Shown here: one piece after another, positions 1-64,000 of the stretch | Position numbering within the stretch: the stretch's first letter is position 1 | Layout: every line of letters starts with the position of its first letter | Assembly (NCBI GenBank): GCA_029834535.1 | Contig: JAQMWT010000398.1 | Coordinates: forward strand, 1 to 64,000 | Length of the DNA stretch: 64,000 nt | Source: Chrysophaeum taylorii | Lineage: Eukaryota > Sar > Pelagophyceae > Pelagomonadales > Pelagomonadaceae | Direction of reading: 5' to 3' | Notes under the pieces: generated by a model | What the model was told of the DNA's origin: nothing | Database searches by the model: none | Seen by the model: the letters and a program-made list of their open reading frames with translations, nothing else | Position numbers and translations under genes: made by a program

Positions 1-39
1 CGTGGAAGTGACCGCAAACTCGGCTCTAAAATCCACTCC

Positions 40-501
40 ATGCTTGCTCCATTGCCAACCGTCCGAGGGTATGCCAATATTATTTTACTCGACCCTCGCA
101 ACGGGAAATTACGCTACCCCACTCGACCGGAGTTGATTCGTGCTAACAACCACACCAAACAACAGGAATCTTTCCTATTGTCTCTACGCCATGACCTTTG
201 CTGTGACATGCTCAGCAATGCTCTGCCTGCCGGTACGTACAGCACTCTGTACAAGCACCTTTCGCTCCTCGTTGCCGATATTAAATCCCTTATGTTGGAC
301 CCTACCTTCCAACATACTGCTGCAGTGACTAAGAAATCCTATGTATCCAATTTCATGACCATTGATCAAGCTTCCACCACGTGCAGCACAGATACCTTGT
401 CTTTGGCACAAGCTTTTATGATGTCTATTTCCAGCAACTGCTTGACCGAAATGTCGTTAAACTATATATCTTCGTCCTACGAAGATACTCGCTACTCGTG
501 A
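40..501 (+). CDS. unrecognised ORF in the 5' part of copia element 1
   Basis: A 153-aa open frame lies upstream of the pre-integrase segment, where a copia element normally encodes gag or the gag-protease junction. I see no zinc knuckle and no aspartic-protease DTG/DSG motif. It ends in a stretch containing a short motif (442-464) that recurs three more times in the element. It may be decayed gag-pol sequence or chance. No function is assigned. Confidence 0.25.
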   Translation: MLAPLPTVRGYANIILLDPRNGKLRYPTRPELIRANNHTKQQESFLLSLRHDLCCDMLSNALPAGTYSTLYKHLSLLVADIKSLMLDPTFQHTAAVTKKSYVSNFMTIDQASTTCSTDTLSLAQAFMMSISSNCLTEMSLNYISSSYEDTRYS

Positions 502-689
502 TAATGAGGACGCACCTCCAAGTGACCCTGCTGTGCACCAGGATGACGACGCACCGCCTTCCCTGCCTTAGACACCGAACTCAAGTTCGATGTTCGGCGC
601 AAACGGCACATTCCCGCTCATCCCATTCCTCGTAAGTCCTCGCACACGGATCCACCGAATATCTCAATGCCAAAGAACGTGCCAATCGC

Positions 690-1983
690 TTTCACCGGGT
701 GCATCACTGCCCCGACAACGTCGCTGCCAAGGCCCCCAACGTACTTGCTCGCCCTGGATTCTCTGCTTCTGACATACCATATCGCGACTTATGCACCGAC
801 TGCATCGCACACAACAAGCGCCACCCGCACAAGCATTTCAATGCGACCAAGCCTTCTTTGAGCAAACTCACAAAGCCGGCGAAGTCTGGGCGTGCGACGG
901 CGGCTATGTGACCATCCCATCCGAATGGGGAGGCTTCACACATATCATCGTCTTCAAGGAACTCATTTCGAAATTCCTCTTGGTGTACGCACCACCAACG
1001 CCACGGAGTTCACTCAAGCTCTGGATTTTGTGTATGACTTCTGTCGTACACAACTCAACGTGCACATGCGCACCCTCTACTCCGATGCATTCAAGCCTTA
1101 CTTTAGCCAGCACATTACCTCTCCATACCGCGTCGATAAGGGCATTCAACTCATCGCCTTTCCGCCGTACATGCACCACTTTAACTTTGAAGTTGAGTCT
1201 GCCATCGGCTTCATCGCCTCCGCCTCCTCAACTCGCCTTCGTTCTCTCCTTAATGCTCACTATCGTGGCGCCAAGATCGTGGAACCCGCTATCATGTTCC
1301 CATGGGCGGTGATACACACCGTTCAAAGCTATAACCTTCTCCCGAACGCCACGCTCGAGCGCATTCATCATGCTATTCTGAGTCCGCAACAGCTACTCTA
1401 CAACCAACTCAACACTCCCCAACACGATATGCTCAAGATTTTTGGCGCTGAATGTTACCTCCTATTGGAGCCCCATGAACACCACAAGTGGGAACCGTGC
1501 CGCCGCAAATATCTGTATCTCTGTTGCGCCAACGCGCAAAACCCGCTCGTCTCCCCACGCGTCGACCATCTCGCTGACGTCGTCCTCAACCCTGAAAACG
1601 GACAAATTTGTGTTTCGTCCAAGCTGCAATTCCTCTACATGTTGCAGCATCCTACTCCTGATCCTGAACTAGCTCCTCCGCTTCACGCTCCTCCCGCGCC
1701 TTTCTCGCTCACACCCCACACCACTATCCAAGACCATGTCATTCAGAGGGGGACAAGGACTCCTCATCCTCAGAGGGGGCACTCCCCACCTCCTTCAGCT
1801 CCTTCTTCGTCCCCTACTCCTGCCTCTTCTCCCTCTTCTGACGCTCTCGCCGACGAATCTGGCTCTATGTCACCGCCGCCCTTGCTTCCTTCTTACAAAG
1901 ACCTTTTTGCACAAGATGACCTCATTCTTGTCCCAGGTTCCAAACAGCCTAACACCCGCAAGGCCGCAAGGCCACTTCTATGA
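690..1983 (+). pseudogene. copia GAG-pre-integrase and integrase, frame-disrupted
   Basis: The first frame (699 on) carries a histidine/cysteine pattern, HHC...CTDC, typical of the GAG-pre-integrase zinc finger. The second frame (about 850-990) carries the start of the integrase core around GEVWACDGGY, with the first catalytic Asp candidate. The third frame (about 990-1983) holds LYSDAFKPYF and a later Glu in HHFNFEVESA, matching the spacing of the remaining D and E of the DDE integrase. It then continues into the linker before RT. Integrases insert the cDNA copy into the genome. The two frame changes mean a single polyprotein cannot be read here without shifting, so I call it a pseudogene. 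Sequence error cannot be excluded. Confidence 0.7.
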
Positions 1984-2455
1984 AAACTATCCGAGCCCGG
2001 TTACAAGCGTCTACTATTGGTGCTTACAACGCCGCTGGTGGCAAGCTCGCCGATTTCCGCTGGGATCTTCGCCACTACTTTCTTACGTTCAAGTCTCCCG
2101 CCCTCTCCGCCCTTCATCTTCGTGGTGGTATCCTCTGGTCTGCTATCTGCTCAGAGGGGGAACATGCGTTGTTAGCTCGTCTTCTTCTCCCGTTGCGCAC
2201 TGACTTACTTGCCCGCTACCCGCACGTCGATGGTTACTTCGCCCACGCCAAGTGCGCATCCAGCATCCCAGCTTTTGAACTGCTGATGGTTCACCTGCGT
2301 GCCCTATTCCTCAGCCCCTTTTATCTGCGTTCACTGAGCACGCTGCTGCCTTCGGCACTTCTTCCTTACAATATGCACTTACGTACCTGGCGCCGACCAG
2401 CTTTATTGATCACAACTCCTCCGAGTTTGGCGGTACTTCTGCATCTCTGGCTGAC

Positions 2456-4801
2456 TTGGAGGAATACGTTCTGGTCTCTACAGAGTTTATCACCCAGGTC
2501 TTACGTACCGACCGTACTATCCATATCCAACTGGAATCTGCCCCTACTACTCCTACTGACGCTGTTTCCGCTTATCCCGAAGTTGTGCACACTGCCTCGA
2601 CCGCAACGTCGCTAAACTATAATTCACCAGCCGTTGTTGGTCCTGACGAATATAAGGTCCAAGAAGCGGACGTTTCCATTGACGAATATAAACTTAAGTG
2701 CCTCCACGGTTTGTCGCCTGAAAACAGGCACGCCTACCTCAAGGCCATCGCCGAGGAACTCCACGACATTATCCGCTTTGACTGCTTCAAAATTTCCTTA
2801 CCCGGCGGTGTCTCTCGTCCTATTGACAGCAAGATGGTGCTGAAGATTAAAACAGACTCTGCAGGCAAATACGTTAAGCACAAGGCTCGCCTCGTACTAC
2901 GTGGCTTCCTAGCATCTCTTGGCGCCGATTTCTTTGGTACCTTCAGCCCCATGGCCACCATGACCGCAATCCGGGTACTACTAGCTATTGCAGCATACAA
3001 GCAATTGCCTGTCTACCATGCAGACGTCCCGAACGCCTTCGTTCAGTCTGACATCGATGCCAACGTCTATGTTCAGTTACCAGACGGCATCAAGCTTATC
3101 GACCCCGATGACGCTGAGTACAAGGGCCGACGTCTACCGAAATTGCTGAAGTCACTTTATGGACTTAGGCAATCACCAGTCCTTTGGAACAAAGAGATAG
3201 ACGGCTTCTTCCGTAGCCTTGGCTACAAACGCCTGCATTCGGACTCTTGCCTATATGCTCGAGTATCCGCACATGCTAAGTTCGTCGTATGCAGTCTGTC
3301 TGTAGACGACATTGTTATTGTGTCCAATGACGACCCTCTTCGCACAGAATTACAGGATGCCCTCCACAAACGGTATGCTGTAGAGCAGTTTGAACCTGTC
3401 CATACCCTCCTAGGCATGCGTGTGTGTCGCACATCTGACGGCTCCATTTCACTGGATGTGCAAGCCAAGCTGGATGAACTCTTCGCTGATCACCCAGTCT
3501 TGCAGCAACTGACCCCGCTCAAATATCCTATGTCATCGTCCTTCAAGTATAAAGATGGTACTCCCAGCTCTGAAACAGAGTTGTACATCAATTCGCACTT
3601 TGCCACCCTCCTTGGCAAGCTGGTGTTCATGCAAGTTGCCTGCAGACCTGACTTCTCGCAAGCCTTGGGCAGATGTTCGCGTGGTATGCATGCACCCACG
3701 TATGTTCACGTCCAAATGCTAGAGCATTTGCTCCGCTACCTCAAGAAGCCGGAAAACCGCTCACTTCGCCTCTGGTTCCATCCTAAAGGTAATGCCATTG
3801 AAGCTCACCTTCGCACTGTCTCCGCTAATCGAATTGATCTATCCACTGTGGTCGACTACCAACCGCAGGATGTATATACTGGACAGTTTGACCCCTTAGT
3901 TGCCATGGTTGACGCTGACAATGCCCCTTCCTTAGCACAGGAAGATAGGAAATCTACCGCCGGGTTTGTCTTCTATCTTTTCAACTGCCTTATTGGTTGG
4001 AAAAGCAAACTTCAACCGATTGTCTCCTGCTCAACTGACGAAGCTGAGTTGATTGCCTTCAGTATTTGTGCTGATGAAGCTGTTTGGCTACGCAAGCTGC
4101 TGTTGGAACTCTCCTTTGTTGTCAACCCCACCTTCTACGTCAATAATGCTAATGGTGAGAACACCGCTGACCCTGTTGACTTTGATGACAATGACAACCC
4201 AATTGCTGAAGATATGCGCTTCATCAGAAGCCTACCTCTTTTGTCAGACAATGCTACCGCTGTTCACACCTCTTATAACCCAGATGGGTCCTCTCGATCC
4301 AAGGCACTGTCGACTAGATGGTTTAAGATTCGTGAGTACATATCGCTTCAGAAAATACGAGTCCATCATGTTCCCGGCAAGCTGAACGTGGCGGATGGCT
4401 TTACAAAACCACTTGCGGCTGAGTTCTCCACTTTTCGTTCTCTACTCGGTATGCATCATGCACGACAATCCTTTACAGGATTGAAGATACCTAACTCTAG
4501 TGACCGCAACGTCGTTAAACTATCCCTGGCCTTACCTTCTCTTGCCACAATTTTTTGTTGTACACGGGCAAGTGTTGTTCATGTCTTCTTGAAAGTCCCG
4601 TGGCCGTGGCATCTCACTAGTCGGCTGAAGGAAAGTCCTTTCTCGCTCTCCACGGCCGAACCTTCCCCCAGGTTGTCGCAAAAAGCAACGAACCATGACT
4701 GCTACAACTGCAACCACACTGGCTGCTGCGTTTGCACCGACACTAGCCGTGCATATCTCACCTCATTCGCTGACGACGTTCCAGGACGGCCTCAGTATTG
4801 A
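2456..4801 (+). CDS. copia reverse transcriptase-RNase H polyprotein fragment
   Basis: A 781-aa open frame. RVT_2-type reverse transcriptase occupies roughly residues 100-350: KARLVLRGF, the HADVPNAFVQ segment, YGLRQSP and the catalytic box SLSVDDIVIV (the YVDD equivalent). RNase H follows at about residues 480-660: MVDADNAP, a DRKSTAGF segment, WKSKLQPIV then SCSTDEAEL, and the C-terminal ADGFTKPL signature that ends copia pol. RT copies the element RNA to cDNA and RNase H removes the RNA strand. No in-frame ATG is needed at the left end, because the frame would be fused to integrase in an intact element. The frame is open throughout, unlike the integrase part upstream, and this is the best preserved part of element 1. 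Confidence 0.9.
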   Translation: MEEYVLVSTEFITQVLRTDRTIHIQLESAPTTPTDAVSAYPEVVHTASTATSLNYNSPAVVGPDEYKVQEADVSIDEYKLKCLHGLSPENRHAYLKAIAEELHDIIRFDCFKISLPGGVSRPIDSKMVLKIKTDSAGKYVKHKARLVLRGFLASLGADFFGTFSPMATMTAIRVLLAIAAYKQLPVYHADVPNAFVQSDIDANVYVQLPDGIKLIDPDDAEYKGRRLPKLLKSLYGLRQSPVLWNKEIDGFFRSLGYKRLHSDSCLYARVSAHAKFVVCSLSVDDIVIVSNDDPLRTELQDALHKRYAVEQFEPVHTLLGMRVCRTSDGSISLDVQAKLDELFADHPVLQQLTPLKYPMSSSFKYKDGTPSSETELYINSHFATLLGKLVFMQVACRPDFSQALGRCSRGMHAPTYVHVQMLEHLLRYLKKPENRSLRLWFHPKGNAIEAHLRTVSANRIDLSTVVDYQPQDVYTGQFDPLVAMVDADNAPSLAQEDRKSTAGFVFYLFNCLIGWKSKLQPIVSCSTDEAELIAFSICADEAVWLRKLLLELSFVVNPTFYVNNANGENTADPVDFDDNDNPIAEDMRFIRSLPLLSDNATAVHTSYNPDGSSRSKALSTRWFKIREYISLQKIRVHHVPGKLNVADGFTKPLAAEFSTFRSLLGMHHARQSFTGLKIPNSSDRNVVKLSLALPSLATIFCCTRASVVHVFLKVPWPWHLTSRLKESPFSLSTAEPSPRLSQKATNHDCYNCNHTGCCVCTDTSRAYLTSFADDVPGRPQY

Positions 4802-5485
4802 CTATGCTGCTTGAATCTCTCTCCTTGAGAACTTCCGTGTCCCTGTCACCCCATTTCTCTCTTCTTTTATGCGAGTGGAACTCACACTGACCTATGAGTC
4901 TACTGAATTTTCATTGTTTGTAGACCTGACCACATTCATGTCCATGCGCTTACCCATTACTATACTTTGGGAAGCTGCTCCAGCTATTGCTTCTATTGGC
5001 TGCTACAGATGCCCCAAACGCGAACGCTTCATTTTGTCGCTTCCCTTCTTTTTTTACGCAGTGCCTCAATGATCGTGGACAACCGACTTTTCTAGTCTCG
5101 ACCACGTACAGTTCCAAGGCACAAACACCTCGTGAACTCCCCACTGAAGTGCTGAGTCACCTCAACACGGACGACCATAAGAAGAATGGTCACATCCCCA
5201 TTATCACAACACCGACCAGTTCACTTGTGACTCGTGTTCGAACACAGAGTCGCACAGCTCAGGCTATACAAGCCATCCATTCAGCATTTGATTACTACTG
5301 TTGCTCGATCGCGTGTACAACATCTTAACAACTACGCATCATCCTCTGATGATACAGAATCGCTATCACTCCGGGATGTAATGTTCGGCCACACTTATGT
5401 TCAGGCAGAACATTAAGGCTTCCTGCACCCCTTTTTTTAACGTTGACCGAAACGTCGTTAAACTACTCACACTCCACGCTAAACG
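4802..5485. other. non-coding 3' region of copia element 1
   Basis: Between the RT stop and the duplicated segment that starts at 5486 I see only short frames without recognisable domains. The recurring motif TTGACCGAAACGTCGTTAAA lies at its right edge, at 5443-5462. Confidence 0.5.
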
Positions 5486-6120
5486 CTACTCTGGAAATAT
5501 CTTCGCCATCGTTACCTACGCCTTCTGCTTCGCTTGCTGATTTCGACGTCTTGTGCCAACAAGTCGACCAACTCCAGGAAACTCTTCGTATCTATATCAC
5601 CGAGGCTGCCATTGCTTCAATCACCTCCCTGGAGAACCGGCTCTTCCCTCCTACAGCCAACACCCACGTGTTACTTATACACTGTACAAGATTACAGAAC
5701 TGTTGTCTCGCTTAACACTCACCGCTCATGATCAACATGCTACCAACCACTCGTCCCCGCACGATCACCTCCTTCATCTACGTGACAAGTTGCTCTCATG
5801 CTTCAGAGCATTCCGTCCGCTCTCATGTGAATCTGAAGACTCTTCAATCTTCGTTCGCCAAGTCCAACCTTTTTTTTTTAAAACCAACTGGACACCTTTC
5901 AACTAGATTCTCTGTCGCCATCCATACTGAATGCTCTACTTGCACTCACCCTTCTCTTGGCACCACATCATTCAGCTATTGGTGTTCACCACCTTACAGC
6001 AGATGCTGACGATGATTAATAATCCTAACGCACTGTCTGTTGTATCTGTGTTTCTTAATGTTATGTTCAAAAGGGTCAAATCGACTCTCAGCTTCACCAA
6101 GTCCAAGTCCAATTTCTAAG
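5486..6120 (+). repeat. direct repeat A of the copia 3' region (left copy)
   Basis: This segment matches 11453-12183 with many substitutions and some indels; both start at CTACTCTGGAAAT and both end near CACCAAGTCCAAGTCCAA. In each case an LTR of element 1 follows about 130-160 bp later. Broken frames inside encode a heptad-rich stretch (LQETLR..., SLENRLFPP) better preserved in the right copy. Confidence 0.8.
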
Positions 6121-6255
6121 ACCCTTCTATACTCTTGTTGCTTCGTACGTGACCTCTGTGACCATCAAGACTGTATTCCTTCTTTTTTCTTCATCATCAT
6201 CTTTCTCAAGAGATGCTCTACAGTCGCACCTTGCGCTTAAGACATCTCGAGGGGG

Positions 6256-6472
6256 TGCAGAGAAATCTGCTGCCTCTTACCCTTATCCGTCCGTTGAGAA
6301 CGTGATCTATTCCTTACCCTTCTTCTTCCTTTCTGCACAATCAAATAGTCCTCTGATTTGTGCCTACGCTCATCATCATGGTCTAGCCCGTTCCGAGGTA
6401 TGTAGCACTTTTCACTTTACCTTTCTCGTGTAGTTCTAGATGCCGCCTGTCGTGTTCTGAGGATATAGGGAA
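6256..6472 (+). repeat. element 1 LTR, left part (interrupted)
   Basis: Starts TGCAGAGAAATCTGC after a purine run and matches 12346-12562. The remaining ~98 bp of this LTR copy resume at 11342-11439 beyond element 2. The uninterrupted copy at 12346-12662 shows the empty site. Confidence 0.85.
6468..6472. repeat. target-site duplication of copia element 2 (left)
   Basis: GGGAA directly precedes the left LTR; AGGAA (11337-11341) directly follows the right LTR. Four of five bases match, as expected for a 5-bp copia duplication with one later mutation. Confidence 0.75.
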
Positions 6473-6568
6473 TGTGAGGAAGCTATGACACTTACCCCTG
6501 CACCACGTATCCAGTATCCTTACGTCTTTCTCTTATCGCTAGTCTAACGCCTCATACCATTCGTAACA
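6473..6568 (+). repeat. 5' LTR of copia element 2
   Basis: Starts TGTGAGGAAG and ends CGTAACA, with the TG...CA ends of LTR retrotransposons. It matches 11241-11336 at 94 of 96 positions. At 96 bp it is very short for an LTR. Confidence 0.88.
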
Positions 6569-6580
6569 TGGTACCAGGTG
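6569..6580 (+). promoter_or_regulatory. primer binding site of copia element 2
   Basis: TGGTACCAGGTG begins directly after the LTR. It resembles the common copia site complementary to initiator tRNA-Met (TGGTATCAGAGC), with changes. The exact primer tRNA is not determined. Confidence 0.6.
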
Positions 6581-6676
6581 TTCAAGGTCGAACGACCTGA
6601 GCTTGACTTCACGGACAACAGCGACTCCTCCTCGGCTTCAGTTCATTGCTACGTGTTCGGTTCGTTGTCGTCTATC

Positions 6677-7207
6677 ATGTCCTCGATCGAAATTAAGGAT
6701 AGCAAGCTTTCGCAAAAACTCGATGCTTTCAGTGGTGAGCGACATCTTTTTCACCAATGGACCCGGCGCCTGGAAAACATGATCATTTCCACCGGTGATC
6801 GCATTATCTTGACCACTGACACTTGGACTAGCATTTCCGCTTCTGGCTGCTCTGAAGAAGAATTTGGTCTCAAGCAGCAACGCTGGTACAGTGCACTCTT
6901 CATGGCACTACCAATGCATGATACTGATCGTGCGGATATCCGTGAAAACCGCGACATGAACTTCACGCGACTTTACAAGCGCATTACCGATGTCTACATA
7001 GGCCGTGGATCGCGTAGCGAACTTCCTCAACAAGTTCATCATCGGAGTATACAAGTTGCTTGGCATTGTACCAATCACCGGAGTTCAAGTTGCTCGGCAT
7101 TGTACCTGATCCGACGCACCCTTGAGTGTGTCCTCGCATTTGACTACGTGCATCGTGCTTCAAGCCTTACTGGCTTTGTTTTATCGTCTCGCGTTTCGTA
7201 CCGATGA
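6677..7207 (+). CDS. gag-like protein of copia element 2 (N-terminal part)
   Basis: From the ATG at 6677 the frame reads about 176 aa. The start resembles copia gag: a short polar lead, then KLSQKLDAFSGERHLFHQW and RRLENMI, an FxxW-type capsid pattern. The frame degrades after about 7020, where short direct repeats appear (for example 7204-7240 against 7241-7277). No CCHC zinc knuckle is visible, so the C-terminal nucleocapsid part is probably lost or shifted. The protein would form the virus-like particle that carries the RNA. Confidence 0.5.
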   Translation: MSSIEIKDSKLSQKLDAFSGERHLFHQWTRRLENMIISTGDRIILTTDTWTSISASGCSEEEFGLKQQRWYSALFMALPMHDTDRADIRENRDMNFTRLYKRITDVYIGRGSRSELPQQVHHRSIQVAWHCTNHRSSSCSALYLIRRTLECVLAFDYVHRASSLTGFVLSSRVSYR

Positions 7208-8159
7208 ATGTGGTTCTACCCTTGAGAAGTTCAACAACAACGATGAATGTGGTTCTACCCTTGAGAAGTTCAACAACAACCAACTTCGATGGCATGCACA
7301 ACCACTTCCGCCGCGCTATCCGCCGCATCGTCAGCCACGACTTCCGACTCTTCCAACTGACCTACCCTAGACGCTCCCCTTTCCCAACAACCTGGCTCTA
7401 CTCGATTCCGACGCACTACCCGATGTCCTTTTGGCGGCTGCAAGGATCACTTTGAGGGAGACTGCCGCAAGTTTCAAAGTTCCTAGCTATTCCACGACAA
7501 CGCCCTACCCACCATCGCCGTTCTTCTCAACAGCGCAGCACTTTCAAGATAATTCCAAGTCAGCGTGTGTACCGCCGAATGTCTGATGCAAGCACATCAA
7601 CAACCCCATCCCACGGAAGCCCCTCGTTGTTGTTTTTAGCTCCCATTGCACAGGCGCCTCGTTCTGTATTTTCCCCTCGTCGTTACACCTCTCCTCGTTC
7701 TGTCTTTTCACCTCGTCGTTGCTCCCCTCCTCGTTCTGTATTTCGCCTATTCGTTGCTCCACTCCCCGTTGTGCATTTTCAGCTATTCGTTGATCCACTC
7801 CTCGTTGTGCTTGTCGGTTTTTGGTAACACCAGCGAATCACGTTCCATCACGCATTTCACCTGCCACAACTAAGCTGTGCCTGTCAATTTTTCGCGTGCG
7901 CAGTTTTCGTGCTTCCTATGTGGTTGGATCGTTTATCTTCGGGATCCTGGACAAACGCTTCTTTGCTGTGTGATTTGTGGTTCTCCTTCACGCACTTTTT
8001 TCGCCGCTTTTCTGACCTTTAAAATTCGGTTTTGCTATCGACGTGAATTCCGTGCTCAGCACCCGCGACGCTATCTGGAATGTTCTTACGTGCCACTGCG
8101 ACGCTATCTGCAAGCTATCTGCAACGTTCTTACGTGCCACAACTGTTTTGCCACTGTCG

Positions 8160-9002
8160 TCAACTTCTACCGGAGTCTATTCGAGTATGACGAACGAAGC
8201 TCACCGCTTGCTCCTCCAACGTTGGCCCATGAAGCTCACGTTTGTCGATGATCATACGCGCCGCCGCACGCGTTACTTTGCTCCACGACACGATGCCCTT
8301 ACGAACGCTCGTCAACTCGAACTTTTTCTGTCTACCGTGGTTCGCCCATTCGGATATCGCGTTGCCCTCATCTACACCGATCGTGACCGCTCTCTTATGG
8401 GCCAATTCGAAACCTTCTGTCTGGGCAACAATATTGCGCTTCGGCGCGCTCCGGCAGCACAGTCCAAAACTTCACAGGCTCACGCTTTTTCCGGTGTTGT
8501 GGAACGCTCTCATCGCGCAACCGCGGATATTACTCGCACTCTTTTGGTACATGCGCACCGTCCACCTGATTTTTGGCGTTGGGCCATGGAAACGGCTGAC
8601 TTCATCTCTGAGCGTATGCCTAATGCCTCTAATCCTGGATATATGACGCCATATGAAATGCTACATGAAACACTCCCGCGTGTCGATTTTCTTCGTGTTT
8701 GGGGCTGTCCTGCTGCAATTCTTACTGGCGACAAATGGCCTACCAAAGCTATAACCGGTATCTTCATTGGGTATCCCTCTGCAGGCCCTGGATATCGCAT
8801 ATTGCTTCAACGCCCCACAGGTCCTGTCATCCACACCTCGATTGATGTTGTTTTTGACGAAAATTTCGCTCTGCGTAAGTCACTGTCCACTCAACCCCTT
8901 CCTCCGTCTCTCGTAGATTCTCGTTTTCCTGACTTGTTTTATTACGACCCTCGTTTATCTTCTGCCGTAGCCCGCATATCGTCTGTTTTTGATGCTCCGT
9001 AG
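8160..9002 (+). pseudogene. integrase of copia element 2
   Basis: Within a frame open from 8043 to 9002, the integrase core is clear: FVDDHTRRRTRYFAPR, then IYTDRDRSLMGQF (second Asp) and FSGVVERSHR (Glu). The GYMTPYEMLH and FLRVWGCPA segments typical of the copia integrase C-terminal side follow. The upstream pre-integrase zinc finger and first catalytic strand are not in this frame. The domain is partial and the polyprotein is broken on both sides. Confidence 0.75.
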
Positions 9003-9479
9003 CCGGCCTTATCGGGACTGATCACCCCAGAGTCACTGCCTACATTGTTACCGGCCAATACGAAACGTGCACCATTACGTCGTGCCAAACGGGGCCGACC
9101 GCGCAAAGTCGACCAACGCGCGTTCAACAACCAACAAACTTTTTTACGGGCCATGTTTCATCCTGTCACAATGTTGATACGGGCCATTCTGATGTTGATA
9201 CGGGCCATTCTGATGTCGATACGGGCCATTCTGTTTCCTCCTGTCACGATGTTGATTCTGTTTCCTCTGTCGCTTCTGTTTCCCCCTGTAACTCTCTGTA
9301 TGTCTCTTCTGTTAGCTTTCGTTTGTTAGTTCATTAGGTCTTCCTTCCCCTTTGTTTAGCTAACACCCTTGTTGATCCTCATGCACACGTTTATTACTCT
9401 GCTTCCGAAGAACTGTCGCAATATTCCGACCTTGACGAACACACTATCACTTCCACCCATCTACGTGAAGCTTTAGCTC

Positions 9480-10643
9480 CGACCAATCCTGAGCGTCCTG
9501 GCTGGTTGCAAGCCATCGCTAAAGAATATAGCTCTCTTGGTCAGCTTGGTTGCTGGGATGTTATGCGCCTTCCTTCGACGTTTTCTGGCAACATTTGTAC
9601 CCTCAAGTGGATCCTCCGCAAGAAGTATGACTCTGGCCGCTTCAAATCGTACAAGGCTCGCCTCGTTGTCCGCGGTTACACGCAGGTTCACGGCATTGCT
9701 TACCACAACACGTGCTGTCCTGTAGATATCATCTCTGCTTTCATACAAGCCCCTGTCTGGCGTTGCTGTTTATGACTGGGATTTGCATAAGTTGGATGTC
9801 AACTCCGCTTTTATCCAAGCTCTCATTGACGAAGACATCTATGTCTGGCCACACGAAGGTTATGCTCCTCGCCAACCCACCGATGGTTCCAAAATCGTTT
9901 ACAAGCTCCGTCGCTCTTGGTATGGTTGCAAAGAAGCTTGTATTGGTGGCTTTATTTGGAACGCTTTCTCGTCAATGACTGTGGCTTCGTCCGCGGATCT
10001 GGTGACACTTGCCATTACAAGCTCGTGCTCAATTCTACCGTCCTTCTACGTCTCGTTTTGGTCGTTGATGATCTTCTTGTGGCGCACCCTCCTCATTGCA
10101 TTGGCCATTACCAAGCTTCCTTTTTTGCGTTTTTTTTTTCAAAGCCTTCCCACTTCCGTTGGTCTCCGCCTTACGCGTGCTCGCGCACGTCGCAAGCTCG
10201 CTATCTACCAATCCCATGCTATCCGTGAAATCCTTACCGAACATCGCTTCATCAACAGTAAACCCGAACTCACTCCCGCTCCCAAAGGTCTTCATCTTTC
10301 TGCGGCTGATTGTCCGGCTCCTGGTTCTCCAGATCACATCTTCATGGCACGCATCCCTTTTCGCCGTATTGTTGGCTGTGTCCTCTTCATCTCCATCATG
10401 ACTCGCCCTGATATCACTTGGTCCGTCAATCAGTGTGCGCGTTTTTCCCACAATCCTGTTAAACCCCACTGGCACGCTTTATCCCACACTCTGCGTTATC
10501 TCAACGGTACTCAGGATCTTGTCTTATTCTTGGTCGCGATTCTACCCTTCACCTCTGTGGTTATTCCGACTCCAGCTGGGCCGACGACCCTGATGACCGC
10601 CACTCTACAACTGGGTTTTACTTTCTTCTCGGCGGCTCTATGA
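9480..10643 (+). pseudogene. reverse transcriptase of copia element 2, multiply frame-shifted
   Basis: RT segments appear in order but in different frames: LKWILRKKYDSGRFKSYKAR and VRGYTQVHG (9500-9720), LDVNSAFIQALIDEDIYVW and WYGCKEAC (9783-9960), LVLVVDDLLVA, the YVDD-box equivalent (9917 frame, near 10045-10080), then ITRPDITWSVNQCARFS and LRYLNGTQDLV (back in the 9783 frame, near 10390-10530). At least three frame changes make the enzyme non-functional as it stands. Confidence 0.85.
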
Positions 10644-11012
10644 TAGCCTACTGCTCCCGCTCGCAATACTTACTTGCTCGTTCTTCTTTCGAAGCTGAAT
10701 TGCTTGCTCTTTACGCTGCTACTGCTGAGCTCTCTTGGTTTCTCAAACTTTTGTGATGACTTTGATTTCCCTTGTCACACCGTCCCAATGTATGTTGATA
10801 ATAGCACCACCGTCACCCAAGTTCGTCTCCAATGTCTCACACGGCGCACCCGCCATATTGACATTCGCTTTTACAGTACCGCCGAATATCATCGCAACCA
10901 CATCATTGATCTCAAACACATACCCCGCCTTCACAATCTTAGCGACATTTTCACCCGCAGTACGGAAGCTCCTTCCTTCCTCCGGCTTCGTGCTCGTTAC
11001 CTCACTTCGTGA
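10640..11012 (+). pseudogene. RNase H end of copia element 2 pol
   Basis: Reads AYCSRSQYLLARSSFEAELL, then MYVDNSTTVTQV, TRRTRHIDIRFY and IPRLHNLSDIFTRS. These are the C-terminal RNase H and IDIR/ADIFTK landmarks of copia pol. The frame starts separately from RT, consistent with decay. Confidence 0.8.
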
Positions 11013-11095
11013 TCTTCGCCCTGATCTCTGTTGTCTCTTTTTCTTGCCACAATGCCTCTGTGACGTCTTCCTTCAAAGCTTCTCCTCTGTGAGCG

Positions 11096-11246
11096 TCTCA
11101 CTTACCCCTTTTTCCTTTTCCTTCTTTTCCAGCACCTGTGTGAAACTAACTAACTAACTTCAGACCTCTCCCGAGCATGGAGACACCTGTGTGAGGACCT
11201 CACTTACCCCTTTTTCCTTTTCCTTCTTTTCCAGCACCTGTGTGAG
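11096..11246. repeat. tandem pyrimidine-rich repeat before the 3' LTR of element 2
   Basis: A roughly 50-bp block (TCACTTACCCCTTTTTCC... to CACCTGTGTGA) occurs at 11096-11146 and again at 11198-11246, separated by about 50 bp. A purine-rich polypurine tract would be expected here on the + strand; a pyrimidine-rich tract is present instead. Confidence 0.7.
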
Positions 11247-11336
11247 GAAGCTATGACACTTACCCCTACACCACGTATCCAGTATCCTTACGTCATTCTC
11301 TTATCGCTAGTCTAACGCCTCATACCATTCGTAACA
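11241..11336 (+). repeat. 3' LTR of copia element 2
   Basis: Matches 6473-6568 with two substitutions and ends CGTAACA. The duplicated target AGGAA follows. Confidence 0.88.
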
Positions 11337-11341
11337 AGGAA

Positions 11342-11439
11342 CATACCTTTTCATTCCCCGAATTAGATACTTCCAGACGTTCATGATGAGACGGGATGGT
11401 TTCCCAGGTGACTTACCACTGCTTGCTAAATGCTCTGCA
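11342..11439 (+). repeat. element 1 LTR, right part (interrupted copy)
   Basis: Matches 12565-12662 and ends TGCTCTGCA, completing the LTR begun at 6256. Removing 6473-11341 restores an LTR of about 315 bp. Confidence 0.8.
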
Positions 11440-11452
11440 CCCACATCAGAAC

Positions 11453-12183
11453 CTACTCTGGAAATGTCTTCGCCATCGACACACCCTGCTCCTTCTGTCT
11501 CGCCTGATGATGTCGATGCCTTCCATCAAAAAATCGAGCTACTCCAGGAAACTCTTCGCCTACATATTCGCAAGGTCAACACCCTCAGTGCTGAGAATCT
11601 ATCTCTGCGCACAGATCTGCAGGCTGCCGTTGCTTCAATTACCTCCCTGGAGAACCGGCTCTTTCCTCCTACGCCAATGCACACGTGTTGCTCGTAACAC
11701 TGTTCAAGATCACAGAGCTGCTGTCTCGCTTAACTCTTACAGCTCATGACCAATATGCCGCCAACCATTCCTCCCCGGACGATCACCTCCATCATCTGCG
11801 TGATAATTTGCTCTCGTGTATTCAAATTATTCCCTTCGCATGTGAATCGGAAGACTCTTCTATCTTCTCGGATCCGTTCGCTGAGTCCAACTTCTTGGAA
11901 AACCAACTGGACACCCTAAAACTTGACTCACTAGTGCCATCCCTAATGAATGCTTTACTTGCACTCACGTTTCGTATGGTACCACACCATTCTGCTATTG
12001 GTGTTCACACCCTGACAGCAGAAGCTGACAAAGAAGAATATACCGATACTCTCGAACCAGTAACGATGCCCACCACCTCAGATAGCCTCAACACACTGTC
12101 TGTTGTACCTGTGTTTCGTAATGCCCTGTTTAAAAGCGTCAAGTCGACTCTCAACTCCACCAAGTCCAAGTCCAAGTCCTAAG
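11453..12183 (+). repeat. direct repeat A of the copia 3' region (right copy)
   Basis: Homologous to 5486-6120. It carries two open segments (11383-11697 and 11685-12182), the first predicted as coiled coil from heptads around KIELLQETLRLHI and LSAENLSLRTDLQ. It lies directly between two LTRs, where gag and pol should be. Confidence 0.78.
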
Positions 12184-12345
12184 CCCTAAGACGTGAGACG
12201 TCTTAAGCGCAAGGTGCGACTGAAGAGTATCTCTTGAGAAAGATGATGATGAAGACAGGAAAAAAAAAGGAGAAGGAAAGGAGCGTACAGTCTTGATGGT
12301 CGCAGAGGTCACATAAGAAGCATCAAGAGCATAGCAGGGTGGGGG

Positions 12346-12662
12346 TGCAGAGAAATCTGCTGCCTCTTACCCTTATCCGTCCGTTGAGAACGTGATCTCT
12401 TCCTTACCCTTCTTCTTCCTTTTCTACACAATCAAATAGTCCTCTGATTTGTGCCTACGCTCATCATCATGGTCTAGCACGTCCCGAGGTATGTAGCACT
12501 ATACACTTTACCTTTCTTGTGTAGTTCTAGATGCTGCCTGTCGTGTTCTGAGGATGTAGGGGACATACCTTTTCATTCCCCTAATTAAATACTTCCAGAC
12601 GTTCATGATGAGACGGGATGGTTTTCCAGGTGACTTGCCACACTGCTTGCTAATGCTCTGCA
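12346..12662 (+). repeat. element 1 LTR, uninterrupted copy
   Basis: 317 bp, TGCAGAG...CTCTGCA, preceded by a GGTGGGGG purine run. It preserves the pre-insertion site of element 2 at about 12560 (GTAGGGGACATACC). Confidence 0.82.
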
Positions 12663-12787
12663 GAAACCAGATTTTATGATATGGCGACCGCAGCTAGAAA
12701 TCGCACATGCGCTCCCCCCGGGTGGTGGCTCGGAGCTCGACGCCTCGTTCGACCCTTTCACAGGCTGGGCCTGGGGCTGCGGGGCGG

Positions 12788-12810
12788 TATCCGCCCCCCC
12801 CCCCCCCCCC
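12788..12810. repeat. homopolymeric C run
   Basis: An almost uninterrupted cytosine run at the junction between transposon DNA and the next gene. Low-complexity DNA with no coding support. Confidence 0.8.
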
Positions 12811-12913
12811 TGGGACCATCATCTTGGGGCTATCCTCGAATACGACGCTTGTACAATTGTACGAAAAAACCCGATTTTCCCATCAATAAAGTCCAAACCA
12901 AAACCCCGCCTGA

Positions 12914-13658
12914 TTATGACAGCGCTCTTTCGAGGAGGCGGCGGCGGAGGGCGTCGCATTTTGCCTCGATAGTCGCGACGTCGTCGTCACCCCGTTCCTC
13001 GAGTTCGTCCTCGAGCTCGGCCACCTACCACTCCGACGAGGTTTTCACGCGAAAGCGAGACTGTCTCTCACGGAGAGTTCGATGTCGCGCTTCTGATCGT
13101 GAGACAAATAATGATCACGATGATCAGCAGGGTGCGCGTCCGGCATACCACCGTCGTCATCGCCGTCGTTTTTCTTCGCGCGCTTGGCTCGCGGCTCGTT
13201 TGGCGCGTCCTCAACCTCGACGTCGTCGTCCTCGGCGCCAGCGTAGAGCCCGGGACACCGGTCCTGGGACGGGGTCCAGGCGGGTTCGTCGTCGTCGAAT
13301 TCCATGTCAAACTCCGAGGCCGTCGAACGCTGGGCCTGCGGGCACATCACTAGCGACAGCTCGGGCCGCTTACGGCCTGCCTCGCGCTCTCCTTGACGAG
13401 GGCCTCGGCGCTGGCGAAGGGGTTACCAACAGCGCCCTCGCGCTCGCGGGCCTCTTGGTTCGCGGCGGCCGCAGCAAGCCAGTCGTCAGCCGATACGATG
13501 GAGGCCGAGCCGACCTTGGGGGCCTTGGCCGCCTCTGCCTGGCGCGCTTCTCTCGTTCTGTTGAGGAGCGTGTGGACGCGCGTCGACTGCTGGCCCGAGC
13601 CCGAGGGGCGCCCGACCCCGAACCAGTTGAGTCCTCCCGTCTTGCCTGCGTCATGCAT
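12914..13658 (-). CDS. unknown acidic protein, three exons, divergent from RRP7
   Basis: I do not recognise this family. Exons 13374-13658, 13072-13335 and 12914-13024 splice in frame across introns of 38 nt (13336-13373, GTAAGC...CGCAG) and 47 nt (13025-13071, GTGAGA...GGTAG), giving 219 aa. The intron calls are mine: both keep phase 0 and open an otherwise truncated frame to a natural end. The N-terminus has a GLNWFGVGR stretch and a helix rich in Arg and Ala. The middle is acidic (EFDDDEPAW, AEDDDVEVED) with a basic RAKRAKK patch that could be a nuclear signal. The C-terminus is a charged helix, ELEDELEERGDDD, likely coiled coil. It is head-to-head with RRP7, 91 bp between ATGs, so co-expression is plausible. 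A nuclear role is inference only. Confidence 0.65.
13336..13373 (-). other. short intron (38 nt) in the unknown gene
   Basis: GTAAGC donor and CCCGCAG acceptor on the minus strand. Removal is phase 0 and bypasses the TAG that ends the first exon frame. Confidence 0.65.
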
Positions 13659-13705
13659 GGCGCTCGAAGGAAGGAAAAAAGAGACGACGCACCAGTCGCC
13701 ATGCA

Positions 13706-13737
<32 letters not shown>

Positions 13738-13738
13738 A
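13706..13738. repeat. GTC trinucleotide microsatellite in a divergent promoter
   Basis: About ten CGT/GTC units fill most of the 91 bp between the two divergent start codons (13658 and 13750). Confidence 0.85.
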
Positions 13739-13749
13739 GAGGGTAAGGG

Positions 13750-14478
13750 ATGAAGTGGCGGAGCGTCGTCGCCGCAGGCGATGGCTTCGACCACTTCATG
13801 TACGTACGACCGCAGTCGTCCGATGCGGAGGTGTTCGTGGCCAACGTGTACCGCGGCACGGGGTCGTCCGCGCGCGCGATCGAAGCGTGCCTGCGCGCGA
13901 CGCTCGCGTCCGTCGGGGACATCGAGAGCGTCGAGCTGCTCGAGGCGGGCGAGACGGCGGCGGCGCGCGTGCGGTTTGGGTCGGGGGCCGCGGCGCGGCG
14001 GCTCCTCGCGGCTCCGAGGCTTGTGCTGCCGGCCGACCTCGTCGAGGAGCTCGCGACGCCCTTCGCGACGATGGCGGACTTTATCGCGAGGAGCGCGTCC
14101 GAGTGCGAACCCGTCGCGCGGAGGATCGAGCGCGAGGCCGAGGCCGCTCTCGAGGTGTTCGAGGCCGACAAGGCCGAGGAGGCGGCGAGACGAGCCGCGC
14201 TCCGGGACGGCCAACCCGATGCCGACGGCTTCGTCACCGTCTCGTACAAGCGAAAGGCGGTCGGCGACGCGCCGCGCGAGTCCGTTGCCGCTCGTAAAAA
14301 GCGCGCCAAGCTCGGGGGCGGTAAGCCGGCGGACACGCCGCCCGCCGACTTTTACCGCTTCCAGGTCCGCGAAGCGAAGCGAGAGAAGCTCGCCCGCCTC
14401 CGCACCTCGCTCGAGGCGGACAAGACGCGCGGCGCGAAAATCGCGGCAATCCACCGCCAACGTCGGTTCAAGGTCTGA
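13750..14478 (+). CDS. RRP7: ribosomal RNA-processing protein 7 (RRP7A-like)
   Basis: 242 aa, close to the usual size. RRP7 is a UTP-C/small-subunit processome component needed for 18S rRNA maturation in the nucleolus. The N-terminal half reads as an RRM-like fold: FDHFMYVRPQ, EVFVANVYRGT as an RNP-like strand, and a second strand RVRFGSGAAARRLL. The diagnostic part is the C-terminal RRP7 domain: DADGFVTVSYKRK, a basic linker, then DFYRFQVREAKREKLA, a long helix and the terminal RRFKV. The ATG at 13750 is the first in frame after the microsatellite. It shares a short bidirectional promoter with the unknown acidic protein on the other strand. The family call is strong from the C-terminal motif. 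Confidence 0.88.
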   Translation: MKWRSVVAAGDGFDHFMYVRPQSSDAEVFVANVYRGTGSSARAIEACLRATLASVGDIESVELLEAGETAAARVRFGSGAAARRLLAAPRLVLPADLVEELATPFATMADFIARSASECEPVARRIEREAEAALEVFEADKAEEAARRAALRDGQPDADGFVTVSYKRKAVGDAPRESVAARKKRAKLGGGKPADTPPADFYRFQVREAKREKLARLRTSLEADKTRGAKIAAIHRQRRFKV

Positions 14479-14701
14479 CGACGGGGATCATTATATATAT
14501 AGCATGCGTGGTGGTGGTTTTCGAGGCGGCGCAAATATACAGGGACAGTACAATGTTCTGTGTGCGATTGCGCGTCATAGGCCGGGGCAGCAGCAGCAAA
14601 AGCAGGAATGACGGGGGTGGAAATTATCTTCTTGTTTTTTGTCCGGTGGTCAACAAAATGCAACGCAATGCAATTCACTTCACTTCGATCGGGATTTCGG
14701 G

Positions 14702-15208
14702 TCACGACATCGCTACAGCTCCGTAGTCCGCGTGGGCGCTCTGCGAGTGCAGCTTATCTCGGTTCGCGCACACGCCGAAAACCCCGAGGAGCGAGAGAAG
14801 GGAGGAGAGCACGAGCGTCACTATGATTGTGGCCAGATTTTTTTTGCCCCAGCGCTGGGCCGCGTAAACGACTGGCCAGTAGACGCCGAGCGAGAGCTCC
14901 ATGAGCGTCGTTCCGTAGCCAAAGGGAAGGCGCGCGAGGAGCCCCACCCACGCAAGGATGTTGAGCGGGAAAATCCAGATCATGTCGGCTATGGCGGTCC
15001 CATAGTCGAGTCTTGCCCGCGCGCGCGCCGCATCGTTGCCTTTGAAGGTGTCGGTCTGAAGCTTGGCAGTGATGGCGCACTCCCAATCGATGAGCGAGTA
15101 AAGTTGGCCAACCATGGCGAGGGTTTGAAAAAAGAGTGCGACCATGGCCACCACCGTGCCGACGCGGTAGGGCCCGACGGGCTTTCGAAGGAAATCGAGG
15201 CACCCCAT
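14702..15208 (-). CDS. small four-helix membrane protein, unknown
   Basis: 168 aa from the ATG at 15208; the frame extends to 15235 but only through a GTG. Four hydrophobic segments are visible: about residues 14-34 (VGTVVAMVALFFQTLAMVG), 67-86 (ADMIWIFPLNILAWVGLLA), 92-112 (TTLMELSLGVYWPVVYAA) and 119-140 (LATIIVTLVLSSLLSLLGVFG). The loop between the first two contains DWECAI and a charged stretch. The tetraspan layout resembles tetraspanin-like or MARVEL-like proteins, but I see no CCG or other defining motif, so no family is assigned. It lies 3' to 3' with RRP7 and downstream of the exchanger gene. Confidence 0.7.
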   Translation of the reverse strand: MGCLDFLRKPVGPYRVGTVVAMVALFFQTLAMVGQLYSLIDWECAITAKLQTDTFKGNDAARARARLDYGTAIADMIWIFPLNILAWVGLLARLPFGYGTTLMELSLGVYWPVVYAAQRWGKKNLATIIVTLVLSSLLSLLGVFGVCANRDKLHSQSAHADYGAVAMS

Positions 15209-15414
15209 CTTCTTGAATCTCAACGACGCCGCCACCTAGTTCTTTCCAAACTGCAACTGTGCACCAAGTGAAACAAACTTCTTGAGAAGAAATCACTAAA
15301 TTCAAGGGTGGTGCAACGACAACAACAATATACTCATATCAGATATTTTTTTGTTTCTCGACCACCCACCCACCCACCACCAGCGGAAGGAAGAAAAAGA
15401 AAAAGGAAAACTAT

Positions 15415-17094
15415 CTATCTAGTCATCATCATCTCGGTGGTGCGGGTGTTGGTGTCGAATTCGAGGGTGAGGGTGAGGACGACGTAGAGGGCATAGATGG
15501 AAAAGAGAAAATAGGCGTAGGGCCTCGGGAGCTTGGAGGATCCTCCACAGACGCAGGCAATAGAGGTGGCGGCGAGGGAGAGAGCCATCGTGGAGAAGGA
15601 TATGATCGCCTCCTTGTCGAGGTTGATCTGGAGGGCGCCGTGCCAGAGGGTGTAGTATCCCGCGGCGAAGCCCGTGGCGAGGATTTGGGAGAAGAGGGGG
15701 CTGTTGAAGACGGAGGCGACGGCGGCCTTGGTGTTGCCGGCCCTGGAAACGGCCGTGTCGGCGACGACGTCGCCGATGCAGTTTCCCCAGGCGAGGAGGG
15801 TGACTCCGAGGACGGCCGAGGAGAGTCCAGCGGCAGCGCCGAGGCTCTCGAGGACGGCGACGACCTCCGAGGCGAGGAGGTCGAGCCAGGCGACGGCCGC
15901 GACGAAGCCCGAGACGACCAGGGTCGTCTTGGTCGCACGCGGTGGTTGTCTGTCGTTGGCGGTCGAACGCAATACGAGCACAGCGAGGGCCGCGCCGAGA
16001 ATTGCGAGCCATATCGCGACGGGGAGGCCGAGGAGGCGACGGGCGAGGGTCGAGGGGGCGTCGACGAGGTCGAGGGCGACGACGAAGACGGCGCCAAAAA
16101 CGCTGCAGGCCGCGACGCGGCGGCGCGTTTGGCCCCAGTGCTCGAAGGTCGCCGCCGGGATGCTGAGGTGCCGGAGAACCGAGAAGGGAAACTCGAGGAC
16201 GTGTACGGCTTTAGAAAATCGCGTCGAAGCCGCGCTCCAGTGGACGCCTCGGAGAGAAGGAACATTTGATTGGTAGTAGGTATCGCCGCCCTCGAGGGTA
16301 TCGTCGTCGTCGCATGGCTCATCAGCGTCGGGCTGCTCCGGGGGGGGGCGGTTGGAGACGACGTAGACGACGTAGACGACGTAGAGGCTGATGATCGCGG
16401 CCGACTCGACGAGCTGGATGCGGCCGTCGATAACGCAGGCGGCGATCGAAAAGACCGACAAGCCAAGGGTGGCCGCGTCGCGCGCGAAGGGCTTGGCGTC
16501 GACGGCGCAGTCGCCGCGGGCGCACAACACGACGCTCCCGAGAACGACGGTCGTGATGAAGATAGCCGCGCCGAGGAGTTCGGCTAGGACGAGGGAAAAG
16601 TCGCTCGCGTTCTCGATCGCGTTCCAGGCAGTGAAGACGTCGGGCGCGCCGTTCCCAAAGGCCATCAGCGTCGCGCCGGCGACGTCGTCGGCGAGGCGGA
16701 ACCTCTTTGATATGAATTCGAGCTGCTCGACGAAAAAAACGTCCGCGGTCGTTCCGAGGAGAGAGAGCAACAGCACGAGCCACAAGCTTAATAAAGCGAG
16801 GCCGAGCCTCGGCGAGGACCCGCAGTAGATGGCATGGAGGTAGTCGACGAGGTTGGCGACGCCCCCGCACGCCTCGGTCACGAACTCGCATCGGTCAACG
16901 CGAGCCTCGACGTTTTCGCACGCCGTCTTCGTCGAGGACCGCCGCCGTCCGTTCGACGCAGCGATCGGTGCGAGCCACACGCACACCACGCCCAGCGACA
17001 CGCACAGGGCGCCCGATGCGCACCGGTAACACGCCACCGTCAGCGCGTCGTCATCAGTAATCCGCCGGTTGTAAGACGACGACGGCGACGACAT
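15415..17094 (-). CDS. cation/Ca2+ exchanger (CCX/NCLX, SLC8B1 type)
   Basis: 559 aa from the ATG at 17094; the longer upstream frame is proline/serine-rich and antisense to nothing known, so it is not used. The family exchanges Ca2+ or K+ against Na+ or H+ across plasma, vacuolar or mitochondrial membranes. The first alpha repeat is present: LLGTTADVFFVEQLEFIS then ATLMAFGNGAPDVFTAW. The second is present near residues 440-490: VTLLAWGNCIGDVVADT, then AGNTKAAVASVFNSPLFS. The two repeats carry the conserved GNG.PD and GN..GD ion-binding cores. An N-terminal Cys pair, CEFVTEACGG, before YLHAIYC fits the extracellular Cys region of CCX proteins. About 12 membrane segments and an acidic cytosolic loop (DADEPCDDDDTLEGGD) separate the halves. 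The substrate cannot be told from sequence. Confidence 0.9.
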   Translation of the reverse strand: MSSPSSSYNRRITDDDALTVACYRCASGALCVSLGVVCVWLAPIAASNGRRRSSTKTACENVEARVDRCEFVTEACGGVANLVDYLHAIYCGSSPRLGLALLSLWLVLLLSLLGTTADVFFVEQLEFISKRFRLADDVAGATLMAFGNGAPDVFTAWNAIENASDFSLVLAELLGAAIFITTVVLGSVVLCARGDCAVDAKPFARDAATLGLSVFSIAACVIDGRIQLVESAAIISLYVVYVVYVVSNRPPPEQPDADEPCDDDDTLEGGDTYYQSNVPSLRGVHWSAASTRFSKAVHVLEFPFSVLRHLSIPAATFEHWGQTRRRVAACSVFGAVFVVALDLVDAPSTLARRLLGLPVAIWLAILGAALAVLVLRSTANDRQPPRATKTTLVVSGFVAAVAWLDLLASEVVAVLESLGAAAGLSSAVLGVTLLAWGNCIGDVVADTAVSRAGNTKAAVASVFNSPLFSQILATGFAAGYYTLWHGALQINLDKEAIISFSTMALSLAATSIACVCGGSSKLPRPYAYFLFSIYALYVVLTLTLEFDTNTRTTEMMMTR

Positions 17095-17314
17095 TCGCGG
17101 CGGCGGCGGCGGCGGCGGCGGTACATCTGACGCCGCCGACCCGCGGGGATCTTCGCGCACCCCCTTCCCGCGCCGTACGACAGACCCCTCCAACGACGAC
17201 GACGACGACGACGTCGTCGACGACGGGGACGCCAGCCTCGTCTTGGGAGGAAGAAGTAGAAGAAGAAAAAGATGGGAGCGGAGCAAACCACCGCTACTAA
17301 TAATAATAACCCTA

Positions 17315-20300
17315 CTACCACACGTGGGAGGCCAGGTCGTCGAGGGGGTCGTAGGTGATGCGCTTCGAGGGGTCAAAGGTGACTCCCGGGTCGTCGCGGT
17401 TCGAATGGTCGATGGAGGAGGTGGTCTGCGTTCGCTGCTTGGCGAGCTTGGTACGGACGGCGTAGGCCGCGAGGGTCCTGTCGTGGACGAGGCGCGCGAC
17501 GAAGACGTCGGCCGGCGAGTCGACGGGCAGGTGGCGAAGGAGTTTGGCGGCACCTTTTGGAAAAAGGGCGTAGGCGTGAAGCCCCCAAAAGTACGAGGGT
17601 CGGAGAAAGCGCCGCAACACGGCTGCGGGCTGGCGCCGGAGGTCGTCGATCTCGGCGCCGGGAAAAAAGTATCCGAATAGGACGAGGTCAGCGTCGGGGG
17701 GGGCATCCATCAAGGCCGCGCGGGCCTGCTGCGAAAACCCCGGGGCGAGGACCACGTCGTCTTCGAAGATGATGACCGGCTCCCCGTCCCCCCGGGCGCG
17801 CCGCCACTGCTCGACGTGGCTCGCCGCGCACGCGCGCTCCGTCGCCGACAGCGCGGGCAGCTCGGCGCGATCGAGGTACTCGAGCCCTCGGCTCGACTGG
17901 TCGAATCTCGCGTTTGTCTCGCACGCCCCCCGCGACCACGTCGCCGCGACCGTCTTCTCGGGTATGTTTGTTTCGGCGTCCGCGGCGCGACAACGCTCGA
18001 GATCCAGACCGTGGACTAGCGCGAGGCGCGCCATCGCCTTTCGTCGCCGCGTCGCTCCGGCGAGGTTGATGACGCGCGCCCTGGGCCGCCGGCACACGTC
18101 GGCGATTCGCCGCAGCAAGCGACGAGGCAGCGCGGCTCGCTCGGCGACCGGCAACCTCCGTGCCCAGTCGACGACGGCACCGCACGCGCCGTCGTTCGCC
18201 TCGCCGGAATGTGCCGCGAGGAGCGCGCGCGCTACCTCCGGCGGTCCGAGCTTGGCGCGAAGGGTTTCGCGAGCGCGCGCAGCTGCGGCATCGAGCGGGT
18301 CCTCGCGCACCAGAAGCCACGCCGCGATGCCCGTCGTCAGCGGCGGAGCGTCGGGCTTCAACGCCTCGCGCGCCCAGCTCGCGCTCCGTCGAATAATCGC
18401 TTTCGTCGCCGCCGAAACATCGCCATCCCCGAGCGCCTCGCTCTCAAGTCCGAGCCGGTCACGCAGCGCCGCAAACACGTCCCCCATCGTCTCTTCGGGA
18501 GGACGCGCGGCCTCGTGCCAGGCGAGCGCGTCGTCGAGCTGGCGCTTGAAAGCCTCGGACAGCGAGCCGGTCCACGTCGCCCAAGAGAGCGAGGCATGCG
18601 CGACGTCGCGAACGGCTACAAACAACGTGTCGCGCCCGAGGCGCGTCGGCGACGCGAGCGAGACAAAGAGGTCGGCAGCAGCCGCCGCAGCCGCCTTGGA
18701 ATCGCCAGCGCCGCAAGCCCAGGCGAGCACCTCGACGACAACGTGCCGCGCGCTCCACTTTTCGTTTGCCGTCGCCGCCTGGATTTTGGCACGGTGCTGG
18801 GACTGCTTGCGTACGCGAAACGGGGGAAAATGCACCGTCATCCCGTAGTTTACGCACGACAGCGCCGCCGCGAGCTCTTCGCGATCGCTCGCCGCGCGCA
18901 ACGCGCGCCGCGCGTGCGCGAGCGCGGCTTCCTTTTCGAGTTTCCTCCCCTTTCGCGGCGCCGTCGACCGCTCCCCAGTGCCGATGTACTCCGTGTGAAG
19001 TCGCTCGCACAGCTCCTGCATGTACTCCTTGTCAGAACGAATCTCTCGTGGTGCCCCGGGCTTGCGGGCGACCTCGTCTGACATCACCTCGTCGTCCCCG
19101 TCCGCTCTTCGCTCCATTCGTCCTCGCGTCTCCAATGCCTGATCCTTCTCAGAGAGCTTGTCGTCGTCGTCGTCGTCACTCTCCTGGAGGAGGTCGCTGG
19201 TTGCCTCGGTGCGCTTTGCGCTCTCCGCAGTAACTAAGACATTGTCGTCGTCGTCGTCATCGTTGGAAGCGCGCCGCTCGTAGTCGTCGTCGTCGTCGTC
19301 GCTCTCCTCGAGGAGGGACGGGAGGAGGTTGCTCCTTGCCTCAGTGCGCTTTGAGCTCTCCGCCGTAACTACTACGACATTGTCGTCGTCGTCATCATTG
19401 GAAGCGCGCATCTCGGGGCGCTTGTCGTCGTCGTCGTCGTCGTCGTCGCTCTCCTCGAGGAGGGACGGGAGGAGGTCGGTCGTTGCCCCAGCGCGCTTCG
19501 CGCTCTCCCCAGCGACGACGACGACATCATCATTGTCTTCATTGGATGCGCGCCTCTCGGGGCGCTTGTCGTCGTCGTCGTCGTCGTCGTCGCTCTCCTC
19601 GAGGAGGGACGGGAGGAGGTCGCTCGTTGCCCCAGCGCGCTTCGCGCTCTCCCCAGCGACGAGGATGACATCATCATTGTCTTCATTGGATGCGCGCCTC
19701 TCGGGGCGCTTCTCGTCGTCGTCGTCGTCGTCGTCGCTCTCCTCGAGGAGGGACGGGAGGAGGTCGCTCGTTGCCCCAGCGCGCTTCGCGCTCTCCCCAG
19801 CGACGAGGATGACATCATCATTGTCTTCATTGGATGCGCGCCTCTCAGGGCGCTTCTCGTCGTCGTGCCTCTCAGGGCGCTTGTCCTCGTCGTCGTCGTC
19901 GTCACTCTCCTCAAGGAGGGACGGGAGGAGGTCGCTCGTTGCCCCAGCGCGCTTCGCGCTCTCCCCAGCGACGACGACGACATCATCATTGTCGTCGTTG
20001 TCCTCGTCGTCACTCTCCTCGAGGAGGGACGAGAGGAGATCACTCGTTGCTTCGCTGCGCTTTGCGCTCTCCCGAGTGACGACGGCAACATCATTGGATA
20101 CGTTCGCGGGCCTCTTCTCCTCGTCCTCTCCGCGAGAAGACGGAACCTCCAGAAGCGCTTCGCCCGCGGAACCAACGCCGACCCGCCGCGAATCGTCATC
20201 GTCCTCGAGTAGAGATGGGAGATCGGATGCTCGGGGAGCTACCGCGGGCTTTCGTGTTGCATCCACGTCTGCGCGCGATGAGCGAGTCACCTTTCTCTCG

Positions 20301-21223
20301 ATCGCCGCCTGGCGCGCGTCGTCTCGGTGCGCGAGAGAAACCTCCGCGAGGTCGTCGCCAGACGCGCAAGCCGCGTCGACGCGACCATCACTTCTTGGAC
20401 GCGAGCGGTCGACGACGCTTTCATCCGCATCGTTTACGAAAAGGGATGGTAGTTGAGCCGCCGCAGTCATCCTCCCAGGCGCAGATTTTGTGGCCTTGCG
20501 GCGCTTCGAAGCAGGCCGTTTCGTTGTGCCCCCCGCTTTCTTATTGCCCGCGGCTGGGCTCGTCGGCGTCACGGAGCGCGACGGGAGCCCTTTGCGGGTA
20601 GACGAGCCGTTCTTTGCCGTTTCGACGCCGCCGTTTTCGATCGTCGGGGGTTTTCGCAAAACTTCCGCCGGCGTCGACGCGTCGTCGCCGTCGTCGTCGA
20701 GCGAGTCGCCCCCCCCCTCGGCCGCGGAAGAAGCTTTCGACCCCCCGACGCTCGGAGTGGTCTCTCGCGACGTCACCGAGCTCGGTGCCGCAGACACGCG
20801 CGGCACGGCAGCCTCAGACGTCGTCTGGACATCTCGGATTGACGGCTCTTTTTGCGGACCGGAGCGACTCGTGATAGCGGCGACCTCCTCGTCGTCGTCG
20901 TCTTCCTCCACCACCGAGTTCAAGACATCATCGAGCTCCTGGTCCATCAGGCGGTCCGCGTCTGTCTTGCGACGCTTGCGCGGTTTGGCGGTCGTCGTCT
21001 TGCGTTTCCGGGGGGGCTTGCGCTGCTTGAGCTGGGCTTGCATAGCGGTGAGCTCATCCTTGAGTCGCTCGACCTCCGCCTTGAGGTCATTTTTCCTCGC
21101 TTCTTCGAGCTCGAGCTTGAGACCTTTGTTCGCTGCTTCGAGCTCGGCGTTGTCGCGCCGCAGCGTGCGAATGAGATCGGCGGCCCGCGCCAGCGCGTCG
21201 CGGACGCGGGCATCGACGGACAT
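17315..21223 (-). CDS. coiled-coil / acidic-repeat protein fused to a GT25-type glycosyltransferase domain
   Basis: A single 1302-aa open frame. Residues about 1-70 form a coiled coil (NAELEAANKGLKLELEEA). Residues 70-95 are strongly basic (RKPPRKRKTTTAKPRKRRK), like a nuclear signal. Residues about 370-690 are acidic 48-aa repeats: SAKRAGATSDLLPSLLEESD, an Asp run, then RRASNEDNDDV. A helical region (about 740-1050) is unrecognised. The C-terminal ~250 aa match glycosyltransferase family 25: RVINLAGATRRRKAM at the start, SHVEQWRRARGDGEP, the acidic VIIFEDDVVLAPGF that fits the metal/sugar-nucleotide site, and YFWGLHAYALFPKGAAKLL. GT25 enzymes transfer galactose or glucose to collagen hydroxylysine or LPS. 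No signal peptide is visible, odd for an ER/Golgi enzyme. Two genes merged by a missed boundary remain possible. Confidence 0.72.
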   Translation of the reverse strand: MSVDARVRDALARAADLIRTLRRDNAELEAANKGLKLELEEARKNDLKAEVERLKDELTAMQAQLKQRKPPRKRKTTTAKPRKRRKTDADRLMDQELDDVLNSVVEEDDDDEEVAAITSRSGPQKEPSIRDVQTTSEAAVPRVSAAPSSVTSRETTPSVGGSKASSAAEGGGDSLDDDGDDASTPAEVLRKPPTIENGGVETAKNGSSTRKGLPSRSVTPTSPAAGNKKAGGTTKRPASKRRKATKSAPGRMTAAAQLPSLFVNDADESVVDRSRPRSDGRVDAACASGDDLAEVSLAHRDDARQAAIERKVTRSSRADVDATRKPAVAPRASDLPSLLEDDDDSRRVGVGSAGEALLEVPSSRGEDEEKRPANVSNDVAVVTRESAKRSEATSDLLSSLLEESDDEDNDDNDDVVVVAGESAKRAGATSDLLPSLLEESDDDDDEDKRPERHDDEKRPERRASNEDNDDVILVAGESAKRAGATSDLLPSLLEESDDDDDDDEKRPERRASNEDNDDVILVAGESAKRAGATSDLLPSLLEESDDDDDDDDKRPERRASNEDNDDVVVVAGESAKRAGATTDLLPSLLEESDDDDDDDDKRPEMRASNDDDDDNVVVVTAESSKRTEARSNLLPSLLEESDDDDDDYERRASNDDDDDDNVLVTAESAKRTEATSDLLQESDDDDDDKLSEKDQALETRGRMERRADGDDEVMSDEVARKPGAPREIRSDKEYMQELCERLHTEYIGTGERSTAPRKGRKLEKEAALAHARRALRAASDREELAAALSCVNYGMTVHFPPFRVRKQSQHRAKIQAATANEKWSARHVVVEVLAWACGAGDSKAAAAAAADLFVSLASPTRLGRDTLFVAVRDVAHASLSWATWTGSLSEAFKRQLDDALAWHEAARPPEETMGDVFAALRDRLGLESEALGDGDVSAATKAIIRRSASWAREALKPDAPPLTTGIAAWLLVREDPLDAAAARARETLRAKLGPPEVARALLAAHSGEANDGACGAVVDWARRLPVAERAALPRRLLRRIADVCRRPRARVINLAGATRRRKAMARLALVHGLDLERCRAADAETNIPEKTVAATWSRGACETNARFDQSSRGLEYLDRAELPALSATERACAASHVEQWRRARGDGEPVIIFEDDVVLAPGFSQQARAALMDAPPDADLVLFGYFFPGAEIDDLRRQPAAVLRRFLRPSYFWGLHAYALFPKGAAKLLRHLPVDSPADVFVARLVHDRTLAAYAVRTKLAKQRTQTTSSIDHSNRDDPGVTFDPSKRITYDPLDDLASHVW
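19150..20070 (-). repeat. 144-bp coding tandem repeats (48-aa acidic repeat)
   Basis: The repeat anchor TTGGATGCGCGCCTCTC recurs at about 19542, 19686 and 19830, a 144-bp period. Further, more diverged copies lie on both sides. Each copy contains a GTC run encoding poly-Asp. The strong identity of the central copies suggests recent unequal exchange. Confidence 0.85.
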
Positions 21224-21289
21224 CGCCGGAGTAGGGTTAAGTTAGGAGACAACTACACCTTTTCCCACACACACAGAGGAGACGCAAAC

Positions 21290-21410
21290 ATTGCCAACAT
21301 ACCTATCTACGCCCGTCGGGCACACGACCCCACAAAACCACCCACGTCCTTCATGCACCACACACACCCCTCTCAGCAGTCGACCTTTCAAAGACACAAC
21401 AAACAACAAG
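21290..21410 (+). repeat. dispersed short repeat, diverged copy
   Basis: ATCTACGCCCGTC, then CCACAAAACCACCCACGTCC and CAGCAGTCGACC line up with 28140-28260 and 38845-38937. It lies between the divergent-side 5' end of the GT25 fusion gene and the 3' end of the PAP2 gene. Confidence 0.65.
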
Positions 21411-21434
21411 GTCCTCCTGCCTGCCTACCCCTAG

Positions 21435-22286
21435 CTAGACGATGGCGACGTGACCCGCCGATTGTGCGTGGGTGTCGGCCGGGGGAGACGCGTCGGCGGC
21501 GAGGAGGGTACGGTCGTCATCGAGGAGCACCCCGTCCTCGATAAAGGCGTGGCGCGGGAGGTTGGCGTCGAGGGCGAAGATCGAAGGGAAATATCTGAAG
21601 TAGAAAAGCGAAGCGAAGGAGAAGCCAATGCAGGCCCCCGCGAGGATATCAGCGGGGTGGTGGTCGGCTTCGACGACGCGGGTCGCGGCGATCCAGCCAG
21701 CGAGGTAGGTGGGCCCCAAGCAGAGCGTGAGCTTGAGCGGGCCCACGTCGATTGACGCGGGGCCGAGTCGCCTTTTGTCCGGCCGACCGCAGCGCGCCGA
21801 GCCCAACAAACACAGCGATGTATGTCCGAGCGCCACGAAGCTCAAGGCGGCGTGGCCCGAAGGAAAGGAACGGTACGCGTCGTCGCCGCCCTCGTCGTAT
21901 GCGTACGGGCGCCAGTACCCGCAGTAGCGCTTGAGGACGTCGATGCTCGCGATCGTCGATCCGCACGCGTACGCAAGCGAGTACAAGCGCGCGGCGACCC
22001 CCTTGTTGTCGTCGTCGTCGTCGCCGACAATTGAGAGCAATATTTGCGCGGCGAGAGGCACGAGGGTGCAGACGACCACCAGAACGGACGATGGCACGAT
22101 CTGATGGCGCGCAAAGTCGTGCAACAGCAAGGGACTCCTGATCTCGGCGCCGGATATTGTCTCGACAGGCGCCGCGCGCTTGCGTTGCGGGACGGCTTGA
22201 GGTAAGATCATTGCGAGGGCCAAGAACGCGACCGCAACGCAACAGTCGCCCGAGACAATGGCGTTGCGCCAAGCGCGGAGCTTCAT
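21435..22286 (-). CDS. PAP2-type phosphatidate / lipid phosphate phosphatase
   Basis: 283 aa. PAP2 membrane enzymes hydrolyse phosphatidate, diacylglycerol pyrophosphate or related lipid phosphates on the lumenal or outer face. The three signature blocks are in order: KRYCGYWRP (the KxxxxxxRP block, about residue 125), SFPSGHAALSF (the PSGH block, about 147), and ATRVVEADHHPADI (the R...H...D block, about 205). The catalytic His pair and Arg residues are present. Six hydrophobic segments surround them, starting with GDCCVAVAFLALAMIL near the N-terminus. The C-terminal ~50 aa are acidic and probably cytosolic. The ATG at 22286 is 93 bp from the ATG of the oxygenase gene on the opposite strand, so a shared promoter is likely. 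Exact lipid substrate not predictable. Confidence 0.9.
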   Translation of the reverse strand: MKLRAWRNAIVSGDCCVAVAFLALAMILPQAVPQRKRAAPVETISGAEIRSPLLLHDFARHQIVPSSVLVVVCTLVPLAAQILLSIVGDDDDDNKGVAARLYSLAYACGSTIASIDVLKRYCGYWRPYAYDEGGDDAYRSFPSGHAALSFVALGHTSLCLLGSARCGRPDKRRLGPASIDVGPLKLTLCLGPTYLAGWIAATRVVEADHHPADILAGACIGFSFASLFYFRYFPSIFALDANLPRHAFIEDGVLLDDDRTLLAADASPPADTHAQSAGHVAIV

Positions 22287-22379
22287 AGTTCAACAGGTGT
22301 ATTCCTAGGGTAACGAACAAAAAACACGAGGGTAACGTCGTCCCTTTCACACAAAACAAAGGGGCTATTGAATTGAATT

Positions 22380-23450
22380 ATGTTCTTCTTCGTGGCGGTG
22401 CTCTTCCTCTTCAAGTGGGGTGAGTGCGTGGAGTGGGGTCAGTGGATCCCCGACACACCGGCCTGGCACGCGCGGCTCAACTACCGCGCGGAGCAAGTAA
22501 AGCGCATCCAGAATTCGCAGGAACGATGGGACGCGGTGATGAACCTCGCCACGACGGGACTGCTCGTGCGGAACTACACCGCCAAGGGGTACGAGGTGAT
22601 ACGGACGCCCGAGGCGGTCCACCAGAAGCTCAACGAGACGCTTGTGGCGGCGATGGAAGCGGGCAGGATTCATCGCGAGCACAAGGTTGACCAGATATCT
22701 GGTCCCGACGCGAAGATGGTGCACGTCGGGGTGGCGAAATCCGAGGTGATGAGCACCCTCAAGCCCATCCTGGAAGCTTGGTCGGGCGTGAATCTCGTGC
22801 CCTCGATGGCCTACGGTCTGCGCCTCTACCAGCCCGGCAACACGCTGACGATGCATACCGATCGGCTCGAGACCCACGTAATCTCGTGCATCGTGCACGT
22901 CGACAGAGACGTCGACGAGCCGTGGCCCATCGTGATCGAGGGGTACGATGGAACCTCGGTCGAAGTCGACCTCCAGCCAGGCGAGACCCTGCTCTACGAA
23001 AGTGCCAAGTGCATCCACGGCCGGCCGCGCCCACTCCTCGGGCGGTGGTACACGTCGCTCTTCGTCCACTACCGCCCCGCCGGTTGGACCACGAAGACCT
23101 CCGACGCCAAGGCCATTGTCGAGCCTTTTTTCTGGGGTTTCACCGCCCCACCCGATCCGTGCGCGCCTCGTCGATTTTATTTTATTGTGCCAGAGTTCGT
23201 TCGTTCGTTCGTTGATTCGTGTCGCAGGCGGTGGCAGACCCTCCGGCTCCGTGGTACGGGGTACTTCGAGCCCGACTGCGAGAACAACTGGTGCGACCTC
23301 TCGCCCGTGTGGCCGACGGTCGACAACGACGGCGATGATGATGATGATGATGACCACCACCTCCTCACTGGTGACGGCGGCGCGTCCTTGATCATAAATG
23401 CGCCGCGACGTCTCGACCTCTTTCTCAATGTAGGTGGCACCGAGCTGTAG
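22380..23450 (+). CDS. 2-oxoglutarate/Fe(II) oxygenase, prolyl-4-hydroxylase-like
   Basis: The frame starts MFFFVAVLFLF, a probable signal peptide or signal anchor, pointing to the secretory pathway. The catalytic double-stranded beta-helix is at about residues 145-245: YQPGNTLTMHTDRLETH gives the HxD iron ligands, CIHGRP the distal His, and RWYTSLFVHY the basic residue for 2-oxoglutarate. Spacing fits prolyl-hydroxylase-like enzymes, but the target is unknown. A probable in-frame intron of 69 nt (23159-23227) lies after residue ~260; spliced, the protein is about 333 aa, unspliced 356. The C-terminal region ends in an Asp run encoded by a GAT microsatellite and is not recognised. Confidence 0.82.
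   Translation: MFFFVAVLFLFKWGECVEWGQWIPDTPAWHARLNYRAEQVKRIQNSQERWDAVMNLATTGLLVRNYTAKGYEVIRTPEAVHQKLNETLVAAMEAGRIHREHKVDQISGPDAKMVHVGVAKSEVMSTLKPILEAWSGVNLVPSMAYGLRLYQPGNTLTMHTDRLETHVISCIVHVDRDVDEPWPIVIEGYDGTSVEVDLQPGETLLYESAKCIHGRPRPLLGRWYTSLFVHYRPAGWTTKTSDAKAIVEPFFWGFTAPPDPCAPRRFYFIVPEFVRSFVDSCRRRWQTLRLRGTGYFEPDCENNWCDLSPVWPTVDNDGDDDDDDDHHLLTGDGGASLIINAPRRLDLFLNVGGTEL
23159..23227 (+). other. probable in-frame intron (69 nt) with TTCG repeats
   Basis: GTGCGC donor, GTGTCGCAG acceptor, AT-richer than the flanks and containing four TTCG units. Length is a multiple of three and contains no stop, so retention would add 23 residues. Confidence 0.6.
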
Positions 23451-23616
23451 TAGTAGTAGGACTACGGAAGATCGCGCGCCGCAAAAAACGTGAGGAGGGA
23501 GGTCTTGCTTGTTAAAAAAATCAAAAAATCAACCCGGCCGCATCCACACAACAACCACAACAACAACAAACAAACAAACAGGGTTATTTATAATTGTTGG
23601 CTTGTAAAAAATATTG

Positions 23617-25896
23617 ATGGGTCCGCCGGCGCTCGCGCGCGGGCTGAAGCACTTCATCGAGGAGATCAAGCTATGCAAGAGCCCCGAGGAGGAGACGCGG
23701 CGCGTGCTGGAAGAGCTGCAGAAGATTCGAAACAAATTCAGTGCCGCGCGATCGGCGTCGAAGAAGGAGGTGCTGAGCTCGTACGACCTGGCAAAGTACG
23801 TTATGAAGCTCGCGTACATTCGGGTGCTCGGATACGCGGTGGACGTCGGGCGCGAGGAGGTGATCTTGCTGATGGCGTCGGAGAAGATAAAGGAAAAGGC
23901 GGGCGGGTACGTCGCCGCGACTTTATTGATTGGGGAGAGCGAGAAGGCGGCGACGACGGTGATGGCAGATCTGGGGAAACGCGGCGACGGCAGTTACGAG
24001 GCGCGGTCGCTCGCCCTAGCGTACGTTGCGAACGGCGCGCTCGACTTGGAGACGCGGTTCAAGCAGTACAAGGTGCGGGTCGTGGCGGAGGCGGCGGCGG
24101 TCGTGTCTGACGCGCGCGCGCCGCGACACGCGCGCCTCAAGGCCACCGCGTGCGTCTCTCGATTTGGCGGGGAATCACCCCCAGAAAAGGTGGTGGCGCG
24201 GCTCTCGAGGGACCTCGAGCGCGCGTGCGAGGCGACCGACAACACGGACGAGGCGTACGGGTTGGCAATGGTCGCCGCGCGCGCGCTCGCGAAGACGACA
24301 GCGAAAAAATGGGAATCGAGCGCGGCGAGACTCGCGGTCGCGCTGGAGGAGGCGTCGGAGCGCGCGCCGGGCGGAAAAAAGAAGGCCCCGGCGGCCTCGT
24401 ACCACGGGATCCACGCGCCCTGGCTCCGGCTCGCGCTGGTCGAGGCCCTCGCGCGCGCGTCGCCCCGCGACCAAGCGTCGGCCCTCGTCGACCGCGCGCG
24501 GCTCGCGACGCCCGTCGTCTTGCCCGTCGACGACGTCACCGCGCGCCGGGACGCGAACGCCGACAACGCACAACGCGCGCTGCGACTCGCGTGGCTCGAG
24601 TTCGGCGCGCGTCCCGACTCGATTTTCGCGCCCGACGTCCGGGCGGCGGCGCGGCGCGCGATAGAGGACGCGACGAGAGCAGACTCGGGCGACCCGAACG
24701 TTCGCGTCGCGGCCCTCCGGGCTCTCGCGAGAATCGGCGGCGGGGGCCACTTCGACGACCGCGTGCGCGCGATTGTCGAGTACAACCTCGCCCACGCCGA
24801 CGACACCTGCCGCCGCGCCGCTCTCCGCCTCGCGGTCGCCAGCTGCGAAGACGCGACCGCGCGGGACGTCGCGCGCCTTCTACTCGGGGCCGTGTCCGCC
24901 GCCCGACGCCCCTTCAAGCGCAGCCTAGCACGCGGACTCCTTTTGGTGCTCGACCACCACGCCGGCGGCCCGATATCCTGGGTGGTCGACATCGTCTCGA
25001 CCTTGGCCGTCGAGTACGACAAAAACGACGACGACGACGCCGAGGACGACGAAGAGCTATGGCGGCGGGCGGCGTCCGCGCTGCGGAAGCGCGGGGCGTT
25101 GGGCCGCGCGGCCGTCGCCGCGTGCCGCATCCTCGACTCGCCGCTTGTCGCCGGTTCGCCGCTGAGCCTGGCTGCCATAGCACTCGCCGACTACCTCGGG
25201 GACGCGCGCGCGCCAGAGCCCGACATGCCGTCGCCCGACTGGGTCTTGGACCGCCTCGATCGTCGCGCGCGCGCGGCCACTTCCACGAAGCTCCGCCTCC
25301 TCTTGCTCGCGGCGATCGACAAGCTCGCCTACCTCGTCCCCGAATGTCGCCCGCGCGCGATCGCTCTCTTTGCCCAACACGCGAGTTGCCAAGATAAAAA
25401 AGTATCTACCGCCGCGAAGGGCTACCAAACCTCGCTCGCCGCGGGGGCCGTCCCCCCGCAACCGAACCTCCTCACCCTCGAGACCGGCGAGGCCCTCTTC
25501 CCCCCCCCGCCGACCACCTGGATGCCCCAACCCAGCGACGGCGATCTCATAGACCTCTTGACCGAGCCCCTCGTCGTCGCCCCCGCCGCGACCCCCTCGG
25601 ACGACGTCGACCCGCGTCCCGCGCTCGCTGCCGTCGACGACGTCAACGCGCGGCCCACCTTCGACGACGTCAACGCGCGGCCCTCCCTCAATATCTTCGA
25701 CGTCTTTGACCCGATGCCAATCGACCCCCCTAGGGTGGATCCCCCCCTGCCGCGCCCATCCCTCCCGCAACCGCCGGTTCCCCCTTACGCCCCGTCGTTC
25801 GCCGGGGCTCCCCGCCAGTCCGGGGGACTAAGCCGCCGCCAGATCTTCGACGCCTTCGACGAAATTACCGCCGCTAACGCCGCTTCCGTCGTTTAA
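23617..25896 (+). CDS. AP-2 complex alpha subunit (alpha-adaptin), without appendage
   Basis: 759 aa from the ATG at 23617. Alpha-adaptin is a large subunit of the AP-2 clathrin adaptor at the plasma membrane and binds phosphoinositides and cargo. The N-terminus is distinctive: ARGLKHFIEEIKLCKSP then LEELQKIRNKF, followed by YVMKLAYIRVLGYAVDVG, the start of the trunk solenoid. The alpha-helical trunk runs to about residue 610. A proline/acidic hinge follows, with a clathrin-box-like LIDLLTEPL (about 645) and DVFDPMP and FDAFDE patches that could bind partners. The protein then stops: the C-terminal appendage (ear), about 250 aa in animal and plant alpha-adaptins, is missing. Repeated DVNARP units in the hinge indicate local duplication. 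Gamma-adaptin is the main alternative, but the N-terminus fits alpha better. Confidence 0.82.
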   Translation: MGPPALARGLKHFIEEIKLCKSPEEETRRVLEELQKIRNKFSAARSASKKEVLSSYDLAKYVMKLAYIRVLGYAVDVGREEVILLMASEKIKEKAGGYVAATLLIGESEKAATTVMADLGKRGDGSYEARSLALAYVANGALDLETRFKQYKVRVVAEAAAVVSDARAPRHARLKATACVSRFGGESPPEKVVARLSRDLERACEATDNTDEAYGLAMVAARALAKTTAKKWESSAARLAVALEEASERAPGGKKKAPAASYHGIHAPWLRLALVEALARASPRDQASALVDRARLATPVVLPVDDVTARRDANADNAQRALRLAWLEFGARPDSIFAPDVRAAARRAIEDATRADSGDPNVRVAALRALARIGGGGHFDDRVRAIVEYNLAHADDTCRRAALRLAVASCEDATARDVARLLLGAVSAARRPFKRSLARGLLLVLDHHAGGPISWVVDIVSTLAVEYDKNDDDDAEDDEELWRRAASALRKRGALGRAAVAACRILDSPLVAGSPLSLAAIALADYLGDARAPEPDMPSPDWVLDRLDRRARAATSTKLRLLLLAAIDKLAYLVPECRPRAIALFAQHASCQDKKVSTAAKGYQTSLAAGAVPPQPNLLTLETGEALFPPPPTTWMPQPSDGDLIDLLTEPLVVAPAATPSDDVDPRPALAAVDDVNARPTFDDVNARPSLNIFDVFDPMPIDPPRVDPPLPRPSLPQPPVPPYAPSFAGAPRQSGGLSRRQIFDAFDEITAANAASVV

Positions 25897-26166
25897 TCCC
25901 TGCCGCCGCCACCACCACCACTCCACGACTGCGAACGAGCGAAAGCAACGTGCCGGGGGGGGGGGACCCCGCGTTGAGGGGAGGGACCCCAATCCTCAAC
26001 GTGGGGGCGCCGCCCGGGCCCGAGCCTGTTTCTTTCTTTCTTTCTTTCTTTGCTTGCTTGCTTGATTACCACGATGCAGCAGCAGCAGCAGCAGCAGCAG
26101 CCATTTCGAGCATGCATATGACGGAGTGGTGGTGGTGCACGAGCCATCACTACCTACGGGCCACAC

Positions 26167-26199
<33 letters not shown>

Positions 26200-26423
26200 T
26201 ACTGTTGTCCTTTTTTCTCTCCGATGGATGGATCCGGACTAAACTCGGCAGGCCCCGCCTGATGATTTGGTATCTCCCCATGGCCTCCGGTCGCCGTCCC
26301 CATACATAACCCGCCGAGGGCACGCGAGTACGGCAATTAATTATATGAATCAATCAATAAATCAGTCAGTCATAATAGAAGAGCACATCGAACGAGGGGG
26401 GAGACGCGGCAAGTCGAATCGAA
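25897..26423. other. intergenic region with microsatellites
   Basis: No gene seen. Contains a TTTC/TTGC run (26028-26062), an AGC run (26080-26101) and an AAC run (about 26167-26200). It separates the convergent alpha-adaptin and dehydrogenase genes. Confidence 0.7.
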
Positions 26424-27923
26424 CTATGCTGTGTCTTTGAGAAAGGCGGAGAAGAGGTCCTCGAAGTCGAGACGCGATATTTTGCCGTCTTGGTCGAGGT
26501 CGGCGACCTGGATGAGCTTTTTTACCTCGGCATCAGAGGGATACTCGCCGAGGCGGTTCAAGACCTCCTTGAGCTTCCAGGGAGAAATAATGCCGCTTTG
26601 CTCGATGTCGGCGGCGTTGAAGGCGGCGTAGACGTCGTCCCTGGTGACGATGTCCTTGCCGATGAGCATGCGGGCGCGGTGGATCCAGGCCCCGCCGGCT
26701 TCGAAGGAGTCGTCGCCACCAATTATCTCGGCAAATGAGACCCATCGCTTTTCCTCGGCCGACTTTCCGGCAGCCATGGCCATTATGAGGGCGATGAGGC
26801 CGTCCTGTCCCGAGACGGGGACGGGCGTGTCCAGGACGAGGGAGTTGACGAAGGCGCGGGTCTCGGCGGCGTAGGCCTCGCGGTAGCGCGACATGAAAAA
26901 GTCGAACGGATGGTCGGCGTGGCCGACGTGCTGCGCCGTGTAGAGGTTCGCGGTCGTCGGGAACATGTTGTCTGTGGAGAGCATGCCGAGGGAGCCGAGG
27001 ACTTCGGCGCGTTGGTCGTAGCCGTATGGTGCCTGGCGGCAGACGTCGATAATCGCCTCGCGGCCGTTCGAGAAGCGGCAGATGATGTTGGCCGTGTCGT
27101 ACCGCTCGGGACCGTCCAAGTCGACGATATCGTCCGAGACGCACGTCATGCCCGAGGCGAGAATTTCGGTGGGCTCCGAGGCCATCAAGAACCGGGCCAT
27201 GTCCAGGTCGTGGATGGCCATGTCCTTGAAGATGCCGCCCCCGCCCTTCACGTAAGAGGCCGGCGGCGGCGCCGGATCGCGCGAGCAGAGCTTGACGACG
27301 ATCGGGTCTCCGATCTCGCCTCGGAGGATGCCCGCCTTGACGCGGCTGAAGCTCGGGTCGAAACGTCGCTGGAGGGCGGTCATCAATTTGAGGGATTCGC
27401 GTTCCATCGCGCGTATAGCTCCGATCGTTTCGCTCAACGACGTGGCTATCGGCTTCTCGCAGAAGACGTGCTTACCTGCCGCCGCGCACTTGTGGATCTG
27501 GTCCGCGTGGTACGAGCTCGGCGAGCAGATCCAGACGGCCTCGACATCGGGGTGGTTTATTACCTTCTCCGCGTCCGAGGTCCATTCCGGAACGCCAAAC
27601 AGTTTTGCCGCCGACTCTGCTTTCTCTACGGTCGGGTTGCTCACGATGACCACCCGGGCTCCCGACGCCCGCGACAGAGTGTCGAGGTGGACCAGCCCGA
27701 TGCGACCGCACCCGACCACCCCGATCCCCACCACCGTCGACGGCGCATCGTTTCCACCCCGAAATTCACCCGGTTGAGGGGGCGTGCACCCGTACACGCT
27801 GTGGCACGGGTCGTACCGGGACGCCGCCAGGGGCTCCTCTCTTCTCGCCGGAACGCCCTGCGACCGCCACACAAATGGCTCGACGATACAGGGCCGAACC
27901 GCCAACAAAATAGCCGTCAACAT
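26424..27923 (-). CDS. Gfo/Idh/MocA oxidoreductase (inositol 2-dehydrogenase-like) fused to EF-hands
   Basis: 499 aa from the ATG at 27923; further upstream the frame runs through an AAAT/AAAC microsatellite and is not used. Residues about 1-60 look like a targeting leader or linker. The Rossmann domain starts VVGIGVVGCGRIGLVH (GxGxxG for NAD(P)), followed by VWICSPSSYHADQ and the FCEKPIA motif with the catalytic-site Lys. The C-terminal catalytic fold includes GGIFKDMAIHDLDMARF, where Asp and His are the usual active-site residues. This layout matches myo-inositol 2-dehydrogenases. Residues about 425-495 form an EF-hand pair: a degenerate loop DIEQSGIISPWK and a canonical loop DLDQDGKISRLDFE. 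A dehydrogenase carrying a calmodulin-like tail is unusual and suggests Ca2+ control, which is inference. Confidence 0.88.
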   Translation of the reverse strand: MLTAILLAVRPCIVEPFVWRSQGVPARREEPLAASRYDPCHSVYGCTPPQPGEFRGGNDAPSTVVGIGVVGCGRIGLVHLDTLSRASGARVVIVSNPTVEKAESAAKLFGVPEWTSDAEKVINHPDVEAVWICSPSSYHADQIHKCAAAGKHVFCEKPIATSLSETIGAIRAMERESLKLMTALQRRFDPSFSRVKAGILRGEIGDPIVVKLCSRDPAPPPASYVKGGGGIFKDMAIHDLDMARFLMASEPTEILASGMTCVSDDIVDLDGPERYDTANIICRFSNGREAIIDVCRQAPYGYDQRAEVLGSLGMLSTDNMFPTTANLYTAQHVGHADHPFDFFMSRYREAYAAETRAFVNSLVLDTPVPVSGQDGLIALIMAMAAGKSAEEKRWVSFAEIIGGDDSFEAGGAWIHRARMLIGKDIVTRDDVYAAFNAADIEQSGIISPWKLKEVLNRLGEYPSDAEVKKLIQVADLDQDGKISRLDFEDLFSAFLKDTA

Positions 27924-27963
27924 ATTCCTGCTGCTTCTTCCTTGAACTGGGGTGGGGACCCCA

Positions 27964-28036
27964 TAAATAAACAAATAAATGAGTAAATAAATAAATGAGT
28001 AAATAAATAAACAAACAAACAAACAAACAAACAAAT
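27964..28036. repeat. AAAT/AAAC/AGTA tetranucleotide microsatellite
   Basis: About 70 bp of AAATAAAC, AAATGAGT and AAAC units directly upstream of the dehydrogenase start. It creates a spurious hydrophobic N-terminal extension when translated on the minus strand. Confidence 0.9.
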
Positions 28037-28119
28037 AAGCCCGAAACCTGCCCTATGACTGACAAACACCACGTACGACCTCCGGGCCTCGGGGCCCTTG
28101 GTCCTCTCTTCGCCTGCCC

Positions 28120-28265
28120 CACGACTCGGCGATGACCCCGACTAGGCCCCGCATACTTATCTCCGCCCGTCACGCACATCCCTCCTACCCCACAGACCCA
28201 CCCTCATCCTTCATGCCCCCCACACACCCCCCCGTCTTAGCAGTCGACATTTAAAGACAGACACC
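28120..28265 (+). repeat. dispersed short repeat, uninterrupted copy
   Basis: CGATGACCCCGACTAGG to GTCGACATTTAAAGAC. It aligns with 38815-38932 joined to 41732-41742 and so preserves the empty site of the Helitron array (AGCAGTCGACATTT at about 28243-28256). Confidence 0.78.
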
Positions 28266-28549
28266 AAGGAGTTATCAATATACCCCTTGATGACACTGAT
28301 ATAGTGGACGTCGTTTATCCTCAAGTTGTGAGGGCCAGGCACGGAAGTTGTTTGTGGTTGTGTGGCGAGAGAACGGCCTTCCTCTTCCAGTGACTAAGGG
28401 CACGGACGCGAGCGGCGAGCCTAGATTCGAAGGTGCGCCAGGTAGGCATAATTTCCTGTTATGCCACAGCCGTCGTCTTGCCGACGACGACCCACGCCCT
28501 TGGAGGATGTGAATTTTAGGAGGATGTGAATTATTATAACTCCCTATTA
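28266..28549. other. intergenic, no gene seen
   Basis: Short direct repeats only (GGAGGATGTGAATT at about 28501 and 28518). No open frame with recognisable domains. Confidence 0.5.
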
Positions 28550-29585
28550 TCCTAACTACTAATCGACAGATGTTTGTCTGTCTGTTTGTTTGTCTGTCTG
28601 TCTGTTTGTCCCTCGATTTAGGGTAAGGATCAGGTAAGCGCGAGAGTAAGGATCAGGTAGGCAGGCGCGAGAGCCAGACAGTGGTCCTCCAAGCCGTCTA
28701 CGGCGACCTCGCAGACTATTTCCACGAGCCGCGGCGGCTCTTTCAGCGCGCCATTCTCACGCCCCGTCGAAACGATGTTGTCGATGCTGACAACGCGCGC
28801 ATGACCGCGGCCTTTTTTTCCCGGAGACGAGGCGTCGGAGTTCTTTTCGGCTGACTAGGCCGGGTCGGAAGACGACGCCTCGCTCTTTACAGTAGAGTTT
28901 TCAACTCCCTGAAAACCAACGGCATGCTGACTTTGAGCGCGAGGTTAAAGTCTTCGCAACCTCGACCCGTCGCACGGCCACTGCAACGGTACCAGATACA
29001 TGATCGATCGTGTCGTTGTCACCGAGGCTCCTCCAACCTGTATCCCGTAAGGCCCGCCGACGCCAAGCGATCAACAAGAGCCAGGGCCAGACGCCCCGCG
29101 AGGTCGGCGTCCTCTTGCCCAAGCCCGTCTTCTGTCACGTCCAGCTCTACGTGGCTCTCTGTCGATCGGCAACCCCGAGGATTTGCTCTTCTGGGTCGAC
29201 GACTCCACCCTACCCCACACGTGCTGCGCAATACCGATAAGCCCCCTCCCGGCGTCTACACGCGCACGGTAGGTGAACTTACTGGGACCAGGTGAACTTA
29301 CTGGGGTTAGAGATTGGGACTAGGTGAATTGAGTGACCAGGTGAACTAACTGGGACCAGGTGAACATACTGGGGCTTTTAGAGTAAAGGGTTTTTAGAGT
29401 AAACTCAAAGGTTGGCGGCGCGTGCGGATCAAAGCAGCTTAGATTGGCGGAGGCGAGAGCGACGAGCTCAAAGGAGTTGGTGTGAGCTAGGTGAACTTAC
29501 TGACCAGGTGAACTTATATGAAACTTACTGGGACCAGGTGAACTTACTGGGGTTAGAGATTGGTGAACTTACTGGCCTGCACTTG
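28550..29585 (+). mobile_element. Helitron fragment H1 (3' half of the helicase, decayed)
   Basis: Begins TCCTAACTACTAATCG, passes through a TGTC/TGTT microsatellite, then encodes in shifting frames the C-terminal part of a PIF1-like Helitron helicase: ADYF...RAILTPRRNDVVDADNA, INKSQGQTPREVGVL, PVFCHVQLYVAL and a terminal VYTRT. Reported Helitron helicases have AILT...ND.V..IN, TINKSQGQT and HGQLYVALSR here. The 3' end carries AGGTGAACTTACTGGGACC minisatellite units and stops at CCTGCACTTG. The flanks are A on the left and T on the right, fitting the A/T target. No Rep domain is present, so it is non-autonomous. Confidence 0.78.
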
Positions 29586-29588
29586 TTA

Positions 29589-32465
29589 TTATACTATTCT
29601 CGACGAGTGGCGCCACCGGTCGTGCGCCCGACGACGATATTGTCGTATTTGCTGCTGCTGCCTGGGGCCGTAAAAGTCCGGCCCACTCGCGTAGAATTGA
29701 TTGTAAGGAGCCGCCTGGTGGTGACCCGAGAAGCGGCGGCGACCACCCGACGTAGTAGTATCAAGGATGAGCGCCGCTCGCCGAGGCGGGACCACCAGCG
29801 ACTGCTGGTGCCCAAACAAGTAAGGGTAAGGAGGCTGGAGCGGCGACGGCCCTTGCCATCCGGCTCCACCCGGCGCGAAGATCAGCGGCTGGCTCCAGCA
29901 GCCGCGACGAGCGTGGTCGACGACGGGCGCAGCGCGCCCGTACCGCGGTCTTTTCGTCTCATCGTCGTCATCGCTGTCGTCGGTGTCGTAGGGAGAGCGG
30001 CGCCGCCGCTTGGATGGTGGCAGCGGCGGCGGCGACGACAAGGGACGCAGCGGCCGGGGTATGTCGTCAGCTATTTTTGCGCGAAGGAGCCGGTGGCCCG
30101 GACGGTCGACGTCGACGATAGACGGGTGCTTGTTGTCGGGCAAAAAGAGCGGCGGTTCGGGTTGGTGGCAGCGCGGCGCGCAGAATAGAAAGCAACCCAC
30201 GACCAGCACCAGGCCGACCGCGCACAGCAGCGCCCAGATGAAATAAATCCACGGAAACGCGAGAATGGCGTCGTGCTTCTTCTTCTTCTTCTTCGCGGGC
30301 GTCGGCACCGCCGTCCACAAAGCGCAATACTCGACGGCGGTACGCGGCGTGCCGGCGACAACGATGCGAAACTCGTCGTAGCACGGGGTGGTCGGGGACC
30401 TCGTCGGAGCGAAGGTGGGCCGCGCCGAAGGAGCGAAGGTCGGTCGCGGCGATGGTTTTGACGTCGTGGTGACGCGCGTCGGACCTGGCGTTTTCGGAGA
30501 GAGCGTCGGGCCACGACTTGTTGGATGTGCGGTCGGGCCGGGCGTCGTCTGTTCGAGCTTCGCGGCGGTCGGAAAAAAAAAGGAACTCGGATGCGACGAC
30601 GGCCCGGGCGATGGCGCGAGAAACGAGGGAAGCGGGCTCGTGGGCGTCGCGGTCGGGGCGTAGCAGCAGACGGTGGCTTCGACCGAGGCTCGAAAGAAGC
30701 TCACGCAGTCCGAGACGCTCTCGGTGGTCTCCATCCCGACGACGAGTTCGCCGTCGGAAAAGACGGCGTCGACGGAAATGTTTGCGAAGGCCGCGCAGGC
30801 CTCGTATCCGGGCTCTCTGAAGGTAAGGTAGTCCGAGGCGCCGTCGGCGTCGAGGCACTCGCCCTCAGTCGTGCAGATTCCGGACGTCGCAACGTATTGG
30901 ACGTCGTCGAGAAAAAGGAGCGCTTGTTCGGCGACGCCGTCTTCGACGTCGCCGTTAAAGTCGCCGCTCAGCGAAATGCTCAAGACGGCATCCGAGACGA
31001 CGCAAGAAGCCTCGTCGAAGTCGTCGTCGTCGATCCTGAAGTTATTGATGACCTCGCAGGCTTCGGACATGCACATGCCTTCCTCGGCCCGCGCGTATCT
31101 CGAACACGCCGACGTCGGGAGCGACGACGATGGCGTTGGCGTTGGTCGCCAAATTGGCGCGGGCGTCGTGGGCGCCGGCGTCGTCGGGAGGGGCGTGGGC
31201 TGGGGGTTAGGCTGCAGCGTCGGGATTGGTGTCGGACCCTGCGACGGGCGTCTCGAAGGTATCCGAGTCGGCGTCAGAGTCGGCGTCCGAGTCGGCGCCG
31301 ACGACGGAAAGGTTGTGGGGTTTGGGGTGGGCGCTTTCGTCGTCGGCGTGGACGACGGGAGCGGTGTCGGCACCGAGCTCGACGGCGCTGTTGTCGTCGG
31401 TGTTTCTGACGGGGCGAGCGAAGGACGAGCCGACGGACGAGAGGATGGACGCGAGGTCGAAGGCTCCAAAGAGGGCGCGGCGCTGGGGGTGGGTGACGGC
31501 TCTCGCGTCGGCATGCGGCTCGGAGAAACTGTCGTGGGCTGGAAGGTTGGGCACAATGTCGGCAACGGCGACGGACCGTGTCGCGTCGGCATCCCGGTCG
31601 GGCCTCCGGTCGACGGCCGCCTCGACGGCCAAACCGTCGAGGGTCTCTTCGAGGGCGCTGAGGTCGGGGGCATCGAGGGCCCGCCCGACGGAGCGAGCGT
31701 CGGCTCGCTCGACGGTGCGTTGCAACACACCACGTACTCGAGGGTCGCGCGCGCTCGGAACGCCTCGCAGTCGTCGCTTTCGGCGCCGCCGCGACTTTCG
31801 ACGGCGAGGACTGTCGACGCGGCGAGGGCGTCCCGGACGTCGATGTCTGTCGTCGCCGCGCAACTCGTGTACTCGGAGCACGATCCTGCCAACCCATCGC
31901 AGGTCACAGCAGACTGTACGAGGTCCCTCGTAGCGATAATCAACTGGACGAAATCGACGTCGCCCCCGAACTCGGCCGTCAGCGTCGCGTGCTCCATCAC
32001 GCACCGTTCGTCGTCGAGAATCCCCGGAACCTCGAACTGGTTCACGACCGAACACCCCGCGCTCGTGCAGGTCCCGTCCTCGGTGAGGACGGTGGGCTCG
32101 AAGCATCGCGCCGTGGGCGCGACCGTCGGGCCTCGCGACGTCGGATCGAGGCTTGGCCCGGGACTCGGCCGCGCCGACGGTGCGACAGTCGGTCGTGGCG
32201 TCGGACGCCGACTCGGGTTGCTCGTCTTTGCCGGGGCCTTCGTCGGCATCCGCGTGCTCGGCGTCGCCGTCGGCCGGAGCGTCGGGGCCAGCGTCGGGGC
32301 CGGCGTCGGGGCCGACGTCGGCACGCGGCAACGGAGGTCCAGTGCCGTCTCGCAGTACCCAGGTGTTCGAGCAACTTGGACCACATATTCGCCCGCCGAC
32401 GCGCAGATCGCCGGCAGCAAAGTGGCCTTCCCGGAGAAGAGGGTCACATTCCCCCGCAACAACCT

Positions 32466-32498
<33 letters not shown>

Positions 32499-32648
32499 TT
32501 CTAGGCTCCACGTTGCGGGTATGATGGCCCCGGGATCACCGCCGGTCGCGGCGACCTCCAAGATCACGCTTTCGTCCTGGCACTCGCTTGCGTGCGCTAT
32601 GATGGCCGCGACAACAAGAAGCCTTCTTCCTCCGACGAGCCATAACAT
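29589..32648 (-). CDS. PT-rich secreted or surface protein with two Cys-rich modules and one transmembrane helix
   Basis: About 1019 aa from the ATG at 32648. The N-terminus MLWLVGGRRLLVVAAIIAHASEC is a signal peptide. PT/PS-rich linkers (TPAPTLAPTLRPT and similar), typical of heterokont wall and surface proteins and probably heavily O-glycosylated, separate two homologous modules: residues about 193-305 (CTSAGCSVVNQF...YVVCCNAP) and 513-663 (CMSEACEVINNF...TVCCYAP). Both share C..C.V.N.F, an acidic strand, a mid Cys pair and a terminal CC.AP. A transmembrane helix (IYFIWALLCAVGLVLVVGC, about 800-820) follows. The cytosolic tail has RRRRS and Asp runs and a Gly/Gln/Arg-rich end. The likely role is extracellular adhesion or wall binding, by inference. 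The stop codon lies 3 bp from the end of Helitron H1. Confidence 0.82.
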
Positions 32649-32788
32649 TTCGACGGGAAACGACAACAACGACCCTGATGAGTCAGAGGAGGAGAATCTT
32701 GTTGAACTTGGAGTTGAAGTTCGAGATAATGAATCTATATCGCCGGGGGGAGGGGTGCTGCGCAGTGGCGAAACGAAGGTTCCTTCGG

Positions 32789-32853
32789 GCGACGATGGAG
32801 GCAGGACATTTTTTTTTTTTTAACGACGATGGAGGCAGGACATTTTTTTTTAA
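32789..32853. repeat. tandem 31-34-bp duplication with poly-T
   Basis: CGACGATGGAGGCAGGACAT followed by a T run occurs twice back to back upstream of the surface-protein gene. Confidence 0.85.
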
Positions 32854-33069
32854 AAGGAAGCGTGCTGTTAAAATAGATAGGATAGACCGACGTCGTCCAC
32901 AAGTAGGTGAGGAGCTGAAGGAAGACAATATAAAGAGACGACGGTACCGCGGCGCCGGAGGGAGAATCGAAGAAGAAGAAGAAGAAGAAGATCAATGGAC
33001 ACCGTCGACTCCAGGAGCGGCAAAGGGGGGTAGGTAGTACGCGAGTGGGCGCAAAAGAAATGCGCGAGC

Positions 33070-33077
33070 GTCGCCGT

Positions 33078-33109
<32 letters not shown>

Positions 33110-33285
33110 AGAATAGAAGGAGAAAGAGGCAGCAGTAAGAAAAAGGCGCGCCCGTGCGCTATTGCAATAGAGAGGATAAGAGATAAAGAGCAGGGCCACC
33201 ACGCCTGGGTGCGGAGCACAAACCGAAAGCAGATGTCCCTCTTTTATTCGAGCGTCGTCGTCGTCGTCGTCGTCGTGGTGGTGGA
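33070..33285. repeat. GTC trinucleotide microsatellites between genes
   Basis: Two runs of CGT/GTC (about 33072-33110 and 33254-33279) in non-coding DNA between the surface-protein and membrane-protein genes. Confidence 0.85.
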
Positions 33286-33298
33286 TTGCGTCCGATCG

Positions 33299-34291
33299 TC
33301 ATAGGATGGTGGTTTTGAAAAAGGGGTTGCCAAGAACCGCGCGATACCTCAAAAGCACAAGCATGGCGAAGACGTAGTGGGCGTGCATGAGCTTTCGCCA
33401 GCCGCGGCGGACTTGGAGGTTGATCAGGATACCCTGGACGACGAGGTAGGTGACGATCGGCTGGGAGGCGAGTTTGAGGACGAGGTGGGGAAGGGCGAGG
33501 AAGGAGGCGTAGGCCATGGCGAGATACAAGAGGAAGGTGTGCCGCGGGTTCATGAGTTTTTTGAAGCGGAGCGTGTGGAGAAAAACGGCGATAGAGACGG
33601 TCCCCGTGTTTAGGAGCAGGAGGGGCACGCCCCATCGGCGCATGTCGTCGGGGGTGACGTCGCCGAGGAAGACGAGGTAATTAAACCCAAAGCCCATACA
33701 ATGCTTGCCCCACAAGTAAAAGTACCGAATCAGCTCGGTCCCCGTAAAGTAAAATCGCGACAGTCCTTCCGAGCGGTACCGGAACTGGGTCTTGTGAGTC
33801 GTCGAGAAGCGAGTCGTCGGAAAGAACGGCCTCAACGTCGTGAACGGCAAAAACGCGAACACCACCATCGCGACTTTACCCACCACGCTCCGTTCCAGCA
33901 CCTCGTTCCCCAAGGTGTACCAAATAGCGCCGAACAACGTTTGAAGCTGGTAGAATACGTTCTCTTTTACGAACGTCCGACTCAGGATACCCTTGTCGCT
34001 GAAATACCCCGAATTCTCGTTGTTTGGAAGGAACCGAAACGTCATTGCCGCGCTCACAGCCTGGAACACGCCCACGCCCGCCGGCACGATCGCGCACCGC
34101 GTCCGCGAGAAACGATCGTAGTTGAACGTGTACAACCACCACGAGATTATGTACGACACGAGGAACGTCGCACCCCCGACGCGGTGCGCGCGGAACCGAG
34201 TGCGCCGCGGATCCAGCCCGAAGAACGTCAGCAACGCGAAAGCCCGCCAAGTTTCACTAGGCTTGCTGGGGATGCCATTTCGAAGACACAT
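33299..34291 (-). CDS. polytopic membrane protein, unknown
   Basis: 330 aa from the ATG at 34291; the frame continues upstream to 34483 but through low-support, repeat-like sequence. At least seven hydrophobic segments are visible, among them ATFLVSYIISWWLYTF, AIVPAGVGVFQAVSAAM, VVGKVAMVVFAFLPF, VPLLLLNTGTVSIAVFLHTL, HTFLLYLAMAYASFLALPHLVL and PIVTYLVVQGILINL. Conserved-looking features include FGLDPRRTRFRAHR near the start, the aromatic loop SRFYFTGTELIRYFYLWGKH in the middle, and paired Arg at RRGWRKLMHAHYVFA near the end. I do not recognise the family. TLC/TMEM-like or acyltransferase-type proteins were considered but no defining motif is seen. Confidence 0.68.
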   Translation of the reverse strand: MCLRNGIPSKPSETWRAFALLTFFGLDPRRTRFRAHRVGGATFLVSYIISWWLYTFNYDRFSRTRCAIVPAGVGVFQAVSAAMTFRFLPNNENSGYFSDKGILSRTFVKENVFYQLQTLFGAIWYTLGNEVLERSVVGKVAMVVFAFLPFTTLRPFFPTTRFSTTHKTQFRYRSEGLSRFYFTGTELIRYFYLWGKHCMGFGFNYLVFLGDVTPDDMRRWGVPLLLLNTGTVSIAVFLHTLRFKKLMNPRHTFLLYLAMAYASFLALPHLVLKLASQPIVTYLVVQGILINLQVRRGWRKLMHAHYVFAMLVLLRYRAVLGNPFFKTTIL

Positions 34292-34304
34292 CTTGCTTGG
34301 TGAA

Positions 34305-34335
34305 TATTGCAATATACTGTATTGCAATATACTGA
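34305..34335. repeat. short tandem duplication upstream of the membrane protein start
   Basis: ATTGCAATATACTG occurs twice in tandem (about 34305-34332), each half a near-palindrome ATTGCAAT. It could be a protein-binding site, but that is speculation. Confidence 0.5.
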
Positions 34336-34539
34336 GAACAGGAATTATGCTGACGTCATCGTCGCACCGATCCACGCCAACCTGTAATACTAGACCTACT
34401 ACGTGGTGCGAACTAGGGTAAGCGTCGAAAACATCGGTGTCTAAACTGCCGCGCCGCCGCCGCCGCGGGCGGGCGGTGTCCAAACCGCCGCCGCGCGCGA
34501 CTCCCTCCCTCCGTCCGTCCGAATTTATTTATTTATTTA

Positions 34540-34675
34540 TTTATTCACTCTCCGCCGACCGACCTTTCGGCGCTCCTCGTCTACAGGCCCGTGATTCCGG
34601 ACTGGCTCCTGTCGGTCCGGCCTGGCTCCCATGCTCGGGAGAGGTCTGAAGTTAGTTAGTTAGTTAGTTAGTTAG

Positions 34676-34762
<87 letters not shown>

Positions 34763-35143
34763 TAAATAGCACACCCTGATCGCCGACCGCATGGTTGCGA
34801 TGGAGGACGGTGCCTCATGAATCCTGAGCCTTGCGAGGGCATCCGCCCTCCCGGTGTAGGTTGGCACCTATTCGCCTCTCGCCGTGTCTCGGGCGGGCCG
34901 GTTGGCAGCCGGAACGTTCGCAGTGGGACGGGGTATGGCCGGGGGGCGCAGACGGAAGGTTATCGACGAGTTGGTTGTCAGTCACATCGCGGTCTCCTCG
35001 TCGCATGGCGACAAGCTTGATGATCACTCTCCGCCGACCCACCTTTCGGCGCCCCTCGTCTACAGGCCCGTAATTCCGGACTGGCTCCTGTCGGTCCGGC
35101 CTGGCTCCCATGCTCGGGAGAGGTCTGAAGTTAGTTAGTTAGC
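34540..35143. repeat. paired ~118-bp direct repeats flanking a TTTA microsatellite
   Basis: ACTCTCCGCCGACC... to GAGGTCTGAAGTTAGTTAG occurs at about 34544-34664 and again at 35025-35142 with few differences. Between the copies are a TTTA run of about 85 bp (34676-34764) and ~260 bp of unrecognised sequence. Both copies end in GTTA units, so slippage or template switching at the GTTA/TTTA runs may have made the duplication. Confidence 0.8.
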
Positions 35144-35263
35144 ACACAGAACAACCTCGGTGCTTGCTTGCTTGCTTGCTTGCTTGCTTATAAGGGGACA
35201 CATGAGGGGGGCGAGGGAGAGAAAGAAGCCGCGCGTCTCGAGCGGTTCCCTCCTGTGTTTGTT

Positions 35264-35479
35264 TCATGACGCGGTGTTGGCGTCGACGGGGTCGACCCCC
35301 GCTTGCTCCATGAGCTCGGCGATGGATTTTTCGAGATCGTCAATGCGGTTGCCCATCTCGTCGATTCGACCGACGATCTGCTCGGACATGGTCTCGAAGC
35401 GCTGTTGCATCTGCTCGAGAAGGTTTTTCACGAAAAGCGTCAGGTCCTGAGGCGTCGTCGGTGCCTCCTCACCAGGCAT
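35264..35479 (-). CDS. HSBP1: heat shock factor-binding protein 1
   Basis: 71 aa, the normal size for the family. HSBP1 is a small trimeric coiled-coil protein that binds the trimerisation domain of heat shock factor and attenuates the heat shock response; it also acts in WASH-complex assembly. The sequence shows the family core: [20 protein letters not shown], then [31 protein letters not shown]. The heptad pattern is continuous. The ATG at 35479 directly precedes [11 protein letters not shown], the usual polar leader. The frame extends upstream only through unrelated sequence. Confidence 0.95.
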
Positions 35480-35818
35480 GGTTTGCTGCTGCAACAATCG
35501 TTCCTTCTCTTGGCTCGGTCCGCTCGAGTCCTCCCAGAGATGAGATGTGCGGTGCCCGAGTTGTAGAGTAATGGACCGTTCTGAGATTCGTTGGGACCAA
35601 AAAAGCACGATCAATCACGGCGTTAGGAAGGGGTAAAAGTCGCACTGCACGGCAGCGGCAAGGAGGGGATGGTGACACACAGAAGCACGGAAATGACATT
35701 GTCGTTGATCGTCCGGTGCAGGCGTGGCTCTGCCCAGCTTGTTTGTGAGCGCACGACAGGTCATCATCATCATCGTCGGCGGCGGCGGCAGCAGTAGCAG
35801 CATAAACATAATCAGAAT

Positions 35819-37062
35819 CTAATACTCGTTGTTGGCACTGCCATCAAGGAAGAAGGACTCGAGGCGCGCGACGACGAGCTGGCTCGTGATGAAGACTTCG
35901 TCGAGAGTGGCATCGAGGGTCGAGAGGCGAGACTTGATCGCTTTGAGAGCGTGGTCGAAGGCGCGCCTACGCGAAGAAGAAGACAAAAGGAGAATCGCAA
36001 TCAAAAATAAGTCGGATAAAACTCACGGGTCTTCGAAGAGGTCTGGGTCCTCGGGGTTGCGGCGTCGTCTGCGGGACCTCGGCATGGCAAGGAGCACGGC
36101 GAAGGAGTCGTGAGTCTGCGGGCCGCAGAGGAGTGACTTGTACTTCGGAAGCTTGTGGTCGGCGACGTCCTCGAGCGCGGCCTTGGCCGCCGCCCACTGC
36201 GCCGAGGCGATGTCGAGGCCTATGTTGGCCGCCGCGTCGCGCGCCGCGTCGAGGCGGTCGTCGGGGGCGTCGACCGCGTCGAGGGCTTGGCTCGCGCGGT
36301 GCGCGCACCTCGCCGCGTCGGCGACGTCGCGACCGAGGGCGCGCCAGGCGGCGGCGTCGTCGGTGTCGTCGGAAGCGCCGCCCGTCAGCGAGATGACCGC
36401 TGAGAGGGTGGTGCAGAGCACGCGCTGCTCTACGGCTAGAACGGCGCCGACGGCGTCGAGCGTTTGCGCCGATCCGGCGGCGAGGGACCTAAGGTGTTCG
36501 TCGACGTCGTCGGTCGTCCGGCCCAGCTCGAGCGCGCGGTGCTTGATCTCGACGAGCCGCCTCAGCACCTTGGCCGCGGCGATGCGAAGCGCCTCGCACC
36601 GAGCCGCCGCCCTTGACGTCGGCTTCTCGGGGCTCTCCTCCGACGGCCGCCGCGCCGCGTTCCGCCGGAGCTCGTCGACGCGCGCGCCGCACAACCAACA
36701 ACCGTCGTGTTCGCCGAGCCACGCGCGCCAGCACGTCTCACACGCGGCGTGCCGACACCCGACGCTAAAGTACCGCACTCGTTCGTCCGCGCATACCCCG
36801 CAGACGGCCTCGTCGTCAAAGTATGCGAGTGGCGTCGCCGCGTCGGCCTCGGCCGTCCCCGCGTCTGCTGCCGCGAACAGCATCGTCACGCGGTCGACCG
36901 TCTCCTCGATCTTGCTCGTCGGCGCTTCTTCGGTTGCGACCGACGACGACTCTCGGTCTCCGCCTGCGACGAGCCGCAGCCGCGCGCACAGCCGCACCCT
37001 GTTGCCGCAAAGTTTCCGACTACACGCTTACACACGTACGCGAGTTGATTCATGCATTCCAT
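35819..37062 (-). CDS. RING-finger protein (C3HC4), probable E3 ligase, two or three exons
   Basis: The main exon (36027 upward) contains a RING at about residues 65-105: CGVCADERVRYF, then CRHAACETCWRAW and CWLCG, matching C3HC4 zinc ligands. RING domains recruit E2 enzymes for ubiquitin transfer. A long alanine-rich helical region follows, ending in basic SRRRRRR. A 60-nt intron (35967-36026, GTGAGT...GCGTAG) joins in phase to a last exon 35819-35966, which adds a helical tail ending GSANNEY. The 5' end is uncertain: the main frame has no ATG before the RING except one just upstream, but a 43-nt intron with a GTACGT donor would link it to ATGs at 37062 or 37053. The helical part resembles no family I can name. 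Confidence 0.72.
35967..36026 (-). other. intron (60 nt) in the RING-finger gene
   Basis: GTGAGT donor and TTCGCGTAG acceptor on the minus strand with a pyrimidine-rich tract. Splicing keeps the frame and adds about 49 codons. Confidence 0.72.
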
Positions 37063-38802
37063 CGGCTCAAACCCGCCGGATTCTCCGAGTCCTTTCTGGG
37101 AATCACTCCCGACGCCGAGCAGCACCTTGCTCCAAATCTGACTAGGGTAAGCTTACTACTCCTACGAACTTCTCACCCTTCACGAAGTAGAGCGAACCTC
37201 TCCTTGAAGGCCTCGCTAGGTGATCGCACACCGGGGTCGCGCACGATGACGTCAAGCCCTCTAGGGACGAGTCTCCGACGAATCGAGCACTGCGGCAGCT
37301 CCCTCGGATATGTCATTGGCCGCAGCGACACCAAGCACCACCAACCAAGGCGACGGCCGCCGACGATTTTTTTTCCAACTGGGCGTCTGTGACCCGTCTA
37401 AACCCTTCAGCACGCCTCAATAAGTTGGCAACTCCTCTCGCCGACGCCGCAAGCTCCCGGAGCTGCCGGTCGGCCGCGTGCCGAAACGCAGATTTTCCCG
37501 GAATTCGCATCCGAGTAAAACTCGCTTCGCTCTGCGGTGTTCTACGGCGGCCCTGGTTTTTGGTACGGCCTCGTTGTTGGCACATATGTACCTCTTCACC
37601 CCCCTTGCCGCGCCCACCCTGGCAAGCACCGACTGGTATGAAACCTCTCGGCGACGAATTTGCGTTTATCGTTATTGCCATCGCTCATCAAGGTGACGAC
37701 GACGACGACGACGTGGTGGGACAAAAAGCCTTACTGGCACCTCCATCTCAGCTACTGTCGGATTCAGCAGCGCAACGGCTCCCAGGTCGCATCTTGTGGC
37801 TTCGCGCTTCCAAGCAATTTCATTTGCCGAATACGTCGCCTTGCCTCTTCGTGGTCTGCGGCACTGCGTCCGCATATTAGCAGAAAAAAAGTTCAAAAAC
37901 AGGTGTCGAGGCCACGGTTCGACGCGATCGAGAAAGCCCGCAGCTCCGGCACTGGAAAACCGACTCTTGAAACCCAACTCGGAGTTGTTAGCAACAACGA
38001 CAGTATGATTGTGTGTTGTGTGGAACGAGCGCTCGCGACGTCCTCTACTTTACTCGGATTGAAGGGGGAGACTCTTCTCGAGTGTTACCTCTCGCTCTCG
38101 TTTCAAAGACGATTAGGTTTTTTGTAATTCAACACTTTCTCAGTCTGACGAGAACCTTGGACTAGTCAAGGGGGATCGCCGTCGACGGACAGCGTTGTAG
38201 ACATTTACTTGCGATACGCTCGGAATGTGACATGCTCAAGCGCGCCGTGGCCGTGGCGACTCAACGGTGGTCGAGGTGTGCGATTGCGCACTGGTGAGCG
38301 TTCAACACGAGCAGTAAGTATGCTTTGTTGTGTCATCCGACCTCGGGCCTCGTTTAGTCGTGCTGATGTATGAGCTCGTTGTGATTGGTCTTTGTTGTGA
38401 ATCACGAGCGAAGAGGTGGATTCATCCTGCTTTTGGCGAATCGGCCGAAGGTTGCATCGCCGTCGGCGGCGCGGGCACAATCCGCACCGCAGGTCTGTCC
38501 GAGTAATGTCCGAGTAACATGAACATGTCCATTGATATCGCTGACATGGTCAAACGCGAGATCATCCAGAGAGTGCAGGGCTCGGTCGGTTAGTTCTTGT
38601 GCACGAAATGGAAAATAGCGCGTAGTCCACCAGGTAGGTTCGCAAGCCCTCTCGCCTTGCGCATTCGCGCCGCAACAGCCGCCGTCCTGGATGCGTATCG
38701 ATTTATGCTTCTCTTCGTCCGTCTTGAATACGGCGCGATTCTGTGGAGATTCGGTGACACTGTCAACCGCGTTGCGGGTTTCATGTGCGATCCTCCTTAT
38801 CC
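37063..38802. other. gene-poor region of probable decayed repeats
   Basis: Only short frames are present. A segment on the + strand near 37700-37880 loosely resembles a copia RNase H end (SRFQAISFAEYVAL), too weak to annotate. Nothing else is recognised. Confidence 0.45.
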
Positions 38803-38816
38803 AAACAAACCCTCGC
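38803..38816. repeat. 14-bp flanking direct repeat (left)
   Basis: AAACAAACCCTCGC, identical to 41743-41756. The pair flanks the short dispersed repeat together with the Helitron array inside it. This length suits a target-site duplication made by a LINE-type endonuclease. Confidence 0.72.
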
Positions 38817-38932
38817 GATGACCCCGACTAGGTCCCGCGAAATTATCTCCGCCCGTCAGGCACATCCCTCATACCCCACAAACCCACCCACATCCTTCAT
38901 GCTGCCCACACACAACCCCCTCTTAGCAGTCT

Positions 38933-39785
38933 TCCTAACTACTAATCGACAGATGTTTGTCTGTCTGTTTGTCTGTTTGTCTGTTTGTCCCTCGATTTAG
39001 GGTAAGGATCATGTAGGCGCGAGAGTAAGCATCAGGTAGGCGCGAGAGCCAGAAAGTGATCCTCCAAGCCGTCTACGGCGACCTCGCAGACTATTTCCAC
39101 GACCCGCGGCGGCTCTTTCAGCGCGCCATTCTCACGCCCCGTCGAAACGATGTTGTCGATGCTGACAACGCGCGCATGACCGCGGCCTTTTTTTCCCGGA
39201 GACGAGGCGTCGGAGTTCTTTTCGGCTGACTAGGCTGGGTCGGAAGACGACGCCTCGCTCTTTACAGTAGAGTTTTCAACTCCCTGACAACCAACGGCAT
39301 GCTGACTTTGATCGCGAGCTTAATGTCTTCGCAACCTCGACCCGTCGCACGGCCACTGCAACGGTACCAGATACATGATCGATCGTGTCGTTGTCACCGA
39401 GGCTCCTCCAACCTGTATCCCTTAAGGCCCGCCGACGCCAAACGATCAAAGAGCCAGGGCCAGACGCCCCGCGAGGTCGGCGTCCTCTTCCCAAGCCCGT
39501 CTTCTGCCACCGTAGTGACCAGGTGAACTTACTGGGACCAAGTGAACTTACTGGGGTTTTTAGAGTGAACGCAAAGGCTAGCGGCGTGTACGGATCAAAG
39601 CAGCTTAGATTGGCGGAGGTGAGAGCGACGAGCTCGAAGGAGAGTGGGGTGAGTGGGTGTGAGCACGAGTGGGCTTATGCCGAACTTACTGGGGTAAGAG
39701 ATTGGGACTAGGTGAACTTACTGGGACCAGGTGAACTTACTGGGGTTAGAGATTGGGACTAGGTGAACTTACTGGCCTGCACTTG
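38933..39785 (+). mobile_element. Helitron fragment H2 (array unit 1)
   Basis: Same order as H1: TCCTAACTACTAATC start, TGTC/TGTT microsatellite, decayed helicase, AGGTGAACTTACTGG minisatellite and CCTGCACTTG end. A deletion removes sequence after PKPVFCH, so the QLYVAL motif is lost. 853 bp. Confidence 0.8.
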
Positions 39786-39806
39786 TCCTAACTACTAATC
39801 GACAGA

Positions 39807-39849
<43 letters not shown>

Positions 39850-40730
39850 TTGTTTGTCCCTCGATTTAGGGTAAGGATCAGGTAGGCGCGAGAGTAAGGA
39901 TCAGGTAGGCGCGAGAGCCAGACAGTGATCCTCCAAGCCGTCTACGGCGACCTCGCAGACTATTTCCACGACCCGCGGCGGCTCTTTCAGCGCGCCATTC
40001 TCACGCCCCGTCGAAACGATGTTGTCGATGCTGACAACGCGCGCATGACCGCGGCCTTTTTTCCCGAAGACGAGGCGTCGGAGTTCTTTTCGACCGACTA
40101 GGTTGGGTCGGAAGCCGACGCCTCGCTCTTTACAGTCGAGTTTTCAACTCCCTGACAACGGCATGCTGACTTTGATCGCGAGCTTAAAGTCTTCGCAACC
40201 TCGACCCGTCGCACGGCCACTGCAACGGTACCAGATACATGATCGATCGTGTGGTGTCACCGAGGCTCCTCCAACCTGTATCCCTTAAGGCCCGCCGACG
40301 CCAAACGATCAACAAGAGCCAGGGCCAGACGCCCCGCGAGGTCGGCGTCCTCTCGCCCAAGCCCGTCTTCTGCCACGTCCAGCTCTACGTGGCTCTCTGT
40401 CGATCGGCAACCCCGAGGATATCCTCTTCTGAGTCGACGACTCCACCCTACCCACACGTGCTGCGCAATACCGATAAGCCCCCTCCCGGCGTCTACACGC
40501 GCACGGTAGGTGAACTTACTGGGACCAGGTGAACTTAGGGAATTGGGACTGGTGGTTTAGACCACTGGTGAACTTTGGGTGAACCAGGTGAACTCATTTA
40601 GAACAAGGTGAGCGACGGATCAAAGCAGCTTAGATTGGCAGTGAGACGCGAAAGGAGAGTGGGGTGAGAACGAGTGGGCCAGGTGAACTTACTGGGGTTA
40701 GAGATGAACTTACTTACTGGCCTGCACTTG
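39786..40730 (+). mobile_element. Helitron fragment H3 (array unit 2)
   Basis: Starts directly at the last base of H2 with no host DNA between. It encodes the best preserved first motif, ILTPRRNDVVDADNARM followed by AAFFPEDEASEFFSTD, then in another frame TINKSQGQTPREVGVL and VFCHVQLYVALCRSA. 945 bp. Confidence 0.82.
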
Positions 40731-41731
40731 TCTTAACTACGACAGATGTTTGTCTGTCTGTTTGTCTGTTTGTTTGTTTGTTTGTCCCTCGATTTAGGGT
40801 AAGGATCAGGTAGGCGCGAGAGTAAGGATCAGGTAGGCGCGAGAGCCAGACAGTGATCCTCCAAGCCGTCTACGGCGACCTCGCAGACTATTTCCACGAC
40901 CCGCGGCGGCTCTTTCAGCGCGCCATTCTCACGCCCCGTCGAAACGATGTTGTCGATGCTGACAACGCGCGCATGACCGCGGCCTTTTTTTCCCGGAGAC
41001 GAGGCGTCGGAGTTCTTTTCGGCTGACTAGGCTGGGTCGGAAGACGACGCCTCGCTCTTTACAGTAGAGTTTTCAACTCCCTGACAACCAACGGCATGCT
41101 GACTTTGATCGCGAGTTTAAAGTCTTCGCAACCTCGACCCGTCGCACGGCCACTGCAACGGCACCGGATACATGATCGATCGTGTCGTTGTCACCGAGGC
41201 TCCTCCAACCTGTATCCCGTAAGGCCCGCCTACGCCAAGCGATCAACAAGAGCCAGGGCCAGACGCCCCGCGAGGTCGGCGTCCTCTTTCCCAAGCCCGT
41301 CTTCTGCCACGTCCAGCTCTACGTGGCTCTCTGTCGATCGGCATCCCCGAGGATATACTCATCTGGGTCGACGACTCCACCCTACCCCACACGTGCTGCG
41401 CAATACCGATAAGCCCCCTCCCGGCGTCTACACGCGCACTGTAGGTGAACTTAGTGGGACCAGGTGAACTTACTGGAACCAGGTGAACTTACTGAGGTTA
41501 GAGATTGGGACTAGAAGAACTTAGTGACCAGGTGAACTTACTGAGACCAAGTGTGAACTTACTGGGGCTTTTAGAGTAAACTCAAAGCTTAGCGGCGTGT
41601 GCGGATCAAAGCAGCTTTGATTGGCGGGGGTGAGAGCGACGAGCTTGCAGGAGAGTGGGGTGAGTGTGGGTTTACGCCGAACTTACTGGGGTTAGAGATT
41701 GGGACTAGGTGAACTTACTGGCCTGCACTTG
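40731..41731 (+). mobile_element. Helitron fragment H4 (array unit 3)
   Basis: Starts TCTTAACTACGACAG directly after H3 and ends CCTGCACTTG, after which the outer repeat resumes. Helicase motifs INKSQGQTPREVGVL and CHVQLYVALCRSA are present. 1001 bp. Confidence 0.82.
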
Positions 41732-41756
41732 TCGACATTTAAAAACAAACCCTCGC

Positions 41757-42427
41757 CTTCCGAAACTCTGGACGACGGAAGCATGTGCATTTCGAGTGAG
41801 CGAACCCGACTGCCCGTCATCCGCCGCCTGGTTAGCGAGCCCCTCTGCGCCGGCCTCTAGGCACGCACGTTTTCACTGTCATTGCGCGCCAGCTAGTCCG
41901 CCTTGCTATCAATCGTGTTCGTCCGGCCCATTGCCTCGCGTTCGCGTTTGTGCCGCCGCCTCTTCCCGTCCTCCACCTGCTACTGTCGGTGACGAAACGT
42001 GGCCAGCACGCCGCGGAGTCGACGACGTGACGTTGGCTTGGCGCTTCCTCACATCCAGAGCACAGCATTTTCCGAGAGCTTTTTGGAAGGTGACGCTGGC
42101 AGCAAAATCCTTATAGCGTCCTAGGACTTCCCCAATTTTAAAACTTCCTAGAGTAGGGGGTCGACTAATGTGCGCGCAAGTTGTTGTCGTCGTCGTCGTC
42201 CTTGGCGCCGGCCACTTCGTTGTGTCATCATCATAATCATCATCATTCCGCGAAGATATTATTCTTCGATCGGCGAACGCGGCGCCTGGCATACTCTGGG
42301 TCGGGGGTGGCTCGACGTCGAAAAAATAACGCACTGGATGTGGACTGTGTACGCGCGCACTCTGCTGTTGTTGTTATTATTAGAGGCTCGCTCGATCGAT
42401 CTACCCGAAGAAGGGTCCGAGGGAGGG
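41757..42427. other. intergenic, no gene seen
   Basis: Low-support frames only. The right part contains an ATC/CAT-rich stretch near 42225-42250. Confidence 0.5.
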
Positions 42428-42742
42428 CTAGAAGGTGCCTGCGCCGCCGCCCCCTTCACCGGTGAGGGCGATCCAGAGGAGGTAGATGACAGGAAGGGAG
42501 GTGCCGACGCCGAAGATACTCATTGCGATGAGATCGTTTTGGGACTCCTTGGCCCACTTGGCGTTGAGTGCCTCCTGCTCGGCCTCGATGCGGGCTCGTT
42601 CCTCCGCTTCCTTTTGCTTGTTGTTGCCGAAGAGCGAGGCGATGACGGTTGTTGTTGTTCTCGAGGAGACGGCGTGCGTCTTGTGGGGAGGTTGGAAGGT
42701 CGCGCAGGTCGCGCAGAGCGCAGCGAGAAGAAACGCGCGCAT
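42428..42742 (-). CDS. small single-helix protein with probable complex-plastid targeting
   Basis: 104 aa. The N-terminus MRAFLLAALCATCATFQPPH is a signal peptide directly followed by a Phe in an ATF context, like the ASAFAP-type cleavage motif that routes proteins into red-derived complex plastids of heterokonts. A Ser/Thr-rich transit-like stretch (TTTTVIASLFG) follows. The mature part has a charged helix (KQKEAEERARIEAEQEALNAKW) and one hydrophobic helix (IFGVGTSLPVIYLLWIALTG) near the C-terminus. Function unknown; a thylakoid or envelope membrane protein is a reasonable guess. It is divergent from the next gene, with only 41 bp between ATGs. Confidence 0.65.
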   Translation of the reverse strand: MRAFLLAALCATCATFQPPHKTHAVSSRTTTTVIASLFGNNKQKEAEERARIEAEQEALNAKWAKESQNDLIAMSIFGVGTSLPVIYLLWIALTGEGGGGAGTF

Positions 42743-42783
42743 TGTTGAGCGAGGAGGGTTTCAAAGATCACAGAACGTTCCCA

Positions 42784-43452
42784 ATGTGCAAGAAACAGCC
42801 GACCCAGGCGCAGGTGCTGGCGACGGAGGCAACAGAACAGTCGAAGCGCGTCCGCATCACGGCCGGTGCGGCCGCGCTTGGTGGGGCGGCGTGCTTCATG
42901 CTCCCTGTTGTGGGCGGGGTGACTCTCGCCTGTTTGGGAGCTGCGGCAGCGGCCGCCGCTACGACTCGTGCTGACGAAGCCGGAGAAGCGGCGCGGGCCT
43001 CGGGTCGGGCCGTCGCGGCGGGTTTCGAAAAGATGACGAAAATGGACCTCGCGGGCGACGCGCGCCAGATGTACGTCAACGCGAAGAAGCGACTTGGTCC
43101 GGAACCGCCGCCGGAGGCGCCCGAGTCGACGTCGTGGTGGCCCTGGGCCCCCCGCGTCTCGCGCATCGAGGTCTACGGCAAGGCCAAGACTCCCTCGGAC
43201 GCCGCATCTGGCATTCTTGACGAGATTCTTGCCGCGCCGACCGCCGACAAGCGCAAGCGAATCGCGACGGATATCGCGAGAGAACTCGACGATCGAGCTT
43301 TGGACACCGTCTCCGCGAGAGCCACGGCGGCTGCCCTCTCCAAAATCGCGCTACTGATCCGCGACTACTTCGAGAAAGTCGGCTGGGATGATCCCAAGCC
43401 CAAGGATGCTGTCATGGCCGACCTCAGGCCACGCCTGGGCGCTCTCAAATAA
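42784..43452 (+). CDS. unknown protein with an N-terminal hydrophobic hairpin
   Basis: 222 aa from the ATG at 42784 (MCKKQPTQ). Residues about 27-62 are Ala/Gly-rich and hydrophobic (ITAGAAALGGAACFMLPVVG then VTLACLGAAAAAAATT) and could form a membrane hairpin. The rest is a helical soluble region with WWPWAPRVSRIEVYGKA in the middle and a C-terminal helix IALLIRDYFEKVGWDD. I do not recognise the family. The neighbour on the other strand is a putative plastid protein under the same short promoter, which hints at a shared setting but is not evidence of function. Confidence 0.65.
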   Translation: MCKKQPTQAQVLATEATEQSKRVRITAGAAALGGAACFMLPVVGGVTLACLGAAAAAAATTRADEAGEAARASGRAVAAGFEKMTKMDLAGDARQMYVNAKKRLGPEPPPEAPESTSWWPWAPRVSRIEVYGKAKTPSDAASGILDEILAAPTADKRKRIATDIARELDDRALDTVSARATAAALSKIALLIRDYFEKVGWDDPKPKDAVMADLRPRLGALK

Positions 43453-44316
43453 TGGTCGCCACCCGTTCGTTTCGTTGTTGTGTTGTATTAAACGACGTCG
43501 GCCAAGGCGACGGCGACGACGATTTGGCATTGTCCTCCGTCGCACGGCCCCTGCGCCCATACGCGAAGTTGCCGAATATATGACCTTCTAAAGAAGACTG
43601 CCGTGGACGGCGGCGCGGGGGAAGTTCGTTGTCTCAAAAAAAATTGTCCGGAGCCCGAGCGACGAGGATGAGGTAGGCATTGGGTCCATTATGGTGACGC
43701 GTCCTCTTTGACGGAGCCCCAATAGTTAGTAACTGCAGGCGAGAAGGCCGCCCGTACATTCGACGAGAGACGTGTGGCGACGACCGAGAAACCAGCTCGG
43801 CGAGCCGTTGGCCTCCGGCAAGCGAAACAAATACTCGCGAACGCGTCGGCCGATCGAAGACCAAAAATCAGGGTGGTGGCCACGTTCCTCGCGTATAATT
43901 TCGCTGTCGCACAACACAAAGGGGTTTGTTGCTCGGGGACCTTGTCCCTGACGGCACTTACTTATTATCGACGGCATCAAGAATTCGTCCTTTTTCTGGC
44001 AGCTTGCGCTACAAGCTCTAAGTAAAAGCAACCCACCGGGCTTCTTCCGGGCGCGTTTTGATCGTCGCGAACGCCCTCGGCCGGTCGACGAACACGGGGC
44101 CGCAACACGCCCGCACGACATCTAAGGAGTTCCAGAGAACAGTAAAAATCATTGTGCCTCTGGTAGAGAATGGTGGCAGTGGTAGTGCTGCCTTTCGTCC
44201 TGTCCTCTAGCGACACAAAGAGCAGCACGGTGTGCGACACAGCGATTTTGGTGGTTGTACGTGAGTGCGAGGTTAAGGGGGGGGGGGGTCCTAACCCTAT
44301 ATGGAATTTTCTATCT
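43453..44316. other. intergenic, no gene seen
   Basis: Several short frames without domains. A G run lies at about 44279-44288, shortly before the transposon. Confidence 0.5.
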
Positions 44317-44323
44317 CTACAAA
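44317..44323. repeat. 7-bp target-site duplication of the DNA transposon (left)
   Basis: CTACAAA, identical to 48983-48989. Confidence 0.88.
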
Positions 44324-44337
44324 TAGGGTCGGATAAG
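44324..44337 (+). repeat. left terminal inverted repeat
   Basis: TAGGGTCGGATAAG, exact reverse complement of 48969-48982. The repeat does not extend further inward. Confidence 0.9.
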
Positions 44338-44462
44338 AAAGCTCAAAACTAGGCCCTAGCCTACATTTCGAACACCAAACGAGAAACCCTCATTCAAAAG
44401 TGGATTGTCTCAGGCTATGTTTCAAACATAGCCTGCAAAATCACAAAATCGGCGTTCCGCCC

Positions 44463-47400
44463 ATGGAATCGGCCGAAACGAGCAAAGAGTCGGCCCCGGG
44501 TCCTTCTGTAACCCCTGTGGACCCTTCGGTCCCGGCTGAGTTGACGAAAGTGTCGAAAAAACCCGCTGCCAAACGTCAACGGCGAAAAAACCTCTTGAGG
44601 GGAGAGTGCGTGTGCTGCGTAGCGAGGCTCGACGCCGACGAGACGGCCAGGGGCCAGCCGCTCGACCTGGAGCGACTCCTGAATATCGAGGGCGAGCTGC
44701 CCGACAAGTTCTACGTGTGCTCGAAAATGTGCCGGGACGACTTCACCCCGAGCAAGCTACACACGACGAAGGGCGCGAAGGCCGTTCTCGCCCGGATCTC
44801 CGCGTCGCTAACTAGGACTCTCAAGACAACCATCCGCAGCGGGGACGAGGTCCTCATCGAGCACGACTTCTCGGCGGGGCACAACATCCAGGGCGGCAAC
44901 GGCGTTGTCCTGGGCCTAATCTACAACAACACTGTGTGTCGGGTCGAGTCATACGACGTGAAAACGATTCAGCAGGGAGAGATCCGCGTCCCGTTCTCCC
45001 ACGTCAAGGCCAAGCCCGACAAGGAGAACGACACCCCCCCGATTCGGCGACTACCACCCGGACGGCCAGCGCGTCCGACGCTTGGATCGAGTGGGTCATC
45101 GGTTATCTCCACACTGTCGTCGTCGTCGGACTCGAATGTGCGGATCTCGGAGCTCGAGAAGGAGGTGTCGAAACTCCGGAGCACGGTCGACAAGCTCACG
45201 GCGGCCAAGACGGCTCAGCACTCTCTTTCTGTCACCGCCGAACGCGAGACGAAAGAAGCCCACGCCGACGCCTTCGCCGCGGAAATGGCGGCCGCCAAGG
45301 CAGACGCGGCGCGTCTCGAGGCCAAGTGGAAGTACGAGGACGAGGTCCGGGATGCCGCACGTCGGGAGGCACGGCTCCAGGTCCGCATCGAACGCCACCA
45401 GGCCTCCAATGAGAAGCAGCGCGACCGCGATGCCGCGAGGCTGCAGCGAGCCATCGACGAGCTCAACGCGACCAAGGCCCAGTCGAACGAGGCGGCGAGA
45501 CAGGCTGCGGCGGCGGCCGAGTTTCGGGAGAGGAACCGACTGAAGAAATCGGACCCTCGGGCCATGCGACAACTCAAGAACAATTACGCCGCCCTCAATC
45601 AGGAAGCGAAGCAAATGGAGATAAAGCTCGCGGCTGCCGAGGACCGCGTCCAGGCCCGGGAGGAGGAGATCGAGCGGCTGCGGGAGCGGGTCGCGGTCCT
45701 CGAGAAGCAGAACGCCGAAGTGTGGGTACCGCGGAAGCCGTCCGGCAAGGGATCCGGCAAGGGCACTCCGTGGGACTCGAAGCTCAGGGTGCTGTGTATG
45801 AAACTGCTCGCCTCGTGGGTTGCGCCTGCGGAAATCCCCGAGGTCCTGGTCTCGGTCGTCGAGGCGGTCGTTGGCCCGGATCGAGTGCGCGACATGGAGC
45901 TCCCGTCCGCACGCTTCATTCGCGACCTGCGCTCCGAGATGGGTGTCCTTCACGAGGCCGCCGTCGCCCTCGCCGTGGGATACGGTGACGTCGTCGACGC
46001 GGCGACGGACGCGTCGCCGCTCGACGGCAAGGAGATCGCGACTACCCAACTTCGCGTCACACGCGGCGGCGTGACGGAGAACTGGACGCTGGGCGCGAGC
46101 GAGATCTCCGACCAGAGCGCGCCTGGCGAGGCCAAGGCGATCAACGATCGGTTTGGTGACCTGAATCGAGCGCTCCAGCTCGTTAATCAAGTTTACCAGG
46201 AGCTCTACGGAGCCGACGCTGCTGCGGAGGCGCTCCCGGCCGCCGGCAGCGCCGGCGTGCAGAATCTCGCCGGCCGGGCCATCGTTACCGACAACGCCTC
46301 CGCCGCCATCGCATCGGTCCGCGAGCTCCAGGAGCATGTCCTCGCGGCGGTGCAGAAGGAGATCGGGGAAGAGCTGTGGAATTTGATGACGCAAGACGAG
46401 CGCGACGCGAAGACTCGTGTCTTTCACGGGAACTGCCAGCGACATCTCGGTACGTCGTGCCGTCCCACCAGCAATTTGTTGAGCAGGCAACACATGGCTC
46501 GACGGCGGCGCCGCCGAGGAGGCCAAGATGCTCGACACGCTGCTGAAGGATAGCATCGAGAGCTCGGAGGCGAAGCACCTGCGCCTCACCGGCGAGTTGA
46601 ACAAGGTCATTCATGCCTTGTCCAAGTGTATCGGCGAGGGCGTGGATCGCTATGGGAAGGGCTTCGGGACCCCTCTCCGGGCATTCCTCGAGGAGAAGCA
46701 CCCGTCGGAGCTCTACCTCACGCTCGGCCGCACGGACAAGGGGACGCGGCAGGACGCGTGCACCAACGCGGCCTGGGTCATCTTCCACAACCTCCCGTTT
46801 CTCGTCGAGTTCCTCGAGAACGCGAGCTACGCGCCGCAGAACATCCTCAGGAACAACCTCTTCTCGACCTTGTCCTCGCAGGAGGTCGCCGGAGCCATTC
46901 GAGCCCGAGCGATCATCGACGACAAGCTCACGGTGCCTTTCCGATTTTTCGCCGCATCGGACGCCCTCGAGGGTTGGTCGGTTCTCGACATGGCGGGCGT
47001 TCTCGAGCGAGTGCATGCCTTCTTCCAAGTCTGCCAGGATAATCCACAACTCGTTGCGACCGCCGGTTACGAGGCCTTCGATACTGAGATCGCCACCTAC
47101 GCCCAGTTCCTCGAGACGCGGGCCGGGTCGGCGAAGCTGTCCGTCGACGGCCAGTCCACGATCCGCGACGTCGCGGCCGTTCGCTCCGCCTGACACCAAT
47201 GATCCAGAGGCCAAGACCATGCTCGACGCGCTCCGGGCCTGGGGCCGCGGCATGCGCCGCACGTTCGAGGGGGGGCAGTCTATGCGCTACGTCGGCGACG
47301 GCGACCTCGCGGCGGTCAACCAGACGTCGGAGCTCCGGAGGGCCTTCGACGGCGTGCGGCGGAACTCGAACGAGGTCGAAGGCGAGTTTGGCGTATTGAA

Positions 47401-48604
47401 GTATTACAACGCCTCCTACGTCAACATGAGCGTCGTGAACTGCGTCGGGGTCGTCGCGTGCCAACGGGACCACATGTTCGACCGGGCCGCCACGAGTTTT
47501 ACGACCAAGCGCCGGCGACGCGTCGCCGACGAGGTCGCTGGTCGAACGACGACGAAGGCTCGAATGCGCGATCGAGTTGGTGGAGGACGTCTCGCCACGC
47601 TCGGCGACGACTTTCGAGGAGTGTTGATGGAGGCGGCTCGTCGTGGTCGGCAGAACCACAAGGAGCAGGCTGCCGCGCGCGCGGAGACGGCGAAGGAGCA
47701 CCATCGCCGTCGCGCCGCCGCGTTCGTCGAGAAGGCCCTCGAGCGCCAGGTGAACGACTACGCCAAGGCCCAGGAGGCCATGAAAGTCAAGCCTGTCGTC
47801 GACGAGCAGGCCCTCGTCGGGAGGACCCTGCTCTCGACGGTCAAGAAGCGACTTGATGCGGCACTTAAGCAGATCTCGAGCGACGCTGCGCGGTCGAAGG
47901 TCCTCAAGGAGAACATCGACAGGTACGTCGTCGGCATGGGCATGGGCGACCTCAAACCCAAGTCCTACACCTCGGGCAAAGACCCGACGATCGGCTCGGC
48001 CGGTTCCAAGGCCAACATCGAATTCCTCACCGCGCACCTCGAGTACGTCTACGAGCAGATCAAGACCAACTCCCGCGAGTTGGTCGCCGAGGCGGTAGTC
48101 CCGGGCGAGCGCCGACGGCAGCTGCCAGTGCTCGGGACCGCGACGGCCCAGCGTCTCGAACTCGACGCGAGGCGGCACTTGAGCGTTGACGAGCTCAAGG
48201 CCAAGGTTGAGGAGTGCCGCGCCTTTCGCCATCCGAGGAAGCGGACGCGGACAACGAGTGGCCGCTCGAAGCTACCGACGATTGACGTGGTGTTGGTCGG
48301 GTCACGCGTCGAGGTTCTCTGGGAGTTGTCGGGGCACCCGGGCTGCTACTGGATGCCCGGCACCATCGAGGCGGTATCCGACGAGAACTCCAAGGACGGT
48401 CGCAAGAAACTCGGGCTGGGTTGGATCTTCGTTTCCTATGACGACGGTTTCAGCGGGTGGCTCCTCGCGAACCGCCCCACCTTCTTCAACGGCTCCAAAC
48501 CGGCTTCCTGGCGCTTCGTGTCCGAGGACAACGAATACGACGACGACGACGACGAGGAGGAGGAGGAGGACGCGATGGACGTCGACGACGACGACTACGC
48601 ATAG
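44463..48604 (+). CDS. transposase of the DNA transposon, three exons, apparently intact
   Basis: Exons 44463-46449, 46487-47169 and 47210-48604 join in frame across introns of 37 nt (GTACGT...GAGCAG) and 40 nt (GTCGCG...CCAGAG), giving 1354 aa. The first junction restores CQRHLGNTWLDGG; the second intron is less certain and a frameshift is the alternative. N-terminus: CVCC ... VCSKMCRDDF, a probable zinc-binding DNA-recognition module, then an SH3/Tudor-like strand set (SGDEVLIEHDF). A long coiled coil follows (about residues 220-430). Catalytic candidates: TDASPLDGKE (D516 or D521), IVTDNAS (D610), HGNCQRHL, and NSNEVEGEFGVL (E945-E949), matching a DDE layout. C-terminus: a Tudor-like VGSRVEVLWEL...GWIFVSYDDGFSGWL and a poly-Asp/Glu tail. 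The closest pattern I recall is a large uncharacterised DDE family in cnidarian and other animal genomes. Confidence 0.8.
46450..46486 (+). other. 37-nt intron in the transposase gene
   Basis: GTACGTCGTGCC donor side and TTGTTGAGCAG acceptor. Splicing shifts from the first to the second open frame at CAT CTC G/GC AAC. Confidence 0.72.
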
Positions 48605-48968
48605 CTGCGTTCGCGGGCCCCGACGCCGGTCTCCCGAGGACGCCCGGAAAGACGAGGACACTAGAACTGGCCCCAGCGAACAAAAGGCGCCGTCTAAACG
48701 CCCACACGACCCTCATTGGGCCTACGGACATTCCCGACGCGCCGGTTGTTGTATTTGGAGCCGATGGCGTCGTGCAGAGTAGAGCCACCTAGGCTCCCGC
48801 CTCCACCGAGGCGCCAAAATACCTCACTCCCAAGTAGATTCGCCAAATCGGCAGCTACGGACTTCGTTCCAAGATAAAATCGGCACCATTTTGGGTCAAC
48901 TTGGCGACGGACAAAAAAGCCCGCCAATCCTTGGGGATTTTCGGCCCCGGCGGGGGACCCACGAGTTC

Positions 48969-48982
48969 CTTATCCGACCCTA
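48969..48982 (-). repeat. right terminal inverted repeat
   Basis: CTTATCCGACCCTA, exact reverse complement of the left end. The duplicated target CTACAAA follows at 48983-48989. Confidence 0.9.
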
Positions 48983-49326
48983 CTACAAAGCATATTCGAC
49001 CATAAACCAACCTTGAGTCTGCGGGTTTTTTGAGCGGGAAATCGGTCGATTTGGACCGGAGTTTCGCTCGGGCCTCGGAGGGGGTCCTCTTTGGCTGCTG
49101 TCCGTGAAAGTACAAGTGACTCCGGGCGAGCCCGTATGACTTATATACACTATGCCTGAAGTTGGCATCAGCATTACGAGTCCAATCTCGACACCCTACG
49201 TGCCGCGAGCGGTCGGAAGCGACTCAAGTCGGACGGCAGAGCGGCTCCGATACGCGAGGGGACTGTTCCTAGTCCCCTCGCCACGCTTTTCATGAGCCGA
49301 CTTCATCACCACAGCCACGCATATAG

Positions 49327-50050
49327 CTAGTCAGCGACGTTATCCTCCTCCAGAGTCAACGCGGATAGAATTGACGCGTCGATCGCGCGATGGAAGGAAT
49401 GTTTGCGCTTGAGACAGACGCGCAGCCTCTCTTTGTTGCTCGATTTTGGCGTGTTCGAACTCGGCGGTGCCCACGTCCTCGCAGCGGTATAGACGAGTTT
49501 GTACTCGCGGGCGACGCGAGAGAACCGCTCGAGCCGGAGAGGCGGAAGGTTTTTGGGGCCAATGCTGTCGAAGACGCGCTCACGTTGTCGGCACGCCATC
49601 TCACGTTCTGTTCCGGTGTTATGTTTGCGGTAGTACCGCTTTGACTGGCCCCAGCCGTACTCAACGCCATCGCCGGTAAGCTCTGGGTGGATTTCGGCGA
49701 CGAGAGTAGGATGTGGCCACGGTCAAGAACGAGCTGCTGGAGGAGGTTGAGTTCGTTCTTGAAGTCCGGGCAATTGCCGAGGATCTCCTTGCTTGAGATC
49801 CCCGGAACGACGTCGCCGGACTTGTCGAGCTGGCCACGGAGCGAGCGATACGTGTCACAACGAGTGGTCGACCTCAATTAGGAACTGGTGACGAAGGTAC
49901 CAAATCTCCATGACATCGAGGACGTCCTCGACCTGAAGGAGAAAATTGTCCGAGTCCCAGAAGCCTTGGTGCTGCTTGCCAACCTTGAGCGTCTAGAGAG
50001 CCGCAGACTGGAACCACTTGACGCCGCCGCGCTCAGATAGGAAGACCTTT
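49327..50050 (-). pseudogene. remnant of a different DDE transposase
   Basis: Read leftwards on the minus strand, an upstream part (about 49700-50040) gives WFQSAAL and a DSDNFLLQVEDVLDV-like segment in broken frames. The best part is open from about 49712 to 49327: EIHPELTGDGVEYGWGQSKR, then a helical region, FSRVAREYKLVY and a short tail. The HPEL..G.EY.WG...R pattern with a trailing R.....Y..VY is the C-terminal catalytic-Glu region of a family of DDE transposases common in fungi, oomycetes and algae. Internal stops upstream and the missing N-terminus mark it as a dead copy. Confidence 0.65.
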
Positions 50051-50769
50051 TCTAAGGGGGCTTGATTGTCGGATCGATCGTGAGGTCAACATCGTTGTCG
50101 CCGTCGTCGTCTTCTTCGTCGTAAACGTCGGGATCTGTCACGTTGGTCGCTACTTGACGAAGCTTGTCATGCTTGTCATCTGCGTTGTAAAACCAGTGGA
50201 GCCGGGTTGGTGTGAAGCGCGTTTCGTCCCTGGAGGCCATCAACAGTTGCAGGAGTGTCCAGCAGCACTTCCAGTAAATGCGCTGCCGACATGTTGTCGC
50301 GCTCGTCGGTCCTCAGCGAGGCGCTACTAGTGCACCGCCACGCGAAAATCAAGAGACACCGCAAACTCTAACCTCTGAAATTTACTCCCTAACCCTTTAA
50401 GTGCTAAGGTAGTGGCGACGCTGAGCAGATTCTACAGACAAAAGTAGTTTTTACTCCTAGACTAGATGTGTACTATCGACGAATCCAGCTTAGGCCGGGA
50501 TGCCGATCGACGCGTCTTTGGCCCTCCTGCAGGGCCGAACAACGAACTTGACAGTAAACCCTCACAAAATCGTACACTATGTTGTTATGGTTCATGGTCG
50601 AATATGCTTGTAAGTTCGGCCCGGATCCTGCCAGTTCCTCAGCGTTAGCGACGCGGTCTCGACGCTTGCGGGCTTCGGAGAATCGGTCGGCTACCTTGGG
50701 CAGGCAGCAGTGCGTTGCGATCCTGTCGCCGGCTTGCGTTTGGACTCCTTGAGCCTCGTCGCAGACGCT
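50051..50769. other. intergenic, no gene seen
   Basis: Contains a GTC run at about 50094-50120. The short acidic frame at 50052-50243 on the minus strand is not supported by any domain. Confidence 0.5.
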
Positions 50770-53091
50770 TCAGCTCTGCTGACGACGACGACTCTGAGGA
50801 GACACCGAAGAGCTGCTGCGCAGGACCCTGTTGTTGTTGTCGAGGTCGGGGTGGCCGATGTCGCCGTGCCGGTAGGGGCCGATGGTGAGCGAAAGGACAA
50901 TGGCGACGTAGGAGGCGTCGGGTCGGGAGACGTGGGCGTCGCCGTAGGGCACGATAGTGGTTGCGAATGTCTTGAAGTGCGGTCGGAGCTTGGTGTTGTG
51001 CCGGTCGCAGAGGTCGGCAGGGAAGGTCTTGTGGTGCGAGCCGTTGATGGCCCAGACCCGAAGGTCCCGGGCGGCGGTCTCGTCGAGATTTTTGAGAAGC
51101 TCAGGGAGCAGGGGCGTGGGGCCGTTGAGAGCGACGAGCGCCCCGACCGGGCACCGGCAGGCGACGTGCGTCGCGACGACAGCGCCTTGGTCGAAGCCGC
51201 CGATTGCCAGATGGGACGGTTCCACGAGGCTCATCTCGTGGTTGACGATCGCACTCTTGACCCAGTTCACAGACTCGTCGATTTGTGCGGTCAGGAGCCT
51301 GCGTTTGCGGGAACCCGTGTCTTTCCCTTGGAGCATTTCGCGCCAGTCGTCTTGGTCGAGGTCGAACCACTGACCGTCGGGCGACAACCGGCAGCGCGGA
51401 GGTCTCGCCACGAGGATCCTGAGCGAGGGAAAGTCGCGCCGCACCTCTGTCTGGAGGAGGTCGGCGACTTCGTCGAGGCTCAGGGCATCGTCGGGCCCCA
51501 CAAGCCACACCAGACTTGCTTTGTGCGGTTGCGACGGGTCGCGCGCGACGCATCGCGTCGCGGCGACGCGCCGCGCTGCCGACACTTTGCGCGCAGCGAC
51601 GTTCAAAGAGGCGCGCTTCTCGAGGCGCCGCGTGGCGCGCTGCGCCGTCTTGCGTCTACGCGTGCCGTCGATGTCTTTCACGGCGCGACAAAGTCGATGC
51701 CGCATCTGCTGGCATAACGCGGCCGTCTTGTCACCGATCCGGCGGTTCTGGCGACGCAACGCCAACACGGCCTCGACGTCGACCAAGGCTCCTTTGTAGT
51801 CCTCGAGCGCCTCGAGCGCCTCGGCGCGCCGCAGGAGGGCCTTGACATCATCCGGCCGTGCCGCAAGCACGACGTCGCAATCACCCACGACTCCGTCGTT
51901 GTTTCCGAGCTGCTTGTACGCGGCCGCGCGATTGCCGCGGACAGCAAGCGACTCGTCGCCCGCAGCGAGACAACGAGAATAGTGCTCCACGGCGGCCTCA
52001 AACTTTCCATTCCTATACGCCTCGTCGCCAACCCGTTTGTCCGGGAGCTGCTTTCCCCTATCTGGTAACTCCACCGTCTCGACGTCCTCGCGCTTGACGT
52101 CGTCGTCGTCGTCGTCGTCAAATTGGAGGAGCTCGCGCCCAAGATAGGCCACGGCAAAAACCCCGCCGTCGCGCATACCCGCTGCCCAGGCCGTTACGTC
52201 GTCCTCGACGACTTGCTCGCGCCGGAGGACTTCGTCTTTGTCGCCGACGCCCGGTTTGCCGAGGACGACGAGGTCCGGCTCGAGATTCGGGTTTGCGTCG
52301 CATAGCGCAGCAATGACGGCGGCCACGGTGTCCCCGGCTCGCACCGTGAATGGCTCAAGGTGTGCGGGCTTGAGAGTTATTTTTTGGTCCCAGGCGATGG
52401 CGTCGTAGCGCCACGACAGCTGCTGCCGGTCAGTCCGGTATCCGAGGTCAAACGCTGTCGAGTCCTTTGGAGCGTCGACGCCCCCCACCGCCAAGATCGT
52501 CGCGTTGACAGCCGGCACCGTGGCCTGCAAGAGTTCGAGGAGCTGCGTCGTTGTTGAGACGGTCCTTGCGCTGACTTGGAAGTCGCCCCCGTCGAGCTCG
52601 ATCGCGTAGTCGGGCGGCACGTCGCGGTCGAGGAGCTGCCCGTGCTCGGGCGTACGGGTCGCGACGAAGCCGCCGTGCGTCGCCACCCAACCGCCCTCGC
52701 ACACGCCGCGAACCCTCTCGCCATACCGCACCACGCCCAGGGTGCGGCTCGCGCGATGTGGCTGTTCGCGGATTGCCACTGGTTTTCGATAAATGACTTG
52801 CCACGATGGCGCCACGAGGTGTCGCGCATCGTCGGCACAAGTCGCTACGGGTGACGCAACCTCGCGCCACGGCGCACTGCGCCCAGTGCGACGCACGCTG
52901 TCCGCCGCAACGCATCCACCGAGAAAGCCGCAGGCTTCGACAATTTCCCCGCAGACTTCACCCCAAAACAACGTGCCCGAGCTCCACGTGGACACGATCC
53001 GACCCCGTGGCTCGAGTCGCACGGCCACGGCACTCACCACCTCCCACTCTTCCGCCTCGGGCTCCACTTTTCTGGAAACGGCCCAAGACAT
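50770..53091 (-). CDS. SH3-like / TPR protein with C-terminal acyl-protein-thioesterase-like domain lacking the nucleophile
   Basis: 773 aa. Residues about 15-60 and 95-155 look like two bacterial-type SH3 folds; the second reads PVAIREQPHRASRTLGVVRY then GGWVATHGGFVATR. Residues about 345-450 form three TPR units: GDEAYRNGKFEAAVEHYSRC, AVRGNRAAAYKQLGNNDGVV and ALLRRAEALEALEDYKGALVD. The C-terminal domain (about 530-740) matches acyl-protein thioesterase/carboxylesterase hydrolases, with HLAIGGFDQGAVVATHVAC at the nucleophile elbow and YGDAHVSRPDA at the His site. The expected GFSQG is GFDQG, so catalytic Ser is Asp (D634). It is probably a non-catalytic binding module. The start is 100 bp from the ATG of a divergent gene that also has an SH3-like N-terminus. 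Confidence 0.78.
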   Translation of the reverse strand: MSWAVSRKVEPEAEEWEVVSAVAVRLEPRGRIVSTWSSGTLFWGEVCGEIVEACGFLGGCVAADSVRRTGRSAPWREVASPVATCADDARHLVAPSWQVIYRKPVAIREQPHRASRTLGVVRYGERVRGVCEGGWVATHGGFVATRTPEHGQLLDRDVPPDYAIELDGGDFQVSARTVSTTTQLLELLQATVPAVNATILAVGGVDAPKDSTAFDLGYRTDRQQLSWRYDAIAWDQKITLKPAHLEPFTVRAGDTVAAVIAALCDANPNLEPDLVVLGKPGVGDKDEVLRREQVVEDDVTAWAAGMRDGGVFAVAYLGRELLQFDDDDDDDVKREDVETVELPDRGKQLPDKRVGDEAYRNGKFEAAVEHYSRCLAAGDESLAVRGNRAAAYKQLGNNDGVVGDCDVVLAARPDDVKALLRRAEALEALEDYKGALVDVEAVLALRRQNRRIGDKTAALCQQMRHRLCRAVKDIDGTRRRKTAQRATRRLEKRASLNVAARKVSAARRVAATRCVARDPSQPHKASLVWLVGPDDALSLDEVADLLQTEVRRDFPSLRILVARPPRCRLSPDGQWFDLDQDDWREMLQGKDTGSRKRRLLTAQIDESVNWVKSAIVNHEMSLVEPSHLAIGGFDQGAVVATHVACRCPVGALVALNGPTPLLPELLKNLDETAARDLRVWAINGSHHKTFPADLCDRHNTKLRPHFKTFATTIVPYGDAHVSRPDASYVAIVLSLTIGPYRHGDIGHPDLDNNNRVLRSSSSVSPQSRRRQQS

Positions 53092-53191
53092 CTTCTTCGG
53101 GCTGCCGCGTTCGTTCGAAAAAGTTCGTTGCTTTGTGCTGATGACGTCAATCGGTATCTTTAGTAAACGTTAGGCGGCCGTCGCCGAACAA

Positions 53192-54526
53192 ATGGCAAAT
53201 GGACGCATCCGGACGGCGGTCGTGGGAGCGCGGAACGGTGCTCTCATGCGCGAGGGCCCTGGCCTCGACACACGTATGGTGTGCTCGCTCGCTTGCGGCA
53301 CAAACGTGATGTGCGCGGACCACCGTGATCTACGCCGGGGATCCCGCACAGTTGAGCGCGTGAGGCTCGTCGCCCCAATGGAGGGCTGGTGCTCGGCCAA
53401 GACCCTGCGGTTTTTGGACTGCCAAGAAATCAGGCTCGCGCCGGGCTTTAGCGTCTCCTCGACACACCTCGCGCCGGCAACACCCGACTACGCCGCGACG
53501 CTCGACAAGCTCAGGCACGACCTCGCGCGACGCGAGGAGGCCTTGTTAGACCTCATTGCCGCCGGACAACAGAGGCGCAAGAAAAAAAAGCGTTGCCAAC
53601 GGCACCACCGACACCTGTCGTCACGAGGCGGCGACGCGACGACAACCACCAAGCTTTCGGTGTACTCGTCGTCGTCGTCGTCGTCGTCGCCGCCCAAATC
53701 CAGTTCAGCCTACGCCTCGTCGTCGCCACCATCGCCATTCGATCTTACGCCCGCCTCCTCTTCGAGAAAAGTCATACCCAGATCCAAATCAGCCTACGCG
53801 TCGTCGTCGCCAAAGCCACGGTCCGCGCGTGACATCGCGTACTCGAAAAAAGTCGTCACGAGCGAACCCCCCAGACGCCACGTCATCGTCCTCGCCGACA
53901 CGAACTTTGAAGCGGTAACGCGGGCGGTGCACGGTGACGGGGTCGATTGGCTCGTTTTGTTCGTCGCGCCATGGTGCACCTACTGCAAACGGCTCGAGCC
54001 CATCGCGCAGACCATATGCGCCGATCTCGCCGACACCCGCGTCGCTCAGGTCGACGTCACGCAATCGCACGGGCTCGCCTATCGCTTTGGGGTGCGCGCA
54101 CTGCCGACGATCCTCTTGTTCCACCACAGCTCCATGTTCGAGTTCACCGGCGCTCGCACGACCCCAAATCTCATGGCTTTCGCGACCGATGGCTTCCGAC
54201 ACCACCCTGCCTGCGCGGTGCCGCCACCCGACAACGACGAACCCGAGCCCCTCGAACAACAAAAAGTTTTCCTGCGGACCCATCTGGACCACCTCCAGTG
54301 CGGGAGCCAGCATTTCGGTTTAAACCCCCACTCCGCCACGCCCGCCAACGACAGCACAAACTTGGTACTCGCGTCCCTCAAGCTGCAAAAACTCGCCCGC
54401 GGCTTTCTCGCGCGCTGCAAAATTTCTTACCGTTCGGAGGCTGCACCCCCACACGAGAAACTCTCCAAAGAGGACAAAGTGGTCTTCGATCCACCTGACC
54501 TCATTCAGGTGGCTCAGGACATTTAG
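53192..54526 (+). CDS. SH3-like / thioredoxin-domain / IQ-motif protein
   Basis: 444 aa. Residues about 8-80 resemble an SH3-like domain (ALMREGPGLDTRMVCSLACG, then MEGWCSAKTLRFLD). A Ser-rich, low-complexity linker with repeated SAYASSSP units and a GTC-encoded Ser run follows. The thioredoxin domain is at about 228-345: VDWLVLFVAPWCTYCKRLEP places C262 and C265 in a WCTYC redox motif, and GVRALPTILLFHH supplies the cis-proline. PDI usually has CGHC and thioredoxin CGPC, so CTYC suggests a distinct redox potential. The C-terminal part has an IQ-like calmodulin-binding segment, LQKLARGFLARCK. There is no signal peptide, so it is probably cytosolic. Co-regulation with the divergent TPR protein is likely from the 100-bp gap. 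Confidence 0.78.
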   Translation: MANGRIRTAVVGARNGALMREGPGLDTRMVCSLACGTNVMCADHRDLRRGSRTVERVRLVAPMEGWCSAKTLRFLDCQEIRLAPGFSVSSTHLAPATPDYAATLDKLRHDLARREEALLDLIAAGQQRRKKKKRCQRHHRHLSSRGGDATTTTKLSVYSSSSSSSSPPKSSSAYASSSPPSPFDLTPASSSRKVIPRSKSAYASSSPKPRSARDIAYSKKVVTSEPPRRHVIVLADTNFEAVTRAVHGDGVDWLVLFVAPWCTYCKRLEPIAQTICADLADTRVAQVDVTQSHGLAYRFGVRALPTILLFHHSSMFEFTGARTTPNLMAFATDGFRHHPACAVPPPDNDEPEPLEQQKVFLRTHLDHLQCGSQHFGLNPHSATPANDSTNLVLASLKLQKLARGFLARCKISYRSEAAPPHEKLSKEDKVVFDPPDLIQVAQDI

Positions 54527-55538
54527 CTCCTCCATCCACTTATTCCAAGTGGCCGGGCCAATGTTTCTTTTCCCCGCCGATTTTTAATATTTCAATTTCG
54601 GGGAGCCGTAATCGTCTATTCGGTCTCTCACGACAATCTCGACAATGCGCGCTCATAACAACAACAATGACCACGCTTTTTGTGTGTTTTCGCGCGCTAC
54701 ACTTGTCGCGCATCATTGTGTGTTGCGCCATGTAACCTACCGAGGCCGATTAGCATTCGGATAATATGGGTGGGCGTCGAGTGACGACTCGTTCATCGTT
54801 CATCCCAGTACGTATACTTTAGGTTGAGATTTTGTCGGGCCAAGTGTGTTACAGTGGAAATCCTGGAATGGTAATTCATCGAACTAATAAGACCGTCCTG
54901 ATTCGAATTCGCGGCTTTCCAAGCTCGGAACGGAACTCGGTTGGAAGGGCGCATATGGGTAAAGAGAGTAGACTCGGTGCGTCATGGAGCGAGGGGAAAG
55001 GGGGTCATGCACACATCGGTATGTCGCTATGGGAATGTCAATGTTTTGAGCGAGGAGTGGGGTGTCGCCGGGAGTCGCCATGAGTCGCACCGTTGCGTCG
55101 GCACCTTCCTCGCCAGAAAACCCTCCTTCGTAGACCATGTCTGCTTTCAAGGAGAGTGGCCAAAACCAGGAGAGCGATGTTCTTCGGTGTTCTCACCGTC
55201 GCTAGAGCACAACTCGCGTTCGAAATCTAAGTCGAGGTCGGCGCACTGCTCGTCTAAACCTTTAAAACCAGCCACAGATTCGACTTTAGAAGCGAGAGAC
55301 AAATAGGCGACACTCACCAGCTGCGCTTATCCCAAGCGAAATGCAAATACTTTGGGAGTTCAAGTTGGAGTGTTCGAACGATGCTCCTCCCGGCGCTCGC
55401 CCTCGACGACGGCAATGTCAATGTCGGTCTGATGCTGCCTCGCGTTGGGCAAAAGAAGGTTTCGCCTCCCGCAGACGTAGTCGTGGTGCTAGCGAGCTAC
55501 CGGGCTCTGTAGTATACGCTGATTAGGCCCCTCAAACT
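54527..55538. other. intergenic, about 1 kb, no gene seen
   Basis: AT-richer than the genes on either side, with short frames only. No repeat with other parts of the window was found. Confidence 0.5.
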
Positions 55539-57059
55539 CTAGACGGGTAATCCCTTTACCAAGGCGTAGTCGGCAAAGGCATCGTGAGCTTGGAGTTCCT
55601 GTAGAATTCTTGCCTGCGTGTTGACAATCAGTTTCTCTATTTGCTCGCGATCGTCGTCAAAGAGGTTGAGTACGTCGGTGTGTTTCGGAAGGAGCTCCGT
55701 CTCAATGAAGTGGCGAAGACGATCTGTCGGCACTCGTGGACGAATTTTAGTTTCAGTCGTAGCTGGAGGGGCAGATACGTGGACTGCAACACACGGCGCG
55801 ACGACGCAGATGCTGCCAACGGCGCGGATCTCTGGTAGTCGGAGCTCGGGTGGTCGGACCTCGGCAGGTAGAAGGTCTGTCGATCTGACCACGGGCGGTT
55901 CAACCAGCTCGGGTGGTCTGACGACCACTGGCGGTTCAACCAGCTCGGGTGGTCTGACGACCACTGGCGGTTCAACCAGTTCGGGCCGCGTGACCCCTGG
56001 CGGCTCAACCAGTTCGGGCCGCGCGACCGCTGGCGGCTCAACCAGTTCGGGCCGCGCGACCGCTGGCGGCTCAACCAGTTCGGGCCGCGCGACCGCTGGC
56101 AGTAATAGTCGGAGCTGGACTTGGGGGGGGGGTCGACGCTCGCGCTGCAGTCTGCTTCGCAGCTCGGCGCATTCGCGCTCGGCACGATCGGAGCGCTTGC
56201 GTTCGGAGCGCAACGCTTTGTTGGTGATTCCCCAGCGTATCCCCGTCGCAGCCACGCGAGATGCGAGCGCGACGCGTAGATCCTCGCGAACTCTCCCAAC
56301 TACCGCAGTCTCGAGTTTCGCAACGTCTCGGCAATGCTGTCTTTGCAGCATCTCGAGCTGTTGCTCGTACGCAGCGACGACACGCGCGTTTGCCGCCTCG
56401 AGCTGAGCAATTTCCTTGACGCGTCGTTCGAGTTCGACGGTTAGAGCGTCTCGCTCGGTCGCGAGCACGGCAGCTCGCGCGTTCATACGGTCGAAGCCGT
56501 CCATCGCATGTCTGACGACGTCGTCGCGGGACTTGTCGGCGCGAGCCGCCATAGCCCGCCACGACTCGGCGTCTTGCCGCGCCGTCTGCTCGCGACCGAC
56601 GGCTCGAGTTTCGCGAAATTCCGCGACTGACGCGCGCTCGTCCGCAGCGGCGACAGCGTCGCTGCAGCTGCGCCTCGTCGCATCGAGTCGTGCATCGGCC
56701 TCGCAAGCGTGGCGTCGCCATTGCCCGCACCGTTTGCAACTCGCTTCTGGCCGCTCGCGCTGCTCGGTGCCTCGAAACTGCGAACCGCACACGAATTTGC
56801 CGCTGCCTCCTCTAATCTTTTCGACGAGGGCCGCCTGAAGCCGCCGCACCTCAAGCTTGAGGGCCGTCGCTTCGTCGGCCGGGGATTCCTCGGGCAGCGG
56901 CACTACGCGCGGTAATTGGACTGTTTTTTCCCTTGGCGCGACGTCCATCATACCAGCTTCTTCAACGGTCCTAACGGCCTCCGGAGGAGATACATATCCT
57001 ATTTTTGATTGAGAATTGCCACACGCAGCAACAACAACAAAATGTGACCGACCGACCAT
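55539..57059 (-). CDS. coiled-coil protein with proline-rich 11-aa repeats
   Basis: 506 aa from the ATG at 57059. Residues about 60-320 are rich in Ala, Arg and Glu with long heptads (VAAYEQQLEMLQRQHCRDVAKLE; RSERKRSDRAERECAELRSRL) and a C..C pair with His (CKRCGQWRRHAC) that might bind zinc. Then come seven 11-12-aa repeats, VARPELVEPPA in the first copies and VVRPPELVEPP in the later ones, then a region of SICVVAPCVAV and a C-terminal helical part (HFIETELLPKHTDVLNLF). I recognise no family. A structural or cytoskeletal role is only a guess. The gene starts 27 bp downstream of the stop of the large armadillo-type gene on the same strand. Confidence 0.7.
   Translation of the reverse strand: MVGRSHFVVVAACGNSQSKIGYVSPPEAVRTVEEAGMMDVAPREKTVQLPRVVPLPEESPADEATALKLEVRRLQAALVEKIRGGSGKFVCGSQFRGTEQRERPEASCKRCGQWRRHACEADARLDATRRSCSDAVAAADERASVAEFRETRAVGREQTARQDAESWRAMAARADKSRDDVVRHAMDGFDRMNARAAVLATERDALTVELERRVKEIAQLEAANARVVAAYEQQLEMLQRQHCRDVAKLETAVVGRVREDLRVALASRVAATGIRWGITNKALRSERKRSDRAERECAELRSRLQRERRPPPQVQLRLLLPAVARPELVEPPAVARPELVEPPAVARPELVEPPGVTRPELVEPPVVVRPPELVEPPVVVRPPELVEPPVVRSTDLLPAEVRPPELRLPEIRAVGSICVVAPCVAVHVSAPPATTETKIRPRVPTDRLRHFIETELLPKHTDVLNLFDDDREQIEKLIVNTQARILQELQAHDAFADYALVKGLPV
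55860..56105 (-). repeat. 33/36-bp coding tandem repeats
   Basis: Units of CGGTTCAACCAGCTCGGG type (33 bp, later 36 bp) repeat seven times and encode RPELVEPP. The three central copies are nearly identical. Confidence 0.88.
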
Positions 57060-57061
57060 CC

Positions 57062-57090
57062 GTGGGCTAGCTAGCTAGCTAGCTAGCTAG
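57062..57090. repeat. CTAG tetranucleotide repeat between two genes
   Basis: About six CTAG units fill the 27-bp gap and overlap the stop codon of the upstream gene (57087-57089). Confidence 0.9.
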
Positions 57091-60000
57091 TTGAGAGTCA
57101 TTTCTTGGAGCTGCTGCTTGGTAACGTAGGTGCCGACGACGCCCGGAGCGCGCTTGTTGTTCGCGGCGATGTTGCCCTTGAATTTGATGGCAAGGCGGCC
57201 AATCAAAAGTCGGCAGAATTTATCAACCTTGTCGGCGAGGGAGCGCGTTTTGAGGTTGTTCCAAACGGAGGAGGGTCGTCGCTGCTTGCATCGCTCTTGC
57301 GTCGCGAGGGGGGCCATTTCGAGCTTGGACTTGAAGTCGAGGAGGTTGACGGCGTTGACGAGGGCCAGATCCTGGTCGGTCGGGAGGCTCGTCATGTCGG
57401 CGATGCGGCCGATGGCCTCGAGAAACTCGACCCAGGAGTGAGTCATGAACTTGAACCTCGACTTGATCTCGTCGATGACAGCCATTCGCGACCACCAAAA
57501 ACTCAGCCTGATCTCTCGCATGGTGATGATCTCGCCGAGGAGATGGGAATCCGCGAGCATGGCGGTCCACTCGTTCAGCCCAAACTTGGGCTTGCCCTGG
57601 ACTGGGTTGAGAAGGCTGTACTTGTGATAAATGATCTTGAGGACCTTGGCGTGTGGGAGGTAGCTTCGCTCCGTTTCTTCGGTGTAGAGGCGCTCTCGCC
57701 TGAACGCGTCGGGGTCGAGCATGCTCTCCCCGGGAATATTTTTGAAGATGACCTCGTCAAAGAGGCGGTCGAGGCAATCCGAGACATCCTTGGTTTCGTG
57801 ACAAAATCGGGCAACGGCGATGCGCACGAGGCACTCGATGAACTCGTGGCGCATGAGCGCCTTGTCCTCGTTGATCTCCGCCTCTTGCGACTTTTTGTCG
57901 GCTTCGTAGTTGCACGCGACGAATATCCGGCTGCACTCCTCGACCGTGCAGGCCGTTGAGTCGTGGGGTATGCGGCACTCCTGGAGAAATCGGTTGTAGC
58001 AGTTCTCGCTGATGCTGAACGCGGCTTTGGTCGTGATGCTAGACGACGCGCAGTAAAAGTCGAAGACGCGCAAGATGTCCGAGTATCTCTTCGCAAAGGC
58101 CGCCTTGATCTCGGCGATTTCCTCGTCGAGGCTCTGACCCTGTTGCACGCCCTCATCATGCCGCGACACGAACCTAGAAAATCGCTCCTCTTGGAGCACG
58201 CGCTTCCAGTCGACGTCCAACGCGCGCTTCCAGACCTTGGGCGTCTCGTAGAAATTTCTCGCATCGCACTCTTCGACTCGCGACGCAAACAAGGACTCTT
58301 TGAGAGTCCAGGGGGGGGGCGTGTCGGCGTCCGGCTCCTCGACCGGAGGTTCCTCGACCATGCGGGTGTGCAGCGGCAACGGATCACTCGGTATGCCGCC
58401 GAGGACGCCCGTGCGCGCCGAAAGCTCGAGAGCGTGACGCCGCATGAGCGGAGCTACTTGCGAGCCTGGCCGGTACACTTTCGGCTTGGAGCTTGCCTCG
58501 GGCGAAGGCAGCGACGGCAACGGTGGCATCTGCTGCGCGATCGCATCGAGCGAGAGCGGTGGTTTTGGGAGGTCCGCGGGGCCCGGGTCGACGGCCTCGC
58601 ATACGATCGATGACGCGTAGTAAAAAAAGCACTGCTCGTAGCTCGCCCGCTTGTCGTCGTCGTCGTCGTCGACCCGGAGGATAAACCGCGGGAAGAGGTC
58701 CGAGTAGAGGCGCGCCCCCGGCGCGTGCTTGAACTTGGCCAAAGACGCCGGAGCGTACGGCTGGCGCCAGAGCGACAGAGCTTCCTTCGTTTGCTTATCG
58801 AGGGACGACCCTCGACGCGTCGCGCGGCTTCCCTCGCGCTGTTGCCGCAGAGGGGCGTGAAACCTTAATTGGTGGTACGGCGCGAGCGGCTCGACTTCTA
58901 CGATCCTCGGCGACCTGTGGCTCCCTCCCGCGTTCCGTTCGCGCTTGTACGAGCGCACCCTCGGCTCCCAGCGACACTCGCCCTGGGGTAGCGCCGCGAC
59001 GCCGCAGCCAGCCAAGGGCCCCAGACGGTACGAACTCCGTAGCGGGGACCTTGGCCTCGAGCTCGCCCGCGCGCTCGCAGCCGTGCGGCACCGCGGCAGC
59101 CGCGCTACGGCGGGCGGTAATAAGGCCGTCGAGGACGCCGAGTCGTGAAGCATGCCGCCAGCAGGGCGGTGCCGCAGCACACCGTCGCGGCTCGCGCGAT
59201 GGGAGAGTGGTCCTGCCGTCTGCGGGCGTTCTTCGCGCGTCGCGTCGGGCGGCGCATCCTCCCAGAGCCGTGACACCGGAGTGAAGAAATGTGGTCGAAG
59301 ACGGAGGAGCTGCTCGGGGGTCAGTCCGTCCTCCGGCTGCGGCGGTTTGACTTTGCGGGTGGTCTTCGCAAAGAACGCCGCGAGAGTCTGGTCATCGACG
59401 ACATCCTCGACGCCGCCCGCAAACACGTCGTCGTATTCTTGGTCCTCCTCGCCTTGCTCCTCGTCGTGCTGATGGCTCTCGGGGGCTGGCGACCTCTTCG
59501 CGTCGCTGATCGCCGTCGAGATTCGCGCGAGTTGGACCTGGTACATCATAGCGCGGCACCGCACGTTCTTTGAGAGGTTGGCGAGGATTGACTGAGCATA
59601 TCTTGCCTCCAAGTCCAGCCGCTCGTCTTCGCTCAGGCCTGCCCTGATCAGAGCTGAGAGCTGAATTACGCTCGAACTGCGGCCGCCGTCATCACTGTCT
59701 ACAGGAATCGTCGGCACCTGCGCCGGAACGTCCTCGGCTGATCGTGCAATATCGAGAAGCACGCAGAGGCCGAGGCGGCAGATCTTGGCTTGAAGTGCAA
59801 ACTCGGTCGAGAGGTTCAATAGCGCGTGGAGAGAGTAGAGTCGGAGGTCAGGCGGCGCGTCGTTGTCGCTGACGTTGCCCGCGAGGCGCTGGACAGCTTG
59901 GGACTCGTCCAGAGCTCGCCGGCGCGCGGGTTCGCAGGCCAGCTTGGCCGTACGGAAGGCACCGAGCGCGCGCATCTCGTTGTCGCCCGGCGTCGCTGCG

Positions 60001-62936
60001 AGGTGTGCGCTGAGTTGCTCGAGAGCGCGAGCTCCCTTAGCTTCGAAGAGCGCCGCGGTACCATCCCCGCACTCCCCGAGCCTGAATGTCAAAGCCACCG
60101 CCAGGACCTGCAGCGTTCGGAGGCAGTGTTTCGCGTGGTCGTCGTCAGCCGCCACTTCTGGGAAAGCACCCTTAGCGAGGTCGTACAGCGCGCCGACGAA
60201 GTGAGACGCGTAGGCGGCGACGACATTCAGGAGATCGTCCGAGGTAGCCGCGAGCGTGCATAGCGTGCCGACTGCGAGTGTCCGAATCGGCACGTAGCCG
60301 GCCGACTGGGGATCAAAGTTTACGATGCCAACGAGCGTCGGTAGCGCCCCAAACCTCGCGAGCGTCGCGTCGTGAGATGATGGCGACGACTCCTTGATGA
60401 CGTCGTCGTCGTCGTCGTCGTCGTCGTCGAGCGGTTTTCGAGTCATCGACGACGACGGCTCGGCAAGCGCAACTCTGACGGCACCACGATCGTCGCAGGC
60501 GAGAAGCCAAAGAGCCGACACGGCGATCTCCTTCGTATCGAGCCCGGCGCCGCCGCAGAGTGCCCTCGTGAGCGCCGACGGCGCACCCAGCTCGTTTAGG
60601 CGGCGCCTGTTTTGGTGACACCGGGCGAGCGCCCAAATGCTGAGGCAGCCCCGGCGCAGGGTGCCGCGGAGCATGGAGGCCTCGGCCGCGCCAGAGCACT
60701 CGCAGTTCACGAGCGCAACGTGTACGCGGAGCACGGCGTCCTCGCGCGGCCGGCTCTCGCACGCGTGCATCGCGAAGTTTAGGAGCACCGCCGAAACTGC
60801 GCCGTCGAGCGCATGGCTGTTGAACGACGAGCTCAGCACCGCGGCGAGCCGGCAGTCCGCTGGGGTTGCCGGATTGCGGCCGTCGACATCGAACTGCCCA
60901 CGATAGAAAATTTCGAGTCCATCGGACGGCTTCGTCGTGATACGCGCGAGAGCCGATGCCGCGAAGACACGAACCCCGAGGATCTCCGATGTTTCGACGA
61001 GGCGCGCGAGCTTATCAAACATCACCCAAGTTGTCTTTCCGGCGCGGAGTGCGGCAGTCGGGCCGCCAGAGCCGGCTATAGCGTTCGCGAGGGCCCGAAG
61101 CGCCGCTTCGGGCGCGTGCAACGGCGTCTCCAAAGCGAGGAAGCCCACCCTCGCCAGGACTTCAGGCCACGTTTCTTCGTGCGTGCCGTCGTCAGTTATC
61201 GTCGTCGTCGTCCAGCGAGCGATTGGGGCCGCGTAGAGGCGTTGGAGTTGGTCCTCTCCGCGTTCGCGGAGCGCCGCCGCGCATCCCCAGATCGCCAGAG
61301 AGGCATGCTCCAAGACGTGCAGCACGAGAGACCGCGCCTCGACGGGCGTTTGCTCGGTCGAGACCTGCAAGTAGCGCCTCTGCCGCCGCGAGGTCGGCGT
61401 CCCACTCGTCGTCTGAGATTGATCGTTGTCGTGGCCGTCGTCTCCTGCAGACGTTGACGTCAGCGTTGTTCGTTCCTCGTTTCGGTAAATCATATCTCGG
61501 CGCTCGATCACCTCGAGACATCGTTGGATGCGCTCGACGAGGCACGCAAACAGGTGGCCGAGCTGCTCCGGATCGGCGAGGCTGCGGATGGAGGCTTCGC
61601 GCAAGAGGGTGCTCATGCTTGCCACCGCGAGAAGAGGCAAGAACGGCGGCGTAGCCTCGGCTTTGAGAAGCACGCGCAGGTCCTCGAGGTTTTGATCGCG
61701 GCGAACGAACGCTTCTCGAGAGCGTTGGGACTCGCCAAGCGTTCGACAGAGTGCGCACGCAGCCATGAGCCGCGGCTCGGGCATGGCGGTGGCATCCGCC
61801 GACAGCGAGAGGAGCCAGTGGGTTCCAGAGCCCGCGATCGCCCGCGCCCGCGGATCGGCGCGCGCGAGCGCGTCGAGGAGGCCGACGACGTTCTGGCACA
61901 CGCCCAGCGCGGTGCGTGTGCAAAACACGGAGCCCTCGTCCTCCGCAAAGAGCTGTCGTCGTCGTCGTCGTCGTCGTCGTTGCCTGTTGTTCTTATTCGG
62001 GTAATGCGCGCCGCCGAGCTCCTTCAACCCGATACGTCGTAACGCGTCGAGCCACGCGGCGCGGGCGGCGACGAGACGAGCCGCGTTTGGTCGTCCGCGC
62101 CGCGCGTCCTCGCGTCGTAGGACGTCGTGTTGGAGCAACGCAACACAGCGTTGCGCTACCCCAGCGCTCAAGAGTGCTTGTCTGAGCACAGCTGACTTTT
62201 CGACCATTTTCCACGCGGCGAGCGCTGCCGCTCCCGTAACTTCGTCGGCGTAGTCGCGCGGCGCGAGCCCGCCGATGACAGCGGCAACGAGCACCACCTT
62301 TGCCCGCTCGAGACCCGGGATGTTCGCGGGCTGCTCGAGCAGCTCGTACAGTTGCTCGTAACCTCTAATTCGCTTGCGTCCGGCGGCCGCGAGCGTCTCC
62401 GCCGCCGAGGGTTCGAGCAAGGGGCCGCCCTCGGTGCGTTCCGCCGCCTCTCGCGCGAGCTGCTCGACTTTGTTGACAAGTCGTGCCGTCGCACCGGCAT
62501 GCCAGTCTCGCAAACAAATTTCCCAGGCTTGGTCGTTCTGCAGCTCTCGCTCGCACTTCTCGTCGCGGCAGACGACGATGTCGCGCGTGTAGTTGAGCTT
62601 TGCGGTCGCGGCCTGCTGGAGCGACCCGAAGGGTATTCGCGCGTCGACGGACAAGGACAAGCGTCGGGGGTTCGAGCCGCCGTTGTTGACCCATTCCTGG
62701 TCAAGGAGCAAGATATCCTGGGAATGCGCCTCGTCGTCGTCGCTGCTGCTGCTGCTCGCGCTACTCGCACTACCGTCGTCCTCCCTCGAGTGCGACGACG
62801 ACGACGACGACGACGACGAGATGTCCCCGTCGGCCGGGTTATGGAGGGCCATCATGGCCAGGCATTCGGACATGCTGCTCCAGTCTCGGGCCGCCATCAG
62901 CCGTCCGTATCTTAAGATACCTTCGCCATATGGCAT
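57087..62936 (-). CDS. large armadillo/HEAT-type solenoid protein with a conserved C-terminal domain, possibly ciliary
   Basis: 1949 aa from the ATG at 62936. After an acidic/Ser-rich N-terminus (poly-Asp and poly-Ser runs), residues about 180-1150 are helical repeats of armadillo type, for example ALLSAGVAQRCVALLQHD, ALARITTKPSDG and LYSLHALLNLSTEFALQ. A disordered Arg/Pro-rich linker lies at about 1200-1400. The C-terminal ~400 aa form a compact domain: FYCASSSITTKAAFSISENCYNRFL..., MRHEFIECLVRIAVARF, RLYTEETERSYLPH, then IRLSFWWSRMAVIDE and WVEFLEAIGRIADM. I recall this C-terminal pattern from large proteins of flagellates and oomycetes, with EF-hand-like helices; a ciliary role is inferred, not shown. 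The start codon overlaps that of the divergent PRPP synthase, so an internal ATG is possible. Confidence 0.75.
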   Translation of the reverse strand: MPYGEGILRYGRLMAARDWSSMSECLAMMALHNPADGDISSSSSSSSSHSREDDGSASSASSSSSDDDEAHSQDILLLDQEWVNNGGSNPRRLSLSVDARIPFGSLQQAATAKLNYTRDIVVCRDEKCERELQNDQAWEICLRDWHAGATARLVNKVEQLAREAAERTEGGPLLEPSAAETLAAAGRKRIRGYEQLYELLEQPANIPGLERAKVVLVAAVIGGLAPRDYADEVTGAAALAAWKMVEKSAVLRQALLSAGVAQRCVALLQHDVLRREDARRGRPNAARLVAARAAWLDALRRIGLKELGGAHYPNKNNRQRRRRRRRRQLFAEDEGSVFCTRTALGVCQNVVGLLDALARADPRARAIAGSGTHWLLSLSADATAMPEPRLMAACALCRTLGESQRSREAFVRRDQNLEDLRVLLKAEATPPFLPLLAVASMSTLLREASIRSLADPEQLGHLFACLVERIQRCLEVIERRDMIYRNEERTTLTSTSAGDDGHDNDQSQTTSGTPTSRRQRRYLQVSTEQTPVEARSLVLHVLEHASLAIWGCAAALRERGEDQLQRLYAAPIARWTTTTITDDGTHEETWPEVLARVGFLALETPLHAPEAALRALANAIAGSGGPTAALRAGKTTWVMFDKLARLVETSEILGVRVFAASALARITTKPSDGLEIFYRGQFDVDGRNPATPADCRLAAVLSSSFNSHALDGAVSAVLLNFAMHACESRPREDAVLRVHVALVNCECSGAAEASMLRGTLRRGCLSIWALARCHQNRRRLNELGAPSALTRALCGGAGLDTKEIAVSALWLLACDDRGAVRVALAEPSSSMTRKPLDDDDDDDDDVIKESSPSSHDATLARFGALPTLVGIVNFDPQSAGYVPIRTLAVGTLCTLAATSDDLLNVVAAYASHFVGALYDLAKGAFPEVAADDDHAKHCLRTLQVLAVALTFRLGECGDGTAALFEAKGARALEQLSAHLAATPGDNEMRALGAFRTAKLACEPARRRALDESQAVQRLAGNVSDNDAPPDLRLYSLHALLNLSTEFALQAKICRLGLCVLLDIARSAEDVPAQVPTIPVDSDDGGRSSSVIQLSALIRAGLSEDERLDLEARYAQSILANLSKNVRCRAMMYQVQLARISTAISDAKRSPAPESHQHDEEQGEEDQEYDDVFAGGVEDVVDDQTLAAFFAKTTRKVKPPQPEDGLTPEQLLRLRPHFFTPVSRLWEDAPPDATREERPQTAGPLSHRASRDGVLRHRPAGGMLHDSASSTALLPPAVARLPRCRTAASARASSRPRSPLRSSYRLGPLAGCGVAALPQGECRWEPRVRSYKRERNAGGSHRSPRIVEVEPLAPYHQLRFHAPLRQQREGSRATRRGSSLDKQTKEALSLWRQPYAPASLAKFKHAPGARLYSDLFPRFILRVDDDDDDKRASYEQCFFYYASSIVCEAVDPGPADLPKPPLSLDAIAQQMPPLPSLPSPEASSKPKVYRPGSQVAPLMRRHALELSARTGVLGGIPSDPLPLHTRMVEEPPVEEPDADTPPPWTLKESLFASRVEECDARNFYETPKVWKRALDVDWKRVLQEERFSRFVSRHDEGVQQGQSLDEEIAEIKAAFAKRYSDILRVFDFYCASSSITTKAAFSISENCYNRFLQECRIPHDSTACTVEECSRIFVACNYEADKKSQEAEINEDKALMRHEFIECLVRIAVARFCHETKDVSDCLDRLFDEVIFKNIPGESMLDPDAFRRERLYTEETERSYLPHAKVLKIIYHKYSLLNPVQGKPKFGLNEWTAMLADSHLLGEIITMREIRLSFWWSRMAVIDEIKSRFKFMTHSWVEFLEAIGRIADMTSLPTDQDLALVNAVNLLDFKSKLEMAPLATQERCKQRRPSSVWNNLKTRSLADKVDKFCRLLIGRLAIKFKGNIAANNKRAPGVVGTYVTKQQLQEMTLN

Positions 62937-64000
62937 ATCCGACGCCTCGGCGATTCGGCACAATAATCCTCGTGGTCTTGGCCGCCAGGGTGTGCGAAAG
63001 TTTGATCATCAGTTCCCCCCGGCGGACGCGGAGCGTCGCGGTGGAAAGCGTCAAGGAGGCCGAAGCGTACCGCGACTTGTACGAAAAATTAGAATGGCAG
63101 CGACAACAGCAGGAAACGACGCGGAAGCGATACCAGATCATCGCTGCTCCCGAGGCCGAGCGCATGGCGCGCGCCATCGAGGCGTCGTCGCCCGACCGCT
63201 TCCACTTCCACGAGACGAGCTGGGACAAGTTTCCCGACGGCACCGATAAAATTGTCGTCGGTGGGTATTCCCCTCGAAACATGATCTCCGGACAGCACGT
63301 GCTATTTCTCGCCTCCTTCCACAACAACGACGTCACCATGTCGCAGTTCCACGTGCTGGTGATGCTCCTGCAGTCCTTCGTCGCCTCGCTCACCATCGTC
63401 TTGCCCTACTACCCGACCGGCACGATGGAACGCGTCGTCCTCGAAGGCGAGGTCGCAACGGCAAACACCCACGCGCAGTTGTTCTCGTCGCTACCGTCTT
63501 GCGGACGCCCGACTAGGCTCATCATCTACGACCTCCACACCCTCCAGAACAGGTTCTACCTTCACGGTTCGACGATCGCTTCTCTCAAGTCGACGATTCC
63601 GGTCTTACTACCCGAGCTGCGAGAGGCTGGAATTCGGACTGTCGCCTTTCCCGACGACGGCGCTGCCAAGCGATTCAAGCACTTCTTCTCGCCAGATGAC
63701 TTCGACATCATCGTCTGTGGCAAGCTTCGGGACGGCGACGACCGCGTCGTCACCGTGCAGGACGGCGATCCAAAGGACAAGCGCGTCGTCATCGTTGACG
63801 ACCTCGTCCAGACCGGCGGCACCTTGTACGAGTGCGGCGTCGCTCTCAAGCGCCTTGGTGCTGCCGCCGTCAGTTCCTTTGTCGCGCACGCCGTCTTCCC
63901 CCAGGACGCGTGGATGCGTTTTCTTAGGGGGGGGGACAGAGACGTCTTTGAGACCTTCTACGTCACCAACTCCATCGGCACCACCACCTCCAAGCTCCCG
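62930..64000 (+). CDS. PRS: ribose-phosphate pyrophosphokinase (plant PRS3/4-like), cut by window edge
   Basis: At least 357 aa read without a stop to the window end. The enzyme makes PRPP from ribose 5-phosphate and ATP for nucleotide, His and Trp synthesis. A hydrophobic N-terminus (TIILVVLAARV) may be a signal or organelle leader, followed by a charged helix. The core matches the divergent PRS3/PRS4 class: LFLASFHNNDVTMSQFHVL, LPYYPTGTMERVVLEGEV, IIYDLHTLQNRFYLHG, then the PRPP-binding loop VVIVDDLVQTGGTLYECG. In the ordinary PRS class these positions read NDxLMELLIM and PYFGYARQDRK, so this is not the common bacterial type. The ATG at 62930 precedes an open frame running into the core. 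Its start overlaps the start of the opposite gene. Confidence 0.88.
   Translation, partial: MAYPTPRRFGTIILVVLAARVCESLIISSPRRTRSVAVESVKEAEAYRDLYEKLEWQRQQQETTRKRYQIIAAPEAERMARAIEASSPDRFHFHETSWDKFPDGTDKIVVGGYSPRNMISGQHVLFLASFHNNDVTMSQFHVLVMLLQSFVASLTIVLPYYPTGTMERVVLEGEVATANTHAQLFSSLPSCGRPTRLIIYDLHTLQNRFYLHGSTIASLKSTIPVLLPELREAGIRTVAFPDDGAAKRFKHFFSPDDFDIIVCGKLRDGDDRVVTVQDGDPKDKRVVIVDDLVQTGGTLYECGVALKRLGAAAVSSFVAHAVFPQDAWMRFLRGGDRDVFETFYVTNSIGTTTSKLP

Follow-up and report, generated by a model that had tools for sequence, protein, structure and literature searches.

Target-site duplications of hAT transposons are usually 8 bp long, their ends follow a consensus resembling TAGGG, and their transposases carry a motif resembling E-x-x-F-G; in Hermes, the D1-D2-E spacing is 68 and 324 residues. 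Pfam also includes a model for the KDZ (Kyakuja/Dileera/Zisupton) transposases. A CxxH motif is described as marking the hAT, P, MuDR, Kolobok and Dada superfamilies (PMC3706591), and Hermes as preferring 8-bp targets of the form nTnnnnAn (PMC10368747). Since hAT lineages with 5-, 6- and 7-bp duplications have been described (PMC12730594), a length of 7 bp does not exclude hAT. Closest to the present case is hATv, a Repbase subgroup of haptophytes with 16 entries, described as having 7-bp duplications, open reading frames of about 793 and 580 aa, and no Pfam or HHpred match (PMC10138859).

The element described below lies in a window of 64,000 nucleotides from Chrysophaeum taylorii, a photosynthetic eukaryote (84 chlorophyll-binding matches) with a genome of 70.8 Mb, in which an 18S pattern found no match. 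We consider it probable that this feature is a frameshifted, non-autonomous copy of a young cut-and-paste family, most likely a highly divergent hAT of the hATv type.

Element ends and gene model

The element is 4.66 kb long, with TAGGG ends, and has the following features.

44317..44323, no strand: left target-site duplication CTACAAA, 7 bp, matching the right flank
44324..44337, + strand: left terminal inverted repeat TAGGGTCGGATAAG, 14 bp, perfect
44463..46449, + strand: transposase exon 1, 662 codons plus one base
44607..44732, + strand: Cys-rich N-terminal segment C49..C90, candidate zinc-binding, no Pfam match
45129..45716, + strand: coiled-coil-like helical region, residues about 223-418, weak matches
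46008..46010, + strand: candidate catalytic D1, D516, motif TDASPLDG, kept in the C189 relative
46290..46292, + strand: candidate catalytic D2, D610, motif TDNA, kept in the C189 and C203 families
46434..46445, + strand: CxxH (C658..H661) after D2, kept in two other families
46450..46486, + strand: intron 1, 37 nt, GTACGT..GAGCAG, from comparison with relatives
46487..47193, + strand: in-frame part of exon 2, ending at a premature TGA (47191-47193)
47181..47182, no strand: site of a deletion, lacking 14 nt that 27 of 30 copies have
47194..48604, + strand: remainder of exon 2, frameshifted in the window copy, natural stop at 48602-48604
47378..47380, + strand: candidate catalytic E, E965, motif E-[GS]-x-F-G, 3' of the frameshift
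48266..48541, + strand: C-terminal Tudor/Agenet-like (SH3-type) segment, conserved between two families
48969..48982, - strand: right terminal inverted repeat, 14 bp, perfect
48983..48989, no strand: right target-site duplication CTACAAA, 7 bp, matching the left flank

The perfect 14-bp inverted repeats (TIRs), the 7-bp duplication on both flanks and the single gene that fills the element agree with the original prediction. The TIRs lengthen to 17 bp if one mismatch is allowed, and at up to two mismatches the window contains only two matches to them, both at the element ends (0.16 expected). The TIR string had no match in the literature searched.

The copy had also been called complete and apparently intact, on a model of three exons and two small introns, and in the window copy this join does give 1354 aa with no internal stops. 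Comparison among copies and families supports the first of these (46450-46486) as a genuine intron, which is found at the identical position, with another length, in a distant family, and is missing from another family. The second intron, 47170-47209, did not survive the same comparison. In 27 of 30 aligned copies this interval is 14 nt longer and has no stop in the exon-2 frame; a relative, C189, encodes protein across it (47% identical over 626 residues), as does a piece at C466, another relative; and the whole second exon (709 residues) is matched, stop-free, in eight other copies. As judged from these alignments, the window copy is not intact, and 47170-47209 is coding sequence around a deletion and not an intron. 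The 14-nt deletion shifts the frame into the TGA at 47191-47193. The frame of this copy therefore stops at codon 898 out of about 1372, short of both the C-terminal domain and the candidate catalytic E. The full frame, of 1,372-1,373 aa, is present in two of the 30 copies. For this window, the lesson is that a frameshift was concealed by a two-intron gene model.

The deletion could instead have turned 47170-47209 into a real 40-nt intron, leaving the window copy functional. Consistent with this, the interval has GT..AG ends, its removal yields the open 1354-aa frame, and the deletion is common to three of 30 copies (L021, L023 and L025) at different places. However, the other 27 copies have open coding sequence there, the C189 family conserves the stretch at the protein level (RDV..R.RLY.P), and splicing would remove about 18 residues of this partly conserved stretch; GTCGCG is a poor donor, and both other copies with the deletion have further frame-breaking lesions. 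We therefore regard a functional, spliced window copy as very improbable, and retain the frameshifted one. Among the three deletion copies, a target-site duplication was found at the window copy only.

A recently mobile family and its target sites

The suggestion of recent activity is supported for the family; that the window copy is intact is not. The proposed search of the host genome for the same ends returned 373 and 377 TIR matches at up to one mismatch, versus 3 and 4 for a reversed control pattern, and further copies were recovered, many with 7-bp duplications. Long copies number at least 31; among the 31 listed, 27 are 99-100% identical, and divergence among 28 compared copies averages 0.53%, with a lowest value of 0.02%. 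The family moved recently. Besides the 14-nt deletion, two other lesions recur among the 30 copies: eight lack 2 nt at element position 711 and four lack 8 nt at element position 1102, the copies that share a lesion lying at different places. A 259-bp MITE, with 311 matches in the host genome, has only its termini in common with the long element, over 17-18 bp at the ends.

At the fetched loci, 7-bp duplications, counted at up to one mismatch over 7 bp, flank 21 of 30 long copies and five of ten MITE-size pairs; the same test found none at the other nine and five, respectively. Among the 25 exact duplications, the next base also matches in 3 cases on the left and 8 on the right, which is about chance. 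All 26 duplicated sites fit NYNNNRN, with a pyrimidine at the second position and a purine at the second-last, as do 23% of flanking 7-mers, the pattern having been noticed only after the sites were seen.

The most likely mechanism is as follows. Full-frame copies elsewhere in the genome encode, in two exons, a transposase of about 1,372 aa, which would bind the 14-17-bp ends and excise the element by means of D516, D610 and E965 in a presumed RNase H-type core, where a long, probably helical insertion would separate D2 and E. The element would then be inserted at NYNNNRN sites cut with a 7-bp stagger, and broken long copies, together with the 259-bp MITE family, would have been moved in trans. 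With its youth, two or more full-frame copies and ends shared with some 300 MITE matches, the family lends itself to a direct laboratory assay of activity.

The transposase and its superfamily

The assignment to DDE-type cut-and-paste transposons is supported by the TIRs, the duplications and the D/D/E candidates, which are conserved between families. In the three families compared (C189 versus L028, 47% identity; C203 versus C189, 38%), D2, CxxH and E965 are all kept, the adjacent E967 being replaced by Q in one, and D1 is kept in both families where it was read. D1 and D2 lie 94 residues apart, D2 and E 355, and dN/dS between L028 and the C189 family is 0.34. The predicted Cys-rich N-terminus was confirmed as C49..C90, the second Cys pair of which (VCSKxC) is also found in the C189 relative. 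The predicted coiled coil stands as a coiled-coil-like stretch, as residues 216-419 gave helix-rich and Rad50-type matches that fall far under the cut-offs of those models; Pfam matches on the first half of the protein were rejected as coiled-coil noise.

Structure prediction was less informative. A single-sequence AlphaFold2 model of the D1-D2 segment reached a pLDDT of 44, and Foldseek gave no match at E ≤ 0.001, so that the RNase H fold is putative. The Foldseek lists from this and a second poor model, that of the C-terminal segment, were treated as meaningless. A PDB sequence search gave no match for the originally predicted exon 3 or for a two-sequence alignment, A2. No relatives outside the host were found in genome contigs or viral contigs, nor by tblastn in phages, an absence that weighs little because each search was seeded with only two short peptides (six in one genome-contig search).

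In its design, namely, D516, D610, CxxH, E965, their spacing, the ends and the targets, the predicted transposase is hAT-like, yet its duplications are 7 bp long and it has no Pfam match. No hAT or other transposase model of Pfam matched the protein at E ≤ 10, with HMMER filters that discard most matches above about E 0.1, and no NCBIfam transposase model matched either; the hAT dimerisation domain (PF05699) occurs at 11 places in the genome, none of them at a listed copy of the element. These negative results suit a CxxH-clan superfamily other than hAT, either new or P-, MuDR-, Kolobok- or Dada-like, or a place in none of these, with convergence accounting for the hAT resemblance, and the 7-bp duplications fit Dada, with 6-7 bp, equally well (PMC3706591). 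Nevertheless, both the E-x-x-F-G context and the TAGGG ends resemble hAT. Dada itself is disfavoured by the perfect TIRs and varied target sites, as the families described in the cited passages lack TIRs and insert into small RNA genes (PMC3706591), whereas here 26 sites share only NYNNNRN; neither tRNA nor Rfam matches were found within the window. We give such an origin outside hAT some credence, clearly less than hAT.

KDZ elements offer another candidate, given the size of the protein and its Cys-rich N-terminus: KDZ transposases, which have Cys-rich zinc-binding parts, are described as able to pass 1300 aa and as occurring in algae (PMC12477816). Against this, Zisupton duplications are described as 8 bp long (PMC12730594), and no part of the protein had a KDZ-type Pfam match at E ≤ 10, which makes a KDZ element highly unlikely. 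On balance, we infer a hAT affinity for the transposase, the best candidate for the family name being hATv, with which the comparison is by published description.

The C-terminal segment and comparison with known systems

The Tudor-like C-terminus of the original prediction held as a conserved segment, in which two families are 70% identical across 89 residues. Its assignment is weak: matches to Agenet have E values of 0.068 and 0.11 (13-14 bits versus a 27-bit cut-off), and a single-sequence AlphaFold2 model has a pLDDT of 51, with no Foldseek match at E ≤ 0.001. Five matches to PDB sequences (E 0.48-1) were judged implausible. This SH3/Tudor-like segment may help to bind chromatin or nucleic acid. 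The more specific proposal, that it is a histone reader tethering integration to marked chromatin, draws on the conservation, on the Agenet matches and on a brown-algal Gypsy element described as having a C-terminal Tudor domain (PMC12477816). We find it unlikely, as these matches and the low-confidence model are joined by the lack of any Pfam match for the domain in the second family, where two potential aromatic-cage tyrosines are histidines. More doubtful still is the broader reading of an algal transposase lineage outside profile-recognisable superfamilies, with a Tudor/Agenet-type chromatin reader fused to a DDE core. If true, the fusion would steer insertion by chromatin state and, to our knowledge, would be the first in a DNA transposon. 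The family raises the question of whether a DNA transposase can bear a chromatin-reading tail. The Ectocarpus element, Gypsy-10_Ec32, is likewise mobile and carries a C-terminal Tudor domain (PMC12477816), but it is an LTR retrotransposon and not a DNA transposase, and here the domain is Tudor-like.

When compared with Hermes and Ac, the element has the long D2-E spacing and TAGGG ends of hAT, and also the clan feature of a CxxH after D2 (PMC3706591). Its targets have Y and R at the second and second-last positions, as in the nTnnnnAn of Hermes (PMC10368747). It differs in its 7-bp rather than 8-bp duplication, in lacking matches to hAT dimerisation or BED models, and in protein size, 1,372 aa versus 612 for Hermes (PMC10368747). 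Dada shares the duplication length, 6-7 bp, and D/CxxH (PMC3706591), but the families described have small RNA gene targets and no TIRs. The hAT7 elements of rust fungi also have 7-bp duplications within a hAT lineage (PMC12730594); they were assigned to hAT because their transposases are similar, a similarity undetectable here.

The favoured reading, a hATv-type hAT, would add molecular anatomy to a hAT-like group with a short published description. Shanks of Tisochrysis lutea, a hATv, is similarly an algal DNA transposon with 7-bp duplications, described as without Pfam match, and many non-autonomous derivatives are reported for hATv (PMC10138859). Shanks is longer, at about 6,768 bp versus 4.66 kb here, and its 26-bp ends are non-identical (PMC10138859), versus perfect 14-bp ends in the present element. 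The two coding parts of hATv, about 793 + 580 aa or 1,373 together (PMC10138859), compare with 662 + 710 in the present element.

Ends, copies and insertion sites of the element family

The window element measures 4,659 bp (44324-48982), and both of its termini are TAGGGTCGGATAAG, inverted relative to each other, with CTACAAA on either side; the perfect 14-bp inverted repeats and the duplication claimed in the original prediction are thus both present. The 14-bp repeat has no further match in the window at up to two mismatches (0.16 expected), and 373+377 matches in the host genome (70.8 Mb, 697 contigs) at up to one mismatch, against 3+4 for a reversed control pattern. Of 403 candidates, 31 were scored in our DNA search, and copy counts are therefore lower bounds; the search gave at least 31 long copies, the window's own included, in agreement with the expectation of further copies with the same ends. 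These comprise, besides the window copy, 26 at 99% identity, one at 98% near full length, one at 96% and, among the matches listed, two at 98% without some 490-620 bp from one end. Four additional rows belong to a relative on contig C466, which is 77-82% identical. Thirty copies were cut with their loci and aligned (L021-L050), and divergence among 28 of them, leaving out L049 and L050, averages 0.53% (0.02-0.99%). The element family is real and recently active.

Short elements (MITEs) of 259 bp have only 17-18 bp per end in common with the long element, and their internal pattern has 144+167 matches. One is nested near the end of the long copy L043 (6161-6419), with its own 7-bp duplication, TTCTTAT.

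Duplications of 7 bp, exact or with one mismatch, were found at 21 of the 30 long copies and at five of ten MITE-size pairs within the fetched loci. Among 25 exact duplications the match extends by one extra base in three cases on the left and eight on the right, which is about chance level, and therefore the length is taken as 7. The pattern NYNNNRN, recognised post hoc from the duplicated sites themselves, fits 26/26 of them against a background of 23% among flanking 7-mers, an effect large enough to make a chance origin implausible despite its post hoc discovery.

The host genome has 84 matches to chlorophyll a/b-binding proteins, which identify it as that of a photosynthetic eukaryote. The window also contains:

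862-12641: Copia-type retrotransposon pieces, with RVT_2 at 2279-4798 and 9726-10640
862-1980 and 8016-8999: retroviral SH3-like domain of these pieces
17318-21241, minus strand: host gene, GT25-type glycosyltransferase
26427-28052, minus strand: host gene, Gfo/Idh/MocA oxidoreductase frame with EF hands
50773-53169, minus strand: host gene, TPR and carboxylesterase
53174-54523, plus strand: host gene, thioredoxin

A pair of repeats (6027-6470 and 12090-12561), which may be LTRs, is spaced by about 6.07-6.09 kb, and parts of the two match at 86-99% identity. Several copies of a repeat of about 900 bp (28129-29494 and 38815-41671; up to 98% identity over 300 nt) are accompanied by a 19-bp AGGTGAACTTACTGGGACC-type repeat, a motif that also adjoins transposon copy L032 elsewhere in the genome.

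Introns and lesions

Of the two tiny introns originally proposed, only one withstood comparison. First, intron 1 (46450-46486) is 37 nt long in 30/30 copies, its GT is invariant, GTACGT is found in 29, and its junction pattern has 28+23 matches in the host genome. A more distant family on contig C203, whose protein is 38% identical to that of the relative on C189, has a GT..AG stretch of 44 nt and unlike sequence at the same position and phase, and the C189 relative is without the intron, reading through as ...NCQSHIGNTFLD.... This sequence comparison supports intron 1. Second, the stretch at 47170-47209 is 14 nt longer, and stop-free in the exon-2 frame, in 27/30 copies, the 14 nt being missing only in the window copy, L023 and L025. 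In eight other copies the match covers all 709 residues of the second exon and is stop-free, and the C189 relative (47% identical over 626 residues) and one piece of the C466 relative are likewise protein-coding at this position. Because other copies and relatives have open coding sequence there, the window copy has a frameshifting deletion where an intron had been proposed. Its frame ends at codon 898, with loss of E965 and the C-terminal domain, and the copy first described as intact is, judging by its sequence, defective.

The full frame is kept in two copies (L028, L035) and broken in 28/30, some 1-2-nt differences falling in homopolymers, where they may be assembly errors. Identical lesions recur at separate loci, namely, the 14-nt deletion in three copies, the loss of 2 nt at position 711 of the element in eight and that of 8 nt at position 1102 in four, which suggests that defective copies were mobilised in trans. 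A target duplication flanks just one of the three copies with the 14-nt deletion, namely that in the window. L023, L025 and L047 have a common left flank, TCGGACAATTA, and no 7-bp duplication at any of the three, perhaps through recombination or insertion into a shared repeat. A premature stop at codon 316 is common to six copies (L022, L027, L029, L030, L032, L043), which could therefore encode nothing beyond the N-terminal region with its Cys-rich and coiled-coil parts; such a product might act as a dominant-negative repressor.

The transposase and its C-terminal segment

The full-frame protein has 1,372 residues, with candidate catalytic residues D516 (D1), D610 (D2) and E965, and CxxH at 658-661. 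D2, CxxH and E965 are conserved in L028, C189 and C203, and D1 in L028 and C189, the two families where it was read; E965 is favoured over E967 because the latter is Q in C203. Over 954 codons, L028 and the C189 family, whose copy has an in-frame stop shortly after D1, show 48% amino-acid identity and a dN/dS of about 0.34, indicating past purifying selection on the protein. Inside the young family pN/pS is 0.96, as expected from neutral decay of copies.

The C-terminal segment, conserved between two families (70% identity over 89 residues), resembles a Tudor/Agenet SH3-type domain. The Tudor-like identity is unproven: Agenet matches at E 0.068 and 0.11 in one family, the second family gave no Pfam match, and a single-sequence structure model has six strands at low confidence (pLDDT 51). 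No Tudor- or Agenet-bearing DNA transposon appeared by title among the literature matches listed, which is weak evidence of absence, and PMC12477816 describes a brown-algal Gypsy element as the earliest report of a Tudor domain in a TE. The tail is interesting, if unproven.

Probable affinity to hAT and hATv elements

Most likely, the element would be cut and pasted by a hAT-like DDE enzyme at target cuts staggered by 7 bp. Long D2-E spacing and TAGGG ends are hAT-like traits, and both are found here together with the CxxH motif and the symmetrical Y/R pattern at target sites; all four speak for this reading. However, a hAT profile match is absent, duplications are of 7 and not 8 bp, and the RNase H core is putative. 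A Pfam scan of the protein at E<=10 matched no transposase model, and the ordinary hAT dimerisation domains of the host genome, found at 11 places (seven above cut-off), lie at none of the listed copies of the element.

CxxH is a feature of the clan of hAT, P, MuDR, Kolobok and Dada (PMC3706591), and hAT lineages whose duplications measure 5, 6 or 7 bp have been described (PMC12730594). Hermes prefers nTnnnnAn (PMC10368747), which has Y/R symmetry in common with NYNNNRN. A name search for hATv, by title, found no transposon paper beyond PMC10138859 among the matches listed; this paper describes 16 Repbase elements from three haptophytes. One of them, Shanks of Tisochrysis lutea, has target duplications of 7 bp, and its two ORFs (about 793 and 580 aa) are matched by neither Pfam nor HHpred. 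Compared by description alone, Shanks and the window family have 7-bp duplications and the lack of a Pfam match in common; judged from that published description, hATv is the best fit, and the window family is likely a hATv-like variant.
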